Assembly (NCBI RefSeq): GCF_014211915.1
Contig: NZ_CP060039.1
Coordinates: forward strand, 1,302,001 to 1,366,000
From: Burkholderia cenocepacia
Lineage (GTDB): Bacteria > Pseudomonadota > Gammaproteobacteria > Burkholderiales > Burkholderiaceae
Direction: 5' to 3'
Length of the DNA stretch: 64,000 nucleotides
How positions within the stretch are numbered: position 1 is the first letter of the stretch; each line of letters opens with the position of its first letter. A program made the position numbers and the translations under genes. The notes under the pieces were generated by a model. That model was not told the origin of the DNA, ran no database searches, and saw nothing but the letters and a program-made list of their open reading frames with translations. Shown piece after piece: positions 1 to 64,000 of the stretch.

Positions 1-1375
1 CCTGGAGCGCCTGTTCGCGCATCGTAAGGACGTCGCGATCGGCAGTCATTCTCTCGACCGCTTCAGAGAGCATCTTTACTTCGGTCGCATGGGCAGCAAC
101 AATCTGCTCATGTTGCGCATTATGTTCCTTGCGGGCGTGCTGGATAGCCTGCCGGAGTTCGTCTGCGGCGTTTTGCCTGAACGTCGATTGATCGGCGACA
201 AGATCCCGGATGGTTTGCTGAAGTTCAATTAGCGTTTGACCGAGGATGCGCTCGCGCTCGGCGAATCGCGTTTCGCGGTCGGCCGCAGCTTCAGCTTGCC
301 TCTGCAGATTCGCTTTCGCGTGCGCTTCAATGGCATCACGTTCAAGGCGAAGTCGCTCAAGCGAAGTATGTGCATCGTTCAGTGCACGATTGAATTCCTG
401 TTCACGTGCCGCGAAGACGGCTGCCTGGCTCTCTTTGGTTTGTGACAAGTCTTCCAGTTCGGCGCGAATATGCCGCTCGGCCGTCTTGAGTTCTCCGAGT
501 GATGCATTGGCTGCGTCGAGTGCTTGCGATAGCGCCCCTTCACGTTCTGCGGCGCGAATGCCTTGATCTGCGATCTCTCTCGCAGCGCTTGCAAGTTCGG
601 AGGCTCTTCGAGCTTCGGTGTCCTTGAGCCGCGCGATTGTTTGCTGGTGCTCCATCGCACGCCGATGTCCGCTTGCTCGGCAAAACGGCGTGTCTTCCGC
701 AAGATTGAACGAGTCGAACACGTTAGGAGGTGCACGAAACGCCTGCCGCAATTCGGGATGTGCTGCACTGACGTAGTAGCGGTTGAGTCCATCGAAGTAA
801 ACGGGCTCATAGCCCCGCTGGAGCATTAAGGGTTCCCAACTGCCGTGGGCTTCGTCGGTCGTTAGTGGGAGCGTGCTTTCAAGCAGCACAATCCAGGGGC
901 GGGCCGGATGATTTGTCCACCCTTCGAGAACCTGGCGTTCGAACCCTTCAACGTCGATCTTCATCCAGTGAATATCGCGTTGGCCAATTTGGTCGAAAAG
1001 ATCGGACAACGTGAGGCATGGGACGTCGATCTGCTCGACCGTGAAGCCCTGGCTGCGATGACGCTCTGCGATTGCCGTGTCTGCAGTGGACAGACCGGTT
1101 TCCGGAATTTCATAAAGCGTCAGTACGCCGGCCTTGGCGGCGAGTGCAGCCTGCAGGATCGTTTCGTCGCGGCGCTCTCGTCGTAGTAGCGTTGCGTATG
1201 CGACGGTAGGCTCGATGTGGACGCCTCTCCATCCGTGCTCATAGAACGCGTTGCTTACCGAATCGATGGTCGGATGCTGAGCACCGACATCGATATAAAA
1301 GCCGTTCTCGACGAAGCCCAGCGCTCGCCAGAGCATGACGTCCTCGAAATTCTGGGCGTATGACGTAATGCTCAT
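1..1375 (-). CDS. FkbM family methyltransferase with long C-terminal coiled coil (partial)
   Basis: Begins at ATG 1375 (MSITSYAQNFEDVMLWRAL) and reads leftward without a stop to the window edge, so at least 458 residues are present and the C-terminus is missing. The first ~230 residues match the FkbM SAM-dependent methyltransferase fold: a FYIDVGAQHP loop, a VHIEP acidic strand end and a later WMKIDVEGFE segment. From about residue 270 the protein becomes an Ala/Glu/Arg/Gln-rich heptad region with almost no Gly or Pro, a coiled coil of at least 190 residues. It lies last in the leftward capsule arm, behind a GT4 gene. Such fusions often continue into glycosyltransferase domains, which cannot be seen here. 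Probable role is O-methylation or glycan-length control of the capsule; the substrate is unknown. Confidence 0.85.
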   Translation of the reverse strand, partial: MSITSYAQNFEDVMLWRALGFVENGFYIDVGAQHPTIDSVSNAFYEHGWRGVHIEPTVAYATLLRRERRDETILQAALAAKAGVLTLYEIPETGLSTADTAIAERHRSQGFTVEQIDVPCLTLSDLFDQIGQRDIHWMKIDVEGFERQVLEGWTNHPARPWIVLLESTLPLTTDEAHGSWEPLMLQRGYEPVYFDGLNRYYVSAAHPELRQAFRAPPNVFDSFNLAEDTPFCRASGHRRAMEHQQTIARLKDTEARRASELASAAREIADQGIRAAEREGALSQALDAANASLGELKTAERHIRAELEDLSQTKESQAAVFAAREQEFNRALNDAHTSLERLRLERDAIEAHAKANLQRQAEAAADRETRFAERERILGQTLIELQQTIRDLVADQSTFRQNAADELRQAIQHARKEHNAQHEQIVAAHATEVKMLSEAVERMTADRDVLTMREQALQ

Positions 1376-1635
1376 GCTGCAACTGCCGCTGTAGTGAGGC
1401 AAACATTCTTCATCGTGATGCGAAATCAGTATCAGTTTCTGAGTCAGCCTAGAAGGCGCGTGGTGGATAACTCTGTCGCAAGCCGCTATCCTATTATGTT
1501 TCTTAATTCCTGGCGATTGCTCTGGTATCGACGGCCGGCTTGGAATCTGATCCATTGATTTTCATTGGACCGTCATTCATTCCTGGCGCGAATGATTTTG
1601 CCGTGGCGATCTGGCGAGCAGTTTGCCGATCCGAC

Positions 1636-2916
1636 CTACTTCGCGACTATATTCTTCAGAAGGTTGGCGCTTTCTTGCCAGGTCAGAGGTGTCGCAGGGG
1701 CAGGTAATGCTCCGGTTTGCATTCTTTCGAACCAGTGCGTGAGCACGTTCGCGAGTTCGAGACGATTTTTCGCCGAGAAGTAGGTGGCGCGTTCGCCGGC
1801 GACCTCACGGAATACCGGTAAGTCGCGAGCGAGGATCGGCATTTGGTTGCGCGCCGCCTCGATCAGTGGGAGCCCAAACCCCTCGCCTTCAGAGGCCATG
1901 ATCAGTCCATCGAGTGTGCGATACAAGCTCGCCAGCTGTGCGTCGTCGAGGTTCGGCAACCATAAGAGCCGCTTGCCGGCTTCAGGATGGGTACGTAAGC
2001 GCTCAGCAAGCGCATCGACATGCCAACCCTGTTGCCCGACGACCACTAATCCAAAGCTGCAATCTTGGGCCCAGAGCATCTCATATGCATCCAGCACGGC
2101 CCCGTACCCTTTGCGAGGCTCTACTGTGCCGACCATGAGTGCCCAGCGATCGGGCGGACGGCTGCAAGCGATACTAATTGGCACGGAGGAGCCGACGGAG
2201 TGCTCTTCGGGGGCAAGATCGGCGCCGAGATGGAACCAGCGGATCGTGGGACCCGCGTCGGCTAACGCCAGTTTGTCTGTCAGCCAGCGCTCGAGATCGC
2301 TGGCGACGGCTTGCGAAATGCACACGAGCATGTCTGCATGTATGGCAATCGTCGTGAGCCAATGCCGAAACGACTTGCGTCCCTTCGGTGTGAACCAGTC
2401 TGGATGAAGGGCGGGTAGAAGGTCGTATACGATGAACGCAAACTGGACGCCGCGAGCTTGCCAGTCGAGATACTGACTGCGTCGACGTGGGGCGATTCTG
2501 CTGCAGAGGTCGAGGCCCAGGAACATGTCGCCTTCATCAACCGTTACTTCTGCCTCTGCCGCATGAGGAAGCTCGATGCCGAATCGCGCGGCGCATTCGA
2601 TTGCATATCGATAGACGTCCTTACGGGTTGCCTTGACCGGGACGACTTCGAGGTCGGACGGTGGCGAGATAGCAAGTTCCCGTAGTAGCGACCGGACGAC
2701 GCGCTGTATGCCAGTCCCCGCGTCGTGGTTCGCGAGAATCGATACATCGACCAGCAGGCGACGCCGCTTCACCGTTTCGGAGTGCGTCGGTCTAACTGCA
2801 GCGACGGCGCGACGTGCCGCCAATGTCCAGCGAGGTATGCCGAAGATCGCGACGGCCTGCCAGACTGATGCGCTGAACGTATGGTACCTGGCGTGAGCGG
2901 GGCCGCGATCTACCAT
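1636..2916 (-). CDS. GT4-family glycosyltransferase of the capsule locus
   Basis: 426 residues from ATG 2916, six bases after the wzt stop, so probably cotranscribed with it. The C-terminal half has the GT-B nucleotide-sugar site of group 1 transferases: MVGTVEPRKGYGAVLDAY (the phosphate-binding region after the domain linker) and the E-x7-E type motif in SEGEGFGLPLIEAARN, followed by PVFREVAGERATYF. A basic stretch of about 50 residues precedes the first Rossmann strand (RRRLLVDVSILANHD). No signal peptide is seen, so it should act in the cytoplasm or on the inner face of the membrane, adding a hexose, heptose or mannose unit to the capsule repeat. The sugar cannot be read from sequence. WcbB of B. 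pseudomallei is a possible counterpart, but I do not assign the name. Confidence 0.85.
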   Translation of the reverse strand: MVDRGPAHARYHTFSASVWQAVAIFGIPRWTLAARRAVAAVRPTHSETVKRRRLLVDVSILANHDAGTGIQRVVRSLLRELAISPPSDLEVVPVKATRKDVYRYAIECAARFGIELPHAAEAEVTVDEGDMFLGLDLCSRIAPRRRSQYLDWQARGVQFAFIVYDLLPALHPDWFTPKGRKSFRHWLTTIAIHADMLVCISQAVASDLERWLTDKLALADAGPTIRWFHLGADLAPEEHSVGSSVPISIACSRPPDRWALMVGTVEPRKGYGAVLDAYEMLWAQDCSFGLVVVGQQGWHVDALAERLRTHPEAGKRLLWLPNLDDAQLASLYRTLDGLIMASEGEGFGLPLIEAARNQMPILARDLPVFREVAGERATYFSAKNRLELANVLTHWFERMQTGALPAPATPLTWQESANLLKNIVAK

Positions 2917-2922
2917 CGAGGT

Positions 2923-3576
2923 TCAGTTTGCACTGTTCTGGTAGAACGCATACGCATCGTCGATCTGGTCGAACGAGTGCAACTTGCCCTGTGCCAGCAC
3001 GGCAGCCCGGTCACAGTGTTCCCGGATGTACCCGGCATCGTGGCTGACGATAATGAGTGCTCGATCGCGGCGGCGTTCGAACAACTCATGATGGCATTTC
3101 GCATGGAAGCGGCTGTCACCTACGGCGATGATCTCGTCGATCAGAAAGCATTCGAATTCGATTGCCATCGAGATGGCGAATGCAAGCCTGGCCCGCATCC
3201 CCGCGGAGTAGCTTTTGACAGGTTCACGCAGGTAGTAGCCGAGTTCCGAGAATTCCTGCACGAACGGTTCGGCGGCTTTTGCGTCGGCACCATATACGCG
3301 GCAAATGAAGCGCAGATTGTCCATGCCGGTCAGGCTGCCCTGGAACGCACCGCCGAAAGCGAGTGGCCACGAAACGCTCATGTTGCGGCGGATCTTTCCT
3401 TCGGTGGGTAGTTCCGCACCACTGATCAGGCGGATCATTGTGGATTTACCCGCACCATTCCTGCCGAGGATGCCAATCTTTTCTCCGGCATGGACGCGCA
3501 GATTAATCTTGTCAAGCACGCGACGTCTGCCTTGCCGGGTGTGGTAGTCCTTGCAGATGTCTTTGAGATCAATCAT
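2923..3576 (-). CDS. wzt: Capsular polysaccharide ABC transporter ATPase (KpsT/Wzt type)
   Basis: 217 residues, the usual length for KpsT/BexA/CtrD ATPases that lack a carbohydrate-binding C-terminal domain. Visible motifs are Walker [13 protein letters not shown], an unusual signature [13 protein letters not shown] in place of LSGGQ, Walker B ECFLIDEI and the H-loop IIVSHD. Its ATG (3576) overlaps the wzm stop by four bases, giving translational coupling. Together with Wzm it would pump the lipid-linked polysaccharide across the inner membrane to the KpsE/KpsD-like conduit. The ATPase reads intact, but its permease partner is split by an insertion sequence, so export through this pair is probably lost, and polar effects of the upstream insertion on this gene are likely. 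Confidence 0.92.
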
Positions 3577-4051
3577 TCCGGCTCCACGCGTGTACCGGCA
3601 TCTCGAACGAGAAGCAGTCCGACCAGAAGCAGGCTCATATCAAACCAGACCATATAGCTGATGTCGTAGTGGGGTTTGACAAGTGAACCGAAATAGCCGC
3701 CACGAAGCATTTCGGTTCCGTGCACGGTGGGCAAAAGCAGGACGATCTTTTGGAACTGGGACGGCAGCCAATCGACCATGAATACGGCTCCAGACAACGG
3801 GAACAGCAAGTACGCGATTGTGTGCCAGACTCGTTCGATGGTCTCGCTTCGTTCGCTGAGCGCTCCGACGACCAACCCGAGACCCGCACCGAACAGTGCG
3901 AGATGGATCCAGCCACCGAGCACGAGCAAGATATCTTGCGGGGGTTGCATTAGACCGATAATGATGAAGAGTGTCGTGAGAAAGACAAACGACATCGTCG
4001 CTCCGGCGATTTCAAGAAGGATGCGCGCAAAAAACAGGTCGATTACCCGGA
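3573..4051 (-). pseudogene. wzm: Capsule ABC permease wzm, C-terminal part (split by IS)
   Basis: Carries the C-terminal ~158 residues of a KpsM/BexB-type ABC-2 permease, from RVIDLFFARILLEIAG to DAGTRVEPE, with several hydrophobic helices ([40 protein letters not shown]). Reading it upstream leads directly into the end of an IS3 element. Joining it to the fragment at 5382-5699 through one copy of the 5-bp duplication restores HRNV-RVIDLFF and one frame of 792 nt (263 residues), normal for this family. The stop overlaps the wzt start. A separate start inside the fragment would make only a membrane stub, so I treat it as the 3' half of a disrupted gene. Confidence 0.92.
4047..4051. repeat. Left target-site duplication CCGGA of the IS
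   Basis: CCGGA here is repeated exactly at 5382-5386. The flanking wzm codons become continuous when one copy and the intervening element are removed, which proves both the target duplication and the element ends. Confidence 0.95.
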
Positions 4052-4109
4052 TGGAGCGGCCCCACGTATCTGAGGACACGAGGACTCTCTTAAAATAAGG
4101 GATAGTCTT

Positions 4110-4511
4110 GTGCCTATCAGTAAGCCTAGTCATTACGTGGAAAGCATCGAAATTCTGACCGAGCCGGAGCGCCGTCGTCGGCGCACGGCGCAAGAAAAAA
4201 TCGCCATCGTGCAGGAAACATTGGAGCCGGGAGCGTCGGTGTCGGCCGTTGCACGTCGGCACGGCGTCAACGCCAACCAAGTGTTCGGCTGGCGCAAGCA
4301 ATACCAGGAAGGCAGTCTGGCGGCGGTGAAGGCAGGCGAAACCGTTGTGCCGGCATCTGAGCTGGCCGCCGCCATCAAGGAAATCAAGGAACTGCAACGG
4401 CTACTTGGGAAGAAGACGCTGGAGGTCGAAATCCTGAAAGAAGCCGTGGAATGGGGCCGTTCAAAAAACCTGATTGCGCGCTCGCCCTTGCTGCCGGGGG
4501 ACGACCGATGA
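4110..4511 (+). CDS. IS2-group transposase OrfA
   Basis: 133 residues starting at GTG 4110. It has a helix-turn-helix that binds the terminal repeats ([20 protein letters not shown] and the following [18 protein letters not shown]) and a C-terminal leucine-zipper-like segment ([24 protein letters not shown] is spread over residues ~90-115). Its stop overlaps the orfB ATG as ATGA at 4508-4511. Near the end the frame contains TCA AAA AAC, where -1 slippage would give the OrfAB fusion transposase. In IS2, OrfA alone represses the element's promoter. Confidence 0.93.
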
Positions 4512-5344
4512 AGACGGTCTGCGAAGTTCTCGGCGTGGCGCGCTCTGCCGTGGCGGTGAAGCGAGCTCGCTCGTCCGACTGGCGCGATGGTCGCCGTGCC
4601 CGCGTGACCAACGATGCCGGGCTGGTCGAGGAGATTCAGGCCCATGTGGCGCACCTTCCCACCTACGGCTACCGCCGTGTCTGGGCGCTGCTGCGCCGCA
4701 GTCGGGAGCAGAGCGGTGCGCCGTGCATCAACGTCAAGCGCGTGTATCGGGTCATGCGGGAGCATCAGTTGCTGCTGCGCCGCCCTGGCGTGCGGCGAGA
4801 TAAGCGGCGACATGACGGTCGCGTTGCGGTGGACCGCAGCAACACCCGCTGGTGCTCCGATGGCTTCGAGTTTCGGTGCGACGATGGTACGCCGCTGCGC
4901 GTGACGTTTGCGCTGGACTGCTGCGACCGCGAGGCGATTAGCTGGGCAGCAACGACCGGCGGGCATAGCGGTGATGTGGTGCGCGACGTGATGCTGGCCG
5001 CCGTCGAACAGCGCTTCGGCACCACGCAGGCCGCGCAGCCCATTGAATGGCTGACGGACAACGGCTCGGCCTACATCGACCACCGCACGCGCAGCTTCGC
5101 TCGCGAACTGGGTCTTGAGCCGCTGACCACACCGGTCCGTTCGCCGCAGAGCAATGGCATGGCGGAATCGTTCGTGAAGACCATGAAGGACAATTACGTC
5201 GCCTATATGGACAAGTCTGACGCACCAACAGCGCTCTCGCGTCTGGCTATCGCGTTTGAACACTACAATGAGCGCCACCCGCACAAAGCCCTGAAATACC
5301 GCTCGCCTCGCGAGTTCAGGCGTAATGCGGTGTCATCAACCTAA
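4508..5344 (+). CDS. IS2-group transposase OrfB, DDE integrase domain
   Basis: 278 residues from ATG 4508; the same frame is open from 4451, as needed for an OrfAB fusion after slippage at 4463-4469. It holds an HTH_21-like N-terminal part ([14 protein letters not shown]) and an rve integrase core with the three acidic residues in [19 protein letters not shown] and [12 protein letters not shown], the last two about 35 residues apart as in IS3 transposases. It ends [12 protein letters not shown], the typical C-terminal signature. No stop or missing catalytic residue is seen. Confidence 0.95.
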
Positions 5345-5381
5345 CGGTGTCCGCGTGTCCTGAGTTACAGGGGCAACTCCA

Positions 5382-5386
5382 CCGGA
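5382..5386. repeat. Right target-site duplication CCGGA of the IS
   Basis: Exact copy of 4047-4051; it encodes part of the N-V-R codons of wzm on the minus strand. Confidence 0.95.
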
Positions 5387-5699
5387 CGTTGCGATGATAG
5401 AGCAGCGCCTGATTGGGCAGGATCGCAAGCGCGCAGCGATTGGCGCAATTGCGCCAGATCAGCACGGACGAGTATCCGGTAATCGCGAATGACGTGATCG
5501 GCAAGGTGGAGCCGTGCGTGGCCTTCATTGCCGTCCAGAGACCGAGAACGCCCAGCGTGAACATCATCGGCTCGAAGAAAACCCACAGGAAGCCGATATT
5601 GTGTCGTCCGTAGCGAGTAAGAATTTCACGCATCAGCAGCGCGCCTACGACGCGCAACTGAATCTGGAACGATCGGATGAGAGGAGTGTCGTGATGCAC
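5382..5699 (-). pseudogene. wzm: Capsule ABC permease wzm, N-terminal part (split by IS)
   Basis: First ~106 residues of the KpsM/BexB-type permease, starting at ATG 5699 (MHHDTPLIRSFQIQLRVVGA). It includes the conserved family segment REILTRYGRHNIGFLWVFFEP, of which 5' parts define the cytoplasmic interface helix, and ends at ALLYHRNVR where the IS begins. If translated it would run a short way into the IS, adding foreign residues (WSCPCNSGH) before a stop at 5316. It is ten bases downstream of the KpsE-like gene, so it was the second cistron of that operon. Removing the IS restores the complete gene. Confidence 0.93.
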
Positions 5700-5709
5700 G
5701 ATCTGCGGC

Positions 5710-6939
5710 TTAGTCGTGATGCTCGCGCACGCCCGCGAGCAACAGGCTTAACACGCCCCAAGTAATCATCCCGAGTGCAAATATTTCGAAAATCGACTTC
5801 AGGCGCTTGGGTTCGATAGCTACGTCTGGCGTATTCGGCTGCACCAGGCGTTCCAGGTAAAGTTGCTTTTTCTCGGCCTCGGCCTTTGCATTCTCGAGAT
5901 TGGTGAGCGCGGATGCAAGTTGCTTCTCCGCAAATTGAGCATCGAGCTGAAGTCGTGCGTAGCGTGCCGCTTTGTCCGAAAGCGAGTTTTTGCTTCCCAC
6001 CACGCCGCCTGTTGTGCCTTCGATCTGCTTCTGCAGGGCTGCGATGTTCGTACGGAGAACCGGAATCTGCGGATTTTTGGGTGCAATGGCTTCCAGTTGC
6101 AGCAATTGTGCTTGTGCCGCGTACAACTGGCTTTGCAGCCCGGCGACCTGCTGAAGTTGCAGTGCGGATTGTCTTTCGGGATCGAAGACAGCGTAGCTGT
6201 TGCGGTACGCTGCGAGCGAAGCTGCCGTGTCCTTCGATTTGGCCGCTGCGATGTCGACTTGCTGCTGGGCAAAGCTTACAGTATCGTTCGCTGCCCGCTG
6301 GTTCATGCGGTTGATCAGGCGCTCGCTCAGCGCCAGCAAGCTCTCGTTGATCTGGGCGGCATCCTTGGCCGTGTATGCGCGTACCTGGAGCGTCGTGATT
6401 GACGATGCAGGGTCGAATTCAACGCTGACAACGTGCCTTCCATAATATTTCCAGAGGGCTTCAAAGCTGTCGTCGAAAAGCCGGTGGAAGCGACTGACAA
6501 AATCACCGCGATTGCCATACGCGTCAGCGATGTAGTTGCCTTGGTTTAGCTCGACCAACGCATCGCGAGACTGAATGTAGTCGATGACAGGGTAGGTGTC
6601 GTCCTGTGCCTTGGAAAAACCGGTGCCCTGGAGCAGCATGCCGACAAGACTAGTTTGGCTTTGTCGTTGCGGGCTGCGTACCACGAATCGGGACTCCGAT
6701 ACGTATATATCGGACGCAACGAGTCCGTAATAGAGAGTGGCGATGGCGGTGGGCAATACCACGGTGAGCGCGAAGAGCCTATTCATTCCGCGTAGTCGCT
6801 CGAGCAGGCTTTTCTTCACGCGTGCCGACGATGATGTCGTGATGCCAGTTGCGTTTTCCAACTTATTTCCATCCAGACTGATTGTCGTGTGGTAGATCTG
6901 CAGTACGAGGCAGATCGACAGAGGGGCATCGATGAGCAC
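5710..6939 (-). CDS. wcbD: Capsule polysaccharide export inner-membrane protein (KpsE/CtrB/BexC type)
   Basis: 409 residues with the polysaccharide co-polymerase layout: an N-terminal membrane helix (LFALTVVLPTAIATLYYGLV, ~residues 55-75), a periplasmic domain starting VASDIYVSESRFVVRSP, a long coiled coil (residues ~215-370, QQQVDIAAAKSKDTAA and Ala/Gln/Leu-rich repeats) and a C-terminal membrane helix (IFEIFALGMITWGVLSLLLAG). It would bridge the ABC transporter to the outer-membrane export channel. The start is GTG 6939 behind AGGAGG; the two-base spacing is short, so the exact start is uncertain. First gene of the leftward arm, before wzm. The symbol follows the B. pseudomallei KpsE-like gene and is a family-level call. 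Confidence 0.88.
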   Translation of the reverse strand: MLIDAPLSICLVLQIYHTTISLDGNKLENATGITTSSSARVKKSLLERLRGMNRLFALTVVLPTAIATLYYGLVASDIYVSESRFVVRSPQRQSQTSLVGMLLQGTGFSKAQDDTYPVIDYIQSRDALVELNQGNYIADAYGNRGDFVSRFHRLFDDSFEALWKYYGRHVVSVEFDPASSITTLQVRAYTAKDAAQINESLLALSERLINRMNQRAANDTVSFAQQQVDIAAAKSKDTAASLAAYRNSYAVFDPERQSALQLQQVAGLQSQLYAAQAQLLQLEAIAPKNPQIPVLRTNIAALQKQIEGTTGGVVGSKNSLSDKAARYARLQLDAQFAEKQLASALTNLENAKAEAEKKQLYLERLVQPNTPDVAIEPKRLKSIFEIFALGMITWGVLSLLLAGVREHHD

Positions 6940-7219
6940 GACCTCCTGCTGCCGTTATCGAAGCGACGAGCGGCTCGGGCCGCAACTTGCATCGGGGCCC
7001 GAGATTATAACGACTGGGCGCTGACCCCGCCATCTTCGGACATCGTATGTCATCTCTACAACAACGCGGTCAGTGTTTTTGGAATTGGCTATATTTGTCA
7101 CAGTCGCAGTGCTATATTCGGCACTTCCCGGGAACGGCGAGGACGGGATACCAGATCTCGCCGGTATTTAGAACAATTGGGCCGGTGAGGGCCACGCTAC
7201 ATCGCCGGTTGACTTTTCC
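6940..7219. other. Divergent capsule promoter region
   Basis: 280 bp between the leftward wcbD and rightward wcbO starts, clearly lower in GC (for example TTTTTGGAATTGGCTATATT around 7076-7095). An imperfect inverted repeat ATACCAG/CCGGTAT lies at 7149-7168. I see no JUMPstart/ops element and no confidently spaced sigma-70 hexamers. Both capsule arms must be transcribed from here unless a promoter lies inside the genes. Confidence 0.6.
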
Positions 7220-8425
7220 ATGCCTCGCTCATTTCTTGTGCTGCAAGGCACGGCTTCGCTATTTTTTAGTCGGCTCGCGGATGTGTTGGTCGAGCGGGGT
7301 CATGCGACACATCGCGTTAATTTCTGTGGCGGTGATTGGTTCTACGGTCGGACTCGCAACACGCTCAACTATGCCGGGTGGGTTTCTGGGCTTTCCACGT
7401 GGTATTCCGACGTCATTCGCCGGGAAGGCATCACTGATGTCCTGATGTTCGGTGATTGCCGCGAGGTTCATCGGCACATGCACCCTGTCGCCGAGCAATT
7501 CGGTCTGCGCGTGCACGTCTTTGAAGAGGGCTACGTGCGCCCGCACTGGATCACGCTTGAAAGCCACGGCGTGAACGGTCGCTCGCGAATGCCGGTGGAT
7601 CCGAGGGAATACACGAGGCTGCGCGATGTCATCCCAGCGGCGGAACCCGGCGTGCCGACCGGCTACAACCTGTATGAGCGGGTGTTTCATGACATCACGT
7701 ATCGGGTCGCCAATGCGTTGCTAATGTGGCGGTTTCCGCTTTATCGCAGCCATCGGCCAAAGAACGGCGTGTTCGAGTACACGGGGCTCGCGGTTCGGGC
7801 GCTGCTGCAAGGCAAGCATCGCCGCCAGGCCGAAGCCATCGTGCGCGAATTGCTCGACTCCGGCCGGCCGTATTACCTGTTCCCGCTTCAGCTGAACTCC
7901 GATGCGCAGATCGTCGTGCATTCGCCATTCGAAGGGGTACGCGATGCGATTGACTACGTCCTGCGCTCGTTCGCTCGGCACGCGCCGCACGACGCGACCC
8001 TGCTGATCAAGAATCACCCGCTCGACACTGGCATGATCGAATATCACCGCTTCGCGATGTCGATTGCGCGCGAGGCTGGTATCGGAGATCGGGTCCGTTT
8101 CATCAACTCGGGTCACTTGCCGACACTGCTCGAGCATGCGCGCGGCGTGGTCGTGGTGAACAGCACGGTCGGGCTTTCGGCTTTGCACCACGAGCGCCCG
8201 CTAGTGGCGCTCGGGACCGCTATTTATAATATGCCGGGCTTGACTTGGCAGGGGAAACTCGACGATTTCTGGTATGGCGGCGAACTGCCGGACATGTATC
8301 TCTATCACGCCTTCCTGGACTACGTGATGCATCACACGCAAATCAACGGCGATTTCTACACCCGAACCGGCATCGAGATGGCGGTCGCGGGGGCGGTCGA
8401 GCGCCTGGACCGCGCGGATGCCTGA
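7220..8425 (+). CDS. wcbO: Capsule export/Kdo transferase protein, KpsS/LipB type
   Basis: 401 residues of the capsule polysaccharide synthesis family that includes KpsS. It opens with the family start RSFLVLQGTASLFFSRLADVL. Further diagnostic pieces are LMFGDCREVHR, HVFEEGYVRPHWITLE, QLNSDAQIVVHSPF and LLIKNHPLDTGMIEY with the closing VVVVNSTVGLSALHHERPLVALG. In E. coli, KpsS adds the first beta-Kdo to lyso-phosphatidylglycerol, the base of the capsule lipid anchor, in the cytoplasm. No membrane segment is seen. The end overlaps wcbP by eight bases. There is no good ribosome binding site before ATG 7220, but the conserved N-terminus supports this start. Symbol by homology to the B. pseudomallei capsule cluster. 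Confidence 0.85.
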   Translation: MPRSFLVLQGTASLFFSRLADVLVERGHATHRVNFCGGDWFYGRTRNTLNYAGWVSGLSTWYSDVIRREGITDVLMFGDCREVHRHMHPVAEQFGLRVHVFEEGYVRPHWITLESHGVNGRSRMPVDPREYTRLRDVIPAAEPGVPTGYNLYERVFHDITYRVANALLMWRFPLYRSHRPKNGVFEYTGLAVRALLQGKHRRQAEAIVRELLDSGRPYYLFPLQLNSDAQIVVHSPFEGVRDAIDYVLRSFARHAPHDATLLIKNHPLDTGMIEYHRFAMSIAREAGIGDRVRFINSGHLPTLLEHARGVVVVNSTVGLSALHHERPLVALGTAIYNMPGLTWQGKLDDFWYGGELPDMYLYHAFLDYVMHHTQINGDFYTRTGIEMAVAGAVERLDRADA

Positions 8426-9209
8426 TCAACTGCCGCGAAACATCGTTATCACCGGCGCGAGTGCCGGTCTCGGCCGCGCGCTTGCGCTTGCCTATGCACA
8501 GCCCGGCACGACGCTGGGGATCGTCGGCCGCAATTTCTCGGAGGTCGAGAAAACGGCGGCGACTTGCCGCGCGCACGGCGCCATGGTCGAAACGGGTGTC
8601 ATAGACGTGCGCGATGCCGCGTCGACTGCCGCCTGGCTAACCGACTTCGACACCCTCCACCCGATCGACCTGCTGATCGCGAACGCCGGTGTGGCCAGTA
8701 CGATCGCCGATGCGAGCGACTGGGAAGACCTGGAACGCACGGCTCGCGTCATCGACACGAATCTCTACGGCGCATTGCATACGGTCTTGCCGGTTATCGG
8801 CCGGATGCGGGAGCGCAGGCGCGGCCGTATCGCGATGGTCAGTTCGATCGCCGCACTGCGCGGCATGGCGATCTCGCCAGCCTATTGCGCGAGCAAGGCC
8901 GCGATCAAGGCCTACGGCGATTCCGTGCGCCCGTTGCTGGCGCGCGACGGCGTGGGCGTCACGATCATCCTGCCCGGCTTCGTGAAGACGGCGATGAGCG
9001 ACGTGTTCCCCGGCGACAAGCCGTTCCTCTGGAGTGCCGAGCGTTCGGCCGAGTACATCCGCCGGCGGCTCGACGCAGGCCGAAGCGAGATCGCGTTCCC
9101 CGGGTTGCTCGCATTCGGCATGCGCCTCCTGCCGCTGCTGCCCGCGACGCTGGCCGACGCGATCCTCGACCGCCTGTCCTATCTTCCGTCGAAGGACCGG
9201 GTCAATTGA
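8418..9209 (+). CDS. wcbP: Short-chain dehydrogenase/reductase of the capsule lipid module
   Basis: 263 residues. Classical SDR features: cofactor loop TGASAGLGRALAL, NAG motif LLIANAGVAS, catalytic Ser in MVSSIAALRG and the Y-x3-K pair in YCASKAAIKAYG, then ILPGFVKTAMSD. The last ~40 residues include a hydrophobic segment (GLLAFGMRLLPLLPATLADA) that could attach it to the membrane, as in 3-ketosphinganine reductases. It overlaps wcbO by eight bases and wcbQ by four. Inferred job: reduction of a keto group on the lipid made by WcbR/WcbT; a nucleotide-sugar or polysaccharide substrate cannot be excluded. Confidence 0.85.
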   Translation: MPDQLPRNIVITGASAGLGRALALAYAQPGTTLGIVGRNFSEVEKTAATCRAHGAMVETGVIDVRDAASTAAWLTDFDTLHPIDLLIANAGVASTIADASDWEDLERTARVIDTNLYGALHTVLPVIGRMRERRRGRIAMVSSIAALRGMAISPAYCASKAAIKAYGDSVRPLLARDGVGVTIILPGFVKTAMSDVFPGDKPFLWSAERSAEYIRRRLDAGRSEIAFPGLLAFGMRLLPLLPATLADAILDRLSYLPSKDRVN

Positions 9210-10737
9210 GCGCGCGTCTTGCCGTGACGCTGACGGCCACCATTGCGGTGTCGTTTGCGGTCGATGCGATCGCCGTCCCGCGCGCGCCGCTGCGGCGCCC
9301 GCTGCTGTCGTCAGTGCTTCATATTGTTGCCGTACTCTTCGTATTCGACCTCGTGTTCGCCGCCACCTGCCGGCCGCTGTTTTCGGCCTGCGCGTCGCTT
9401 GCGCTCGTCGGTCTCGTCGCCGCAGTCAGCAACGCGAAGTACGAGTCGTTGCGCGAGCCGTTCGTATTTACCGATCTGAGCCTGTTCAGCCAGTTGTTTT
9501 CGCATCCCCGTCTTTATTTGCCATTCCTCAGCGTCGGCAAGGTCGTCGCGATCGGCGTCGGCATTCTGCTCGTGATCGCGGGTTTCGTCGTCGAGCGACC
9601 GGTGCATCGGGGGGCGTCGTGATCGCGTGGTTCGCGGTAGCGTTGCCGCTCGTGCTCGCGGTGCCCATCGCGGCGCGTTTGCCGTTGACGCTCGATCCCG
9701 ATGCCGACCAGCGTCGCCACGGCTTTTTTGCCGTGTTCGTGGCTTATCTGCTCAACGGGCTGCGCCCCGCGACGTTCCGGAAATTTCGCGAGGTCGTGGC
9801 GGCGGGGCCGTTCGCAACCGGCAAGTCGCATCGGCGCCCGGACGTGATCCTGATCCAGAGCGAATCGTTTTTCGATGCGCGCCGGCTCGGTCGCGCGGTC
9901 GAGCCGAGGCTTTTCGCGCGCTTCGACGAAGCGCGCCGCGAGGCCATCTGGCATGGCGAGATGACGGTGCCGGCATGGGGCGCCAACACCATGCGAACGG
10001 AATTCGCGGTGCTGACCGGCATGGAATCTTTTTCGCTTGGATATGCGCGCTTTTATCCTTACGTATTTGTAAGAAATAAAATCGCGTCGCTTGCCTCTTG
10101 GTTTAACCGTTGCGGCTACGATACAGTCGCGATTCATCCGTATTACGCCGATTTCTTCGGGCGGGACCGGGTATTTCCGCTGCTGGGTTTTACGCGCTTT
10201 CTTGATATCCGCGATTTTGCATCGGCGTCCCGTGCCGGCCCGTACGTGGCGGACGCCGCGGTATCCGAATCGATCATCGCCGAACTCGAAGCGGCGGGCG
10301 ACGACCATCCGCGCTTCATTTTCGCGATGACAATGGAAAACCACGGCCCGCTGCACCTCGAACAGGTTTTGCCTGGAGAATCGTCTTCGCGGCATACTCT
10401 TGGCGAAGACCCGTCCTGGCGCGACCTGACAGCCTACCTGCGACACATTGAAAATGCAGACGCAATGATTGGGCGCCTGCTCGACCATTTGCGCACCAGC
10501 GATCGTGAAACAGTCGTTTGTTTTTACGGCGATCACGTTCCCGCTCTGCCTCACGTATTCGATAAGCTGGGCGTTTCTCCGCAAACCAGCGACTACTTCA
10601 TTTGGCGAAATTACGGCACGGACACGCCCGAATGCCGGAATCTGGCGGCCGAAGAGCTCGGTTCGGTACTTTTGCATGTGGTACAAGATGACGGACATCG
10701 CGCGGAACAACCGCACGCATCCGAGAAAGCGACATAA
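9206..10737 (+). pseudogene. wcbQ: Sulfatase-fold membrane protein of the capsule locus, apparent frameshift
   Basis: Coding signal switches frame at 9609-9622. The first frame (TTG 9206 to TGA 9620-9622, 138 residues) encodes several membrane helices (AVTLTATIAVSFAVDAIAV, LSSVLHIVAVLFVFDLVF, VGKVVAIGVGILLVIAGF). The second continues as VIAWFAVALPLVLAVPI, a further helix, then an alkaline-phosphatase/LTA-synthase-like domain: VILIQSESFFDARRL, PAWGANTMRTEF, LTGMESFSLG, AMTMENHG and VCFYGDHVPALP. One extra G in the G6 run at 9609-9614 would make one 510-residue protein with the normal topology of this family. As it stands, a GTG at 9619 overlapping the stop could restart translation, so a split two-chain protein is possible. 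Predicted role is transfer of a phospho-group (phosphoglycerol or phosphoethanolamine type) in the periplasm. Confidence 0.75.
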
Positions 10738-10740
10738 AAG

Positions 10741-13700
10741 ATGAATAGTAAGATTGCAATAATTGGGGTGGCTTGTCGGTTTCCCGGGAGCGCGAACAAT
10801 CTTGGCGACTTCTGGCAACTGCTGCGCGACGAACGCGACGCAGTGACCGAAATCCCCGCTGACCGCTTCGGTACCGATTTCTACCAGCACCCGTCCAAAC
10901 GCGAACCGGGCAAGAGCTATACGTTCGCGGCCGGCGTGCTCGACAACGTCGCCGGCTTCGACGCCGCGTTCTTCGGCATTTCGCCGCGCGAAGCGGCCCA
11001 GATGGACCCTCAGCAGCGCCTGCTGCTCGAGCTCGCGTGGGAAGCATTCGAAGACGCCGGCGTGCGCCCGGCCGACATGCGCGGCAGCAACTGCGGCGTC
11101 TTCGTCGGCGCGGCCAGCATGGATTACGGCAACCGCAACATGGACGATCTGAACGTGATCGATCCGTATTCGGCGACCGGCAATACGCTGAGCATCGCGT
11201 CGAACCGCGTGTCCTACCTGTTCGACCTGCACGGCCCGAGCATGACGGTCGATACCGCCTGTTCGTCGTCGCTCGTCGCTCTCCATCAGGCCGTCAAGGC
11301 ACTGCAGTCCGGCGAGGCCGACGTGGCGCTCGCGGGCGGCGTCAACCTGCTGCTGCACCCGTTCGGCTTCGTCAGCTTCTCGAAGGCGTCGATGCTGTCG
11401 CCGCGCGGTCGTTGCCGCGCATTCGACGCGACCGGCGACGGCTACGTGCGCTCGGAAGGCGGCGCGTTCGTGCTGCTCAAGCCGCTCGATCGCGCGCTGG
11501 CCGACGGCGATACGATCCATGCGGTGATCGCCGGTTCCGGCGTGAACTCGGTCGGCCACTCGCCGGGCGGGATCAGCGTGCCGGGCGCGGCCGCGCAGGC
11601 TTCGCTGCTGCGCAGCGTGTACGCGCGCGCCGGCATCGATCCGCGGTCGCTCGCCTATCTCGAGGCGCACGGCACCGGCACGGCGGTCGGCGATCCGATC
11701 GAGGCGCGTGCGCTGATCGACGTCGTGTCGGGCGAGCGCCCGGCCGATCGTCCGCTGCTGATCGGTTCGGTGAAGACCAACATCGGCCACCTCGAAACGG
11801 CATCCGGCATGGCCGGCCTGCTGAAGGCCGTGCTGTGCCTCAAGCATCGCGCGGTGCCGCGCTCGCTGCACTTCGTCACGCCCAATCCCGGGATCGATTT
11901 CGACGGCGGGCGTTTGCGCGTCGTCGATCGCTACATGCCGCTCGACGCGGGCGACGCGCCGCTGACGGTCGGCGTCAACTCGTTCGGCTTCGGCGGAACG
12001 AACGCCCACGTCGTGCTGACCGAGGCGCCGGTCGCAAACGACGTGTCGCCAGCAGCGCCCGAGCCGACTCGAGCGCAACCGTCCCCGCTCGCGCTGACCG
12101 CGCGCAGTGCGAATGCGCTCGCGGCACTCGCGGGCCGCTATCTGGCCATGCTCGACGACGGCGGCGACTGGCAGGCGCTTGCCGCGGCCGCCGCGCGTCG
12201 GCGCCAGTGGCTCGAGCATCGCGCGATCGTCGCGCCGGCCGACGTGGCCGAAGGCCGTGCGGCGCTTGCGGCACTGGCCCAGCCGGCACAGGACGGGCTG
12301 CCGGCCTGCGTGGCGGCCGGCCAGGCGCCCGCCGACGCATTGCGTACCGCGCTCGTGTTCTCGGGCAACGGTTGCCAGTGGGTCGGAATGGGCAACGAAC
12401 TCTATGCGGAGAACGCGGTTTTCCGGGCGGCGCTCGACGAAGTCGACGCACTATGGCGCGCGGACGGCAGCCCGCCGCTCGTCGACGTGATGCGCGGCGG
12501 CCCGGGCACGACATGGCTGGCCGGCGCGGGTGCCGAATGGCTCGCCGCGACCGAGAACGCGCAGCCGCTGCTGTTCGCGATCCAGGTCGGCATGATTCGC
12601 GTGATCGACGCGCGAGGCATGCGTTACGACGCGGCGATCGGCCACAGCGTCGGTGAAATCGCCGCGGCGTGGGTGACGGGCGCGCTGTCGCTCGCCGACG
12701 CGGTGCGCGTGATCAAGATCCGCAGCCGCGCGCAGGCGATGACGCGCGGCAGCGGCCGGATGGCGGCCGTCGGCATCGGCGAGGCAGCCGCGCGCGAGCT
12801 GATCGCGCGCCATGGGCTTGCGCGCCGGGTCGAGGTGGCCGGCATCAACAGTCCCGATGCGGTGACGCTCGCCGGCGAGCTGCAGGGCTTGCAGGCGCTG
12901 GAGGCAGCGCTGCGCGGCAGCGGCAAGTTCTTCCAGATGCTCGATCTCGACTATGCGTTCCACAGCAGCCACATGGACCGCATCGAGCCGGTCGTGCTGG
13001 CCGAGCTGGCCAGCCTGCGGCCCCAGCCGGGCAACGGCAGGTTCGTGTCGACGGTGACCGGCGGCGCGCTCGCGGGCAACGCACTCGATGCGCGCTACTG
13101 GTGGCGCAATATCCGCGAACCGGTGCGCTTCGGCGACGGCATCGCGTATCTGATCGAGCAGGGCGTCAGGCTGTTCATCGAAGTCTCGCCGCATTCGATC
13201 CTGCGCACGTACGTGAAGCAGGCGTTGACGGCCGCCGGCGTGACCGGCGCGGTGCTGCCGACGCTCAAGCGCGATCACGGCAGCGCGGCGACGCTGCGGC
13301 AAGCGATTCTCGCGGCGATCGCGCACGGCGCGAGCGTCGATCCCGACCGCTTTGCGCCGGGCGAATCGCGTGCGGCATTGCCGTCGTATCCGTGGCAGCG
13401 CGACCGTTTCTGGCTCACGCCGACCGTCGAAGGCTACGGTCTCGTCAATCGGCGCCGCGAGCATCCGCTGCTCGGCTATCGGCTGCACGAACATGCATTC
13501 GGCTGGGAAAACCAGCTCGATCCGGCGAAGCTGCCGATGCTGGCCGATCACGTCGTCGACGGCGGCGTGGCGTTCCCGGGGCCGGCTACGTGGAAATGGC
13601 GCTCGCCGCGGCGCGCACCTTCTTCGATACGCCGGATGCGGCGCTCGAAAACGTCGAGATCCGCACGCCGGTCGTGTTCCAGCCGCAGCAGGCGAAGCTG

Positions 13701-16700
13701 TTCCGGCTCGTGATCGAGCCGCGCACCGCGACGTTTACGATCGAGACGCGCGACCGGATGTCTGACGGCGCATGGACGCTGAACGTGACGGGACGGATGC
13801 TCGAAAGCGGCAACGCGCTCGGCGCCGCGAGCATCGTGCCGGCCGCGACGCTTGAACGCCTGCTCGCGCTGCCGGCCGCCGACGGCGACACGCTGTATGC
13901 GAACACGGCAGCCATCGGCCTCCACTACGGGCCGGCGTTCCGCTGGGTTCGCACCGTGCGGGTCGCCGCGGCCGAGGACGCCGCGCTGGCCGACGTCGCC
14001 GCGCCGGCCGCGTGCGGCGATGCGCGGGCGCTATCCGCGTATCTGCTGCATCCGGCGTTGATGGACAGCGGGTTTCATCCGCTGTTCGCGCTGCTGGCGG
14101 CGCAGGCGCGTGATGGCGAGCATCCGGCCTACGTGCCGGTGCAGATCGGCCGGGTCGACTATTTGCGCGGCGACGCGGTCGCCCGCGTGCTCGCCCGGGT
14201 CGACCGGCGCAGCCCGCATTCGATCGTCGCGCAGTTCGAATTCCTCGACGCGCAGGGCGCGATCGTCGCGCGGCTCGGCGGCTGCCGGTTCCGGCGCGTG
14301 GACCTCGTCGGCCGCCGGCAGAATCTGCCTTCGCGTTTCGTCTACCGCCTCGAAGAGATGCCGTTGCCGAACGACGTCGACGCGGCCGCGTTGCCGGCAC
14401 CCGACGCGCTGCTCGCGCAAGCGGTCGCGCGCGTCGACGCCGCGGAGCTCGACGGCCGTCGGACGCAGCATTTGACCGAGATCCTGCCGCTGCTCGACGT
14501 GCTGGCCAGCCTGTACGTGCTGCGCGCGTTCGATGCGCTCGGCGTATTCGCCGGCACGTGGCAGCCCGCACCGGAGCGCGCGGCGCTCGCTACACGCCTG
14601 GCCGACATGCTCGTCGAGGACGGGCTGGCCGCGCGTGACGGCGCGCGTCTCGTCCGCGACGACGCGGCGTGCGCGGCGCTGCCGCCGCTCGACGATCTGT
14701 GGCGCGGGCTGCTGGCCGAATCGCCGGGGCACGTGGCCGAACTGACGCTGCTCGCGCATTGCGGCGCGGCGCTGCCCGACGTGCTGAGCGGCGCGAAGGA
14801 CGGCGCACGCTGGCTGTCGCCGACCGGGCACAGCCTGGTCGAGCAGTTGCTTGCCGCATCGCCGACCTGGCAGCACGTGCATGCGCTGCTGGCGGCCGGC
14901 GTCGAGCAGGCGGTCGATGCGTGGCAGCCGGCGCGCCGGCTGCGCGTGCTCGAACTGGGCGCGACGGACGGTGACGTGCTGCAAACGCTCGGCATGCATC
15001 TCGCCGCCGCGCGCTGCGATCACACGATCGCCGCGACGGCCGGCCAGCTGGCCGGGTTCGATACGGATGCGGAAGCCGCAGTGCGCACGGTGGCATTGCA
15101 GCCGGGCGAACGGTTGTCGCTGTCCGCCGACGAAGCCGGGCCGTACGACCTGATCGTCGCGAACCGCGCGCTGAGCGGCCGTCCCGATGCGGCCGATGCA
15201 CTGAACGCGATGCGCTCGTGGTTGGCGCCGGGCGGCTTGCTGCTGCTGGCCGAGCCGCGTCGCGGCCGCTTCTCCGACATCGTGTTCGGCGCGCAGCCTG
15301 CGTCGACGGGCGTCGACCTGCCCGCGCCGCTGGCGCCGGCGGATCTCGAGGCGACGCTGGCGCGCGCGGGCTACGTCGACGTCGTGCGGCATGTCGAGCA
15401 GTCGCTCGATCTGGACGGCACGCCGACGTTCGTCATCGCACGCAACCCGGCAAGCGCCGCGGCCGCGCAACGCGGCAGCGACGCGAGCGATCTCGATACG
15501 CTCGCCCGCAGCGAACAATGGCTCGTGATGCACGCACCAGACGCGGCCGGCGGTTTCGGCGGGCAACTGGCCGACGCGCTCGCGCACGCGGGCTACCCGG
15601 CCGATATCGTCGACCTCGCGCATGCGGGCGATGCCATTGCGTCGTTGCCGGCGGGGCAGCCGGCGCATGTCGTGTTCTGCGCGCCGGAAACGCCGCTTGC
15701 CGACACGACGACGGGAGACGACCTGATGGCCGCGCTGCGTCACGGCGTGATCGCGCTGGCGGCGCTCGTGCGCGCGCTCGGCGCGCAACCGAACGCACGC
15801 ACGCGGCTGACCGTCGTCACGCGCGGCGGCGCGCCGTTCGCCGGAGCCGCGCATGCGCATCCGGAACAGGCGACGCTGTGGGGCCTCGGTCGCGTGCTGG
15901 CGAACGAGCATCCCGAACTCGCATGCCGTTTGATCGACGTCGATCGCACGGCGGACGGGATTCCCGATGCGCTGATTCGCGAGCTGACCGGCGCGGCGGT
16001 CGAGGAAGAAGTCGTGTTGAGCGCGCACGGGCGGCTGGTGCCGCGCATGCTGACGGCCGCACAGGCCGCGGCGCGCAGCGACGGCGCGCTTGCACGCGCG
16101 TCGGTGCTGGCGTTCGACGCACCGGGCTCGTTGCGCAATCTCGAATGGTTCGCGCTGCCGGAAAGCGCGCTGGGCGACGACGAGGTGGAAATCGAGCCGG
16201 TTGCCACCGGCCTGAATTTCCGCGACGTGATGTACGCGATGGGGCTCCTGTCCGATGAAGCGGTGGAGACCGGCTTCGCGGGCGCGACGATCGGCATGGA
16301 GCTGTCCGGCCGCGTCGTCCGCGTAGGCCGCGCGGTGACGGCATTCGCACCGGGCGATGCGGTGCTCGGTTTCGCGCCGGCGTCGTTCGCGACGCGTGTC
16401 AGGACACGCGCGCAGGCCATCGCGCAGAAACCCCAGCGCCTGTCGTTCGAGGAAGCGGCGACCGTGCCGACCACGTTCTTCACCGCGTACTACGCGCTCG
16501 TCGAACTCGCGCGGCTGCGCCGCGGCGAGCGCGTGCTGGTGCATGGCGGCGCGGGCGGGGTCGGGATCGCCGCGATCCAGCTCGCGCGCCACTTCGGCGC
16601 GGAAGTGTTCGCGACCGCCGGCAGCGACGAGAAGCGCGAGTTCGTGCGCTTGCTCGGCGCCGATCACGTGCTCGACTCGCGCAGTCTGGCGTTCGCGGAC

Positions 16701-18377
16701 GAGATTCGCGCGATGACGGGCGGCGAGGGCATCGACATCGTGCTGAATTCGCTCGCAGGCGAGGCGATGGTGCGCAGCATCGATACACTGCGTCCGTTCG
16801 GCCGTTTCCTCGAACTCGGCAAGCGCGATTTCTACGAAAACAGTCACATCGGGCTGCGGCCGTTCCGCAACAACATCAGTTATTTCGGCATCGACGCCGA
16901 CCAGTTGATGGGTGCGCTGCCGGAACTGACCGCACGGCTGTTCGGCGACGTGATGGCGCTGTTCGCGGCAGGCGTGCTGCATCCGCTGCCGTACCGCGCG
17001 TTCCCGGCCGAGCGGGCCGAGGATGCGTTCCGCTACATGCAGCAGGCGCGCCAGATCGGCAAGGTGCTCGTGACCTATCCGTCCGGCACGCCCGCGCCGA
17101 CGCGCGGCGTCGCGCGCGCGGCGTCGCTCGGGCTCGATCCGCACGGCGCTTACCTGGTGGTCGGCGGCACGGGCGGCCTGGGCTTCGCGAGCGCGCGCTG
17201 GATGGTCGAGCACGGCGCACGTCGGCTGACGCTGGCGAGCCGTTCCGGCGAACTCGCCGCCGCGGCGCGCGAGGAAGTGGTGCGCTGGCGCGACACGCTC
17301 GGCGTCATCGTCGACGTCGTGTCGTGCGATGTGACCGATGCGGTGGCAGTCGATGCGATGGTTGCCGCGATCGTCCGGCGTGCCCATCCGCTGAAGGGCG
17401 TGCTGCATTCCGCGATGTCGATCGACGACGGTCTCGTGCGCAATCTCGACGATGCGCGGATGACCGCGGTGCTCGCGCCGAAGGTCGCTGGCGCATGGAA
17501 CCTGCATCGCGCGACGCGCGGGCTGCCGCTCGACCTGTTCGTCGTCTATTCGTCGGCGACCACCTATCTCGGCAATCCGGGGCAATCGAACTACGTCGCG
17601 GCCAACGCCTTCCTCGAGGCACTGGTCGAACATCGCCGCGCGGCAGGCTTGCCCGGCACGTTCATGGCCTGGGGGCCGCTCGAGGATGTCGGCTTCCTCG
17701 CACGCAACGCCGATACGCGCGAAGCGTTGCAGTCGCGGATCGGCGGTGCGTCGATCACGTCCGACGAAGCGATGGCCGCGCTCGAGCGCGTGCTGGTGGC
17801 GGGTGCGGCCGGCGAAGCGGTGGTGCGGCTCGACTGGCATGCGGTGGCACGCGGGATGCCGGCCGCGAAGGCGCGCCGGTATGCGCTGCTGCAATCGCAG
17901 GCGAAGGGTGGCGATGCGCGCGACGGCGGTACGCAACTGCGTGAAGAAGTGCTGGCCCTGCCGCGCGACGAAGCCATCGCGCTGGTGGCGCGGACGCTGC
18001 AGGCGCAGATCGCGCGGATTCTGCACATGACGCCCGATCGCATCGCGCTCGACAAGTCGGTGCTCGACATGGGCATGGATTCGCTGATGGGGATGGAGCT
18101 CGGCCTTGCGGTCGAGGAAGCGTTCGAGGTCAAGCTGTCGGTGATGGCGATCGCGGAAGGCGCGTCGGTGACGACGCTGGCCGGTCGCATCGTCGATTCG
18201 ATCGGCGCGTCGGCGGATGCCGGCTGCGATGCCGCGTCGGCGGCCGATGCCGCGCAGGAGGCCGTCGCGGCACTCGCCGCGAAGCATGCGATCGACGGCG
18301 AAGCGCGCGCGATGCTCGATGCGCAGCCGGCGCCGGTTGCCGAGCAGGTATCGCCGTCGCTGGAGGTGGCGCGGTGA
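10741..18377 (+). pseudogene. wcbR: Highly reducing type I polyketide synthase, apparent one-base frameshift
   Basis: One PKS module read in two frames; the break is at GGGG 13578-13581, where a fifth G would restore AFPGAGYVEMALAAA and a 2545-residue protein. Domains in restored numbering: KS 1-430 (Cys174 in DTACSSS, His310 in EAHGTGT, His350 in NIGHLE), AT ~534-830 (Ser636 in GHSVGE), DH from ~900 (His937 in LADHVVDGG), methyltransferase-like ~1245-1570 with a weak SAM loop (VLELGATDGDV), ER ~1785-2115 (VLVHGGAGGVGIAAIQLA), KR ~2135-2320 (VVGGTGGLGFA, YSSATTYLGNPGQSNYVAAN) and ACP ~2415-2485 (Ser2448 in GMDSLMGME). There is no thioesterase, so a partner must release the chain. With the deletion, only KS-AT and part of DH are made, so the product is lost. 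Confidence 0.9.
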
Positions 18378-19291
18378 ACGCGCCGACCGGCTGGGCGACG
18401 CGACAGGGCACGCTGGCGCGTCCGCTGACGATCGACGGGCATGGCTTGCATACGGGGCGCCGGGTCGGCGTCCGGATTCTGCCCGCGTGTCCGAAGGACG
18501 GCGTGACGGGCATCGTGTTCCGTCGGGTCGAGCACGGGCGCACGCTCGCGACGCTGCCCGTCGACCCAGCGCTGCGCCGCGCGCAGCCGCTCTGCACGAT
18601 GCTGCGCAATGCCGACGGCATCGGCGTGCGCACGATCGAGCACCTGCTCGCGTCGCTGCTCGCGTGCGAGATCGATCACGCGATCGTCGAGCTCGACGCG
18701 GAAGAGGTGCCGATCCTCGACGGCAGCGCCACGCCGTGGGTCGACGCGATCCGCGCATGCGGCCGCGTCGCGCTCGATGCGCCGAAACGCTTCATTCGCG
18801 TGCTGCGACCGATCGTCGTCACGGACGGCGACGGCGACCAGCGGCGCGAGATGCGGATCGAGCCGGCGCCGCGTTACGAACTGAGCGTGCGCAACGACCT
18901 GCGCGGCTTCGGCGACATGCACTGGGACGGCGCGCTGACGCCGGCCGCATTCGCGACCGACATCGCGCCGTCGCGCTCGTACGGGCGCGTGAAGTGGGCC
19001 GTGCCGGCGATCGTCGCCGGCTATTTGCGCGGCGTGCCGATCCTGCGCGGCGCGCGGCCGTCGTGCACCGCGTCGATCGTCGGCAATCGCGTGCTGGGCG
19101 GGATGCGGTTGCCGGAGGAATTCGTCAGGCACCGCGTGCTCGATCTCGTCGGCGATCTCGCACTGGCCGGCGCGCCGCTGCTCGCGCGCGTGAGCGCGCT
19201 GCGGCCGAGCCACGAGATGAATTTCCGGCTGGTCGATGCGTTGCTGGCTACGCCCGATGCGTGGCAGTGGGCCGACTTTTCCGACGCATGA
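18374..19291 (+). CDS. wcbS: LpxC-like deacetylase of the capsule locus
   Basis: 305 residues from GTG 18374, overlapping the wcbR stop by four bases. It is a clear homologue of LpxC (UDP-3-O-acyl-GlcNAc deacetylase): the start LTIDGHGLHTGRRVGV, the zinc and catalytic pair in VRTIEHLLASLLACEIDHA, then ELDAEEVPILDGSATPW. The HxxxD zinc motif is kept in RHRVLDLVGDLAL, and a late His is present in PSHEMNFRLVDALL. Zinc and catalytic residues thus look intact. It is not expected to be the lipid A enzyme, because that gene normally sits in the ftsZ-lpxC region. Inferred: removal of an N-acetyl group from a capsule lipid or sugar intermediate. Confidence 0.88.
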   Translation: MNAPTGWATRQGTLARPLTIDGHGLHTGRRVGVRILPACPKDGVTGIVFRRVEHGRTLATLPVDPALRRAQPLCTMLRNADGIGVRTIEHLLASLLACEIDHAIVELDAEEVPILDGSATPWVDAIRACGRVALDAPKRFIRVLRPIVVTDGDGDQRREMRIEPAPRYELSVRNDLRGFGDMHWDGALTPAAFATDIAPSRSYGRVKWAVPAIVAGYLRGVPILRGARPSCTASIVGNRVLGGMRLPEEFVRHRVLDLVGDLALAGAPLLARVSALRPSHEMNFRLVDALLATPDAWQWADFSDA

Positions 19292-19355
19292 CACCACGCC
19301 TTTTAAAAATACGCGGCGTAACATAGCGTCTTTTCGAGATACAGCGAAGGAAGCA

Positions 19356-20684
19356 ATGGCACTGGGAGAGCATCTTCGCCAGCAACTGGCGGCGAAAGCG
19401 CTGAAACGGCAACTGGAGCGCGCGACCGACGCCGCGGCGGCGCCCGGCGTGCCCGGCACGCCGGCTGCGCAGACCGCGTCGGCGCGCAGCCGCTTCGAGT
19501 CGATGCCGCAGTATCAGCAGGTCCGCATCATGCGCGAGATGGGCGAGAAGCTGCGGGTCGAGTCGCCGTTTTTCCGCGTGCACGACGGCGTCGCCGGCGC
19601 GACCACGCAGATCGGCGGCCGCGAATACCTGAACTTCGCCAACTACAACTATCTGGGTCTGGCCGGCGATCCGGCGGTGTCCGCGCGCGCGAAAGCCGCG
19701 ATCGACCGCTACGGCACGTCGGCTTCGGCGAGCCGGATGGTCGCGGGCGAGCGTCCGGTGCAGCGCGCGCTCGAGCGCGCGCTGGCCGCGTTCTACGAGA
19801 CCGACGACTGCGTCGCGTTCGTGAGCGGCCATGCGACCAACGTGACCGTGATCGGCGCGTTGTTCGGCCCCGGCGATCTGGTGGTCCACGACGCGCTCGC
19901 GCACAACAGCATCGTCCAGGGCGCGCAGTTGAGCGGCGCGAAGCGGCTGAGCTTTCCGCACAACGACTGGCAGGCGCTCGACGAGCTGCTGTCGCGCGTG
20001 CACCGCGAATACCGGCACGTGATGATCGCGATCGAAGGGCTGTACAGCATGGACGGCGATTTCCCCGACCTGCAGCGCTTCGTCGACGTGAAGACGCGTC
20101 ACGGGGCATTCCTGCTGGTCGACGAGGCCCATTCGCTCGGCGTGCTCGGCGCGACCGGCAAGGGCATCCGCGAGCATGCCGGCGTCGCGCCCGACCAGGT
20201 CGACATGTGGATGGGCACGATGAGCAAGACGCTGGCCGGCTGCGGCGGTTTCATCGCCGGCTGCCAGCCGCTCGTCGACATGCTGCGCCATCTGGCGCCG
20301 GGCTTCCTGTACAGCGTCGGGCTCGCGCCGACGCTCGCCGAAGCGTCGCTGGCGGCACTCGAACGCCTGCAGGCCGAGCCGGAGCGCGTCGCGCAGTTGC
20401 AGGCGCGCGGGCGACAGTTCCTGACCGAGGCGCGTGCGGCCGGGCTGAATACGGGCACGAGCGCCGGGTATGCGGTCGTGCCGGTGATCACGGGCAGTTC
20501 GCTGAAGGCCGCGCAGTGGGCGAATGCGATGTTCGACGAAGGGATCAACGTGCAGCCGATCTTCTATCCGGCCGTCGAGGAAAAGGCCGCGCGCCTGCGC
20601 TTCTTCATCTGTTCTACGCATGAGCCGGAGCAGATCAGCCGGACGGTGGGCGTGTTGTCGCGCCTCGCGGGGCGCGGCGCGTGA
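19356..20684 (+). CDS. wcbT: PLP-dependent alpha-oxoamine synthase
   Basis: 442 residues behind GAAGGA. It belongs to the alpha-oxoamine synthase family (serine palmitoyltransferase, 8-amino-7-oxononanoate synthase, ALA synthase). Visible landmarks: NYLGLAGDPAVSARAKAA, YGTSASASRMVAGER, FVSGHATNVTVIG, SMDGDFPDL, LVDEAHSLGVLGATGKGI, the PLP lysine in GTMSKTLAGCGGFI, and FLYSVGLAPT. It has an extra ~60-residue N-terminal extension before the fold. These enzymes condense an acyl thioester with an amino acid and release CO2. Next to a PKS with no thioesterase, the natural inference is that it offloads the WcbR chain from the ACP. The amino acid used (Ser, Gly, Ala) cannot be read. Confidence 0.9.
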   Translation: MALGEHLRQQLAAKALKRQLERATDAAAAPGVPGTPAAQTASARSRFESMPQYQQVRIMREMGEKLRVESPFFRVHDGVAGATTQIGGREYLNFANYNYLGLAGDPAVSARAKAAIDRYGTSASASRMVAGERPVQRALERALAAFYETDDCVAFVSGHATNVTVIGALFGPGDLVVHDALAHNSIVQGAQLSGAKRLSFPHNDWQALDELLSRVHREYRHVMIAIEGLYSMDGDFPDLQRFVDVKTRHGAFLLVDEAHSLGVLGATGKGIREHAGVAPDQVDMWMGTMSKTLAGCGGFIAGCQPLVDMLRHLAPGFLYSVGLAPTLAEASLAALERLQAEPERVAQLQARGRQFLTEARAAGLNTGTSAGYAVVPVITGSSLKAAQWANAMFDEGINVQPIFYPAVEEKAARLRFFICSTHEPEQISRTVGVLSRLAGRGA

Positions 20685-21355
20685 CGCAGGCCGCCGCGGT
20701 CGCGCAAGCGGCTCCACGCGTCGGCGAGCCGGTGCGGTTTCGCGCGGCCAGTGCGGATGATGCGGCAGCATGCGCGCCGCTCGTGTTTGCGTCCGGCGTG
20801 GCCGAATTCGGCTTCTTTCTCGGCGAAAGCGACGCGCGCTGCATCGCTTTCCTGCAGCAGGCGTTCCGGTCGCGCCACGGACGCTTCTCGTGGCGCCGGC
20901 ATCGGGTCGCAGTTGGGGACGATGGCGCGGTGCTCGCGGTGATGGCGATTCACGACGGACAGCGGACGACGTTCGACGACGTGCACGTCGTGTGGGCGCT
21001 CGTGCGCTTTTTTGGCGTGCGCCGCACGGTTGGCCAGTTGCTGCGCGGACTGATCCTCGAAACGGAGCTCCCGGCGCCGAAGCGTTCGCAGATCCTCGTC
21101 GCGCATTGCGCGACGGACGAACGTCAGCGCGGCACCGGCGTTTTCAGCGCGCTGTTTCGCGATGCGCTGGATACGGCGGCGTTGCCGGCCGATGGCAGCC
21201 GCGATGTCGTGCTCGACGTGCTGACGCGCAACGTGCGCGCCCGGGCGCTGTACGAACGCTTGGGGTTCGTCGCGCTGCCGCGGCGGCGCGTGCGTTCGCG
21301 CAGGTTGCCGGGTGAGCTTGATTCGATCCGGATGAGGTTCGGGGGCCGCGGCTAA
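20681..21355 (+). CDS. GNAT-family acyltransferase
   Basis: 224 residues from GTG 20681, overlapping the wcbT stop by four bases, so it is the last cistron of the rightward capsule operon. The acetyl-CoA loop region reads HCATDERQRGTGVFSALFRDAL (R/Q-x-x-G-x-G/A type; first part ATDERQRGTGVFSALF), and the fold closes with LDVLTRNVRARALYERLGFVA, a standard GNAT ending. No membrane segments. Inferred substrate is the amino group of the oxoamine-derived lipid or an amino sugar of the capsule. The gene is convergent with cysC. Confidence 0.85.
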   Translation: MTQAAAVAQAAPRVGEPVRFRAASADDAAACAPLVFASGVAEFGFFLGESDARCIAFLQQAFRSRHGRFSWRRHRVAVGDDGAVLAVMAIHDGQRTTFDDVHVVWALVRFFGVRRTVGQLLRGLILETELPAPKRSQILVAHCATDERQRGTGVFSALFRDALDTAALPADGSRDVVLDVLTRNVRARALYERLGFVALPRRRVRSRRLPGELDSIRMRFGGRG

Positions 21356-21459
21356 CCATGACAGTGGGCCGGTGCGGCGCAAGGCAGACGGTTCAACCGT
21401 CGCTTGCCACAATAGCGCGAGGGTAGTCGAGGCGCGGACGAGCCGGGAGAGGGCCGGTA

Positions 21460-22056
21460 TCAGTCGTTCAATGGCAATTTCTGCATGATCGCGCGCACGC
21501 ATTCCAGCGGACTGGCTTCGCCCGTGCGCACGTGCACGTCGGGAAATACCGGCTTCTCGTACGTGGATTCGATGCCAGTGAACTGCCGAATGGCCCCTTG
21601 CCTTGCCAGCGCATACAGCCCCTTGGGGTCGCGCGCTTCCGCCACATCCAGCGCAACGTCGACAAAGACTTCGAAAAACATGCCCTGTGGAAAACGCGCG
21701 CGCGCTTTGGCGCGAGCCTCCTGAAACGGCGAGATCAGCGCAACGATGACGACGAGCCCGGCCTCCACCATCAGGCGCGCGACCTCGGCAGTCCGGCGAA
21801 TATTCTCGTGGCGGTCTGCGTCGCTGAATCCCAGGTCCTGATTCAATCCTTCGCGAAGCAGGTCGCCGTCCAGCAGAAAAGTCCGAAGGCCGCGTGCCTC
21901 GAGGTGTTCCTTCAGCAGATTCGACAGCGTCGATTTACCGGCACCGGAGACACCGGTGAGCCATACCACGAAGGCATGGTCCTGCTTCATGCTGGAAAGC
22001 ACGGATTGATTACCCGTCAGCATGACAGGGAGGGAATTTTGGAGATCTTGAGTCAT
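21460..22056 (-). CDS. cysC: Adenylylsulfate kinase, stand-alone CysC
   Basis: 198 residues. P-loop WLTGVSGAGKSTLSNLL, the conserved LDGDLLREGLNQDLGFSDADRHENIRR block (its core is DGDLLREGLNQDLGFS) and VALISPFQEAR identify APS kinase, which makes PAPS from adenylylsulfate and ATP in the cytoplasm. It is not fused to a CysN GTPase. Convergent with the capsule GNAT gene. No sulfotransferase is visible in the window, so whether PAPS here serves assimilation or sulfation of a glycan is open. Confidence 0.93.
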   Translation of the reverse strand: MTQDLQNSLPVMLTGNQSVLSSMKQDHAFVVWLTGVSGAGKSTLSNLLKEHLEARGLRTFLLDGDLLREGLNQDLGFSDADRHENIRRTAEVARLMVEAGLVVIVALISPFQEARAKARARFPQGMFFEVFVDVALDVAEARDPKGLYALARQGAIRQFTGIESTYEKPVFPDVHVRTGEASPLECVRAIMQKLPLND

Positions 22057-22740
22057 CTCGGAGTCGATGTGCCGGAACTGCGTCGTACTTTTTTATGATG
22101 CGGATTCATCCGTCGGCGAATTGTAACGTGCCTTTTCTAAATTTGTAACTTGAATATTTTAATCAGGAATAAGCGATGGCCTTCGTGCGGCACGACGTTG
22201 TTCGGGCACCCTCTGCTCGGTAACGATTGCCGATTCGTCGTAATAATTGGAAATGAACACGTGTCGCCGGTACGGTAAAAGGCAGGTAGAATCACCGCCC
22301 CATTTCATTGCCCCACTGAGTTTGCGGTACGTCCCGACCGGCCCGGTGCCATGAGGGAGGCGGGAGCGAGTAGAGCTTGCGGCGGAATCGTCGGAGGCAG
22401 GGCGACGGTGCCCGTCGACGTGTTGCAGAATACCTCGACACATATGTCTTCGACCGTGTTTCGATTATCGCCCCCGCTCCTGGTGGGTATGAAATCGCAA
22501 GAGTATTAATTTTTTATTCGGCGAAAACCGCAGAGGAGTGTGCGCGGCGTCCGCCTTCGTGATGCGATTCTGTCGCTCATTATCGAATTGGGGATTATTC
22601 GACGCGTGTGGGTCGATTATCTTTGCCGGGTGACGATTGGCATCCCTTCCGATTGCTTCGGCAGCACCACGCGCCGGCCCTTAAAAGCCGGATCGTCACA
22701 ATCGTCTTATCACGCTCGCTTTCGTCAGGACTGCCGGATG
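22057..22740. other. Intergenic region upstream of cysC, no gene seen
   Basis: 684 bp with locally low GC at 22090-22165 and 22495-22520 and no frame with coding character on either strand. It must hold the cysC promoter (leftward). I recognise no RNA gene, riboswitch or repeat. It marks the right border of the capsule locus. Confidence 0.6.
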
Positions 22741-23574
22741 TCACTTGTGCCGCGGCCCGAACGGCCGCTGCTGTACATCGGCGCCATGCGCGACGATCGC
22801 CATGCCCTCCGGCACTTCCTCCCACGCGCCGCGCAGGTCGACGAGCGGCTCCGACACGACCATGAACGCATCATCGCCGGCTTCGGCGATACGCGGGTTA
22901 TGCGGATACAGCTCGTGCAGATGCTTGAACGACGTGCTGTGAAACAGCGAGCGCGATTGCCGTTCGCTCGAGTAACGCACCGCGACGATCCGTTCGCCAT
23001 CGGTCGCGCAGATCGTCATGTTGAGCGGATCGGCGACGCGATGCCGCGCGGCGGTTTCCTCGACCACGCCGACCATCCGTTCGAGCGCCGGTAGCGGCGC
23101 CTGCTCGAGACCGTACGTCAGCGCGAGGCGAAACATCAACTCGGAATCGGTCGAGCCTTCGAGCGTCGGGAACAGCGCCGGATCGACCTTCATCGTCAGG
23201 TCGCGGCGCAGCTTGTGGAAGTCGCGGATCAGCCCGTTGTGCGCGAACAGCCAGCGGCCGTGGCGGAACGGGTGGCAGTTGGTTTCCTGCACGGGCGTGT
23301 CGGTGGCCGCGCGGATGTGTGCGATGAACATCCGCGAGCGGATCGCACGCGCGGCTTCGCGCAGGTTGCGGTCGTTCCATGCGGGATGCACGGAGCGATA
23401 GCGGAACGGGAGTTCGTCGGGATGCCCGTACCAGCCGATGCCGAAACCGTCGCCGTTGGTGGTCGTGGCGCCCAGCTCCGAATGCAGGCTCTGGTCGATC
23501 AGCGAATGCTTCGCGCGGAACAGCACGGTTTCCAGATGGATCGGATTACCCGTATAGGCGAGCCAGCGGCACAT
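22741..23574 (-). CDS. Class II glutamine amidotransferase (YafJ type)
   Basis: 277 residues starting at ATG 23574. Cys2 in MCRWLAYTG becomes the N-terminal nucleophile after Met removal, as in all Ntn-type glutaminases. Other family parts: NGDGFGIGWYG, MFIAHIRAATDTPVQETNCHPF (core HIRAATDTPVQ) and RWLFAHNGLIRDF, STDSELMF. A longer in-frame extension to 23751 is open but lacks family similarity, and the nucleophile fixes the start. Likely partner or acceptor is unknown; YafJ/DUG3-like proteins have been tied to glutathione-type peptide breakdown. Confidence 0.9.
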   Translation of the reverse strand: MCRWLAYTGNPIHLETVLFRAKHSLIDQSLHSELGATTTNGDGFGIGWYGHPDELPFRYRSVHPAWNDRNLREAARAIRSRMFIAHIRAATDTPVQETNCHPFRHGRWLFAHNGLIRDFHKLRRDLTMKVDPALFPTLEGSTDSELMFRLALTYGLEQAPLPALERMVGVVEETAARHRVADPLNMTICATDGERIVAVRYSSERQSRSLFHSTSFKHLHELYPHNPRIAEAGDDAFMVVSEPLVDLRGAWEEVPEGMAIVAHGADVQQRPFGPRHK

Positions 23575-23760
23575 GGAGCGCTCCTTCACGATGTATCGTT
23601 CGCGCATGGTAGCCGCGCCGCGTCCGGGCGAGCCTCCACAATCGTCATACGTGGCGACCGCCTCCGCGCGATACGCGACCGCGCGACCATGTCGCTTGGC
23701 ACCACGCAATGCAGCAGTTCGGTGCGGTGCGGCACGTGGGCCGTGCCGCACCGCGCGGGC

Positions 23761-24090
23761 TCAGTCGCCGAGCGCGTCCATCACACGCGCCGAATAGACG
23801 AGCGCCGCACCCGCATTCAACGCGATCGCGACGCCGAGCGCTTCCGCCACTTCCTCCTTGGTCGCGCCATGCTTGGCCGCTTCGGCCGTATGCACGGCGA
23901 TACAGCCGTCGCAGCGCGTCGTGACGGCCACCGCGAGCGCGATCAGCTCGCGCGTCTTCGCGTCGAGATGGCCGGTCTTGGCGCCCGCGCCGGACAGCGC
24001 CTTGTAGCCGGCCAGCGTATCGGGCGACAGCTTGGCGATGTCGCCGATACGCGTCGAGAGTTCCTTCCGGTATTCGTTCCAGTTCAGCAT
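23761..24090 (-). CDS. AhpD-like carboxymuconolactone decarboxylase family protein
   Basis: 109 residues. The conserved CMD/AhpD active site is present as TTRCDGCIAVHTAEAAKHGATKEE (core CDGCIAVH: CxxC then His), so it is more likely a thiol-disulfide antioxidant protein than a lactonizing enzyme. Alpha-helical, cytoplasmic, probably a homotrimer or hexamer as in the family. It is divergent from the AraC-type gene at 24220, which may regulate it. Confidence 0.9.
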   Translation of the reverse strand: MLNWNEYRKELSTRIGDIAKLSPDTLAGYKALSGAGAKTGHLDAKTRELIALAVAVTTRCDGCIAVHTAEAAKHGATKEEVAEALGVAIALNAGAALVYSARVMDALGD

Positions 24091-24219
24091 GATGCGTCCT
24101 TGTCGAGAAGAGTGAGGAGGGCGGCGGGTGCCGCGATCTCGGGCGATGCAAGGCTATTCTGATCGCTCACGCTGAGGGTTTCGAGACGTTAGAGTGTCAA
24201 TTTTTAGCGTAATCGTCTC

Positions 24220-25167
24220 ATGGATGCATTGAGTCAACTGCTGTCGCTGGGTCGCAGCCATGTCGAACTCGATGTGCGCTGTCTGCTCGACGGCCCGTTC
24301 GCGATGCCGCACGACCCGCTGCCACCCGGCGAGGCGGCATTCCATCTGGTGCTGGCCGGAACCTGTCGGCTGCGTGCCGCCGCCGGGCGCACGCTGCAAC
24401 TCGCCGAGGGCGATTTCGTGCTGCTGCCCGCAGGCGGCGGGCACGATCTGCTCGACGCAGTGGGCGGCCGCTCGAAGCCACTCGTGCCGTTGCGCGATTC
24501 GCGCGTCGGCGACGGCGCGGTGCTGCCGGTCAAGTCGAATCTCGATCCGGTCGAACCGCGCAGCGCGAGCGTGGATCTGCTCTGCGGACGGTTCGTCTAT
24601 GCGCGCGGCGCGGGCGAACTGCTGATGCGTACGCTGCCGCAGGTGTTGCACGTCGGGTTGCGCGACACCTCGGGGGCCGCGCCGCTGCAATTGCTGACGA
24701 GTGTGCTGCGTACCGAGGCGTCGAACGTGCAGCCGGGTGCCGGCGCGATCGTGAATGCGCTCGGGCAGGCGCTGCTGGCGTATGCGCTGCGCGCGTACGG
24801 TCGTGGTGCGCGCGTACCGTCCGGCTGGCTCGCGCTCGCGGCCGATGCGCGGCTGGGCCCGTCGGTCCACGCCGTGCTGCAGGCGCCGGCGCAACCGTGG
24901 ACGGTCGAATCGCTCGGCGCTGCGGCGGCGATGTCGCGTGCGACCTACGCGCGGCATTTCCGCGAGAAGGCCGGCATGAGCGTCGGCGCGTTCGTCGCGC
25001 AGATCCGGATGATGCATGCGTGCGCGCTGCTGCAGGACACGCAGCGCGGGCAGGCGGAAATCGGGCAGGCGGTCGGCTATCAGTCCGAGGCCGCGTTCGG
25101 CAAGGCGTTTCGCGCGGTGCTCGGCACGACGCCGGGGCGTTGGCGGCGTGCGCGGCGCGAAACGTGA
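24220..25167 (+). CDS. AraC family transcriptional regulator with cupin sensor
   Basis: 315 residues. The N-terminal half is an AraC-type cupin (FHLVLAGTCRLRAAAGRTLQ, LAEGDFVLLPAGGGHDL). The C-terminal two helix-turn-helix motifs are at about residues 225-310 (TVESLGAAAAMSRATYARHF and IGQAVGYQSEAAFGKAFRAV). Divergent from the AhpD-like gene with a 129-bp shared interval, a common layout for a regulator and its target; the inducer is unknown. Confidence 0.9.
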   Translation: MDALSQLLSLGRSHVELDVRCLLDGPFAMPHDPLPPGEAAFHLVLAGTCRLRAAAGRTLQLAEGDFVLLPAGGGHDLLDAVGGRSKPLVPLRDSRVGDGAVLPVKSNLDPVEPRSASVDLLCGRFVYARGAGELLMRTLPQVLHVGLRDTSGAAPLQLLTSVLRTEASNVQPGAGAIVNALGQALLAYALRAYGRGARVPSGWLALAADARLGPSVHAVLQAPAQPWTVESLGAAAAMSRATYARHFREKAGMSVGAFVAQIRMMHACALLQDTQRGQAEIGQAVGYQSEAAFGKAFRAVLGTTPGRWRRARRET

Positions 25168-25270
25168 GCGTGCAAGCACGCCCGTCGTGATACGCGCCAA
25201 AGCTGCTACCATGCGCAAAACGCAGTTCAATGACAACGACGTCGAACAACAAGAAAGAGAGGGCAAAGCA

Positions 25271-25714
25271 ATGAACCAGACCACCATCCAGCAACCGTCG
25301 TTCGCGTTCGTGGCCGCGTCGTGGGCCGCGCTGCTCGCCGGTTTCGCGGCATTCCTGATCGGGCTCTGGAACGCCGGCATGCAGCTCAACGAGAAGGGTT
25401 ACTACTTCACCGTGCTGGTGTTCGGCCTCTACGCGGCGATCTCGCTGCAGAAGAGCGTGCGCGATCGCGCAGAAGGCATTTCCGTCACCGGCATCTACTA
25501 CGGCCTCAGCTGGGTCGCGCTGCTTTTGTCGATCGCGCTGCTGATCGTCGGTCTCTTCAATGCGACGCTGCAATTGAGCGAGAAGGGCTTTTACGCGATG
25601 TCGTTCGTGCTCGCGCTGTTCGGCTCGGTGGCCGTGCAGAAGAACACGCGCGATTTGCAGAACGCGAAGCCGCGCTATACCGACGCCGATTCCGCGTCGT
25701 CGATCCAGGAGTGA
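25271..25714 (+). CDS. yiaA: YiaA/YiaB-type inner membrane protein
   Basis: 147 residues from ATG 25271, preceded by AAGAAAGAGAGGG. It shows two internal repeats, each with two membrane helices: SWAALLAGFAAFLIGLWNAG with GYYFTVLVFGLYAAISLQKS, and SWVALLLSIALLIVGLFNAT with GFYAMSFVLALFGSVAVQKN. The duplicated pattern is the YiaA/YiaB family mark. Function is unknown. The C-terminus is short and polar, probably cytoplasmic. Confidence 0.9.
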   Translation: MNQTTIQQPSFAFVAASWAALLAGFAAFLIGLWNAGMQLNEKGYYFTVLVFGLYAAISLQKSVRDRAEGISVTGIYYGLSWVALLLSIALLIVGLFNATLQLSEKGFYAMSFVLALFGSVAVQKNTRDLQNAKPRYTDADSASSIQE

Positions 25715-26055
25715 CGGGAATACGCGGGGCGAGCGCCTGCCGGGGTTGCCCGTAACGCGATGATGTCTGCGGCGCCCGCATTCGCCGGCGTGCCGCGGGC
25801 CCGCTGTCCTTTCGTTTCGTTCATGCCGTTGCGCATGGCGATGGAGAAATTCCGGATACCAAATCACGACAGGTGGCGCGGACGCGTACGAACGGCGATT
25901 TGCTCGTCGAAGTCGGCAATGAATCATTCGACTGCGCGCACCGGGCGCGCTTTCATCGATGCGCGTACTGGCGTCAGGGAAGGGAGCCCGATGCGCAAAG
26001 TGACAGACGCAAAAAAGCCTCCGCGAGGGAGGCTTTTTGCACTATCGAAGATAGT
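25715..26055. other. Intergenic region between yiaA and tRNA-Lys
   Basis: 341 bp without a convincing gene; a frame that is open through here runs straight into the tRNA and is not credible. Contains the tRNA terminator at its right end. Confidence 0.6.
26012..26038 (-). terminator. Rho-independent terminator of tRNA-Lys
   Basis: GCCTCC, a GCGAG loop and GGAGGC form a perfect stem flanked by A and T runs on both sides, so it can work in both directions. It lies 18 bp beyond the 3' end of the tRNA. Confidence 0.9.
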
Positions 26056-26132
26056 TGGTAGGGTGGGAGGGACTCGAACCCTCGACTCTCTGATTAAAAG
26101 TCAGATACTCTAACCAACTGAGTTACCACCCC
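26056..26132 (-). tRNA. tRNA-Lys (TTT)
   Basis: Minus-strand cloverleaf of 77 nt including an encoded CCA (26056-26058). Acceptor GGGGTGG pairs with CCACCCT (last pair G-U); the D arm is ACTC/GAGT, the anticodon stem CTGA/TCAG with loop CTTTTAA (anticodon TTT), and the T arm GAGGG-TTCGAGT-CCCTC. Read from its own promoter just downstream of cpoB. Confidence 0.95.
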
Positions 26133-26197
26133 ACGTTCTTGAAACTTGTTTTGATTCGTTGCTTCAACAACTTGGGCAACGACCCAAAGAGCAAAAG

Positions 26198-26226
26198 ATT
26201 ATAGCGACGGGTTACAGGGCTGTCAA
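26198..26226 (-). promoter_or_regulatory. Consensus sigma-70 promoter for tRNA-Lys
   Basis: On the minus strand TTGACA (26226-26221), a 17-bp spacer and TATAAT (26203-26198): both hexamers match the consensus exactly. Transcription should begin near 26190, giving a leader of about 58 nt before the tRNA. Confidence 0.9.
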
Positions 26227-26242
26227 CAACCCGTCACGATAA

Positions 26243-26992
26243 TTATTTGATCGTTTCGAGTTTGCCCTGCGCCGTCTGCGCCGCATTCGACCCGGCGTAC
26301 TGCGACACGACCTGCTCGAACGTTTTCTTCGCGGCCGCCTTCTGGCCTTGCTCGAGCTGGTTCGTGCCGATTGCCACGAGGGCGTCGGCCGCGCGCGGGT
26401 GTTGCGGGAACTTGCTGACGATCCCTTGCCACGTCGCGGTCGAGCCGCGGTAGTCGCGCAGCGCGTATTGCGCGTTGCCGTACCAGTACTGCGCGGTCGG
26501 CTGATAGGGACTCTCCGGATACTTCGCGATGAACGCACGGAACGAAGCCGCCGCCGCCTTGAAGTTGCCGTTGCGGAACTGCTGCTGCGCCGCGCTGAGC
26601 GCATCCGTTTCACCCGGCTGCACGGTGCCTTCGACACCATCGATCGTCGCCTGCTGCGGCTCGAACTTCTTGAGCCGAGTGTCGAGATCCTGGTAGTACT
26701 CCTTCTGCTGCCGCTCGAGCGTCGTCAGCCGGTTCGTCAGATCCTCGTTCTCGCCGCGCAGCGTCGCGACCTGCTGGTTCAGCTGGTCGATACGGCCGGA
26801 TTGATCGAGGATCGTACGCTGGGCGGCCGACAACTGGCTCGACAGGTTGTCGCTCTTGCTGCGCAGATCGAGCACGGCACGGCGCGCTTCGTTGTCGTCG
26901 AACATGCCGGCGTGCGCGGGCGCGGCCGACCACGCCGCGCCCGCGACGCAGAACGCTGCGGCAACGCGCAGCCAGGTTAAACGGTGCGTCAT
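26243..26992 (-). CDS. cpoB: Cell division coordinator CpoB (YbgF)
   Basis: 249 residues. A signal peptide MTHRLTWLRVAAAFCVAG...APAHA is cut before GMFDDNEARRA. A coiled-coil trimerization region (residues ~35-95, SAAQRTILDQSGRIDQLNQQ) is followed by TPR-like repeats (ALSAAQQQFRNGNFKAAAAS, YWYGNAQYALRDYRGSTATW, ADALVAIGTNQLEQGQKAAA). In the periplasm it links Tol-Pal constriction with peptidoglycan synthesis. Last gene of the leftward tol-pal operon, 19 bases after pal. Confidence 0.95.
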   Translation of the reverse strand: MTHRLTWLRVAAAFCVAGAAWSAAPAHAGMFDDNEARRAVLDLRSKSDNLSSQLSAAQRTILDQSGRIDQLNQQVATLRGENEDLTNRLTTLERQQKEYYQDLDTRLKKFEPQQATIDGVEGTVQPGETDALSAAQQQFRNGNFKAAAASFRAFIAKYPESPYQPTAQYWYGNAQYALRDYRGSTATWQGIVSKFPQHPRAADALVAIGTNQLEQGQKAAAKKTFEQVVSQYAGSNAAQTAQGKLETIK

Positions 26993-27011
26993 ACGGCGAT
27001 TCTTCCGTTAC

Positions 27012-27524
27012 TTACTGTTGGTAGACGAGGTCGGCGCGACGGTTCTGCGCCCACGATGCTTCGTCGTGACCCGTTGCCTGCGGCTTTTCCTTGCCGAGGC
27101 TCACGGCTTCCATTTGCGAATCGTTCACGCCGAGCAGTGCCATCGCACGGCGGACGGCTTCCGCACGCTTCTGGCCCAGCGCGAGGTTGTACTCGCTCGT
27201 GCCGCGTTCGTCGGTGTTGCCCTGGATCAGCACGTGGCGCTGCGGGTGGCTCTTCAGATACTGCGCGTGCTGCTGCATCAGCGGCTGGTACTCGTCCTTC
27301 ACCGAATAGCTGTCGAAGTCGAAGTAGATGCTGCGCTTCGCGAGCGGGCTGTTCGGGTCGTTCAACGGATCGACGTTCACTTGCGCGACGTTGTCGGCGC
27401 TCGGCTGCGTGCTGACTGCGCCCGCGTTGTTTGCCTTGTCGTCGAGCTTCACGCCCGACTTGCACGCTGCGAGCGCGCTGATCATCATCACGGCCAGGGC
27501 CAGACGAGCTTTATTCGACATCAT
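27012..27524 (-). CDS. pal: Peptidoglycan-associated lipoprotein Pal
   Basis: 170 residues from ATG 27524 (a second ATG follows at once), behind AAGGAGAG. Lipobox ISALAAC gives a lipidated Cys. The OmpA-like domain contains SIYFDFDSYSVKDEY, HVLIQGNTDERGTSEYNLALG (core GNTDERGTSEYN) and GQKRAEAVRRAM; the Asp and Arg that grip meso-diaminopimelate are present. Outer-membrane partner of TolB. Confidence 0.97.
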   Translation of the reverse strand: MMSNKARLALAVMMISALAACKSGVKLDDKANNAGAVSTQPSADNVAQVNVDPLNDPNSPLAKRSIYFDFDSYSVKDEYQPLMQQHAQYLKSHPQRHVLIQGNTDERGTSEYNLALGQKRAEAVRRAMALLGVNDSQMEAVSLGKEKPQATGHDEASWAQNRRADLVYQQ

Positions 27525-27541
27525 GGTTACTCTCCTTGTGG

Positions 27542-28837
27542 TCATTGCATGAAGGGCCCCCACGACGGCTCGCGAACGGAGCCGCCCTGGACGGACAAGA
27601 TCTGCGGCGGCGCGCTGCCGTCGGAGGGCACTGCAGCCAGAACGTTGCGACCACCCGACTGGGTAGCGTACAGAACGTACTGGCCGTTTGCCGCGAAGCT
27701 CGGCGATTCGTCGCGATTGGTATTCGTGATGGCGTTCGCCGCGCCAGTCTGCAGATCCTGAACATACAGCTTGAAGCCCCCACCCGTGCGGGAGATGTAA
27801 GCGAGCAGCTTGCCATCCGGGCTCACGCGCGGGCTGGTGTTGTAGCTGCCGGTGAAGGTCACGCGCTGCGCGGCCCCGGCGCTTTCACCCTGCGCGGGCA
27901 TCCGGTAGATTTGCGGCGCACCGCCACGATCGCTCGTGAAGTAGATCCAGCGGCCGTCCGGCGAGTAGAACGGTTCGGTGTCGATCGAGCTGCTCTGCGT
28001 GAGACGGCGCAGGCCGCCGCCGTTCGCGTTGACCGTATAGATTTGCGTATTGCCCGTCAGCGACAGCGCGACGGCCAGCGTGTTGCTGTCCGGCGACCAC
28101 GCCGGTGCGCTGTTGTTGCCCTTCTGGTCGGAGACCATGTAGCGGCGGCCGGTCGGCAGGTCATGGATGTAGACGATCGGCTTCTTGCGCTCGAACGACA
28201 CGTACGCGACCTTCGTGCCGCTCGGCGACCAGGCCGGCGAGATGATCGGTTCGGTGCTCGACAGCGCGATGCGCGCGTTCTGGCCATCCGAATCGGAAAT
28301 CTGCAGCTGGTAGCGGTTGCCGGTCTTGATCACGTACGACAGGCGCGTGGCGAACACGCCACGCACGCCGAGCAGCTTCTGATAGATGTAGTCGGCGATC
28401 TTGTGGCCGGCCGTGCGCAGCGTGGTGTCGGTGGCCGTCAGCGACAGGCCGCCGAGGCTTTGCTGCTTCACGGTGTCGTACAGGATGAAGTTGACCTTGT
28501 ACTGACCGTTCGCGTCGCGGTTCACGCTGCCGGCGACGAACGCATTCGCGCCCTTGGCCTTCCATGCGCCGAGATCGACCGAGGCGGTCTCGGGCACGGG
28601 CGTGCTGCCCGCGTCGATGTTGGTGAATTTGCCGCTGCGGGCGAGGTCGGCGCGCACGATCGACGTGACCTGCTGCGGCAGATTCGCCTCGTTCGTGAAG
28701 TTCGCGGTGGCAATGGGGAACTGGGTCGACCCGACACCGGTGATCAGCACGTTGACCTGGGCGTTAGCGGCGCTGCCCGCCGTAATCAGACACGAGGCCA
28801 CGAGTGCCCTGAAACCTAGCTTTGTCATCAAACTCAT
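27542..28837 (-). CDS. tolB: Tol-Pal system periplasmic protein TolB
   Basis: 431 residues from ATG 28837 with GGAAG upstream. Signal peptide ends at AGSAANA before [10 protein letters not shown]. The N-terminal domain is followed by a six-bladed beta-propeller with repeated W-SPDG/TKVAY motifs ([65 protein letters not shown]). An open extension upstream to 29035 is not part of the family protein. The C-terminus ends EPSWGPFMQ. Confidence 0.96.
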
Positions 28838-28946
28838 GCTTCTTGCTTCCCGTATGGCTTGGATCGCTGCGCAACGGCAGAGACAGTAAAAATACCCGAT
28901 TCGTTCCCATCTGACAGCGACGCCCGGAGTGTAAGCGCATTTCGTT

Positions 28947-30002
28947 TCACTCCGCCGCCTTGAAGGTAATCGTAATGTCAGATGGGGTACGACCGTTAGA
29001 ATCGGGCGGCAACGGGACCGATGCGTGGATCGCACTGACCACGGCTTGATCCCACCCCGAATTCCCGCTCGAGCGGGAGACCGATGCGCTCAATACGTCA
29101 CCGGACGGCGTGCACCGAATCTTGACGACGGTGGTCAGGCCCGCCCGCTCGCCGCCCCAAACGATGTTCGGCTTGACGCGGCGGCGCACCTTGTCGGCAT
29201 AGCCGGGCGTGGCGGCATTGCCGCCGGAGCCCGTACCCGTGCCGCTTTTCGCGAGACCTTCGCCGCCGCCTTCACCGGCGCCGGACAGGCCCTGCATCTG
29301 CGCGAGGCGCGCGCTGCGTTCGCGGTCGAGCTTCGCGTTCGCCGCCGCACTGGCCTTCGCGCGCGCCGCGGCCTCGGCTTTCGCCTTGGCCTGGGCTTCC
29401 GCCTTCGCCTTGGCGGCCGCGTCGGCCTTCGCCTTCGCTGCCTGCTGCGCTTCGAGCTGCGCCTGCTTTTGCTGCTGGAGTTTCTGCTGTTCGAGCTTCT
29501 GCTGTTCGGCGAGCTGCTGTTGCTTGAGCTTGTCGGCCTGCTTCTGTCTGTCGCGTTCCGCGGCCTTCTGTGCGGCCAGCGCGGCGGCTTGTTGCGCGGC
29601 GAGCTGCGCGCGCCGGGCTTCCTCTTCCTGCTGCGCCTTCAGTTGCTGCGCACGGCGCTGCTGCTCGAGCTGCGCTTCGCGCGCGGCCGCTTCCTGCTGC
29701 CGTTTCTTCTGCTGCAGCGCGATGTCGGCCTGCTCGTCGCGCACCGGGGCAGGGGGCGGCGCGACCTTCACGGGCGGCGCGGGCGTGACGACGGGCCGCG
29801 GCGCGGGGACGTCGGGCACTTCGGTCCACAGCTCGGCTTCGGCGTCGGCCGGCGTGCTGTTCTGCCACTGCACGCCGTGATAGAGGAACAGCGCGAGCAG
29901 CACGTGCATCAGTGCGGCGAGCGCGAACGCGCGCCACGTCCCGCGCTCGCGGGGAGGCTGGAGCGGGTAGGCGGATCTGCGCGTGGATTGCTGCCGGTTC
30001 AT
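28947..30002 (-). CDS. tolA: TolA energy-transducing protein
   Basis: 351 residues. One N-terminal membrane helix ([19 protein letters not shown]), a Pro-rich stretch ([18 protein letters not shown]), a very long Ala/Gln/Lys/Glu helix (residues ~100-245) and a globular C-terminal TolA/TonB-like domain ([37 protein letters not shown]). Bridges TolQR in the inner membrane with Pal/TolB. Its start overlaps the tolR stop by four bases. The Lys/Ala-rich middle makes many spurious open frames on the opposite strand. Confidence 0.95.
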
Positions 30003-30448
30003 TGCGATTTGACGAGGAGGCCGACGCGCTTGACGCCACGCGCCTTCAGATCGGACATCACGGTCATGACGGCATCGTACTGCACGGTCTTGTCGGCTGC
30101 GATCACGACCGGCTGGTCAGGGTGATCGGCCTGCCGGGCCGAGATGAAGCTGTCGAGCTCGGCCTTCGTCATCGTGTCTTCCTGGGTTGCGCCCGAGTCG
30201 CCCTTGTACTTGACGCTCATCGTGCGGTCGGCCTTGATGTTGACGACGACGGGCGGCGTCTGCTCCTGCGGCGCGGCATTGCCGACGGTCGGCAGGTTGA
30301 TGATCGACGGGGCGACGAGCGGTGCGGTGACCATGAAGATCACGAGCAGCACCAGCATCACGTCGATGTACGGCACGACGTTGATGTCGGCCATTGCGCG
30401 GCGCGAGCGGCCGCCGCGCATGCTGGATCGGATGGGGCTTCCTGCCAT
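29999..30448 (-). CDS. tolR: TolR, ExbD-like proton channel subunit
   Basis: 149 residues. One helix YIDVMLVLLVIFMVTAPLV carries the essential Asp in VVPYIDVMLVLL, followed by INLPTVGNA and a periplasmic domain. Overlaps tolA by four bases and lies ten bases after tolQ. Confidence 0.96.
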   Translation of the reverse strand: MAGSPIRSSMRGGRSRRAMADINVVPYIDVMLVLLVIFMVTAPLVAPSIINLPTVGNAAPQEQTPPVVVNIKADRTMSVKYKGDSGATQEDTMTKAELDSFISARQADHPDQPVVIAADKTVQYDAVMTVMSDLKARGVKRVGLLVKSQ

Positions 30449-30458
30449 GGCGCGCTCC

Positions 30459-31136
30459 TTACTGGGCCTGACGCTGCAGGATGTTCGAGAACTCTTCGAT
30501 GAAGGTCTCGAAGCGGATCGCGAGGCGGTCGATGTCGTGCGCGTAGCGGTTGTACGCGACCACCGCCGGAATCGCGGCGAACAGGCCGATCGCGGTGGCG
30601 ACGAGTGCCTCGGCGATGCCCGGCGCGACGTTCGCGAGCGTGGCCTGCTGCACGTTCGCGAGGCCGCGGAACGAGTTCATGATCCCCCAGACCGTGCCGA
30701 ACAGACCGATGTACGGGCTGACCGAGCCGACCGACGCGAGGAATGCGAGGTTGGCTTCGAGCACGTCCATTTCACGCTGGAACGACGCGCGCATCGCGCG
30801 GCGGGCGCCATCGAGCACGAGGCCTGGATCGCTGAGGCGTTTTTCCTTCGCCTTCAGGAATTCGCGCATCCCCGATTCGAAGATCCGTTCGAGTGCGCCG
30901 ATCGTGTGGCGGTTGTTGGCGGCGCTCTGGTACAGCGCCTGCAGGTCGCCGCCCGACCAGAAATCCTTCTCGAAGCGTTCGGTCTGGGCACGCGCGCGGC
31001 GGATCGCGAACCACTTGCGGAAGATGAAGGTCCACGACATCAGCGACAGCAGCAGCAGCAGTCCCATCACCGCCTGGGCCAGCACGCTCGCGTTGAGGAC
31101 GAGGGAAATGATCGACAGGTCTTGAACAGTATTCAT
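30459..31136 (-). CDS. tolQ: TolQ, MotA/ExbB-like proton channel subunit
   Basis: 225 residues with three membrane helices (VLAQAVMGLLLLLSLMSWTF, VGSVSPYIGLFGTVWGIM, IAEALVATAIGLFAAIPAVV). The conserved GLFGTVWGIMNSF and ATAIGLFAAIPAV segments are those of the TolQ/ExbB core. Start ATG 31136. First tol gene, about 145 bp after ybgC. Confidence 0.96.
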   Translation of the reverse strand: MNTVQDLSIISLVLNASVLAQAVMGLLLLLSLMSWTFIFRKWFAIRRARAQTERFEKDFWSGGDLQALYQSAANNRHTIGALERIFESGMREFLKAKEKRLSDPGLVLDGARRAMRASFQREMDVLEANLAFLASVGSVSPYIGLFGTVWGIMNSFRGLANVQQATLANVAPGIAEALVATAIGLFAAIPAVVAYNRYAHDIDRLAIRFETFIEEFSNILQRQAQ

Positions 31137-31280
31137 AGAGGTTTGAGTAACGTCCCTTCGGGGGTGCCCGGCAAGGGCGTCCGGCGTGCGTGCGGCGCGG
31201 CGCGCCGGCCATGCCTGACGCCGAACCTTGCTTAGTATCGAATCAGAACGGCAAGTTCATAGGCTTTGTCTAAACGGCGC

Positions 31281-31757
31281 TCATGCGCGCTTCGTTGACA
31301 AACCCGTCTGCCCGGCGTCGATGACGGGACCGCGTTGCAACGCGTCGAGCACGACCGGCGGGATGGCCGCGGGCCGAATGCCGTGACGGTCGACGCAGCC
31401 GAGGCGGATATGCCCGGCCACGAGCAGCGTGTTGCCACACCAGGCTTCCTGCGTGAATTCCACCGAGGCGCGGCCGATGCGTCCGGGCCGGCTCGTGATC
31501 GTCAGCGTGTCGTCGAGTCGCGCCGGCGCGCGGTAGTCGAGCGACGTGCTGCGCACGATGAAGATCGCACCGGTGTCGTCGGCGAGCCGACGCTGGTCGA
31601 CGCCGCATGCACGGAGCCACTCGGTGCGGGCGCGCTCGAAGAACTTCAGGTAGTTGGCATAGAAGACGATGCCGCCTGCATCGGTATCCTCGTAGTACAC
31701 GCGCACCGGCCAGGTAAAGCCGGACGGCGCTTCCGGGGAGCGGGTAGGCTGAGTCAT
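31281..31757 (-). CDS. ybgC: Tol-Pal-associated acyl-CoA thioesterase YbgC
   Basis: 158 residues (ATG 31757; another in-frame ATG at 31766). Hotdog-fold thioesterase with the active-site motif VYYEDTDAGGIVFYANYLKF and the Asp/Tyr typical of the 4HBT family, then ERARTEWLRA. Cytoplasmic hydrolase of short acyl-CoA esters, commonly at the head of tol operons. Longer upstream extension in the same frame lacks similarity. Confidence 0.93.
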   Translation of the reverse strand: MTQPTRSPEAPSGFTWPVRVYYEDTDAGGIVFYANYLKFFERARTEWLRACGVDQRRLADDTGAIFIVRSTSLDYRAPARLDDTLTITSRPGRIGRASVEFTQEAWCGNTLLVAGHIRLGCVDRHGIRPAAIPPVVLDALQRGPVIDAGQTGLSTKRA

Positions 31758-31873
31758 GGCGCGCATTCTACCGGAAGGCAAAGGCCCGATTCGTAACCGA
31801 TTCGTAACGGAATGTAGTGCGTCGTAGCACACCGCGGGCCGCCCGGAGGCGGGCCCGCGGCTGCGGGGACGGG

Positions 31874-32620
31874 TCAGCCGCGATGGATCGTGAGGCCGGC
31901 CGGCGCTTGCGCGACCGGCATCATTTCGATCGTATTGATGTTGACGTGCGCGGGGCGCGTGGCGATCCAGTAGATCGTATCGGCGATGTCCTCGGCCGTG
32001 AGCGGCTGGACGTTCTGGTAGACGTTCGCCGCCTTTGCATCGTCGCCGCGGAAGCGGACGTTCGAGAATTCCGTGCCGCCGCACAGGCCCGGTTCGATGT
32101 CGGTGACGCGCAACGGCGTGCCGATCAGGTCGGTGCGCAGGTTCAAACTGAATTGTCTGACGAAAGCCTTGGTTGCGCCGTAGACGTTCCCGCCCGGATA
32201 CGGATAGGTGCCGGCCACCGAGCCCAGATTGAAGATATGGCCGCGACCGCGCGCGATCATGCCCGGCAGCAACGCGTGCGTGACGGTCACGAGGCCCGAG
32301 CAGTTCGTGTCGATCATGGTCTGCCACTCGTCGAGGCTCGCCTTCTGGGCCGGCTCGACGCCGAGCGCGAGGCCGGCGTTGTTGACGAGCACGTCGAGCG
32401 CCGCGAACTCGGCGGGAAGGGCGGCCGGCACGGCTTCGACGGCCGCGCGGTCGCGCACGTCGAGCTCGAACGGCAGCAGCGCGTCGCCAAGTTCGGCCGC
32501 GAGCGCATCGAGGCGATCCTTGCGGCGTGCGGTGGCGACGACGCGATGGCCGCCCTTGACGAAGGCACGGGAGATGGCGGCGCCGAAGCCGGCGGACGCA
32601 CCTGTGACGAACACGATCAT
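31874..32620 (-). CDS. ydfG: NADP-dependent SDR, YdfG-type 3-hydroxy acid dehydrogenase
   Basis: 248 residues from ATG 32620. SDR motifs: VTGASAGFGAAISRA, LVNNAGLALG, Ser in NLGSVAGTYPYPGG and Y-x3-K in YGATKAFVRQF, followed by the YdfG-type DIEPGLCGGTEFSNVRF. YdfG-type enzymes oxidize L-allo-threonine or serine and reduce malonic semialdehyde. Upstream of ybgC in the same direction, with a GC-rich hairpin (31832-31860) between them. Confidence 0.9.
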   Translation of the reverse strand: MIVFVTGASAGFGAAISRAFVKGGHRVVATARRKDRLDALAAELGDALLPFELDVRDRAAVEAVPAALPAEFAALDVLVNNAGLALGVEPAQKASLDEWQTMIDTNCSGLVTVTHALLPGMIARGRGHIFNLGSVAGTYPYPGGNVYGATKAFVRQFSLNLRTDLIGTPLRVTDIEPGLCGGTEFSNVRFRGDDAKAANVYQNVQPLTAEDIADTIYWIATRPAHVNINTIEMMPVAQAPAGLTIHRG

Positions 32621-32760
32621 TGCTGCTCCTGGTCGGTAACGGAATAGCGGGTGGAATCCCGCAAGCCTACTGAGAATGCCGCACCGCGGCAAGACGGCGA
32701 AACGTGTCGGCACGGGCGCGTAGAGTCTGGCCCTTATTGTTTGGGGGCCCTGCCGTGCGG

Positions 32761-32789
32761 TTGCCTATTCATGACGCATCCAATACACT
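32761..32789 (+). promoter_or_regulatory. Probable sigma-70 promoter of glyA
   Basis: TTGCCT (32761-32766), a 17-bp spacer and TACACT (32784-32789). The expected start near 32796 is immediately before the ZTP aptamer, as needed for a riboswitch leader. Confidence 0.7.
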
Positions 32790-32803
32790 AATGCGCTCAT
32801 CAC

Positions 32804-32896
32804 CCCTGCGTGACTGGCGATAGAACCCTCAGGGTTCAAGGTGGAGCATCCCACCGTGAAGCGCGGGGCGCCGTTTTTGCCGTTCGCCTGGGCAGC
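32804..32896 (+). ncRNA. ZTP/ZMP riboswitch (pfl motif) in the glyA leader
   Basis: Shows the conserved pfl-motif blocks in order: CGTGACTGGCGA (32809-32820), the hairpin GGTGG-AGCATC-CCACC (32840-32855) followed by GTGAAGCG, and TTCGCCTGGGCA (32883-32894). GGCGA 32816-32820 and TCGCC 32884-32888 are perfectly complementary, the known pseudoknot. Family knowledge: this RNA binds ZMP/ZTP, which builds up when 10-formyl-THF is short, and turns on one-carbon genes. Its position before glyA fits exactly. The expression platform, 32897-33037, has no obvious terminator, so control may be translational. Confidence 0.92.
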
Positions 32897-33037
32897 CGTT
32901 GTGCGCCGTCGCGTGCATCGCCGGTGGCTGTCCTGCCTCGCGTCATACGGATTCTTCCGCCACGTCGGGCTGGTTTCGCCAGCAGCGCACCGTACTCGGC
33001 CACTCCGGTCAACCTGTACACACTTAACGGAAACCGT

Positions 33038-34285
33038 ATGTTTGACAGAGCCCAAAGCACCATCGCGAACGTCGATCCCGAAATCTTTGCAGCGATCGAG
33101 CAGGAAAACCGCCGCCAGGAAGATCACATCGAGCTGATCGCGTCGGAAAACTATACGAGCCCGGCCGTGATGGCCGCGCAGGGCTCGCAGCTCACGAACA
33201 AGTACGCGGAAGGGTATCCGGGCAAGCGCTACTACGGCGGTTGCGAGTACGTCGACGTGGTCGAGCAACTGGCGATCGATCGTGTGAAGCAGCTGTTCGG
33301 TGCGGAAGCGGCGAACGTGCAGCCGAACTCGGGTTCGCAGGCGAACCAGGGCGTGTTCTTCGCGATGCTCAAGCCGGGCGACACGATCATGGGCATGAGC
33401 CTCGCGCACGGCGGCCACCTGACGCACGGCTCGCCGGTGAACATGTCGGGCAAGTGGTTCAACGTGGTGAGCTACGGCCTGAACGAAAACGAAGACATCG
33501 ACTACGAAGCGGCCGAGAAGCTCGCGCAGGAACACAAGCCGAAGCTGATCGTCGCCGGCGCATCGGCGTTTGCGCTGAAGATCGATTTCGAGCGTCTGGC
33601 GAAGATCGCGAAGTCGGTGGGCGCGTACCTGATGGTCGACATGGCGCACTACGCTGGCCTGATCGCGGCGGGCGTGTACCCGAACCCGGTGCCGCACGCG
33701 GATTTCGTGACGACGACGACGCACAAGAGCCTGCGCGGCCCGCGCGGCGGCGTGATCCTGATGAAGGCCGAGTACGAGAAGCCGATCAACTCGGCGATCT
33801 TCCCGGGCATCCAGGGCGGCCCGCTGATGCACGTGATCGCGGCGAAGGCGGTGGCGTTCAAGGAAGCGCTGTCGCCGGAGTTCAAGGAATATCAGCAGAA
33901 GGTGGTCGAGAACGCACGCGTGCTGGCCGAAACGCTGGTCAAGCGCGGGCTGCGGATCGTGTCGGGCCGCACCGAAAGCCACGTGATGCTGGTCGACCTG
34001 CGCGCGAAGAACATCACGGGCAAGGCAGCAGAAGCGGCGCTCGGCGCGGCGCACATCACGGTGAACAAGAACGCGATTCCGAACGATCCGGAAAAGCCGT
34101 TCGTGACGAGCGGCGTGCGCCTGGGTTCGCCGGCGATGACGACGCGTGGCTTCGGGCCGGCGGAAGCCGAGCAGGTGGGTAACCTGATCGCAGACGTGCT
34201 GGAGAACCCGGAGGACGCAGCCACGATCGAGCGCGTGCGCGCGCAGGTCGCCGAGCTGACCAAGCGTTTCCCGGTCTATCGCTGA
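33038..34285 (+). CDS. glyA: Serine hydroxymethyltransferase GlyA
   Basis: 415 residues, the usual length. Start ATG 33038 ([17 protein letters not shown]). Landmarks: [35 protein letters not shown] (core [10 protein letters not shown]), [12 protein letters not shown], and the PLP lysine in [13 protein letters not shown]. Converts serine and THF to glycine and 5,10-methylene-THF. Preceded by a 240-nt leader containing a ZTP riboswitch, and followed six bases later by nrdR. Confidence 0.98.
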
Positions 34286-34291
34286 TCGCCG

Positions 34292-34771
34292 ATGCGCTGC
34301 CCGTTCTGCCGGCATGACGACACGCAGGTCGTCGACTCGCGCGTGTCCGAAGATGGCGCCGCGATTCGCCGGCGCCGTCGCTGCTCGGCTTGCGACAAGC
34401 GCTTCACGACGTACGAGCGGGTCGAACTGAACCTGCCGGCCGTCGTGAAGAAGGACGGCAGCCGCACGGAATTCGACCGTCGCAAGATCGTCGCCAGCAT
34501 GCAACTCGCGCTGCGCAAGCGGCCGGTTGCGGCCGACGCGATCGACGCGGCGGTCGCCCGCATCGAGTATCAACTGCTCGCGACTGGCGAGCGTGAAGTG
34601 CGTAGCGAGAAGCTGGGCGAACTCGTGATGAACGAGTTGCGCGGCCTCGATACGATCGCCTATGTCCGTTTCGCATCGGTATATCGCCGGTTCGAGGACG
34701 TTTCCGAATTTGCCGACGTGATCGAAGAGTTCCGTCGCGCCTCTCCCGCCAAGACCCCACGTAAGCGCTGA
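34292..34771 (+). CDS. nrdR: Transcriptional repressor NrdR
   Basis: 159 residues. N-terminal zinc ribbon CPFC...CSAC ([33 protein letters not shown]) and an ATP-cone ([20 protein letters not shown]). Represses ribonucleotide reductase genes through NrdR boxes when dATP is bound. Downstream of glyA by six bases, so probably under the same riboswitch leader. Confidence 0.97.
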
Positions 34772-34924
34772 CGCGCTGCGTTCGTTCATCGTCTGCTCCG
34801 TTGGTTCGATTCGCGCCGATTGTGTCGGTTGCGATCGCATGTCGCCAGTCGGCCGTTCGGCAAATGGCGCCCGTCCGCACGCACCGCTACAGTCGTCGCA
34901 TCACCGTGGCGGAGGACGATTGCG

Positions 34925-35488
34925 ATGGAACGGGGCGCTCAACCCTTGAAGCATGTGCTGCAACGACCGGGCGGATTCACGCTCGTCGAGTTGATGGTCG
35001 CCATGTCGCTGGCAGCGGGGCTCGCGCTCTATGCGGTGCCCACGTTCGACCAGTGGCGCATGCGCGAACGCGTGGATGCCCGCTCGCGGGCGCTGCTCGG
35101 GGCGCTGTCGTTTGCGCGTACCGAGGCAACGCGGCTCGGCGCGCGCGTCACGCTGTGTCGCGCCGGGCGCGACGGCGTATGCCTGCGTGCCGGTGAGCGA
35201 TGCGATCCGGCCGAATGGTCGTGCGAGTGGATCGTCAGCGGGCAGGTCGACGGGCAGTCGCGTGTGCTGCGACGCTATCCGCGCGATGCCGAAGTGGCCG
35301 TCGCGGGCGCCGCGCACGAACTGACGTTTGCACCGCCTGTCGGTCAATCGATCGGCGGAATCCGGCGTTTCGAATTGCATCCGCGGCGCAGCGTGTCCGG
35401 CGCCGACGATGCGCGCGCGTCGCGTTGCGTGCGGATTGCGGCAGGCGGCCGCGCACGGCTGGCCGCTGGCCGCTGCGACGCGGCGTGA
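34925..35488 (+). CDS. fimT: Type IV minor pilin, FimT/GspH type
   Basis: 187 residues. Class III prepilin leader with cleavage G|FTLVELMVAMSLAAGLALYA, the Glu at +5 present. Followed by a GspH/FimT-like body (RSRALLGALSFARTEATRLG, VTLCRAG, CEWIVSGQVDGQ). First gene of a tightly overlapping minor-pilin operon; its stop overlaps the next start. Confidence 0.9.
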   Translation: MERGAQPLKHVLQRPGGFTLVELMVAMSLAAGLALYAVPTFDQWRMRERVDARSRALLGALSFARTEATRLGARVTLCRAGRDGVCLRAGERCDPAEWSCEWIVSGQVDGQSRVLRRYPRDAEVAVAGAAHELTFAPPVGQSIGGIRRFELHPRRSVSGADDARASRCVRIAAGGRARLAAGRCDAA

Positions 35489-35895
35489 TCGCCGTGCGCA
35501 ATGCCATGCGCGGCACGTCGCTGATCGAGGCGACGCTGGCCATCGCGCTGCTCGCCACCGTGATGCTGGCCGTGGTCGGCAGCCAGCTCACGATGGCGCG
35601 TGTGCAGCGCACGACGATCTGGCGCGAACGCGCGCTGTGGCTGGCCGATGCACGTATCGAGCGTCTGCATGCTGCTGCGGCGGCCGATGACGACCTCGTG
35701 GCGCTGGCGGCTGCATCGTTGCCGGGCGGCGCGATGACGCTCGATGGCGGGCCGGGTGGCATCCGTTACGTGGTCGTCGGCTGGCGGGGCGGCAATCAGG
35801 GCGCCTCGTCGCGCTGCGGTGCGACGGGGAAGTCGACGCAGCCGCCATCGTGTGTCCGGATGCCGTTTCGGGAGAGCGCCGTCGATGAACGCTGA
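35485..35895 (+). CDS. pilV: Type IV minor pilin PilV
   Basis: 136 residues if begun at GTG 35485; an ATG at 35506 (MRGTSLIEATLAIALLA) would give a short leader and is a good alternative. Prepilin cleavage G|TSLIEATLAIALLATVMLAV keeps the +5 Glu. The short body resembles PilV of this operon type. Overlaps pilW by 11 bases. Confidence 0.85.
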   Translation: MIAVRNAMRGTSLIEATLAIALLATVMLAVVGSQLTMARVQRTTIWRERALWLADARIERLHAAAAADDDLVALAAASLPGGAMTLDGGPGGIRYVVVGWRGGNQGASSRCGATGKSTQPPSCVRMPFRESAVDER

Positions 35896-36718
35896 TCGCC
35901 GTACGTGTGGCCATACGCTGGTCGAAGTGCTGATTGCGATGACCGTCGGGCTCCTCGTGCTCGCGGCGGCCGGTGCGCTGTACCACGCGCAGCATATTGC
36001 GCAGCGTCGCGCGGAAGACGGGTTCAGGATGCGCGATGCTGCCGCTACCGCGCTGATGCTGATCGGTCAGCAGATCCAGATGGCAGGATTCCGGCCGCTC
36101 GATGGCGAAGCGGCATCGTCGTTGCCGCCGGTGTTCGGCTGTTCGGCAGCGCGCGTGCGCGGTAGTGGCGCACAGGTGCGCTGCGAGCCCGCGCGTCTGT
36201 CGTCGGATGCGGTGCTGGTCAGGTATGTCGGCGATTCCGTCTCGACGTGGGTGACGGTGAGCGGCCAGGCGTCGGATTGCCTCGGGCAGGGTGTCGGCGT
36301 GCCGGGCGAACCGGCGCCGGTGGAGAATCGCTTCGATGCGCATGTCAGCCCGTCGACGGGCGAGCCCGAACTGTATTGCGAGGGAAGCGGCCGTCCGGGT
36401 ACGCCGCAGCCCATCGTGGCGGGAATCGATCAGTTGCGCATGCGCTATTTGCGTCGCGGCACCACGCACTTTGTCGACGCCGATACGATGCGTGCCGACG
36501 ACTGGCGCGATGTCGTGGCCGTGCATGTCTGCGTGCGTGCGCGCGGCGAGCCGACGCGCGAACCGACGCGGCAAGTCGACTGCGACGGCCGCGTCGCCGT
36601 TGCACCGGATGGCCGCGCACGGTTGACACTCGATCGCATCATCGCGTTGCGGAACGTCGCCGACGCATCCGATGTTGCGTTGCTCGGGGCAACTCAAGCA
36701 CGCGAGGTGGCGCGATGA
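35885..36718 (+). CDS. pilW: Type IV minor pilin assembly protein PilW
   Basis: 277 residues. Leader CGHTLVEVLIAMTVGLLVLAA with cleavage after G and Glu at +5, then a large body with paired cysteines (VFGCSAARV, RCEPARLSSDAVLVRYVG, ELYCEGSGRPGTPQPIVAGI). PilW-type proteins prime type IV pilus assembly in the inner membrane. Confidence 0.88.
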   Translation: MNADRRTCGHTLVEVLIAMTVGLLVLAAAGALYHAQHIAQRRAEDGFRMRDAAATALMLIGQQIQMAGFRPLDGEAASSLPPVFGCSAARVRGSGAQVRCEPARLSSDAVLVRYVGDSVSTWVTVSGQASDCLGQGVGVPGEPAPVENRFDAHVSPSTGEPELYCEGSGRPGTPQPIVAGIDQLRMRYLRRGTTHFVDADTMRADDWRDVVAVHVCVRARGEPTREPTRQVDCDGRVAVAPDGRARLTLDRIIALRNVADASDVALLGATQAREVAR

Positions 36719-37389
36719 GGGTAGCAGCGCAGTACGCGCTGGGCGACATCTCCCGACGCGTGAAGGCACGGCACGGCCATAAGCGCACCGTCGCAAATGA
36801 TGACGGCCCGCAGCGGACCGCATGTGCCGGCGTTCCGGCGACGGGTCCCCGCGAGCCATGCATGCATTTCCGACTCGCTCGCCGCGCCTGGCGTCGCGAC
36901 GCAGGTCTTGCTTTGCCTGCGGTGATCGCGGTCGGCGCAGCAGTCGCGGCACTGACCGGCACATGGTTCGACGCCGCGTTGACGGAGTCGCGCCGTACCC
37001 GCGCGTTGTCGGATCGGCTGATCGCCTTCCACGCGGCCGATGCCGCGCTTGCCGCATGCACCGCACGATTGCTGCGCGGCTCGGCGCCGTATGTGAACGA
37101 AAGCGAATCGCACGCGGAGCCCGACGCATGGCGACACATGCCGCCGCTGGCGGCTGCCGAAGCGTTCGCGCCATTCGCCGAATGGCCGATGGCCGCGCAG
37201 CCGCCGCGATGCCTGATCGAGGCGTGGCGGCGTCCGGCACGGCAGGCCGGCAGCCGCGCTTACCTGGTCACCGCGCGTGGCGTCGGCGCGCACGCGTCGA
37301 GCGCCGTCTGGCTGCAACATCAGGTCGTGATACCCGACGGTCATATCGTCGAGCTGCGCTGGCGTCGTGTCGCGGCGGTACTCCGATGA
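36715..37389 (+). CDS. pilX: Type IV minor pilin PilX-like
   Basis: 224 residues from ATG 36715, which overlaps the pilW stop; ATG 36862 (MHFRLARRAWRRDAGLALPA) gives 175 residues and may be the true start, because the first 49 residues are basic and unlike the family. The hydrophobic segment GLALPAVIAVGAAVAALTGTW and the region FHAADAALAACTARL match PilX. The +5 Glu of classical prepilins is absent, as is common in PilX. Confidence 0.78.
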   Translation: MRVAAQYALGDISRRVKARHGHKRTVANDDGPQRTACAGVPATGPREPCMHFRLARRAWRRDAGLALPAVIAVGAAVAALTGTWFDAALTESRRTRALSDRLIAFHAADAALAACTARLLRGSAPYVNESESHAEPDAWRHMPPLAAAEAFAPFAEWPMAAQPPRCLIEAWRRPARQAGSRAYLVTARGVGAHASSAVWLQHQVVIPDGHIVELRWRRVAAVLR

Positions 37390-37832
37390 ACGGTCGCCTG
37401 TCCCGGTGCCGCTCGGCCGGATTCACGCTGATCGAGCTGATGATCGTGCTCGCGATCGTCGCCGTGCTGGCCGGGTGGGGTATCCCGTCGTATCGAGAAC
37501 ATGTCGTGCGGGTTCACCGTGCGTCGGCGGTGTCTGCGCTGTACCGTGCGGCCCAATATCTTGAAACGCTGGACGGTGCGCCGCCTGCGGCGTTGCCGGA
37601 TGCGCTCGCGCAGGCGCCGCCGGACGGGCATGCCGTGTATCGATTGACGCTCGGGCGGCCGGATGGCGACGGTTCACCGGTGAGCTATGAACTGGCGGCG
37701 ACGCCGCTCGACACCGGTCCGATGCGCGACGATGCATGCGGCACGTTCACACTGCGCTCGGACGGGACGAAAGGCAATGCAGGAAGCGATGGCGCCGACG
37801 AACCGGGCGCTGTCTGCTGGGGCGTGCGCTGA
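37386..37832 (+). CDS. pilE: Type IV pilin PilE
   Basis: 148 residues. Leader SAGFTLIELMIVLAIVAVLAGWGIPSY (cleavage G|FTLIE, +5 Glu present) and a PilE-type body with two C-terminal cysteines (RDDACGTFTL ... AVCWGVR). Likely a minor pilin of the fimT-pilVWXE operon rather than the main subunit. Convergent with the DUF3318 gene. Confidence 0.9.
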   Translation: MNGRLSRCRSAGFTLIELMIVLAIVAVLAGWGIPSYREHVVRVHRASAVSALYRAAQYLETLDGAPPAALPDALAQAPPDGHAVYRLTLGRPDGDGSPVSYELAATPLDTGPMRDDACGTFTLRSDGTKGNAGSDGADEPGAVCWGVR

Positions 37833-37886
37833 GTGCGCAAGGAAGGCGCGCAGCGGCGCAGGGCCGTGCGCGCGGGATGCCGACGA

Positions 37887-38330
37887 TCAGTCGTTCTGTG
37901 CGTCGAGCCCGCGTTCGTCGCGGGACTGTTTCCAGATCCGGTAGACCTCCCATGCGGCGAAGCCGAGCGTGCCCCACTTCAACGCGGGGCCCGCGCTCGC
38001 ACGCAGCAGCGAGCGAACGGGTTTCGCCAGCACGAGCGACGCGAGCGAGCTCAGCATCGGATACTGGTTGACGAGCTGGCCGAGGCTTGCGTTCAGGTTC
38101 TTGGCCGACTGGCCGAACCTGCCGGTCGACAGCCCGGGGATGAACACCTTGAGCCAGCTGAAGCGCGTGACGGCGTGGCGCATTTCGGCGGCGGCCTCCG
38201 CAAATTCGAGCCGCTCGACTTCGGATCGCAGGATCAGCAATTCCTTGCGGAGCGCGCGGTGCTGCGACGCGCTCCAGTTCGATCGCGACGAATGGGAGCG
38301 GGAGGGATTGCCCGTGATGTTCTGGCTCAT
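37887..38330 (-). CDS. DUF3318 protein
   Basis: 147 residues: a polar N-terminus, a helical segment RALRKELLILRSEVERLEFA, then a hydrophobic patch (YPMLSSLASLVLAKPVRSLL and ALKWGTLGFAAWEVYRIW). No enzyme motif. Third gene of a leftward operon with yqjE- and yqjD-type genes, a grouping seen for small envelope proteins. Function unknown. Confidence 0.82.
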   Translation of the reverse strand: MSQNITGNPSRSHSSRSNWSASQHRALRKELLILRSEVERLEFAEAAAEMRHAVTRFSWLKVFIPGLSTGRFGQSAKNLNASLGQLVNQYPMLSSLASLVLAKPVRSLLRASAGPALKWGTLGFAAWEVYRIWKQSRDERGLDAQND

Positions 38331-38373
38331 GGCGCGTCGGCGAAGTAGGTGGGAGGGATGAGCGCGAAGGCGT

Positions 38374-38763
38374 TCACGGCTTGCCGCGGAACAGGTCGCG
38401 GTCTTTCTCGAGCTCGGCGAGCGTCGCCTCGAACACGGTCGGCGCGTCGCGCAGGCCCGAGCGCGCCTTCAGCGCGCATACGATGCCGCCAATGGCATAC
38501 AGCGCGGTGATCGCGGCGAGCGCCTGCCAGCGGTAGGTATCCCAGAACGCGATTGCGATCAGCACGGTCAGGCTGATGAGTGCCATCGTCGCGAGCATCA
38601 TCGCGGCGAGTCCGAGGAACAGCACGCCCATCAGGCGCTCCTTCTCCTCGGCAAGCTCGATGCCCACCAGTTCGAGGCGCGTCTGCAGAAGGCCGATGGC
38701 GGAGCCGACGAGGCGGCGCAACGGTCCTTGACCGGACGGCTGCGAGGGGGTGTCTGTCGTCAT
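38374..38763 (-). CDS. yqjE: YqjE-like phage-holin-family membrane protein
   Basis: 129 residues with two membrane helices (GVLFLGLAAMMLATMALISL and RWQALAAITALYAIGGIVCA) and a preceding amphipathic helix (LLQTRLELVGIELAEEKERL). Pfam Phage_holin_3_6 type. The family name is historical; in Proteobacteria these are envelope proteins next to YqjD. Confidence 0.88.
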   Translation of the reverse strand: MTTDTPSQPSGQGPLRRLVGSAIGLLQTRLELVGIELAEEKERLMGVLFLGLAAMMLATMALISLTVLIAIAFWDTYRWQALAAITALYAIGGIVCALKARSGLRDAPTVFEATLAELEKDRDLFRGKP

Positions 38764-38875
38764 GGATGAGGTGCTTGCGCGTGCAGTAAGCAGCTAGGAC
38801 AAAGCCGGCCGGCGCGGGCCGGCCGGCGCCCGCAGGCCGCACCGCGGCCCGCGGGACGAAACGGCGCAGAGCGCG

Positions 38876-39178
38876 TTACTTGCGGTTGATCAGCAGGCCG
38901 ATCAGCACGCCGACGCCGGCGGCCACGCCGATCGACGTCCACGGATGCTCGTGCACGTAGTCGTCGGTCGCGCGCGCGGCCTTCTTGCCTTTCTCGACCA
39001 CCACGACCTGGACGTCGGCTGCCTTTTCCTTGGCCTGCTTCAGGCGCGACATGGCTTTCTCGCGCAACTCGGCCGCACGGTCGCCCGTGCTGCTCGCTGC
39101 TTGCTTGAGCAGGTCTTCGGCGTCCGAGAGAACGGTTTTGATATCCGACATCAGTTTCTCCTTGTTGATTTCCGACAT
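38876..39178 (-). CDS. yqjD: ElaB/YqjD/DUF883 family ribosome- or membrane-anchored protein
   Basis: 100 residues from ATG 39178. A long charged helix (DIKTVLSDAEDLLKQAASST) precedes a C-terminal glycine-rich helix (WTSIGVAAGVGVLIGLLINRK, first 20 residues define it), the DUF883 signature. In E. coli YqjD tethers ribosomes to the membrane in stationary phase. First gene of the leftward operon. Confidence 0.9.
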   Translation of the reverse strand: MSEINKEKLMSDIKTVLSDAEDLLKQAASSTGDRAAELREKAMSRLKQAKEKAADVQVVVVEKGKKAARATDDYVHEHPWTSIGVAAGVGVLIGLLINRK

Positions 39179-39496
39179 TGCAACTCCCTTCGTGCTGTCA
39201 TGCTGCAGGTTCACATCGTAGCGAAACCCCTGCCTGCTGGCGAGCCGGGAAGACACACGGCGGCAGCGCAAGACTGCATGGTAAACGACTTGTAATCATG
39301 AACAGAGCGGCAAACGGGTTGAAAAGTTTCCCCCGCGAGCTTCCGTCCTGCCATGACGCCGGGTAAAAATGACAAAAAAGTATGAATATCAAACGGAATA
39401 ATCGTTCGCACGGCCCATTGCTTCCCGTAAGCTGATGGACTGCCCCGCGCTGTCCAGCGCGCGGTTTCAACCAGCATCGTTCGAGGAGGGAACATC
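39179..39496. other. Divergent intergenic region yqjD / peroxiredoxin
   Basis: 318 bp, locally AT-rich at 39360-39405 (GTAAAAATGACAAAAAAG). Must hold promoters for both genes. I see no exact sigma-70 pair and no clear OxyR site. A good AGGAGG precedes the peroxiredoxin ATG. Confidence 0.6.
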
Positions 39497-40135
39497 ATGA
39501 GTCTGCGTCTTGGCGACATCGCACCGGATTTCGAGCAGGAATCGAGCCTGGGCACCATCAAGTTTCACGAGTGGCTCGGCAACAGCTGGGGCGTCCTGTT
39601 CTCCCATCCGGCCGACTACACGCCGGTGTGCACGACCGAACTCGGGCTGACCTCGAAACTGAAGGGCGAATTCGAGAAACGCAACGTGAAGGTGATCGCG
39701 CTGTCGGTCGACGGCGTCGAATCGCACAAGGGCTGGATCAACGACATCAACGAAACGCAGTCGACGGTCGTGGGCTTCCCGATCATCGCCGACGCGGACC
39801 GCAAGGTGTCGCAGCTGTACGACATGATTCACCCGAACGCGAACGAAACGCTGACGGTGCGTTCGCTGTTCGTGATCGACCCGAACAAGAAGGTGCGGCT
39901 CACGATCACCTATCCGGCCAGCACGGGGCGCAACTTCGACGAAGTGCTGCGCGTGATCGATTCGCTGCAACTGACCGATAATTACAAGGTCGCGACGCCC
40001 GGCAACTGGAAGGACGGCGACGATGTCGTGATCGTGCCGTCGCTGCAGGATCCGGAAGAGCTGAAGAAGCGCTTCCCGAAGGGCTTCAACGCGGTGCGTC
40101 CGTATCTGCGCCTGACGCCGCAGCCGAACAAGTGA
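39497..40135 (+). CDS. 1-Cys peroxiredoxin (Prx6 type)
   Basis: 212 residues. Peroxidatic Cys in DYTPVCTTELG with its Thr and the catalytic Arg later (TVRSLFVIDPNKKVRLT). No resolving Cys in the extended C-terminal domain (YKVATPGNWKDGDDVVIVPS), which together with length marks the Prx6/1-Cys class. Reduces peroxides in the cytoplasm. AGGAGG lies nine bases before the ATG. Confidence 0.93.
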   Translation: MSLRLGDIAPDFEQESSLGTIKFHEWLGNSWGVLFSHPADYTPVCTTELGLTSKLKGEFEKRNVKVIALSVDGVESHKGWINDINETQSTVVGFPIIADADRKVSQLYDMIHPNANETLTVRSLFVIDPNKKVRLTITYPASTGRNFDEVLRVIDSLQLTDNYKVATPGNWKDGDDVVIVPSLQDPEELKKRFPKGFNAVRPYLRLTPQPNK

Positions 40136-40169
40136 GCATCGGCGGCCTGCGGCCGCGGCTCCGATGAAA

Positions 40170-40205
40170 AAAAGCCCGTCCGGCAGTCATGCCGGGCGGG
40201 CTTTT
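40170..40205 (+). terminator. Bidirectional rho-independent terminator
   Basis: AAAAGCCCGTCCGGC, loop AGTCAT, GCCGGGCGGGCTTTT: a 15-bp stem (one G-T pair) with A and T runs. It separates the converging peroxiredoxin and gcdH genes. Confidence 0.93.
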
Positions 40206-40260
40206 ACTTGGCGGCGTGCGCGTGCGCGGCATTGCTGCCGCGTGCGTCATGGCCGGATCA

Positions 40261-41448
40261 TCAGAAGAATGCCTGGATGCCCGTCTGCGCGCGGCCGAGG
40301 ATCAGCGCGTGGATGTCGTGCGTGCCTTCGTACGTGTTGACCACTTCGAGGTTCACGAGGTGGCGCGCGACGCCGAATTCGTCGGAGATGCCGTTGCCGC
40401 CGAGCATGTCGCGCGCGAGGCGGGCGATGTCGAGCGCCTTGCCGCACGAATTGCGCTTCATGATCGACGTGATCTCGACGGCGGCCGTGCCTTCGTCCTT
40501 CATCCGGCCGAGGCGCAGCACGCCTTGCAGGCCGAGCGTGATTTCGGTCTGCATGTCGGCGAGCTTCTTCTGGATCAACTGGTTCGCGGCGAGCGGCCGG
40601 CCGAACTGCTGGCGGTCGAGCACGTACTGGCGCGCGGTGTGCCAGCAGGATTCGGCGGCGCCGAGCGCGCCCCACGCGATCCCGTAGCGCGCCGAGTTCA
40701 GGCAGGTGAACGGGCCGCGCAGGCCGCTCACGTTCGGCATCAGGTTCTCTTCGGGCACGAACACGTCGTCGAGGACGATCTCGCCGGTGATCGATGCGCG
40801 CAGCCCGACCTTGCCGTGGATCGCGGGCGCCGACAGGCCTTTCCAGCCCTTCTCGAGGATGAAGCCGCGGATCGCGTCCTTGCCGTTCTCTTCCAGCTTC
40901 GCCCATACGACGAACACGTCGGCGATCGGCGAGTTGGTGATCCACATCTTCGCGCCGGACAGCGCGTAGCCGCCCGGCACCTTCTTCGCCCGCGTGACCA
41001 TGCTGCCCGGATCGGAGCCGTGGTTCGGCTCGGTCAGGCCGAAGCAGCCGATCCATTCGCCGGTGGCGAGCTTCGGCAGGTATTTCTGCTTCTGCGCGTC
41101 GGAGCCGAATTCGAAGATCGGTACCATCACGAGCGACGACTGTACGGACATCATCGACCGGTAGCCGGAGTCGACGCGCTCGACTTCGCGCGCGATCAGC
41201 CCGTAGCTCACGTAGTTGAGGCCGGGGCCGCCGTATTCCTCGGGAATCGTCGGGCCGAGCAGGCCGACCTCGCCCATCTCGCGAAAGATGGCCGCGTCGG
41301 TGCGTTCGTGGCGGAACGCTTCGGTGACGCGCGGCGCGAGCTTGTCCTGTGCATACGCCTGCGCGGCATCGCGGACCATTCGCTCTTCTTCGGTCAGTTG
41401 CTGGTCGAGCAGCAGCGGATCGTCCCAATGAAAAGTTGCAGCACTCAT
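40261..41448 (-). CDS. gcdH: Glutaryl-CoA dehydrogenase
   Basis: 395 residues. Acyl-CoA dehydrogenase family with [33 protein letters not shown] and C-terminal [20 protein letters not shown] (part), where the Glu in NTYEGTHD is the catalytic base. The pattern matches glutaryl-CoA dehydrogenase ([29 protein letters not shown]). Oxidizes and decarboxylates glutaryl-CoA to crotonyl-CoA in lysine/tryptophan breakdown. Divergent from the IclR gene at 41673, its probable regulator. Confidence 0.93.
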
Positions 41449-41461
41449 CGTCTCATCTCCT

Positions 41462-41606
41462 GTCGGCCCGAGTTGGCGCTTCAGCGCTTACTCCGGCCCC
41501 ATGCTTGCGGTCGGTCGGAGCGGGCGCTTCGGCGCCGGCCCCGAGCCCGTGCTTTTCAGTCGGACAGAGGCCGCGCTGCAGCGCTTGCTCCGGGCTGATG
41601 CCTGAA
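41462..41606. repeat. Three imperfect 48-49 bp tandem repeats
   Basis: Units begin with GTCGG at 41462, 41510 and 41559. Each contains a version of GCGCTTCAGCGCTT-CTCCGGCCC and ends near a GCTT/GCCT segment; units 1 and 3 share AGCGCTT-CTCCGG. They lie in the gcdH leader. No gene is seen here. Looks like a degenerate intergenic repeat family of Burkholderia, which I cannot confirm without searching. Confidence 0.7.
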
Positions 41607-41612
41607 GTTCGC

Positions 41613-41641
41613 TTGACTTGCGTTCCGCTGTGCGGAACAAT
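41613..41641 (+). promoter_or_regulatory. Probable promoter of the IclR-type gene with overlapping operator
   Basis: TTGACT (41613-41618), 17 bp, AACAAT (41636-41641). The perfect palindrome GTTCCGC-TGT-GCGGAAC (41622-41638) fills the spacer, a classic place for autorepression by an IclR-family dimer. Confidence 0.65.
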
Positions 41642-41672
41642 GTTTTGCAAATCGACCTCAGTGTAGCACCGG

Positions 41673-42464
41673 ATGACACTTTCAACCATCGACGACACCA
41701 CGATCGACGAGCGCAAGTTCGTCGTCGCGCTCGCGCGCGGGCTCGAGCTGCTGCGCGCCTTCCGGCCCGGCGAGACGATGCTGGGCAATCGCGATTTCGC
41801 GGAACGCACGGGGCTGCCGAAGGCGACGGTGAACCGGCTCGCCTATACGCTGACCGTGCTCGGCTATCTGCGCTACGACGAGACGCTCGGAAAGTATGCG
41901 CTGGACGCCGGTGTGCTGTCGCTCGGCTACGCGCTGCTGTCGGGCTCGGGCACGATCGATCTCGCGCGGCCGCACATGCAGGCGCTCGCGCGCGAGGTCG
42001 GCGCGGCCGTGTCGCTCGGCTGTCGCGACGGGCTCGACATGATCTATCTGGAGACGATCCGGAGCGAGACCGCGTTGACGCTCGGGCTCGCGCCCGGTTC
42101 GCGGCTGTCGATGCTGACGAGCTCGATGGGGCGCGCGTACCTGGCCGTGCAGCCGGAGGACGTGCGCCGCGCGCTCTATGCCGAACTGCACCGCGCGGCC
42201 GGCGGTGCGGCCGACGCCGATGCGCTCGTCGCCGCCGCGCAGCAGGCGGTGGCCGAATTCTCGGCGAACGGCTGCTGCTATTCGTTTCGCGCGTGGCACA
42301 CGGACGTGAACGCGGCGGCCGTGCCGTTTCGCGAGCCGCGCGAGGGGCGCTGGCTGATCCTGAGCTGCAGCGGCCCGGCGTCGTCGATGGACGAAGACGT
42401 GTTTCGCACGCAGGTCGGGCCGCAACTGAAGGCGCTCGCGCAGCGGCTCGGGCAGACGGTCTGA
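41673..42464 (+). CDS. IclR family transcriptional regulator
   Basis: 263 residues. N-terminal winged helix (LGNRDFAERTGLPKATVNRL, with TVNRLAYTLTVLGYL) and a C-terminal effector domain (GSGTIDLARPHMQALAREVG, GSRLSMLTSSMGRAYLA, FSANGCCYSFRAWHTDVNA-type end). PcaR/PobR-like subfamily. Divergent from gcdH, so glutaryl-CoA or a related acid is a reasonable guess for the effector. Confidence 0.92.
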   Translation: MTLSTIDDTTIDERKFVVALARGLELLRAFRPGETMLGNRDFAERTGLPKATVNRLAYTLTVLGYLRYDETLGKYALDAGVLSLGYALLSGSGTIDLARPHMQALAREVGAAVSLGCRDGLDMIYLETIRSETALTLGLAPGSRLSMLTSSMGRAYLAVQPEDVRRALYAELHRAAGGAADADALVAAAQQAVAEFSANGCCYSFRAWHTDVNAAAVPFREPREGRWLILSCSGPASSMDEDVFRTQVGPQLKALAQRLGQTV

Positions 42465-42615
42465 GAGCGACGAGCGCGCGGGTGTTGCCGTCGCGCGGCA
42501 ACCGATCCGTGTGTGACGGATGTGGGCGCAGAGGCGATGCGGCGCCGTTGCGTATTGCGCGACGGGCGAACCGCGCTCATCATCGTTCGCCTGCTTCCCG
42601 ACGACGAGGTCTGCG

Positions 42616-43026
42616 ATGGCGCACCCCGAACCGATGGAAGGCGGATGCGCGTGCGGCGCGATCCGCTACCGTATCGCCGGCGTTCCGACCGACGCCGGTT
42701 TCTGCCACTGCCGGCTCTGCCAGCGCACGACCGGCGCGGCGGTCGTCGCATCGGCATCGGTGCCGATCGACGCATTCGAATATCTGCGGGGCGAACCAAC
42801 CGTCTACGCGTCGAGCGCATGGGGTGAGCGACGCTTCTGCGGCCGTTGCGGCGCGCAGCTCGAATACCGGCGCTCTGACGCGCCGCAGACGGTCGAGATC
42901 AATTACGCGACGCTCGACGAACCGTCGAAGCTGCGTTCGGCGTGGCACGTCTGGTACGGCGATCGTTTCCCGGGCATCGAGATCGACGACGATCTACCGA
43001 AGTACGACGACGGTGGCAGGGAGTAG
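42616..43026 (+). CDS. GFA domain protein (glutathione-dependent formaldehyde-activating type)
   Basis: 136 residues from ATG 42616. Zinc-binding cysteines of the GFA/CENP-V fold: GGCACGAIRY, GFCHCRLCQRTTGA and RRFCGRCGAQLEYR. Many GFA proteins lack proven glutathione activity, so the substrate is uncertain. An open frame continues upstream to 42520 but has no family similarity. Confidence 0.9.
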   Translation: MAHPEPMEGGCACGAIRYRIAGVPTDAGFCHCRLCQRTTGAAVVASASVPIDAFEYLRGEPTVYASSAWGERRFCGRCGAQLEYRRSDAPQTVEINYATLDEPSKLRSAWHVWYGDRFPGIEIDDDLPKYDDGGRE

Positions 43027-43212
43027 GCGGCCCATCGCGGGCAATGCGCCGGTGCGGGCGGGTGCGCAAGCGCATTCGACCTTTCTGCATGAACGAACGA
43101 GGAACCGGCCGGCGTCGAGCGACGCTGCGTGCTGAAACCCGATTCCCGACGTAACCCGACACCGGATGCCGCCCCCGGCGCGGCACGCCCCCCGCGTGGC
43201 TGCTCCCTCCGC

Positions 43213-44016
43213 TCAGGCCGTCACGACCTTCGCGAACACCGGCCCCTGCATGAACCGCACGTCGTGCTGGCGCAGCAACTCGCACTGCGTCTCGTCGACC
43301 ACGCCGTCGAAGATCAGCGGAATCCGCACGCGCTGCGCGTAGGCGACGAGCGCCTTGACCATCCCGTCGCGCAACGCGATGCCCGCATCCATCTTGATGT
43401 AGTCGGGGCGCGCCATGTCCGATTCGACCGCGAGGATGCGGCCCGGATCGGGCAGCTTGTCCGCGACCTTGAAGCCGTGATGCTGATAGCTGCGCGTCAG
43501 GTAGCCGAGGAACGTCTTGTGGGCGACCGCGACCGCCGGCAGCTCGATCACGATCCGCTCGGGCGGCAGCCCGAAGCGCTGCAGCACCGACGAGAAATGC
43601 TTGCCGTGGTCGTACTTCACGCTCTTGAGCAGCCGCTCGTGCACGCGCAGGAACAGCAGCCCGTGACGCTGCGCCCCGAAGAAATTGATCGCGTGCAGCG
43701 CGCGCGACAGGCGGTCGATCGCGACCAGCGTCTGGTCGTCGACGGCCGCGTCGACCGGGTCGTGCTGCGCGCCGGTGACGAGCGTGACGGCCTGGAAGCC
43801 GAGCTCGTCGCCGTAGCGCTCGATCGCGTCGGCGAACGACGTCGATTGCGGCGCGCCGGGCATCGTCACGTCGTAGATCGGCTCGTACGCGCTGGCGAGC
43901 GTGCGCTCCGGCAGATTCGCGCACGCGGTGCCGCCTTCGGCAAGCGCGAGGTGTTCCCGCAGATACGGCAGTTGCCCGGCACGGCTGACCAGCTCGGGGA
44001 TGGTAGGCGGAATCAT
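43213..44016 (-). CDS. Degenerate EAL-domain protein
   Basis: 267 residues. Overall shape of an EAL domain (ASAYEPIYDV, ERIVIELPAVAVAHKTFL, PDYIKMDAGIALRDGM, PLIFDGVVDETQCELLRQHDVRFMQG-type end), but the E-A-L signature, the DDFG loop and the second catalytic acidic motif are replaced. Hydrolysis of cyclic-di-GMP is therefore unlikely; it may act as a binding or protein-contact domain. No GGDEF or sensor domain. Faces the homogentisate operon across a divergent interval. Confidence 0.82.
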   Translation of the reverse strand: MIPPTIPELVSRAGQLPYLREHLALAEGGTACANLPERTLASAYEPIYDVTMPGAPQSTSFADAIERYGDELGFQAVTLVTGAQHDPVDAAVDDQTLVAIDRLSRALHAINFFGAQRHGLLFLRVHERLLKSVKYDHGKHFSSVLQRFGLPPERIVIELPAVAVAHKTFLGYLTRSYQHHGFKVADKLPDPGRILAVESDMARPDYIKMDAGIALRDGMVKALVAYAQRVRIPLIFDGVVDETQCELLRQHDVRFMQGPVFAKVVTA

Positions 44017-44371
44017 CGGCGTGAGAAGGAAAAATGGCGGCCGAAAGGGCCGCCTCGTGACTTGATATTAGCAGCGCGCGCCGCGCTCGGCTCGGCGTTT
44101 CATTCATATGGTTATCCCGTCCCCGAGCGAACGACTAGGGTTTACGTTGATTTCACTATTCGTAATTGGTTTTACTATTCGTAAATCCAGGATTTGTCGC
44201 CGATCAAGAAATGCGGCATGCGGGCGCCGCGAAACGGCGCCGTTCACGAATCAACAGGAAGCAAGGAGCGAGACGTGGCGGTTGTTGACAGGACAAGCGG
44301 GCAGGCGCGCCGCAAGGAGACGGACGGAGCGACGGGCGCGGCGGTGCGCGCACGGCGGGGTTGACGCGCGG
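44017..44371. other. Divergent intergenic region EAL protein / homogentisate operon
   Basis: 355 bp with an AT-rich core at 44100-44215 that holds tandem direct repeats listed separately. No gene seen. Confidence 0.6.
44141..44184 (+). promoter_or_regulatory. Tandem direct repeats, probable operator of the homogentisate operon
   Basis: TTTCACTATTCGTAA at 44151-44165 and TTTTACTATTCGTAA at 44170-44184 differ by one base and are 19 bp apart. A TTTACG at 44141-44146 gives an inverted partner to the CGTAA ends. They are about 190 bp before the first gene, in the AT-rich promoter zone. Confidence 0.65.
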
Positions 44372-46033
44372 ATGGCGACCATGAGCATCGATTACCAGAC
44401 GCTGAAGTTCGAGTACCGCGCCCGCGCGCACGACGCGGCCGTCCACCCGGTGATCGTCGTCGGCGCGGGCCCGGTGGGCCTGGCCGCCGCGATCGACCTC
44501 GCGCAGCAGGGCGTGCCGGTCGTGCTGCTCGACGACGACGACACGCTGTCGACCGGCTCGCGCGCGATCTGCTTCGCCAAGCGCACGCTCGAGATCTTCG
44601 ACCGGCTCGGCTGCGGCGAGCGCTTCGTCGACAAGGGCGTGAGCTGGCACGTCGGCAAGGTGTTCCTGCAGGACGAGCAGCTTTACGCGTTCGACCTGCT
44701 GCCCGAGGAGGGGCATGCGCGCCCGGCGTTCATCAACCTGCAGCAGTACTACGTAGAAGGCTATCTGGCCGACCGCGCATTCGAGCTGCCGAACATCGAT
44801 ATCCGCTGGAAGCACAAGGTGACGGGCGTCGACCAGTCGGCCGAACACGCGGTGCTGACGATCGAGACGCCGGACGGCGTCGCGACGCTGCGCGCGCAGT
44901 ACGTGATCGCGGCCGACGGCTCGCGCAGCCCGATGCGCACGATGATGGGTCTCGAAAGCCGCGGCCGCACGTTCAAGGACCGTTTCCTGATCGCCGACGT
45001 GAAGATGAAGGCGGAGTTTCCGACCGAGCGTTGGTTCTGGTTCGACCCGCCGTTTCACCGCAACCAGTCGGTGCTGCTGCACCGCCAGCCGGACAACGTG
45101 TGGCGCATCGACTTCCAGCTCGGCTGGGATGCCGACCCGGTCGCCGAGAAGCAGCCGGAGCGCGTGATTCCGCGTGTGCGCGCGCTGCTCGGCGCGGACG
45201 TCGAGTTCGAGCTCGAGTGGGTGAGCGTCTATACGTTCCGCTGCCAGCGGATGGACACGTTCCGCCACGGCCGCGTGCTGTTCGCGGGCGATTCCGCACA
45301 CGGCGTGTCGCCGTTCGGCGCGCGCGGCGCGAACAGCGGCGTGCAGGACGCGGACAACCTCGCGTGGAAGCTGAAACTGGTGCTCGACGGCCGTGCGCAC
45401 GACCGCCTGCTCGACACCTATGCGAGCGAGCGCGAGTTCGCAGCGGACGAGAACATCCGCAACTCGACGCGCTCGACCGATTTCATCACGCCGAAAAGCG
45501 CGGTGTCGCGCGTGTTCCGCGATGCGACGCTGAAGCTCGCGCGCGACTGCGAGTTCGCGCGCAAGCTGGTGAACAGCGGCCGCCTGTCGGTGCCGGCCGT
45601 GCTGGCCGATTCGCCGCTCAACACGCCGGACCGCGGCGGCGACGCATTCGGGTGCGCGATGCGGCCCGGCGCGGCGGCGGCCGATGCACCGGTGCGCGCG
45701 CAAGGCGCGTCGGGCTGGCTGCTGCAGCATCTGCGCGGCGGCTTCACCGGCGTGCTGTTCGGATTGCCGGGCGACGCGGCCGCGCTCGCGCAGGCCGTCG
45801 ACGGTCTCGCGCCGACGGTGCGGCCGGTGCTCGTCGTGCCGGCCGGGCACGCGCAGCCGGCGGCCGGTGTCGACGTCGTGGAAGACGTCGACGGGCTCGC
45901 CGCGCAGCGCTACGACGCGCAGCCCGGCACGTTCTACCTGCTGCGTCCCGACCAGCACGTCTGCGCACGCACGCGCACGCTCGACCGTCAGGCGATCGCC
46001 GACGCACTGGCGCGCGCGAGCTGCGCACGCTGA
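44372..46033 (+). CDS. FAD-dependent aromatic hydroxylase (MhpA/PheA type)
   Basis: 553 residues from ATG 44372 (ATG 44381 also possible). Three flavin-monooxygenase motifs are visible: GxGxxG in IVVGAGPVGLAAAIDLAQQG, the DG motif in YVIAADGSRSPMRTMMG, and GDSAHGVSPFGARGANSGVQ. The C-terminal ~130 residues are the thioredoxin-like domain seen in phenol-type hydroxylases. Probably hydroxylates a hydroxyphenyl acid that feeds homogentisate; 3-hydroxyphenylacetate is an inferred substrate. First gene of the operon with DUF2783, MFS, hmgA and fahA. Confidence 0.88.
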   Translation: MATMSIDYQTLKFEYRARAHDAAVHPVIVVGAGPVGLAAAIDLAQQGVPVVLLDDDDTLSTGSRAICFAKRTLEIFDRLGCGERFVDKGVSWHVGKVFLQDEQLYAFDLLPEEGHARPAFINLQQYYVEGYLADRAFELPNIDIRWKHKVTGVDQSAEHAVLTIETPDGVATLRAQYVIAADGSRSPMRTMMGLESRGRTFKDRFLIADVKMKAEFPTERWFWFDPPFHRNQSVLLHRQPDNVWRIDFQLGWDADPVAEKQPERVIPRVRALLGADVEFELEWVSVYTFRCQRMDTFRHGRVLFAGDSAHGVSPFGARGANSGVQDADNLAWKLKLVLDGRAHDRLLDTYASEREFAADENIRNSTRSTDFITPKSAVSRVFRDATLKLARDCEFARKLVNSGRLSVPAVLADSPLNTPDRGGDAFGCAMRPGAAAADAPVRAQGASGWLLQHLRGGFTGVLFGLPGDAAALAQAVDGLAPTVRPVLVVPAGHAQPAAGVDVVEDVDGLAAQRYDAQPGTFYLLRPDQHVCARTRTLDRQAIADALARASCAR

Positions 46034-46061
46034 ATACGATAAAGACACCGGAGACACCGTC

Positions 46062-46292
46062 ATGCCCTCACTCGACACCCGCCCGCGCCTGGCCGATCCC
46101 GATGCGTTCTACGAAGCGCTGATCGACATGCATCGCGACCTGTCGGACGCCGACAGCCAGCTCGTCAATGCGAAGCTGATCCTGTTGCTCGCGAACCAGG
46201 TCGGCGACGCCGACGTGCTGCGCGAAGCGATGGCGCTCGCGCGCCAGGGCGTGACGCCGCCCGTGCATCCGGCCGCGGAGGTGGCGCGATGA
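46062..46292 (+). CDS. DUF2783 small protein
   Basis: 76 residues (MPSLDTRPRLADPDAFYEAL ... HPAAEVAR). Helical, no cysteines, no signal peptide. It lies 28 bases after the hydroxylase and overlaps the MFS gene by four bases. DUF2783 is repeatedly found beside MhpA-like hydroxylases, so it may be a helper subunit; this is inference from the neighbourhood. Confidence 0.85.
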   Translation: MPSLDTRPRLADPDAFYEALIDMHRDLSDADSQLVNAKLILLLANQVGDADVLREAMALARQGVTPPVHPAAEVAR

Positions 46293-47647
46293 GCGCGACG
46301 GCCGATACGCGCGTGCTCGAAGTCGAGCGCGTGATCGACGAGACCCATCGCCCGGGTTTTCACTGGATGCTGCTCGCGCTGTGCGGGCTGTGCCTCGTGA
46401 TCGACGGGTTCGACGCGCAGGCGATGGGCTACGTCGCGCCGAGCGTGATCGCCGAATGGGGCGTGCCGAAGCAGGCGCTCGGGCCCGTGTTCAGCGCGAG
46501 CCTGTTCGGGATGCTGCTCGGCGCGCTCGGGCTGTCGGTGCTGGCCGACCGGATCGGGCGGCGCCCGGTGCTGATCGGCTCGACGCTGTTTTTCGCGGTG
46601 ACGATGCTCGCGACGCCGTTCGCCGGCTCGATCCCCGTGCTGATGGCGCTGCGCTTCGTCACGGGGCTCGGCCTCGGCTGCATCATGCCGAACGCGATGG
46701 CGCTGGTCGGCGAGTTCAGCCCGGCCGCGCATCGCGTGAAGCGGATGATGATCGTGTCGTGCGGCTTCACGCTCGGCGCGGCGCTCGGCGGCTTCATCAG
46801 CGCGGCGCTGATTCCGGCGCTCGGCTGGCGTTCGGTGTTCTTCGTCGGCGGCGCGGTGCCGCTCGTGCTGACGGTGGCGATGCTCGCGCGGCTGCCCGAA
46901 TCGCTGCAGTTCCTGGTGCTGAAAGGGCGCGTCGCGCAGGCGCGCGACTGGCTCGCGCGGTTCGCGCCGGAAGCCGGCATCGATGCGAATACGCGGCTCG
47001 TCGTGCGCGAACGCGCGGCGAGCGGCGCGCCGGTGGCCGAACTGTTCCGCCATGGCCGCCTGCCGGTCACGCTGCTGCTGTGGGCGATCAGCTTCATGAA
47101 CCTGATCGATCTGTACTTCCTGTCGAACTGGCTGCCGACCGTGATGCGCGAGGCCGGCTATTCGCCGGGCACGGCGGTGATCGTCGGCACGGTGCTGCAG
47201 ACGGGCGGCGTGATCGGCACGCTGTCGCTCGGCTGGTTCATCGAACGTTACGGCTTCGTGCGCGTGCTGTTCGCCTGCTTCGCGTGCGCGGCCGTGTCGG
47301 TGGGGCTGATCGGCTCGGTCGCGCATGCGCTGCCGTGGCTACTGGTGGTCGTGTTCGCGGGCGGGTTCTGCGTGGTCGGCGGGCAGCCGGCCGTGAACGC
47401 GCTCGCGGGCCAGTATTACCCGACGTCGCTGCGCTCGACGGGCATCGGCTGGAGCCTCGGCATCGGCCGGATCGGCTCGGTGCTCGGGCCGCTCGTCGGC
47501 GGGCAACTGATTGCGCTCAACTGGTCCAACGGCGCGCTGTTCCACGCGGCCGCGGTGCCCGTGCTGTGCTCGGCGCTGTTCGTGCTCGGCCTTGCGGGCG
47601 TCACGCGCCGCAGCGCTGCGCAGGCGCCGAACGCCGCCCTGAATTGA
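46289..47647 (+). CDS. MFS transporter, aromatic acid/H+ symporter type
   Basis: 452 residues, 12 membrane helices. First-loop motif [14 protein letters not shown] (family G-x-x-x-D-R-x-G-R-R), the AAHS hallmark [14 protein letters not shown] in helix 1 (Asp needed for aromatic acid uptake) and [13 protein letters not shown]. The PcaK/MhpT group imports benzoate-like acids. In the homogentisate operon it would bring in a hydroxyphenyl acid. Sixteen bases before hmgA. Confidence 0.9.
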
Positions 47648-47663
47648 TGGAGAAAGGAAAACG

Positions 47664-48998
47664 ATGACGCTTGACCTGTCGAAACCGGCGACCGCCGGCT
47701 ACCTGAGCGGTTTCGCGAACGAATTCGCGACCGAGGCGCTGCCCGGTGCGCTGCCGCACGGCCGCAACTCGCCGCAGCGTGCGCCGTACGGACTGTACGC
47801 GGAGCAGCTGTCGGGCACCGCGTTCACCGCGCCGCGCGGCCACAACCGCCGCTCGTGGCTGTACCGGATTCGCCCGGCCGCCGTGCACCGGCCGTTCGAG
47901 CCGTATGCGGGCGCGCAGCGGCTCGTGTCGGAATTCGGCGATTCGGCCGACGTGCCGCCGACGCCGCCGAACCAGCTGCGCTGGGACCCGCTGCCGATGC
48001 CGGTCGAGCCGACCGATTTCGTCGACGGTCTCGTGACGATGGCCGGCAACGGGTCGGCCGCCGCGATGAACGGCTGCGCGATCCACCTGTATGCGGCGAA
48101 CCGCTCGATGCAGGACCGCTTCTTCTACAGCGCGGACGGCGAGCTGCTGATCGTGCCGCAGCAGGGGCGGCTGTTCATCGCGACCGAATTCGGCCGGCTC
48201 GACGTCGAGCCGTTCGAGATCGCGGTGATTCCGCGCGGCGTGCGTTTTACCGTCGCGCTGCCGGACGGCGATGCGTGCGGCTATATCTGCGAGAACTTCG
48301 GCGCGCTGCTGCGCCTGCCGGATCTCGGCCCGATCGGCTCGAACGGGCTCGCGAACCCGCGCGATTTCCTGACGCCGCAGGCCGCGTACGAGGATCGCGA
48401 AGGCGCATTCGAGCTGATTGCGAAGCTGAACGGCCGGCTCTGGCGCGCGGACATCGGCCATTCGCCGCTCGACGTCGTCGCGTGGCACGGCAACTACGCA
48501 CCGTATAAGTACGATCTGCGGCTGTTCAACACGATCGGCTCGATCAGCTTCGACCATCCCGATCCGTCGATCTTCCTCGTGCTGCAGGCGCAGAGCGACA
48601 CGCCGGGCGTCGACACGATCGACTTCGTGATCTTCCCGCCGCGCTGGCTCGCGGCCGAGGATACGTTCCGCCCGCCGTGGTTCCACCGCAACGTCGCGAG
48701 CGAGTTCATGGGGCTCGTGCACGGCGCGTACGACGCGAAGGCCGAAGGCTTCGTGCCGGGCGGCGCGAGCCTGCACAACTGCATGTCGGGCCACGGGCCC
48801 GATGCGGACACGTTCGAGAAGGCGTCCGCGAGCGACACGACGAAGCCGCACAAGGTCGACGCGACGATGGCGTTCATGTTCGAAACCCGCACGCTGATCC
48901 GGCCGACGCGCTACGCGCTCGACACGGCGCAGCTGCAGGCCGACTACTTCGAATGCTGGCAAGGCATCAAGAAACACTTCAATCCGGAGCAAAAGTGA
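47664..48998 (+). CDS. hmgA: Homogentisate 1,2-dioxygenase
   Basis: 444 residues. Typical start [20 protein letters not shown], with [17 protein letters not shown], and the iron ligands in the C-terminal domain ([20 protein letters not shown], core WFHRN and EFMGL, and [12 protein letters not shown]). Opens the homogentisate ring to maleylacetoacetate. RBS GGAAA region before ATG. The stop overlaps the fahA start. Confidence 0.97.
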
Positions 48999-50299
48999 GC
49001 GATATCCAAGACTGGCGCGCGACGCTCGATCCGGCTCGCAAGAGCTGGATCGACACGGCGAACGATCCCGCGTGCGATTTCCCGATCCAGAACCTGCCGT
49101 TCGGCGTCTTCAGCGATGCGAAGCAGGGCGTGCGCCGTGCCGGCGTCGCACTGGGCGACCAGATCGTCGATCTCGCCGCGCTCGCGCGTGCGGGCCTCGT
49201 GACGCTGCCGGCCGGCGCCGATGTGTTCGCCGCACCGACGCTCAACGCGTTCATCGCGCTCGGCCGCGATGCATGGCGCAGCGTACGCTCGCAGCTGTCG
49301 GCGCTGTTCTCGCGCGACAACGCGACGCTGCGTGACGATGCGACGCTGCGCGCGCAGGTACTCGTCGCGCAGCGCGACGCGACGCTGCATCTGCCGGTCG
49401 AGATTCCCGGCTACACCGATTTCTATTCGTCGAAGGAGCACGCGACCAACGTCGGCTCGATGTTCCGTGATCCGAAGAATGCGCTGCTGCCGAACTGGTC
49501 GGAGATGCCGATCGGCTACAACGGCCGCGCGTCGTCGGTGGTCGTGAGCGGCACGCCGGTGCGGCGCCCGAACGGGCAACTGAAGCTGGCCGACCAGGAG
49601 CGTCCGGTGTTCGGCGCGTGCCGCAAGCTCGACATCGAACTGGAGACGGGCTTCATCGTCGGCAAGGGCAACGCGCTCGGCGAGCCGATCGCGTGCGAGG
49701 ACGCGGAAGCGCATATCTTCGGGATGGTGCTGCTGAACGACTGGAGCGCGCGCGATATCCAGCAGTGGGAATACGTGCCGCTCGGGCCGTTCAATTCGAA
49801 AGGCTTCGCGACGACGATCTCGCCGTGGATCGTCACGCTCGACGCGCTCGAACCGTTCCGCGTCGCGCAGCCCGAGCAGTCGCCGCAGCCGCTCGCGTAT
49901 CTGCGGCATGCGGGCAAGCATGCGTTCGATATCGCGCTGGAAGTGACGCTGCGCGCCGAGGGCGCAGCCGAGGCCACGTCGATCTGCCGCACCAACTTCA
50001 AGCACATGTACTGGACGATGGCGCAGCAACTCGCGCATCACACGGTGGCCGGCTGCAACACGCGCGTGGGCGACCTGATGGGCTCGGGTACGATCAGCGG
50101 GCCGACCAAGGATTCGTTCGGCAGCCTGCTCGAACTGACGTGGAACGGCAAGGAGCCGGTCGCGCTGAACGGTGGCGGCAGCCGCACGTTCATCGAGGAC
50201 GGCGACGAGCTGACGCTCGCGGGCTGGTGCCAGGGCGAGGGGTATCGCGTCGGCTTCGGTGCGTGTGCGGGCAAGATTTTGCCGGCGCGCAGCGTGTGA
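48995..50299 (+). CDS. fahA: Fumarylacetoacetase
   Basis: 434 residues from GTG 48995, overlapping the hmgA stop (GTGA). N-terminal SH3-like domain ([12 protein letters not shown]) then the FAH hydrolase domain: [20 protein letters not shown] (core [11 protein letters not shown]), [58 protein letters not shown] (core). Splits fumarylacetoacetate into fumarate and acetoacetate. No maleylacetoacetate isomerase gene is adjacent. Confidence 0.97.
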
Positions 50300-50365
50300 C
50301 GGATCGCAGCGCGAGATGTGACGTATAGGTCACGCGCAGGTCACGCGTAGTCCGGAAGGACAGGA

Positions 50366-50391
50366 CGGCCCGCATTGCGCGGGCCGTTGTT
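50366..50391 (+). terminator. Terminator of the homogentisate operon
   Basis: CGGCCCGC, loop ATTGC, GCGGGCCG, then TTGTTGTT. Eight-base stem between fahA and the convergent MFS gene. Confidence 0.85.
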
Positions 50392-50463
50392 GTTACCGCG
50401 GGAAGGGCGCGAGCGGGCCGATACGTACGGGGGCGTGATGCTGCGCGCCAACGCCAACCCGCA

Positions 50464-51624
50464 TCAGACCGCGCGTTGCACCGCGGCGCGGCGCTCCCAC
50501 AGCGCCGCCACGACGAACGCGGCGACACAGGCGACCAGCACGCCGATGAGCGCGTTGCTGCCCAGTTGCTCCATCAACGCGCCCGCCACCAGCGGGCCGC
50601 CAAAGCTCGCAGCGCTCCACGACGCCGACACGAGCGAACTCGCGGTGACGAGCGCCGCGCCGCGGAACCGTTCGCCGCACGCGACGAGCGACAGCGTATA
50701 GATGCTGCCGGCCGCCGCGCCGAGCACGAACAGCAACGGCCAGCACAGCCACGGATTCGCGATCACGAACGGCAGCAGCGGCAGGCCGGCCAGCACGATC
50801 CAGCCGGCGCCGAGGTGCACGCGTTCGCGGCCGAGCTTGTCCGCGAGCCAGCCGATCGGGAACTGCATCGCGGTATCGCCGAACAGCATGATCGACGCGA
50901 GCAGCACGGCGGTCGCGCTCGCGACGCCGTGATCCATCGCGTAGAGCGGCAGCAGCGACAGCGCGAGCGTGTCGAACAGCGCGAAGAAGCCGGTGCCGAT
51001 GATCAGCGCGGGCATGCGCGGCAGCACCGCGAGCCAGCTGTCGTGCGCTGCGTGATGCGCGTCGTCGCCGGCGAGCGGCGCACGGCGGATCGTCGCGAGC
51101 GTCGGCAGCGCGAGCAGGAACAGCGCGCCGCACAGCGCGAAGCGGATGCTGGGCGCGCCGGCGATCTGGCTGACGAGCACGGGGCCGGCCATCTGAAACA
51201 ACGTGAAATTGGTCGCGTAGATCGCGACGACGCGGCCGCGTGTCGAATCGTCGGCGAGCTGGTTCACCCATGCTTCGCCGATCGTGAACAGCAGCATCAG
51301 CGCGGCGCCGCACAGCACGCGCAGCACGCCCCACAGGATCAGGTTCGACGTGAACTGCATCAGCGTGGTGGCCGCCGCGAGCAGCACGACCGACACGACG
51401 ATCGCGCGGCGCGCGCCGATGTGCCGTGCGAGCGCGGTGACGAACGGGACGATCGCGAGGCCGCCGAGCGCCTGCGCAGCGGTCAGCATGCCGACGACGT
51501 TGGTGCCGTGCCCGGCTTCGGTCAGTGCGAGCGCGGTGAGCGGCAGCGTGGCGCCGGTCCCGAGGCCGACGACCGCGACGCTCAGGATCAGCGCGAGGAA
51601 ATCGCGATTGAGAATGGCTTTCAT
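50464..51624 (-). CDS. MFS transporter
   Basis: 386 residues, about 12 helices (FLALILSVAVVGLGTGATLP, AIVVSVVLLAAATTLMQFTS, LIIGTGFFALFDTLALSLLP). Loop motif LADKLGRERVHLGAGW. Resembles the YcaD/SetB-like sugar or drug exporters; the substrate is unknown. Convergent with fahA. Confidence 0.88.
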   Translation of the reverse strand: MKAILNRDFLALILSVAVVGLGTGATLPLTALALTEAGHGTNVVGMLTAAQALGGLAIVPFVTALARHIGARRAIVVSVVLLAAATTLMQFTSNLILWGVLRVLCGAALMLLFTIGEAWVNQLADDSTRGRVVAIYATNFTLFQMAGPVLVSQIAGAPSIRFALCGALFLLALPTLATIRRAPLAGDDAHHAAHDSWLAVLPRMPALIIGTGFFALFDTLALSLLPLYAMDHGVASATAVLLASIMLFGDTAMQFPIGWLADKLGRERVHLGAGWIVLAGLPLLPFVIANPWLCWPLLFVLGAAAGSIYTLSLVACGERFRGAALVTASSLVSASWSAASFGGPLVAGALMEQLGSNALIGVLVACVAAFVVAALWERRAAVQRAV

Positions 51625-51717
51625 CGGCCGCGATGCTACACCGCGACCGTTGAAAGGTCCATGAAGGCCGTCAGGATCGGATGGAGTTGCGTACGCAACG
51701 ATCGCAGCAGGGTAATG

Positions 51718-52887
51718 TCACACGTACTCGGTCGGCACGACCACCGGGCGGCGTTCGAGCGACGCCGACCACAGCGTGAGCGCGAGCGCGGCGATCGCCA
51801 TCGCGACGCCGACCCACGGCAGGCTCACGAGCGACACGCCCGAGCCGATCGCCATCCCGCCGAGCCACGCGCCGGTCGCGTTGCCGAGGTTGAACGCGCC
51901 CTGATTGAGCGTCGACGCGAGGTTCGGCGCGTCGCTCGCGCGATCGACGATCATGATCTGCAGTGGCGGCACGATCGCGAACGCGAGGATGCCCCACACG
52001 AAGATCGTCGCGAGCGCGGCGAACGGCAGATGCATCGTGCCCGCGAACAGCGCGAGGACGATGCCGATCAGCGCGAGCGTCGCGATCAGCGACGGCATCC
52101 GGCGCCAGTCGGCGAGCTTGCCGCCGAGCGTGCCGCCGACGGTCAGGCCGAGGCCGAACAGCAGCAGCACGTAGGTGACCTGGCGCGGCGAGAAGCCCGT
52201 CACGTCCTCGAGGATCGGCGTGATGTACGTGAACACGCTGAACAGGCTCGCGGACGCGAGCACGCTGATGCCGAGCACCATCAGCACCTGCGGGTGCTTC
52301 AGCACGCTGAATTCGCGCGTGATGCTGGTGTCGGGCATCGCGAGGTTCTTCGGCAGGCACACTGCGAGCGCGGCGGCCGCGGCGATGCCGATGCCGGTGA
52401 CGGCCCAGAACGTCGCGCGCCAGCCGAACGCCTGGCCGAGCGCGGTGCCGAGCGGCACGCCGAGCACGTTCGCGAGCGTGAGGCCGGTGAACATCAGTGC
52501 GATCGCCTGTGCGCGGCGGTTCGGTGCGACGAGGTTGCTCGCGACCACCGAGCCGATCCCGAAGAACGCACCGTGGCAGAACGCGGTGACGACGCGCGCG
52601 GCCATCAGCACCGCGTAGCCGGGCGCGATCGCGCAGAACAGGTTGCCGGCGATGAACAGCCCGATCAGGCCCATCAGCGCACGCTTGCGCGGCATCTTCG
52701 CGGTGACGATCGCGAGGATCGGCGCGCCGATCGTCACGCCGAGCGCGTAGCCCGACACGAGCATCCCGGCGGCCGGAATCGACACGCCGAGGTCGTGCGC
52801 GACATTGGGCAGCAGCCCCATGATCACGAATTCGGTGGTACCGATTCCAAATGCGGCGACGGCAAGGGCGAAAAGAGGCAGGGGCAT
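51718..52887 (-). CDS. MFS transporter, AraJ/YdhP type
   Basis: 389 residues. Helix 1 with FGIGTTEFVIMGLLPNVAHD, the hallmark of the DHA1 AraJ/NepI/YdhP exporters, then GVTIGAPILAIVTAKMPRKR and NLGNATGAWLGG near the end. Exporter of arabinose-like, purine or drug compounds; not known which. Confidence 0.9.
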   Translation of the reverse strand: MPLPLFALAVAAFGIGTTEFVIMGLLPNVAHDLGVSIPAAGMLVSGYALGVTIGAPILAIVTAKMPRKRALMGLIGLFIAGNLFCAIAPGYAVLMAARVVTAFCHGAFFGIGSVVASNLVAPNRRAQAIALMFTGLTLANVLGVPLGTALGQAFGWRATFWAVTGIGIAAAAALAVCLPKNLAMPDTSITREFSVLKHPQVLMVLGISVLASASLFSVFTYITPILEDVTGFSPRQVTYVLLLFGLGLTVGGTLGGKLADWRRMPSLIATLALIGIVLALFAGTMHLPFAALATIFVWGILAFAIVPPLQIMIVDRASDAPNLASTLNQGAFNLGNATGAWLGGMAIGSGVSLVSLPWVGVAMAIAALALTLWSASLERRPVVVPTEYV

Positions 52888-53108
52888 CGCGGTAGGCTCG
52901 GGAAAGGATGCCGCTCGAGCCAGGCGCGGGAGGCGCGGGGCGGGCGGTCGGTGAGGCGAACGTCAGCCGCGATTCTACTTCAGTGAAAACCCCTATGCTC
53001 GGGGCCAAAACGGGTGTTGCCGGCGTGCGACGGGGCGGTAAGCGGGAAGCTCACAGTGTGGGATTCGCGGGGGCCCAGGGCCGGGATGATGGCGGCTGCC
53101 GGAGGGGA

Positions 53109-53885
53109 TCACGCGATGCGTTCGGACGGCCCGTCGCGCATCGCGTCCGGCGTGTGCTTCGTTTCGCTGGCCACCCCCGCTGGCGCCGCAGCCGATCCGG
53201 CCCCATCGATCGCCGCCGGATCGTCCCAGCCGTTCTCGAACAGGCAGGCTTCGATCGGCATCCGCGCGGCCCAGCGCTCTGCTTCGAGCATCGGCTTCGC
53301 ATAGAACGCGTCGACGTGGCCGACGCACAGCACGGCGATCGGCTTCGCGCCGTCGGGCATCCGCAGCAGCGTGCGCAGCGCATCGACGTCGAACAGCGAC
53401 ACCCAGCCCATCCCGAGCCCTTCCGCGCGCGCGGCCAGCCACATGTTCTGGATCGCGCACGCGGCGGAGGCCAGATCCATCTCCGGCAGCGTGCGGCGGC
53501 CGAATACGTGGCGTTCGCGGCCGTCGGCGAGCGCGACGACCAGCAACTCGCCGCATTCGCGCACGCCTTCCACCTTCAGCCGCATGAATTCGTCCTGGCG
53601 CTCGCCGAGCGCGTCGGCGGTCGCGCGGCGTTCGGCCTCGACCAGTGCGTGGATCGAGGTGCGCAGGGCGGGATCGGTGATGCGGATGAAGCGCCACGGC
53701 TGCATGAAACCGACGCTCGGCGCATGGTGCGCCGCGCGCAGCAGCCGCGCGAGCACGGCCGGATCGACGGGCGCCGGCGTGAAGTGGCGCATGTCGCGCC
53801 GTTCGAAGATGGCACGGTAGACGGCGGCGATGTCTGAATCGTCGAAACGCATGAGCGGCAAAGGCAGGGAAGGACGTCGGCGCAA
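53109..53885 (-). CDS. bluB: 5,6-dimethylbenzimidazole synthase BluB
   Basis: 258 residues; a start at ATG 53852 (MRFDDSDIAAVYRAIFERRD) removes a leader without similarity and may be the true start. Nitroreductase fold of the BluB type: FERRDMRHFTPAPVDPAVLA (core RRDMRHF), HHAPSVGFMQPWRFI, LPEMDLASAACAIQNMWLAA and GMGWVSLFD. Breaks down FMNH2 with O2 to make the lower ligand of vitamin B12. No other cobalamin gene is next to it. The C-terminal ~45 residues are an Ala/Pro-rich tail. Confidence 0.92.
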   Translation of the reverse strand: MRRRPSLPLPLMRFDDSDIAAVYRAIFERRDMRHFTPAPVDPAVLARLLRAAHHAPSVGFMQPWRFIRITDPALRTSIHALVEAERRATADALGERQDEFMRLKVEGVRECGELLVVALADGRERHVFGRRTLPEMDLASAACAIQNMWLAARAEGLGMGWVSLFDVDALRTLLRMPDGAKPIAVLCVGHVDAFYAKPMLEAERWAARMPIEACLFENGWDDPAAIDGAGSAAAPAGVASETKHTPDAMRDGPSERIA

Positions 53886-54024
53886 CGATAGCAGACGGCG
53901 CGCGCGAAACGTTACTTCAGCCGAAACAATGCGCTGAATTGTTGACGAGGGTGAGTGCGGTGCGCGGCAGCGCGCACGAGCAAACGATTGCGGAGGCGCT
54001 GCACGCCATTAAACGTGCGGTTTC

Positions 54025-55023
54025 TCAACGGTTTGCGGTCACGACGTTCTGCGGCGTGCCCGCATGCCACGCCTCGATGTTCAGCAGCGTCGTGTGCGCG
54101 ATCTCGGCCAGCGCCTCGCGCGTGAAGAACGCCTGGTGCGATGTGACGATCACGTTCGGGAACGTCAGCAGGCGCGCGAGCACGTCGTCCTGCAGCGGCA
54201 GGTCGGAGTGATCCTCGAAGAAGAGCCCGCTCTCCTCCTCGTACACGTCGAGCCCGAGATGGCCGAGCTGGCCGCTCTTGAGCGCGTCGACCAGTGCCTG
54301 CGCATCGACGAGGCCGCCACGCCCGGTGTTGATCAGCATCGCGCCGTGCTTCATCCGCGCGAGCGTCCGCTCGTTGATCAGGTGGTGTGTCGACGGCAGC
54401 AGCGGGCAATGCAGGCTGACGATGTCGGCATGACGCAGCAGCTCGTCGAGCTCGACGTAGCGCGCGCCGAACGCGATCAGCTCGTCGTTGTACGGCGGCA
54501 CCGAATGCGCGAGCACGTGCATCCCGAAGCCCATCATGATCTTCGCGAACACGCTGCCGATGATGCCGGTGCCTATCACGCCGACGGTCTTGCCGTGAAG
54601 GTCGAAGCCCAGCAGGCCGTTCAGCGAGAAGTCGCCTTCGCGGGTGCGGGCGACCGCGCGCGGCAGGCGGCGATTGAGCGCGAGGATCAGCGCGACCGCG
54701 TGTTCGGCGACCGCATGCGGCGAATACGCGGGCACGCGCACGACCGTGATGCCGAGCCGTTCGGCGGCGGCGAGGTCGACATGGTTGAAGCCCGCCGAGC
54801 GCAGTGCGATCAGCCGCGTGCCGCCGTCGGCGAGCCGTTCGAGCACGGCCGCGTCGACGGTGTCGTTGACGAACGGGCAGACGACGTCATAGCCGTGCGC
54901 GAGGATCGCGGTTTCCGCGTCGAGGTGCGACGGCTGGAAGTGCAGCCGATAGCCGAACTGCCGGTTGGCGGCGGTGAACGAATCGTCGTCGTACTGACGG
55001 CTGCTGAACAGGATCACGCGCAC
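54025..55023 (-). CDS. D-2-hydroxyacid dehydrogenase, LdhA type
   Basis: 332 residues. NAD-binding motif TVGVIGTGIIGSVFAKIM, catalytic Arg in LIALRSAGFNHVDL, Glu in LVDAQALVDALKSG-adjacent region and His in VTSHQAFFTREAL. HRNLPRA-type LNRRLPRAVARTREGDF segment is that of D-lactate dehydrogenases. Interconverts D-lactate and pyruvate or a similar pair. Followed in the upstream direction by a LysR gene 30 bases away. Confidence 0.9.
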   Translation of the reverse strand: MRVILFSSRQYDDDSFTAANRQFGYRLHFQPSHLDAETAILAHGYDVVCPFVNDTVDAAVLERLADGGTRLIALRSAGFNHVDLAAAERLGITVVRVPAYSPHAVAEHAVALILALNRRLPRAVARTREGDFSLNGLLGFDLHGKTVGVIGTGIIGSVFAKIMMGFGMHVLAHSVPPYNDELIAFGARYVELDELLRHADIVSLHCPLLPSTHHLINERTLARMKHGAMLINTGRGGLVDAQALVDALKSGQLGHLGLDVYEEESGLFFEDHSDLPLQDDVLARLLTFPNVIVTSHQAFFTREALAEIAHTTLLNIEAWHAGTPQNVVTANR

Positions 55024-55053
55024 GCTGCACCTCCGATGGCTGACGCGCGCAGT

Positions 55054-56037
55054 TTACTGCAGCCCCGTGACGATGTCGGAGCGTTCGGGGCCGCGTACCG
55101 GCCGAAGGAAGCCGTAATCCGCCTGCTCGCGGGCGGCCGGCGCGCTGAAGTACTCGAGCGCGTGCTCGACGAAGCTGCGGGTGCGGGCCGGCACGTACTG
55201 GCGGTTCGGATAGACGAGCGACAACTGCGCGTCGGGATCGTCGATCCGGTAGCCGGCCATCAGCCGCACGAGCGTGCCGTGGTTGAGCGCGTCGGCGACG
55301 CACGGCTCGGGCAGCACCGCGATGCCGGCGCCGGCCACGGCCGCCGCCTGGACGAGCGCGAGCTGGTTGACCGTGCAGGCCGGGCGCACCGTGACCGAAT
55401 GGGCGACGCCGTCGTGGCCGACCAGTTGCCACGTCGGCGCGTGCTGGTGCGGCGCGAGCGTGACCCAGTCGTGTCCCGGCAGGTCGTCGGGCACGCGCGG
55501 CTCGCCGCGGCGGTCGAGATAGGCGGGCGCCGCGCACGCGACGAACGGGTTCGGCGCGAGCGCATGGCCGATCAGCGTCGGGTTGCCGTCGAGCCGGGTG
55601 CCGGTGACGATGCCGACGTCGTAGCCGGAATCGAGCACGTCGAGCGGCCCTTCGGCGACGGTCAGCTGCACGCGCAACTCGGGGTAGCGGTGCCGGAAGC
55701 TGCTGACGAGCGGCGTCAGCGCCAGCGGCGACAGCAGCCCCGACGCGACGACGCGCAGCGTGCCGGCCGGTTCGCGCACCGCATGCGCGACGGACGATTC
55801 GAGGTGGTCGAATTCCTCGAGCAGCGCGCGGCAACCATCGAGGTAGCGCACGCCAGCCTCGGTGAGCGACAGATTGCGCGTGGTGCGATGGATCAGTCGT
55901 GTGTTCAGGTGGCCCTCGAGCATCGCGATCGAACGCGTGACGAGCGCATTGGACACGCCGAGATGGTGCGCCGCGCGCCGGAAGCTTTGCTGCTCGGCGA
56001 CGCAGACGAATACACGCATGGTCTGAATCTGGTTCAT
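55054..56037 (-). CDS. LysR family transcriptional regulator
   Basis: 327 residues. N-terminal helix-turn-helix FVCVAEQQSFRRAAHHLGVS with ALVTRSIAMLEGHLNTRLIH, and a periplasmic-binding-like effector domain. Same direction as, and 30 bases upstream of, the hydroxyacid dehydrogenase, so perhaps cotranscribed with it. Confidence 0.92.
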   Translation of the reverse strand: MNQIQTMRVFVCVAEQQSFRRAAHHLGVSNALVTRSIAMLEGHLNTRLIHRTTRNLSLTEAGVRYLDGCRALLEEFDHLESSVAHAVREPAGTLRVVASGLLSPLALTPLVSSFRHRYPELRVQLTVAEGPLDVLDSGYDVGIVTGTRLDGNPTLIGHALAPNPFVACAAPAYLDRRGEPRVPDDLPGHDWVTLAPHQHAPTWQLVGHDGVAHSVTVRPACTVNQLALVQAAAVAGAGIAVLPEPCVADALNHGTLVRLMAGYRIDDPDAQLSLVYPNRQYVPARTRSFVEHALEYFSAPAAREQADYGFLRPVRGPERSDIVTGLQ

Positions 56038-56823
56038 GGCTTGCGTATTTCTGGCCCGGTTGATTGATTATGGTTGTGATTTTTCGCCGCGCAACGTCGA
56101 AGGCGCATCGTGCGGCTCCAGCTTGCCCTCGTATCGAAAAATCTATATTTCGATTCCGTAGACAATTGTTCAATACAGAACCGATATCCGTCAACCTGAG
56201 AAAATGGGCGGCTTGCGTAAAATCGAAATCGCGGGTACCGGTTTAACGCTGCAACGCAGCAAGAACGCACCGGACAAAACCGAATCGGTATTGGAGTATG
56301 TGTCGATTTGGAAAATATTTATCAAATTAATCAATGTGTTGCGGGTAGTTCGAGCGAGCCGGTACACGGCGGTGCAGGAGTCGTTCCCCAATACGGTCAG
56401 GAATGGTGGATGTTTTTTCCACGTTCGGATTTTGTGTATCGAATTCGCTCCGCGATTTGTATCAGGTGGCCGGTGTATTGCGTTCGATCCGCCAATTGGG
56501 CTGAACCGCCGGTTTCGAAGAATCGTCTTGATATTGGCGAAGAAAATCGCGCGTACGGAACCCGAATGGAACCGTTTCGCAACCGGGGGCAATCTTTTTC
56601 CAATCCGGAAGATCATCGCGCATGCGGTGCATGGCCGTCTGGCCCGGTTCGATGACCGGGCCACCGTCGCGCTGTCCGGACGCGTGTGCCTCTTGCGCGA
56701 GGCGGCGGAACACGGAATGATCGATCAGTTCGCTGCGTGCAACGGGCGCGTGCCACGGACGCCGTGCTCCGGGTGCCATGCCGTGGGCGTTCGAGCATTT
56801 CCTTTCCTCATCCTTTTCCAGCC
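56038..56823. other. Long intergenic region, AT-richer than its surroundings
   Basis: 786 bp between the LysR gene and a class V aminotransferase. GC is near 50 percent over 56140-56420, with no open frame of coding character on either strand and no repeat or RNA that I recognise. It must contain both gene promoters. Confidence 0.6.
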
Positions 56824-58035
56824 ATGTCCATCGATTACTCGCCGATTCCCTGTCCCGTCGTCGTGCCGCTCGACGCGATCCTGCCCGAAGAACCGCTGCT
56901 GATGATGGGGGCCGGCCCGGTTCCGATCCCGGCCGCGGTGGCCAAGGCGAACACGATCGTGATCAACCACCTCGGCGCGACGATGGCGAAGATCATCGAG
57001 CAGGTGAAGGAGATGGCGCGTTACGTGTTCCAGACCCGCACGAAGTGGGTACTCGGCGTCGCGGGCCCGGGCTCGGCCGCGATGGAAATGGCGATCTCGA
57101 ACCTCGCATGGCGCGGCACGCGCGTGCTGTCGATCCGCAACGGCTTCTTCAGCGCGCGGATGGCCGAGATGGCCACGCGCGTCGGCGCCGACGTCGCGAT
57201 GCTGGAAGTGGCCGATCGCGCGGTGGCGAGCCTCGACGAGATCGCCGACGCGATCGCGCGCGAGCGGCCCGAGATCGTCACGATCGTGCAGGGCGAGACG
57301 TCGAACACCGTGTGGAACCGCGACCTGCGCGACATCGCGGCGCTCGCGAAGGCGGCCGGCGCGCTGGTCGTCGTCGACGCGGTGTGCACGCTGTCGACGA
57401 TGCCGCTCGAGATGGACGCGTGGGGCATCGACGCGGTGATCACCGGCGGCCAGAAGGGGCTGTCGTCGATCCCGGGCGTGTCGCTGATCGCGTTCTCCGA
57501 TGCCGCGTGGGAGCGCATGAAGACGCGCCCCGAGCCGAACGCGCACTGGTGTCTCGACATGGCGCTCGCGGAGAACTTCTGGCACAACGCCGGCTATCAC
57601 TACACGGCGCCCGTGTCGGGTGTGCTCGCGCTGCACGAGGCGCTGCGGCTCGTCTGCGCGGAAACGCTCGAAAGCCGCTTCGCGCGCCACCTGCGCTGCT
57701 CGCTGGCGCTGCAGGCGGGCGTCGAATCGATGGGGCTCAAGCTCTATGCGCCGAAGGACTGCCGGCTCAATTCGGTGGTCGGGATCGAGACGCCGGAGGG
57801 GCTGACGCCCGGGATGGTCTGCGGCCATATCTCGAAGCAGTACCAGGTCGAGATCTCGGGTTCGTTCGGGTTGCCGATCGTGCGGATCGGGCAGATGGGC
57901 GAGCAGTGCCGCGAACACAACCTGTTCCGCACGCTGCATGCGTTCGGCCGCACGATGGTCGACCTGAAGGTGCCGGTCGACCTGCCGGCCGGCGTCGCGG
58001 CGCTCGAACAGGAACTGTCGCGGCGCGGCACGTAA
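56824..58035 (+). CDS. Class V aminotransferase (alanine-glyoxylate/serine-pyruvate type)
   Basis: 403 residues from ATG 56824; no clear ribosome binding site precedes it. PLP lysine in VITGGQKGLSSIPG, with GAGPVPIPAAVAKANTI, GPGSAAMEMAISNLAW, VQGETSNTVWNRDLRDIA and the substrate Arg region FGLPIVRIGQMGEQCREHN. Similar to pyridoxamine-pyruvate or serine-glyoxylate aminotransferases; the substrate is open. The neighbouring AraC gene converges on it. Confidence 0.88.
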   Translation: MSIDYSPIPCPVVVPLDAILPEEPLLMMGAGPVPIPAAVAKANTIVINHLGATMAKIIEQVKEMARYVFQTRTKWVLGVAGPGSAAMEMAISNLAWRGTRVLSIRNGFFSARMAEMATRVGADVAMLEVADRAVASLDEIADAIARERPEIVTIVQGETSNTVWNRDLRDIAALAKAAGALVVVDAVCTLSTMPLEMDAWGIDAVITGGQKGLSSIPGVSLIAFSDAAWERMKTRPEPNAHWCLDMALAENFWHNAGYHYTAPVSGVLALHEALRLVCAETLESRFARHLRCSLALQAGVESMGLKLYAPKDCRLNSVVGIETPEGLTPGMVCGHISKQYQVEISGSFGLPIVRIGQMGEQCREHNLFRTLHAFGRTMVDLKVPVDLPAGVAALEQELSRRGT

Positions 58036-58062
58036 GCGCGGAACAGCGGAAAGGGGCCGCGC

Positions 58063-58998
58063 TCAGCGGCCTTGCATCGCGCGCCGATACGTATTCGGCG
58101 TCGTGCCGTGCGCGTCGCGAAAGCGATGGCTGAAGTGGCCGGCGTTCGCGTAGCCGCAGTCGGCCGCGATCTGCGCGAGCGGCAGCGACGTCGTGCGCAG
58201 CAACTCGCGGGCCCGGGCGAGCCGTTGCTCGGCCACCCACGCGTGCGGCGCGCGGCCGAACGACAGCCGGAACATCCGCGAGAAATGGTATTCGGACAGC
58301 GCGGCAACCTCGGCAAGTTCGCCGAGCGTCAGCGGCTGCGTGAGATACGTGTCGATGTAGTCGCGCACGCGGCGGCGCACGGCCGGCGCCAGCCCGCCGC
58401 GGAACGACGTGTCGGTGCGCGTCGTGCTCTGGCCGCGCAGCAGCAGGCTCAACACTTCGTGCGCGGTTTCGTTCACGCGCAGCCGCTGGTCGGCATCGTC
58501 CCAGCCATCCAGCGCGAGCGAGCGCAGCAGCGCCGCGACGCGTGCATCCTCGAAATAGGTGCGATCGGCGAGCTTCAGCTCGCGCGGCTCGCGATCGAGC
58601 TCGCGGATCGCACGCTGCGTGAAGTGCTCGGGCAGGAAATAGAGGTGGATGAAATGCATTTCGCCGCGCACCCACCAGCGTGATTCATGGTCGCCCGGCA
58701 ACGCGCACAGCAGGCTCGGCGCGCCGTAGCGCGGCACGCGCTGGCGCTCGGTCCGGTAGCCGCCGTCGAGGTAGCACGACAGCGTGTGATGGCCGGGCTG
58801 CTCGTAGACCGTCTCGCTTTCATCGGTGATCCGCGTCCATTCGGCGATCGCGAGGTGATCGCCGAGCCATGCGAAGCGCTCGAGCGTCGCGTTCGCGTCG
58901 GCGAGCGTGCGACAGACCGACTGCAGGCCGAACGGCAGATCGCCGCCGGCCAGGGCGGCGGCGCGGTCGACGGGTGGGGCGCAGAGGGAGAGACTCAT
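58063..58998 (-). CDS. AraC family transcriptional regulator
   Basis: 311 residues from ATG 58998. The two C-terminal helix-turn-helix motifs are LTLGELAEVAALSEYHFSRM and LAQIAADCGYANAGHFSHRF, ending FRDAHGTTPNTYRRAM. The N-terminal half has little similarity to known sensors. Divergent from the EamA exporter. Confidence 0.92.
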   Translation of the reverse strand: MSLSLCAPPVDRAAALAGGDLPFGLQSVCRTLADANATLERFAWLGDHLAIAEWTRITDESETVYEQPGHHTLSCYLDGGYRTERQRVPRYGAPSLLCALPGDHESRWWVRGEMHFIHLYFLPEHFTQRAIRELDREPRELKLADRTYFEDARVAALLRSLALDGWDDADQRLRVNETAHEVLSLLLRGQSTTRTDTSFRGGLAPAVRRRVRDYIDTYLTQPLTLGELAEVAALSEYHFSRMFRLSFGRAPHAWVAEQRLARARELLRTTSLPLAQIAADCGYANAGHFSHRFRDAHGTTPNTYRRAMQGR

Positions 58999-59132
58999 GA
59001 TGCGCCGAGTATAAGCGGGCGCGCGGCGCCGCGTGCGGCGCGCCGAAAAAGACCGCAATTCCGGACAATCGACCCACGCTGGGCGACGGCATAGTCGGGA
59101 TCCCGATTCACCCGATTGTCCGGAATGCCGCC

Positions 59133-60023
59133 ATGAACCTGTCGCTTTATTTCGTCACCGTGCTGATCTGGGGCACCACCTGGATCGCGATCAAGTGGCA
59201 GCTCGGCTCGGTGCCGCCGCCCGTGTCGATCGCGTGGCGCTTCTGGCTCGCGGCCGCCGTGCTGTTCGCGCTGCTGCGCGTGATGCGCCGCCCGGTGCGC
59301 CCGCCGCGCGAGGCGTGGCGCTTTCTCGTCGCGCAGGGCTTCGCGCTGTTCTGCCTGAACTTCCTGTGCTTCTACTACGCGGAGCAGGTCGTGCCGAGCG
59401 GCCTCGTCGCGGTGATCTTCTCGACCGCGCCGCTGTTGAACTCGATCAACGGCCGGCTGTTCATGGGCCGCCCGCTGCGGCCGTCGGCGATCGCCGGCGC
59501 GCTGCTCGGCCTGACGGGCATCGCATGCCTGTTCTGGCAGCAGATGGCCGGCCATCTCGACGACCATGCGACGTGGACGGGGCTCGCGATCGCGTTCGCC
59601 GGCACGATGTGCTTCTCGGCGGGCAACCTGCTGTCGAGCCGGATGCAGTCGATGGGGCTGCATCCGCTCGCGACCAACGGCTGGGCGATGCTGATCGGCG
59701 CGGCGATCCTGACCGTCGGCAGCGCGGCGGCCGGGATGCCGTTCACGCTCGACACGAGCCCGCGCTATCTCGGCGCGCTGGTGTATCTCGCCGTGCCGGG
59801 CTCGGTGATCGGCTTCACCGCTTACCTGACGCTCGTCGGCCGGATCGGGCCGGAGCGCGCGGCGTACTGCACGGTGCTGTTCCCGATCGTCGCGCTGGCC
59901 GTGTCGACGGTGTTCGAGGGCTACCAGTGGTCGCCGCTGGCGGTGCTGGGGCTGCTGCTTGTGGTGGCCGGCAATCTCGTCGCGTTCGACCTCACGCGGA
60001 AGCTGTTTCTGCGAACGGCGTGA
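59133..60023 (+). CDS. EamA/DMT-family exporter
   Basis: 296 residues, ten membrane helices in two EamA repeats (LYFVTVLIWGTTWIAIKWQL at the start; GSVIGFTAYLTLVGRIGPER in the second). W-G-T-T motif in helix 1 is typical of RhtA/YdcZ-type carriers. Substrate unknown, perhaps amino acids. An AraC regulator is divergent from it. Confidence 0.9.
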   Translation: MNLSLYFVTVLIWGTTWIAIKWQLGSVPPPVSIAWRFWLAAAVLFALLRVMRRPVRPPREAWRFLVAQGFALFCLNFLCFYYAEQVVPSGLVAVIFSTAPLLNSINGRLFMGRPLRPSAIAGALLGLTGIACLFWQQMAGHLDDHATWTGLAIAFAGTMCFSAGNLLSSRMQSMGLHPLATNGWAMLIGAAILTVGSAAAGMPFTLDTSPRYLGALVYLAVPGSVIGFTAYLTLVGRIGPERAAYCTVLFPIVALAVSTVFEGYQWSPLAVLGLLLVVAGNLVAFDLTRKLFLRTA

Positions 60024-60090
60024 CGAATTCCGCGGCAGCGCGAGCGCACGCTCGAGGGAACCGGTACTTGAGGTGATTCGGTTGACGTAG

Positions 60091-60119
60091 TTGACTTGGT
60101 TTCGATTCGGGGCTACGCT
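60091..60119 (+). promoter_or_regulatory. Probable promoter of the antitoxin-toxin pair
   Basis: TTGACT (60091-60096), 17-bp spacer, TACGCT (60114-60119). GATTCGG occurs at 60075 and 60104, 29 bp apart, around the -35 box, a possible operator. Confidence 0.65.
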
Positions 60120-60149
60120 CGATTACTTCGGTAGTGACGGGAGTCGAGC

Positions 60150-60803
60150 ATGGTCACGCAAGCTCATACGCTGGAAGGGACGGCTGCAGTCCTTGATGTC
60201 GAGACGGAGGAAGCGTTGCGCAGCGCGGTTGGCGCGGCGACCATGCTCGGCCCCGATCGCGCACGCGCGCTGCTCAGGCTGTCCGACGAGCAATTGGGGC
60301 ACCTGTTCAAGGTCGGCATCGCGCAGGTCATCGATCTGGCCGGCACGATCACGTTCGGCCTCGCCGCTGCGGCGACGCGCGACAGGAAGCCCGCCGGCGG
60401 GAAGAAGCGGGGGAGCGGAGTCGTCACCGCCGATCTGGAGCGGCACGTGCAGGCGGAGCGGCGCATGCTGGTCACCGACGGCAAGCTGCTGCCGGCTGCG
60501 CAGACATGGGCCGGCCTCGGCATGACGCGGCAGGCGCTCAGCAAGGCTGTGGCGTCCGGGCGGATCTTCGCGGTCGATGTCGGCGCTGCCCAGTACTATC
60601 CGGCCTTCTATCTGACGGGAGAGATCGATCGCAAGACGTTGGGCAGGGTGACCCAATGTCTCGGCAGTTTGCCGGGATGGAGCAAATGGCAGTTCTTCAC
60701 GACGCCGAAGGCATCCCTGGGCAACGTTACGCCGCTCGTCGCGCTGTCACGCGGGAAAGTGGACGAAGTCGAGCGCGCCGCCATGGCGTTCGCCGAGCGC
60801 TAG
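60150..60803 (+). CDS. Antitoxin of a Xre/Res-type toxin-antitoxin system
   Basis: 217 residues. A C-terminal ~60-residue segment (GNVTPLVALSRGKVDEVERA) matches the MbcA/ParS/Xre antitoxin toxin-binding domain (DUF2384 type). An internal part TWAGLGMTRQALSKAVASGR looks like a helix-turn-helix for operator binding. RES domain toxin follows 9 bases downstream. In known pairs the antitoxin plugs the RES active site and represses the operon. The start ATG 60150 follows a GGGAG sequence. Confidence 0.85.
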   Translation: MVTQAHTLEGTAAVLDVETEEALRSAVGAATMLGPDRARALLRLSDEQLGHLFKVGIAQVIDLAGTITFGLAAAATRDRKPAGGKKRGSGVVTADLERHVQAERRMLVTDGKLLPAAQTWAGLGMTRQALSKAVASGRIFAVDVGAAQYYPAFYLTGEIDRKTLGRVTQCLGSLPGWSKWQFFTTPKASLGNVTPLVALSRGKVDEVERAAMAFAER

Positions 60804-60812
60804 GAGGGGCGT

Positions 60813-61405
60813 TTGCTGACGGCGCCGGGGGAACATTTTGCGAGCGCGACACTGACGACTCGCGAAGTTGCACCGACGGAGTGGTACGCATCTCGCGATA
60901 TGCGACCGGAGAACCCTACTTCGGGAGATCGGGCGGTAATCGCTTCGACGATCCGCGCAAGCGACGGCGGTACGGCACCAGCTATTTCGGTTTCGATCTG
61001 CATTGCGCATTCGCCGAGACGGTGCTGCATGACGAAGTCGCCGATCTGGCGTTGGATGGTTTTCCGCTCGTGACGACCGAACTCGATCGCTACGTGCTTG
61101 CATTTGACGGCGCGCCGCTGACCGTGGCCGTCCTGCACGGCTTGCCGCTGAAAAACCTCGGTGGCGACGGCGCGTTGTCGACCACCATGCCATACGACGT
61201 TCCGCAACGGTGGTCGCTTGCCGTCTACCAGCATCCTCGTCGCGTCGACGGATTTTTATACATGTCACGTCATCTCAACACGTCGGAAGCGCTCGTGCTC
61301 TTCGATCGTGCCGGACCCAAGCTCTCGCTCGGGAACGCCGTTCCGTTCCGGCGCCACCCCGATGCGTTGCGCATACTGCGGGACTTCAACGTGCTGCTGC
61401 GTTGA
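60813..61405 (+). pseudogene. RES-domain toxin, frameshifted
   Basis: Starts at TTG 60813 behind AGGAGGGG, as LTAPGEHFASATLTTREVAPT-EWY, the expected RES N-terminus, then runs out of frame: the RES core continues in another frame as RISRYATGEPYFGRSGGNRF. The two join if one C is added after 60887 (TAC GCA becomes TAC CGC ATC). Restored length is 197 residues. Conserved parts: YFGFDLHCAFAETVLHD, YQHPRRVDGFLYMSRHL and the catalytic Arg/Tyr/Glu in that region. RES toxins break down NAD+. As read the toxin is dead, whereas the antitoxin is intact. Confidence 0.85.
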
Positions 61406-61451
61406 GCCGCGTTGCGCGCGTCAACGAGCGTCAAGCTCCATGCCTTGCGGG

Positions 61452-62666
61452 TTACGCCGCCGCGCCGCTCCCCGCCACGCGCGCCTGCCGCTGATACAGC
61501 ACCATCGATAGCGCGACGCCCGCCGCGGCGGCCACCGCCGCGAACAGGAACACCTGCGGATAGCCGAACGCACCCGCGACATAGCCGGCCAGCGGGCCGG
61601 TGATGCCGAGCGACAGGTCGAGGAATACCGAATACGCGGACAGCGCCGCGCCGCGGCTCGCGGGCGGCACGAGCGCGACGGCCTCGACGCCGAGCGCCGG
61701 GAAAATCAGCGCGAAGCCGAAGCCCGTGAGCGCCGCGCCGACGAGCGCGACGTGCGGCACCGGCGCGAGCCACAGCAGCAGCAGGCCCGCGGATTCGAAC
61801 GCGAACGACACGATCGCGACGCGGAAGCCGCCATAGGTCTTGATCGTGTTCGCGAACAGCAGGCGCGCGCCGATGAACAGCGTGCCGAATACCGTCAGCG
61901 ACAGCGCGGCGTTCGGCCAGTGGCGCGCCGCGTAGTACAGCGTGACGAAGGTCGCGATCGAGCCGAAGCCGGCCGAACCGAGCGCGAGACCGAGGCCGTG
62001 CGGCAGCACGCGCGTGAACACGCTCGCGTACGACATCCGTTCGCCGTGCACGAGCGGCACCGGCGCGATCAGGCGGGCGAGGTAGAAGCCGAGCGCGGCC
62101 AGCGCGATCACGATCACGCCGATCAGCGCCGGATTCAGCGTATGCGCGATCGCGACGCCAACCGGCGCGCCGAGCGCGAGCGCGCCGTAGGTCGCGATGC
62201 CGTTCCACGAGATCACCTTCGCGTTGTGCGCGACGCCGACCCGGCCGATGCCCCACAGGATCGCGCCGGTGCCGCACAGGCTTTCGCCGACGCCGAGCAC
62301 GAGCCGGCTCGCGACCAGCAGCACGAGGCTCGCGACCGGCCAGTGCGCGAGCAGCAGCGCGACGAGCAGCAGCACGCCCGACACGCCGCAGCCGACCAGC
62401 CCGCGCAGCACGGTCTGCTTCGGCCCGAGCGTATCGGCGAGGCGCCCGGCGAGCGGCCGCGAGGCGAGCGTCGCGAAGTACTGGACGCTGATCGCGCCGC
62501 CCGCGACGATCGCCGAAAAGCCGAGGTCGTCGTGGACGAAGCCCGGCAGCACCGCGAGCGGCAGGCCGATGGTCAGGTAGCAGATGAACGTGAAGCAGAC
62601 GACGGACACGATTTGCAGCGTGACCGCGAACCCGCTGCGCGGCGGTGTGGCGGAATCGGATGACAT
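61452..62666 (-). CDS. MFS transporter, YfcJ/YhhS type
   Basis: 404 residues from ATG 62666 ([20 protein letters not shown]). Loop 2-3 motif [20 protein letters not shown] (family D-x-x-G), [17 protein letters not shown] in the fifth helix and [20 protein letters not shown] near the end place it with the UPF0226 YfcJ/YhhS group. Drug-like exporter by family; substrate unknown. Confidence 0.9.
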
Positions 62667-63000
62667 GGGGTCGGAACGAATGGTGAAACGAACGGAAAAC
62701 GGCGGAAAAGGGAATCGGGATTTTCCCATGGAACCGGTTTTCCCGCAGGTACCATTTAGTTAATCGAGCCCCGTTCCGGAGGATCGCGGACGGTCGCGGG
62801 CGACCGGGACGGGCCCGAGCGCACCGTGCGGCAAGGGTGTCGGCCGGCCGGGCCCGCATATCGCGGCAGTTATATGAGCCGCATGCGTGATGGGCTATGG
62901 GTTGCGGAATTTGACGGTGATAGCGTGCAAACTGTCAGAAAAACGTCGGTCGAGCGCTCCGCGCTGGCCGCCTTGCCCCCATTTGAAGAAACGCCGAGAC
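62667..63000. other. Divergent intergenic region MFS / xdhA
   Basis: 334 bp, no gene. AT-rich patches at 62745-62760 and 62865-62875. No clear sigma-70 pair and no recognisable operator. Confidence 0.55.
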
Positions 63001-64000
63001 ATGAGTGAGCCGATCCGCTTCTACCATCGTCACGCGATCCGCGAAGTCAGCGGCGCGGACGTGACCCGCACCGTGCTGCAATACCTGCGCGAGGACGCGC
63101 ATTGCACCGGCACCAAGGAAGGCTGCGCGGAAGGCGACTGCGGCGCGTGCACGGTCGTCGTCGGCGAGCTGACCGATGCCGGCGCGGTCGAGTTCAAGGC
63201 CGTCAACGCGTGCATCCAGTTCCTGCCGACGCTCGACGGCAAGGCGCTCCTGACGGTCGAGGACCTGCGCCAGCCGGACGGCACGCTGCATCCGGTGCAG
63301 CAGGCGATGGTCGATTGCCACGGTTCGCAATGCGGGTTCTGCACGCCCGGCTTCGTGATGTCGATGTGGGCGCTGTACGAGAAGCACGGCCACGAAGGCT
63401 GCGGCAGTGCGTGCGCGAAGGCGAAGGACGTGCCGACGCGCACCGAGATCGCCGATGCGCTGACCGGCAACCTGTGCCGCTGCACCGGCTATCGCCCGAT
63501 CGTCGATGCGGCGGTGCGGATGTTCGACGCGGCCGGCGAAGGTGCGACCGGCGAAGGTGCTCAGGCACCGTCGGCGCCGGTCGACACGGCCGCGCTCGCC
63601 CGCACGCTTGCATCGCTCAAGCGCGACGACACGTTCGACTACACGACGATCGACGGCGCACGCTTCGCGGCGCCGCGCACGCTCGACGCGCTGGCCGCGC
63701 TGAAGGCGGAGCGCCCCGACGCGCGCATTCTCGCCGGCAGCACCGACATCGGCCTGTGGGTCACCAAGCAGATGCGCCGCCTCGACGACCTGATCTACGT
63801 CGGCCAGATCGCCGAACTGCAGCAGATCGTGCACGGCGACGACTGGATCGAGATCGGCGCGGGCGTGACGGTCGAGAAGGCCTATGCGGCGCTGGCCGGC
63901 ACGTATCCGGAACTGACCGAGATGTGGAAGCGCTTCGCGTCGCTGCCGATCCGCAACGCGGGCACGCTCGGCGGCAACGTCGCGAACGGCTCGCCGATCG
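63001..64000 (+). CDS. xdhA: Xanthine dehydrogenase small subunit XdhA (partial)
   Basis: First ~333 residues; continues beyond the window. N-terminal plant-type [2Fe-2S] cluster (CTGTKEGCAEGDCGACTVVV), the second [2Fe-2S] domain (SQCGFCTPGFVMSMWALY and GNLCRCTGYRPIVDAAVRMF), then the FAD domain start (RILAGSTDIGLWVTKQMRRL, NAGTLGGNVANGSPI). Passes electrons from the molybdenum subunit XdhB, expected just beyond the edge, in purine breakdown. A short repeated GGCGAAGGTGC lies in the linker at ~63535. Confidence 0.95.
   Translation, partial: MSEPIRFYHRHAIREVSGADVTRTVLQYLREDAHCTGTKEGCAEGDCGACTVVVGELTDAGAVEFKAVNACIQFLPTLDGKALLTVEDLRQPDGTLHPVQQAMVDCHGSQCGFCTPGFVMSMWALYEKHGHEGCGSACAKAKDVPTRTEIADALTGNLCRCTGYRPIVDAAVRMFDAAGEGATGEGAQAPSAPVDTAALARTLASLKRDDTFDYTTIDGARFAAPRTLDALAALKAERPDARILAGSTDIGLWVTKQMRRLDDLIYVGQIAELQQIVHGDDWIEIGAGVTVEKAYAALAGTYPELTEMWKRFASLPIRNAGTLGGNVANGSPI

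What the first reader, a model, noticed from the sequence alone, without database searches (positions are those of the whole stretch)
8418..21355. PKS, oxoamine synthase, SDR, LpxC-like and GNAT set: a possible sphingoid-like lipid anchor pathway for a capsule
WcbR has no thioesterase. The next condensing enzyme, WcbT, belongs to the family of serine palmitoyltransferase. WcbP is an SDR with a C-terminal hydrophobic patch, as in 3-ketosphinganine reductases. A GNAT acyltransferase, an LpxC-like deacetylase and a phospho-transferring sulfatase-fold protein complete the set. The logic PKS chain, decarboxylative release onto an amino acid, ketoreduction, N-acylation would make a long-chain aminoalcohol lipid to carry or decorate the polysaccharide. 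Released PKS chains being captured by oxoamine synthases is known from fungal sphinganine-like toxins. That it happens in this capsule locus is inference.
Basis: partly seen in the sequence, partly recalled or inferred. Interest (0 to 1): 0.75.

Follow-up and report, generated by a model that had tools for sequence, protein, structure and literature searches.

The report
Sphingolipid-like anchor pathway for a capsule
This capsule gene cluster carries enzymes that probably build a long-chain sphingoid base, attach a phosphoglycerol head group and use the result as the grease-foot holding the sugar coat on the cell, although two of these genes look broken in this particular strain.

Summary
The gene set is real and lies in an ABC-transporter (Kdo-type) capsule locus of a Burkholderia. 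In this strain the PKS and sulfatase-fold genes are each split over two frames and an insertion sequence appears to cut the permease gene, so the pathway is probably dead here; relatives are intact. It does not mention capsules; I find the same gene order in capsule loci of other Pseudomonas, and the same gene set in Sinorhizobium and Burkholderia. The sulfatase-fold protein is closest to phosphoglycerol transferases, and KpsS normally adds Kdo to (lyso-)PG. Best reading: the locus makes phosphoglycerol-sphinganine, a lyso-PG look-alike, as KpsS acceptor and capsule anchor. Co-occurrence, KpsS phylogeny and a small SPT check support it; no chemistry of a capsule terminus was seen. The LpxC-like and GNAT steps are mainly lineage add-ons of unknown role. 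The lipid-carrier idea for the homologous rkp-1 region is already in print.

The parts
7220..8425 (+). WcbO, KpsS-type beta-Kdo transferase of the WcbO branch
   Evidence: PF05159 350 bits; placed with KpsS of PKS-AOS genomes in the tree
8418..9209 (+). WcbP, SDR, presumed 3-ketosphinganine reductase
   Evidence: adh_short; Tyr-x3-Lys visible in the translation; next to KpsS and WcbQ in relatives
9034..10737 (+). WcbQ, sulfatase-fold protein, presumed phosphoglycerol transferase; coding region split over two frames in this strain (this ORF holds the catalytic part)
   Evidence: PF00884; frames by tblastn; relatives closest to GacH/LtaP/LtaS
10741..13713 (+). WcbR first piece: KS, AT, start of DH
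   Evidence: Pfam; frame change
12669..18377 (+). WcbR second piece (frame ORF; the gene's own part begins in the DH domain): DH, methyltransferase remnant, ER, KR, ACP, no TE
   Evidence: Pfam; frame change
18374..19291 (+). WcbS, LpxC-like deacetylase, second LpxC-family gene of the genome
   Evidence: NF009666; His, Asp and Glu positions recalled as the LpxC metal and catalytic site are kept in the alignment to E. coli LpxC; stronger LpxC match elsewhere in the genome
19356..20684 (+). WcbT, alpha-oxoamine synthase of the PKS-partner clade
   Evidence: Pfam/NCBIfam, PDB relatives, trees
20681..21355 (+). GNAT N-acyl/acetyltransferase, role unknown
   Evidence: Pfam, AF2 model and Foldseek
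5710..6939 (-). KpsE-like export protein of the capsule locus
   Evidence: named from the translation, no family search; relatives lie near PKS-AOS in other genomes
2923..3576 (-). Wzt/KpsT-like ABC ATPase
   Evidence: named from the translation, no family search; relatives lie near PKS-AOS in other genomes
4451..5344 (+). IS3-type transposase gene apparently within the ABC permease gene (permease C-terminal part in ORF 3573-4397, minus strand)
   Evidence: translations read by eye

Best explanation
The wcbOPQRT core makes a dedicated sphingoid lipid on which the capsule is started. WcbR, a fully reducing iterative PKS (KS-AT-DH-ER-KR-ACP), builds a long saturated acyl chain on its ACP. WcbT takes the chain off by decarboxylative condensation with an amino acid, most likely L-serine, giving a 3-keto-sphinganine; WcbP reduces it to sphinganine. 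WcbQ transfers phosphoglycerol from phosphatidylglycerol onto the primary alcohol. The product, phosphoglycerol-sphinganine, has one chain and the same head group as lyso-PG. WcbO (KpsS) puts the first beta-Kdo on the glycerol, KpsC extends it, and the capsule is built on it and exported by the ABC transporter. WcbS and the GNAT are mostly Burkholderiaceae add-ons that may adjust an N-acyl group. Shown here: gene content, adjacency, families, co-occurrence, phylogeny. Shown in print for a Pseudomonas set: PKS- and AOS-dependent sphinganines and serine-specific AOS activity; phosphoglycerol-sphinganine assigned there from exact mass. Inferred: that WcbQ is the phosphoglycerol enzyme, that KpsS uses this lipid, that the capsule carries it, and serine as substrate of WcbT. 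In the window strain the locus is broken and probably silent.
For: (1) PMC12134224 (sections 6, 7, 8, 15 and passages): PfSgaA PKS plus PfSgaB AOS are needed for C24-C28 sphinganines; purified PfSgaB uses L-serine, hardly L-alanine or glycine; an SDR is the presumed reductase; 154-Da heavier lipids are most likely phosphoglycerol-sphingolipids; 6101 homologous clusters, dominantly in Burkholderia. (2) A named Pseudomonas plasmid has PKS, AOS, four genes (among them a GNAT and an 'LTA synthase family protein' = WcbQ), SDR, then KpsS and further capsule genes, KpsF, kdsB, kdsA; the PKS-AOS-SDR locus-tag spacing equals that printed for MYb115. (4) In 398 Pseudomonadota genomes strong KpsS occurs in 14 of 17 with the WcbT-type AOS and in 12 of 381 others, p 3e-16; 8 of the 14 within 15 kb. 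(5) A WcbQ relative matches the phosphoglycerol transferase GacH (E 3e-12), LtaP and LtaS by sequence and, as an AF2 model, at Foldseek ranks 1-13; its invariant GANT-RTE motif puts a Thr on GacH's Thr. (6) In a KpsS tree all 41 rows from PKS-AOS genomes lie with 3 control rows on one side of a 100/100 branch, the other 8 controls on the other. (7) Of 12 KpsS genomes without PKS-AOS, the 3 with WcbQ near KpsS all have an SPT-clade enzyme elsewhere; 1 of 9 without WcbQ has (p 0.018, post hoc). (8) S. meliloti has the same set in a row.
Against: No capsule terminus with an aminolipid was seen in any source. PfSgaB's sequence was not held, so its kinship with WcbT rests on clade, genus and gene order. 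The published phosphoglycerol-sphingolipids were assigned from exact mass, treated as free lipids, and did not rise when sphinganine did. Of 39 genomes with a PKS-AOS locus but no KpsS in the held DNA, 9 lack PF05159 altogether; 3 of 17 in the phylum sample lack a strong KpsS. PKS-AOS pairs of a sister clade sit outside recognisable capsule loci (L066, L067, L079, L094, L102). WcbQ pairs with KpsS without PKS-AOS in 3 of 12 control regions. One control on the WcbO side of the KpsS tree (G032) has neither WcbQ nor an SPT. The rows from PKS-AOS genomes for that tree were gathered with a WcbO-built profile, which may favour their grouping. WcbQ's Foldseek TM-scores are moderate (0.42-0.60), and MCR-1/EptA and sulfatases follow from rank 16. 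Charge counts put WcbQ's catalytic domain in the cytoplasm, with one loop undecided, unlike GacH/LtaS as recalled. LpxC-like and GNAT roles stay unexplained. The S. meliloti anchor was called a phospholipid in a 2005 title; that paper was not held.
Confidence: 0.6

Rival explanations
1. The PKS-AOS-SDR set makes a free sphingoid or phosphoglycerol-sphingoid membrane lipid that merely travels with capsule genes, while the capsule itself sits on ordinary acyl lyso-PG.
For: MYb115 sphinganines and PG-sphingolipids were found as free lipids with a host effect; a PKS-AOS sister clade and some WcbT-type loci occur without KpsS.
Against: Strong KpsS co-occurrence, WcbP and WcbQ beside KpsS, KpsS branch that follows lipid type rather than taxonomy, rkp-1 required for capsule secretion in rhizobia (review passage).
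Confidence: 0.18
2. One reading: the sphingoid base is N-acylated by the GNAT (as in a bacterial ceramide synthase) and the capsule hangs on a ceramide-like lipid.
For: GNATs lie beside the AOS in 9 of 80 named loci and weakly similar GNATs beside WcbQ in 6 Pseudomonas loci; that bacterial ceramide synthase is a GNAT is recalled, not tested.
Against: The GNAT model resembles small-molecule acetyltransferases; most named loci lack the window's type; MYb115 lipids are reported as sphinganine and sphinganine plus 154 Da, with no N-acyl group mentioned.
Confidence: 0.08
3. The PKS-AOS product is not a sphingoid but another 2-amino ketone or alcohol (Gly or Ala as amino acid), or WcbQ transfers phosphoethanolamine or another head group.
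For: WcbT is below the cut-offs of the curated SPT families; MCR-1/EptA-type phosphoethanolamine transferases also match WcbQ's model, from rank 16 on.
Against: PfSgaB's strong preference for serine; GacH, LtaP and LtaS are the best sequence and fold matches and no EptA or MCR chain is among the 14 sequence matches up to E 1.
Confidence: 0.09
4. Ordinary decayed locus: whatever the lipid, nothing is made in this strain.
For: Two genes split over two frames and an apparent IS in the permease gene.
Against: Does not compete about function in intact relatives; a frame change could be a sequencing error, though three lesions in one locus make that less likely.
Confidence: 0.05

Closest known systems
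PfSgaAB(C) sphingolipid cluster of Pseudomonas fluorescens MYb115 (PMC12134224)
   Same: Monomodular PKS beside an AOS, with an SDR in the cluster; Burkholderia named there as the main home of homologues
   Different: Published as a secondary-metabolite cluster; 'capsul', 'wcb', 'rkp', 'Kdo', 'polysaccharide' and 'LTA synthase' do not occur in its main text; the phosphoglycerol-adding enzyme is not named in the sections read
rkp-1 region of Sinorhizobium (rkpU, rkpA, rkpG-J)
   Same: PKS, AOS, SDR, WcbQ homologue, KpsS in one run; [quoted passage not shown]
   Different: Chemical nature of the lipid not stated in what I read; no LpxC-like or GNAT among the listed neighbours; SDR and WcbQ matches weaker (130 and 170 bits)
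E. coli/Neisseria ABC-dependent capsules on (lyso-)PG-(Kdo)n
   Same: KpsS, KpsC, Kdo linker, phosphoglycerol head group, ABC export (PMC7694667 passages)
Fungal sphinganine-analogue toxins (fumonisin-type reducing PKS plus AOS)
   Same: Reducing PKS released by an AOS, then an SDR
   Different: Fungal, secreted products; the parallel is partly recalled, partly
GacH / LtaP / LtaS phosphoglycerol transferases
   Same: Best sequence and fold matches, shared Thr, N-terminal membrane helices (the last recalled for LtaS)
   Different: Gram-positive and recalled as facing outward; WcbQ predicted inward-facing

Membership tests
Serine palmitoyltransferase (curated NCBIfam equivalogs) | Score over the curated cut-off | tested here: not met
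   NF047599 286/500, NF047600 276/640, NF047603 226/670 bits
Serine palmitoyltransferase (curated NCBIfam equivalogs) | Position inside the SPT clade | tested here: not met
   Own clade beside the SPT clade
Serine palmitoyltransferase (curated NCBIfam equivalogs) | L-serine plus long acyl thioester activity | not testable with these tools
   Shown in print for PfSgaB only
Alpha-oxoamine synthases | PLP enzyme with family similarity over the whole domain | tested here: met
   Pfam PF00155 and matches to KBL, AONS, SPT, ALAS chains
SgaAB-type PKS/AOS sphingolipid clusters | Monomodular reducing PKS beside AOS, SDR in the cluster | tested here: met
   in the window an LpxC-like gene lies between PKS and AOS and the PKS is frame-split
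SgaAB-type PKS/AOS sphingolipid clusters | Same clade as PfSgaB | not testable with these tools
   PfSgaB sequence not held; Pseudomonas relatives in capsule loci are in the WcbT clade, one of them on a plasmid with matching gene order (that protein was not in the tree)
ABC transporter-dependent Kdo-linked capsule | KpsS, KpsC, ATPase, export protein in one locus | tested here: met
   WcbO in window; KpsC about 16 kb left of the window start; Wzt and KpsE-like ORFs named from translation
ABC transporter-dependent Kdo-linked capsule | (Lyso-)PG-(Kdo)n terminus | not testable with these tools
   No chemistry available
Phosphoglycerol transferases (GacH/LtaP/LtaS) | Best sequence and fold match, shared Thr and metal-site motifs | tested here: met
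   on intact relatives; that the Thr is the nucleophile is recalled
Phosphoglycerol transferases (GacH/LtaP/LtaS) | Catalytic domain outside the membrane | tested here: inconclusive
   Charge counts over 39 homologues suggest the cytoplasm, one loop undecided
rkp-1 lipid-carrier region | PKS-AOS-SDR-WcbQ homologue-KpsS set | tested here: met
   gene names rkpA-J are assigned by me from order and literature, the record bears none
Bacterial ceramide synthase (GNAT) | Long-chain acyl transfer to a sphingoid amine | tested here: inconclusive
   Fold nearest to small-molecule acetyltransferases; no comparison with a ceramide synthase was made

The most novel reading that the evidence does not exclude
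A second widespread class of ABC-dependent capsules (wcb/rkp type, in alpha-, beta- and gammaproteobacteria) is anchored not by scavenged lyso-PG but by a purpose-made sphingoid lyso-PG mimic: a PKS or an SPT supplies the sphingoid base, an inward-facing LtaS-type enzyme (WcbQ) adds phosphoglycerol at the cytoplasmic face, and a specialised KpsS branch starts the Kdo linker on it. The sphingolipids reported from Pseudomonas would then be the capsule anchor precursor.
Probability: 0.42. Interest if true: 0.86.

Novelty: new variant of a known kind. Interest (0 to 1): 0.74.

Why it matters
It would join two literatures: the old question of the lipid carrier of rkp/wcb capsules and the 2025 PKS-derived sphingolipids, whose paper holds none of the words capsul, wcb, rkp or Kdo. 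It would give a specific chemical structure to test for the capsule anchor of many symbionts, environmental bacteria and pathogens, explain why a PKS and an oxoamine synthase sit in capsule loci, give the sulfatase-fold protein a substrate, and say that KpsS enzymes come in two acceptor classes.

Tried and rejected
Rejected: WcbT as ALAS, KBL or BioF (trees; the genome has two other AOS genes, which I named KBL and BioF from their sequence). WcbQ as a true sulfatase: the only sulfatase among 14 sequence matches up to E 1 is at 0.29, though sulfatases share the fold from Foldseek rank 20. C-methylated chain: Pfam sees a weak methyltransferase domain in the window and in two relatives, not in the Pseudomonas PKS, so probably a remnant; not pursued. 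LpxC-like and GNAT as core genes: together in only 9 of 80 named loci. WcbP against solved structures gave only general SDRs among the best 60 shown.

Limits of counts: thresholds were set after seeing tables. One KpsS row (G327, a short fragment) was dropped: 53 collected, 52 in the tree, 11 of them controls. Of the 60 named loci without KpsS in held DNA I asked for 40 and 39 were searched. Many loci are cut by contig ends or by the 10-kb flank. The protein searches list only the best 120. Papers: Kiss 1997, Mueller 2009, Fraysse 2005 and a paper asked for by DOI that I recalled as a 2012 B. pseudomallei capsule study were not held, so the chemistry of the rhizobial anchor is unseen. That no paper links PKS/AOS sphingolipids with a capsule anchor rests only on the searches in an open-licence library.
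Full report
WHAT IS THERE. The window lies in a 7.6-Mb genome whose nearest named relatives are Burkholderia. Between 7220 and 21355 it holds, in order, a KpsS-type Kdo transferase (WcbO), an SDR (WcbP), a sulfatase-fold protein (WcbQ), a type I PKS (WcbR), an LpxC-like protein (WcbS), an alpha-oxoamine synthase (AOS, WcbT) and a GNAT. A KpsC homologue lies about 16 kb left of the window start, with glycosyltransferase, GDP-mannose dehydratase and other genes between. The PKS domains are KS-AT-DH-(weak methyltransferase)-ER-KR-ACP with no thioesterase in the window; three intact relatives also have none.

STATE OF THE LOCUS. It is not: relatives' PKS and WcbQ each match the window in two frames, and a transposase gene seems to sit within the permease gene (read by eye). 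Intact PKS copies exist in relatives, for instance Burkholderia lata. The strain is probably unable to run the pathway; what follows concerns the intact relatives.

THE AOS. WcbT scores below the cut-offs of the curated oxoamine synthase families it matches (BioF 336 of 426; best SPT 286 of 500). In a tree of 72 rows it sits in a clade of 57 rows (100/99) apart from eight SPT rows (100/99), with KBL, BioF and ALAS on the other side of a 99/91 branch. A smaller tree gives the same split at 85/80; both flag long branches. So it works like an SPT but is not filed as one. The WcbT-type enzyme (over 400 bits) occurs in 17 of 398 Pseudomonadota genomes. Hits at 1e-80 or better occur in 25 of 150 genomes of the window's family, two of them of the 44% sister type. 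In a genus whose rows group with named Pseudomonas, 4 of 149 have a hit at 1e-65, three WcbT-type and one of 41% identity.

PKS AND AOS BELONG TOGETHER. Among 80 named loci, the best of 580 relatives found with an alignment of the family, a PKS lies beside the AOS on the same strand in 75. In the window and other Burkholderiaceae the LpxC-like gene lies between. Chain transfer from the PKS to the AOS is the plain reading.

THE PUBLISHED RELATIVE. PMC12134224 (abstract, sections 6-8 and 15, and passages) reports that in P. fluorescens MYb115 a PKS (SgaA) and an AOS (SgaB) are needed for C24-C28 sphinganines; that lipids 154 Da heavier are, from exact mass, most likely phosphoglycerol sphingolipids; that these did not rise with sphinganine; that purified SgaB condenses acyl-CoA with L-serine, hardly with L-alanine or glycine; and that an SDR in the cluster is the presumed ketoreductase. 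It finds 6101 homologous clusters, dominantly in Burkholderia. The words capsul, wcb, rkp, Kdo and polysaccharide do not occur in its main text. On an annotated plasmid of another Pseudomonas the order is PKS, AOS, phytanoyl-CoA dioxygenase, a capsular protein, GNAT, 'LTA synthase family protein', SDR, capsular biosynthesis protein (KpsS), another capsular protein, phosphotransferase, KpsF, kdsB, kdsA. PKS, AOS and SDR have there the same locus-tag spacing (0, 5, 30) as the tags printed for MYb115. Profiles built from the other loci identify the LTA synthase-like gene as WcbQ (496 bits), the SDR as WcbP (394 bits) and the capsular protein as KpsS (594 bits). I infer that the published cluster is a capsule locus; I could not read the MYb115 record itself.

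WcbQ. A Pseudomonas relative of WcbQ matches the phosphoglycerol transferase GacH (E 3e-12), LtaP and LtaS among solved structures. Its AF2 model (mean pLDDT 87, 13 sequences) has five long helices where hydropathy puts five membrane spans and finds GacH, LtaP and LtaS at Foldseek ranks 1-13, with moderate TM-scores; MCR-1/EptA and sulfatases follow. Invariant motifs (QSESFFD and GANT-RTE, each with a residue or two varying, and GDHV) put a threonine on the GacH threonine that I recall as its nucleophile. Charge counts over 39 homologues put the catalytic domain on the cytoplasmic side, one loop being undecided; KpsS works on (lyso-)PG at the cytoplasm-membrane interface (PMC7694667, passages). 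The topology is only a prediction.

LINK WITH KpsS. Strong KpsS (PF05159, E at most 1e-60) is present in 14 of the 17 WcbT-type genomes and in 12 of the other 381 (p 3e-16; with any PF05159 hit 15 of 17 against 65 of 381, p 1e-9). Eight of the 14 pairs lie within 15 kb; in the other six the KpsS is on another contig. Among the 80 named loci, KpsS lies in the held DNA of 20, SDR of 30, WcbQ of 38, and at least one of KpsS, Wzt, KpsE, SDR or WcbQ in 57. Of 39 of the remaining genomes searched whole, 30 hold PF05159 and 9 do not. WcbP and WcbQ lie near KpsS in 6 of 8 further KpsS regions from PKS-AOS genomes; among 12 control regions WcbP is in none at that level (two weak SDR hits) and WcbQ in 3. 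In a KpsS tree of 52 rows all 41 from PKS-AOS genomes fall with 3 of 11 controls on one side of a 100/100 branch and the other 8 controls on the other; a control from the window's own family sides with the 8. Of those 3, two have WcbQ and an SPT, one (G032) neither. The rows from PKS-AOS genomes were gathered with a WcbO-built profile.

AN INDEPENDENT CHECK. The three control genomes with WcbQ near KpsS but no WcbT-type AOS carry an enzyme of the SPT clade elsewhere (618, 610 and 470 bits against the alphaproteobacterial SPT model); of the nine without WcbQ one does (494 bits) (p 0.018). I looked for this only after seeing the three, and the sample is small. It fits the idea that WcbQ needs a sphingoid base from whatever source.

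RHIZOBIA. A named S. meliloti record shows export protein, PKS, AOS, SDR (130 bits to the WcbP profile), a WcbQ homologue (170 bits, not in the distributed gene table) and KpsS (491 bits) in a row, which I take for the rkp-1 region. Papers seen in passages say rkp-1 makes or modifies a lipid carrier or anchor (PMC4881576; PMC3557214) and cite a 2005 paper whose title gives the S. meliloti capsule a phospholipid anchor (PMC5539429). Its chemistry was not available to me and is the nearest existing datum that could support or sink this reading.

ADD-ONS. WcbS keeps in the alignment the positions that I recall as LpxC's metal and catalytic site, and the genome has a stronger LpxC match elsewhere (365 against 224 bits). 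WcbS and GNAT occur in the same 9 of 80 named loci, all Burkholderiaceae. Among the unnamed loci, five more Burkholderiaceae-sample loci have both (L074, L078, L080, L081, L082), L075 has only the LpxC-like gene, L077 only the GNAT, and L084, outside the family, only the LpxC-like gene. A GNAT of weak similarity (15-27 bits) sits beside WcbQ in six Pseudomonas loci. The window GNAT's model (pLDDT 89) resembles small-molecule acetyltransferases. I cannot say what they do; an N-acetyl or N-acyl adjustment of the sphingoid amine is a guess.

CONCLUSION. The better-supported form is a phosphoglycerol-sphinganine, a lyso-PG mimic, made as KpsS acceptor and capsule anchor. Gene-level support is strong; chemical proof at the capsule terminus is missing.

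Noticed in passing
window 3573-5700: IS3-type transposase gene apparently inserted within the ABC permease gene of the capsule locus; with two frame-split genes the locus looks decayed.
   Followed up: partly
L226 17243-18286; also L106, L107, L152, L164, L166, L167, L170: A phytanoyl-CoA dioxygenase-like gene lies in Pseudomonas and Halomonadaceae PKS-AOS loci; a candidate hydroxylase of the sphingoid chain.
   Followed up: no
   Followed up: partly
L066, L067, L079, L094, L102: A sister clade of PKS-AOS pairs (41-47% identity to WcbT) in Burkholderiaceae, Pseudomonas and others, with no KpsS match in the stretches held; related AOS are listed for cyanobacteria and planctomycetes. Product unknown.
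   Followed up: partly
L204, L206, L208: WcbQ near KpsS in capsule loci without PKS-AOS, in genomes that hold an SPT-clade enzyme elsewhere.
   Followed up: yes
L226: A Kdo-type capsule locus with PKS-AOS on a plasmid typed as mobilizable in a poultry-meat Pseudomonas.
   Followed up: no
L136, L153, L132, L124: PKS-AOS near Wzt and KpsE matches in genomes with no PF05159 match (for example Nitrosomonas europaea, Leeia oryzae): the lipid may serve an exporter without KpsS.
   Followed up: partly
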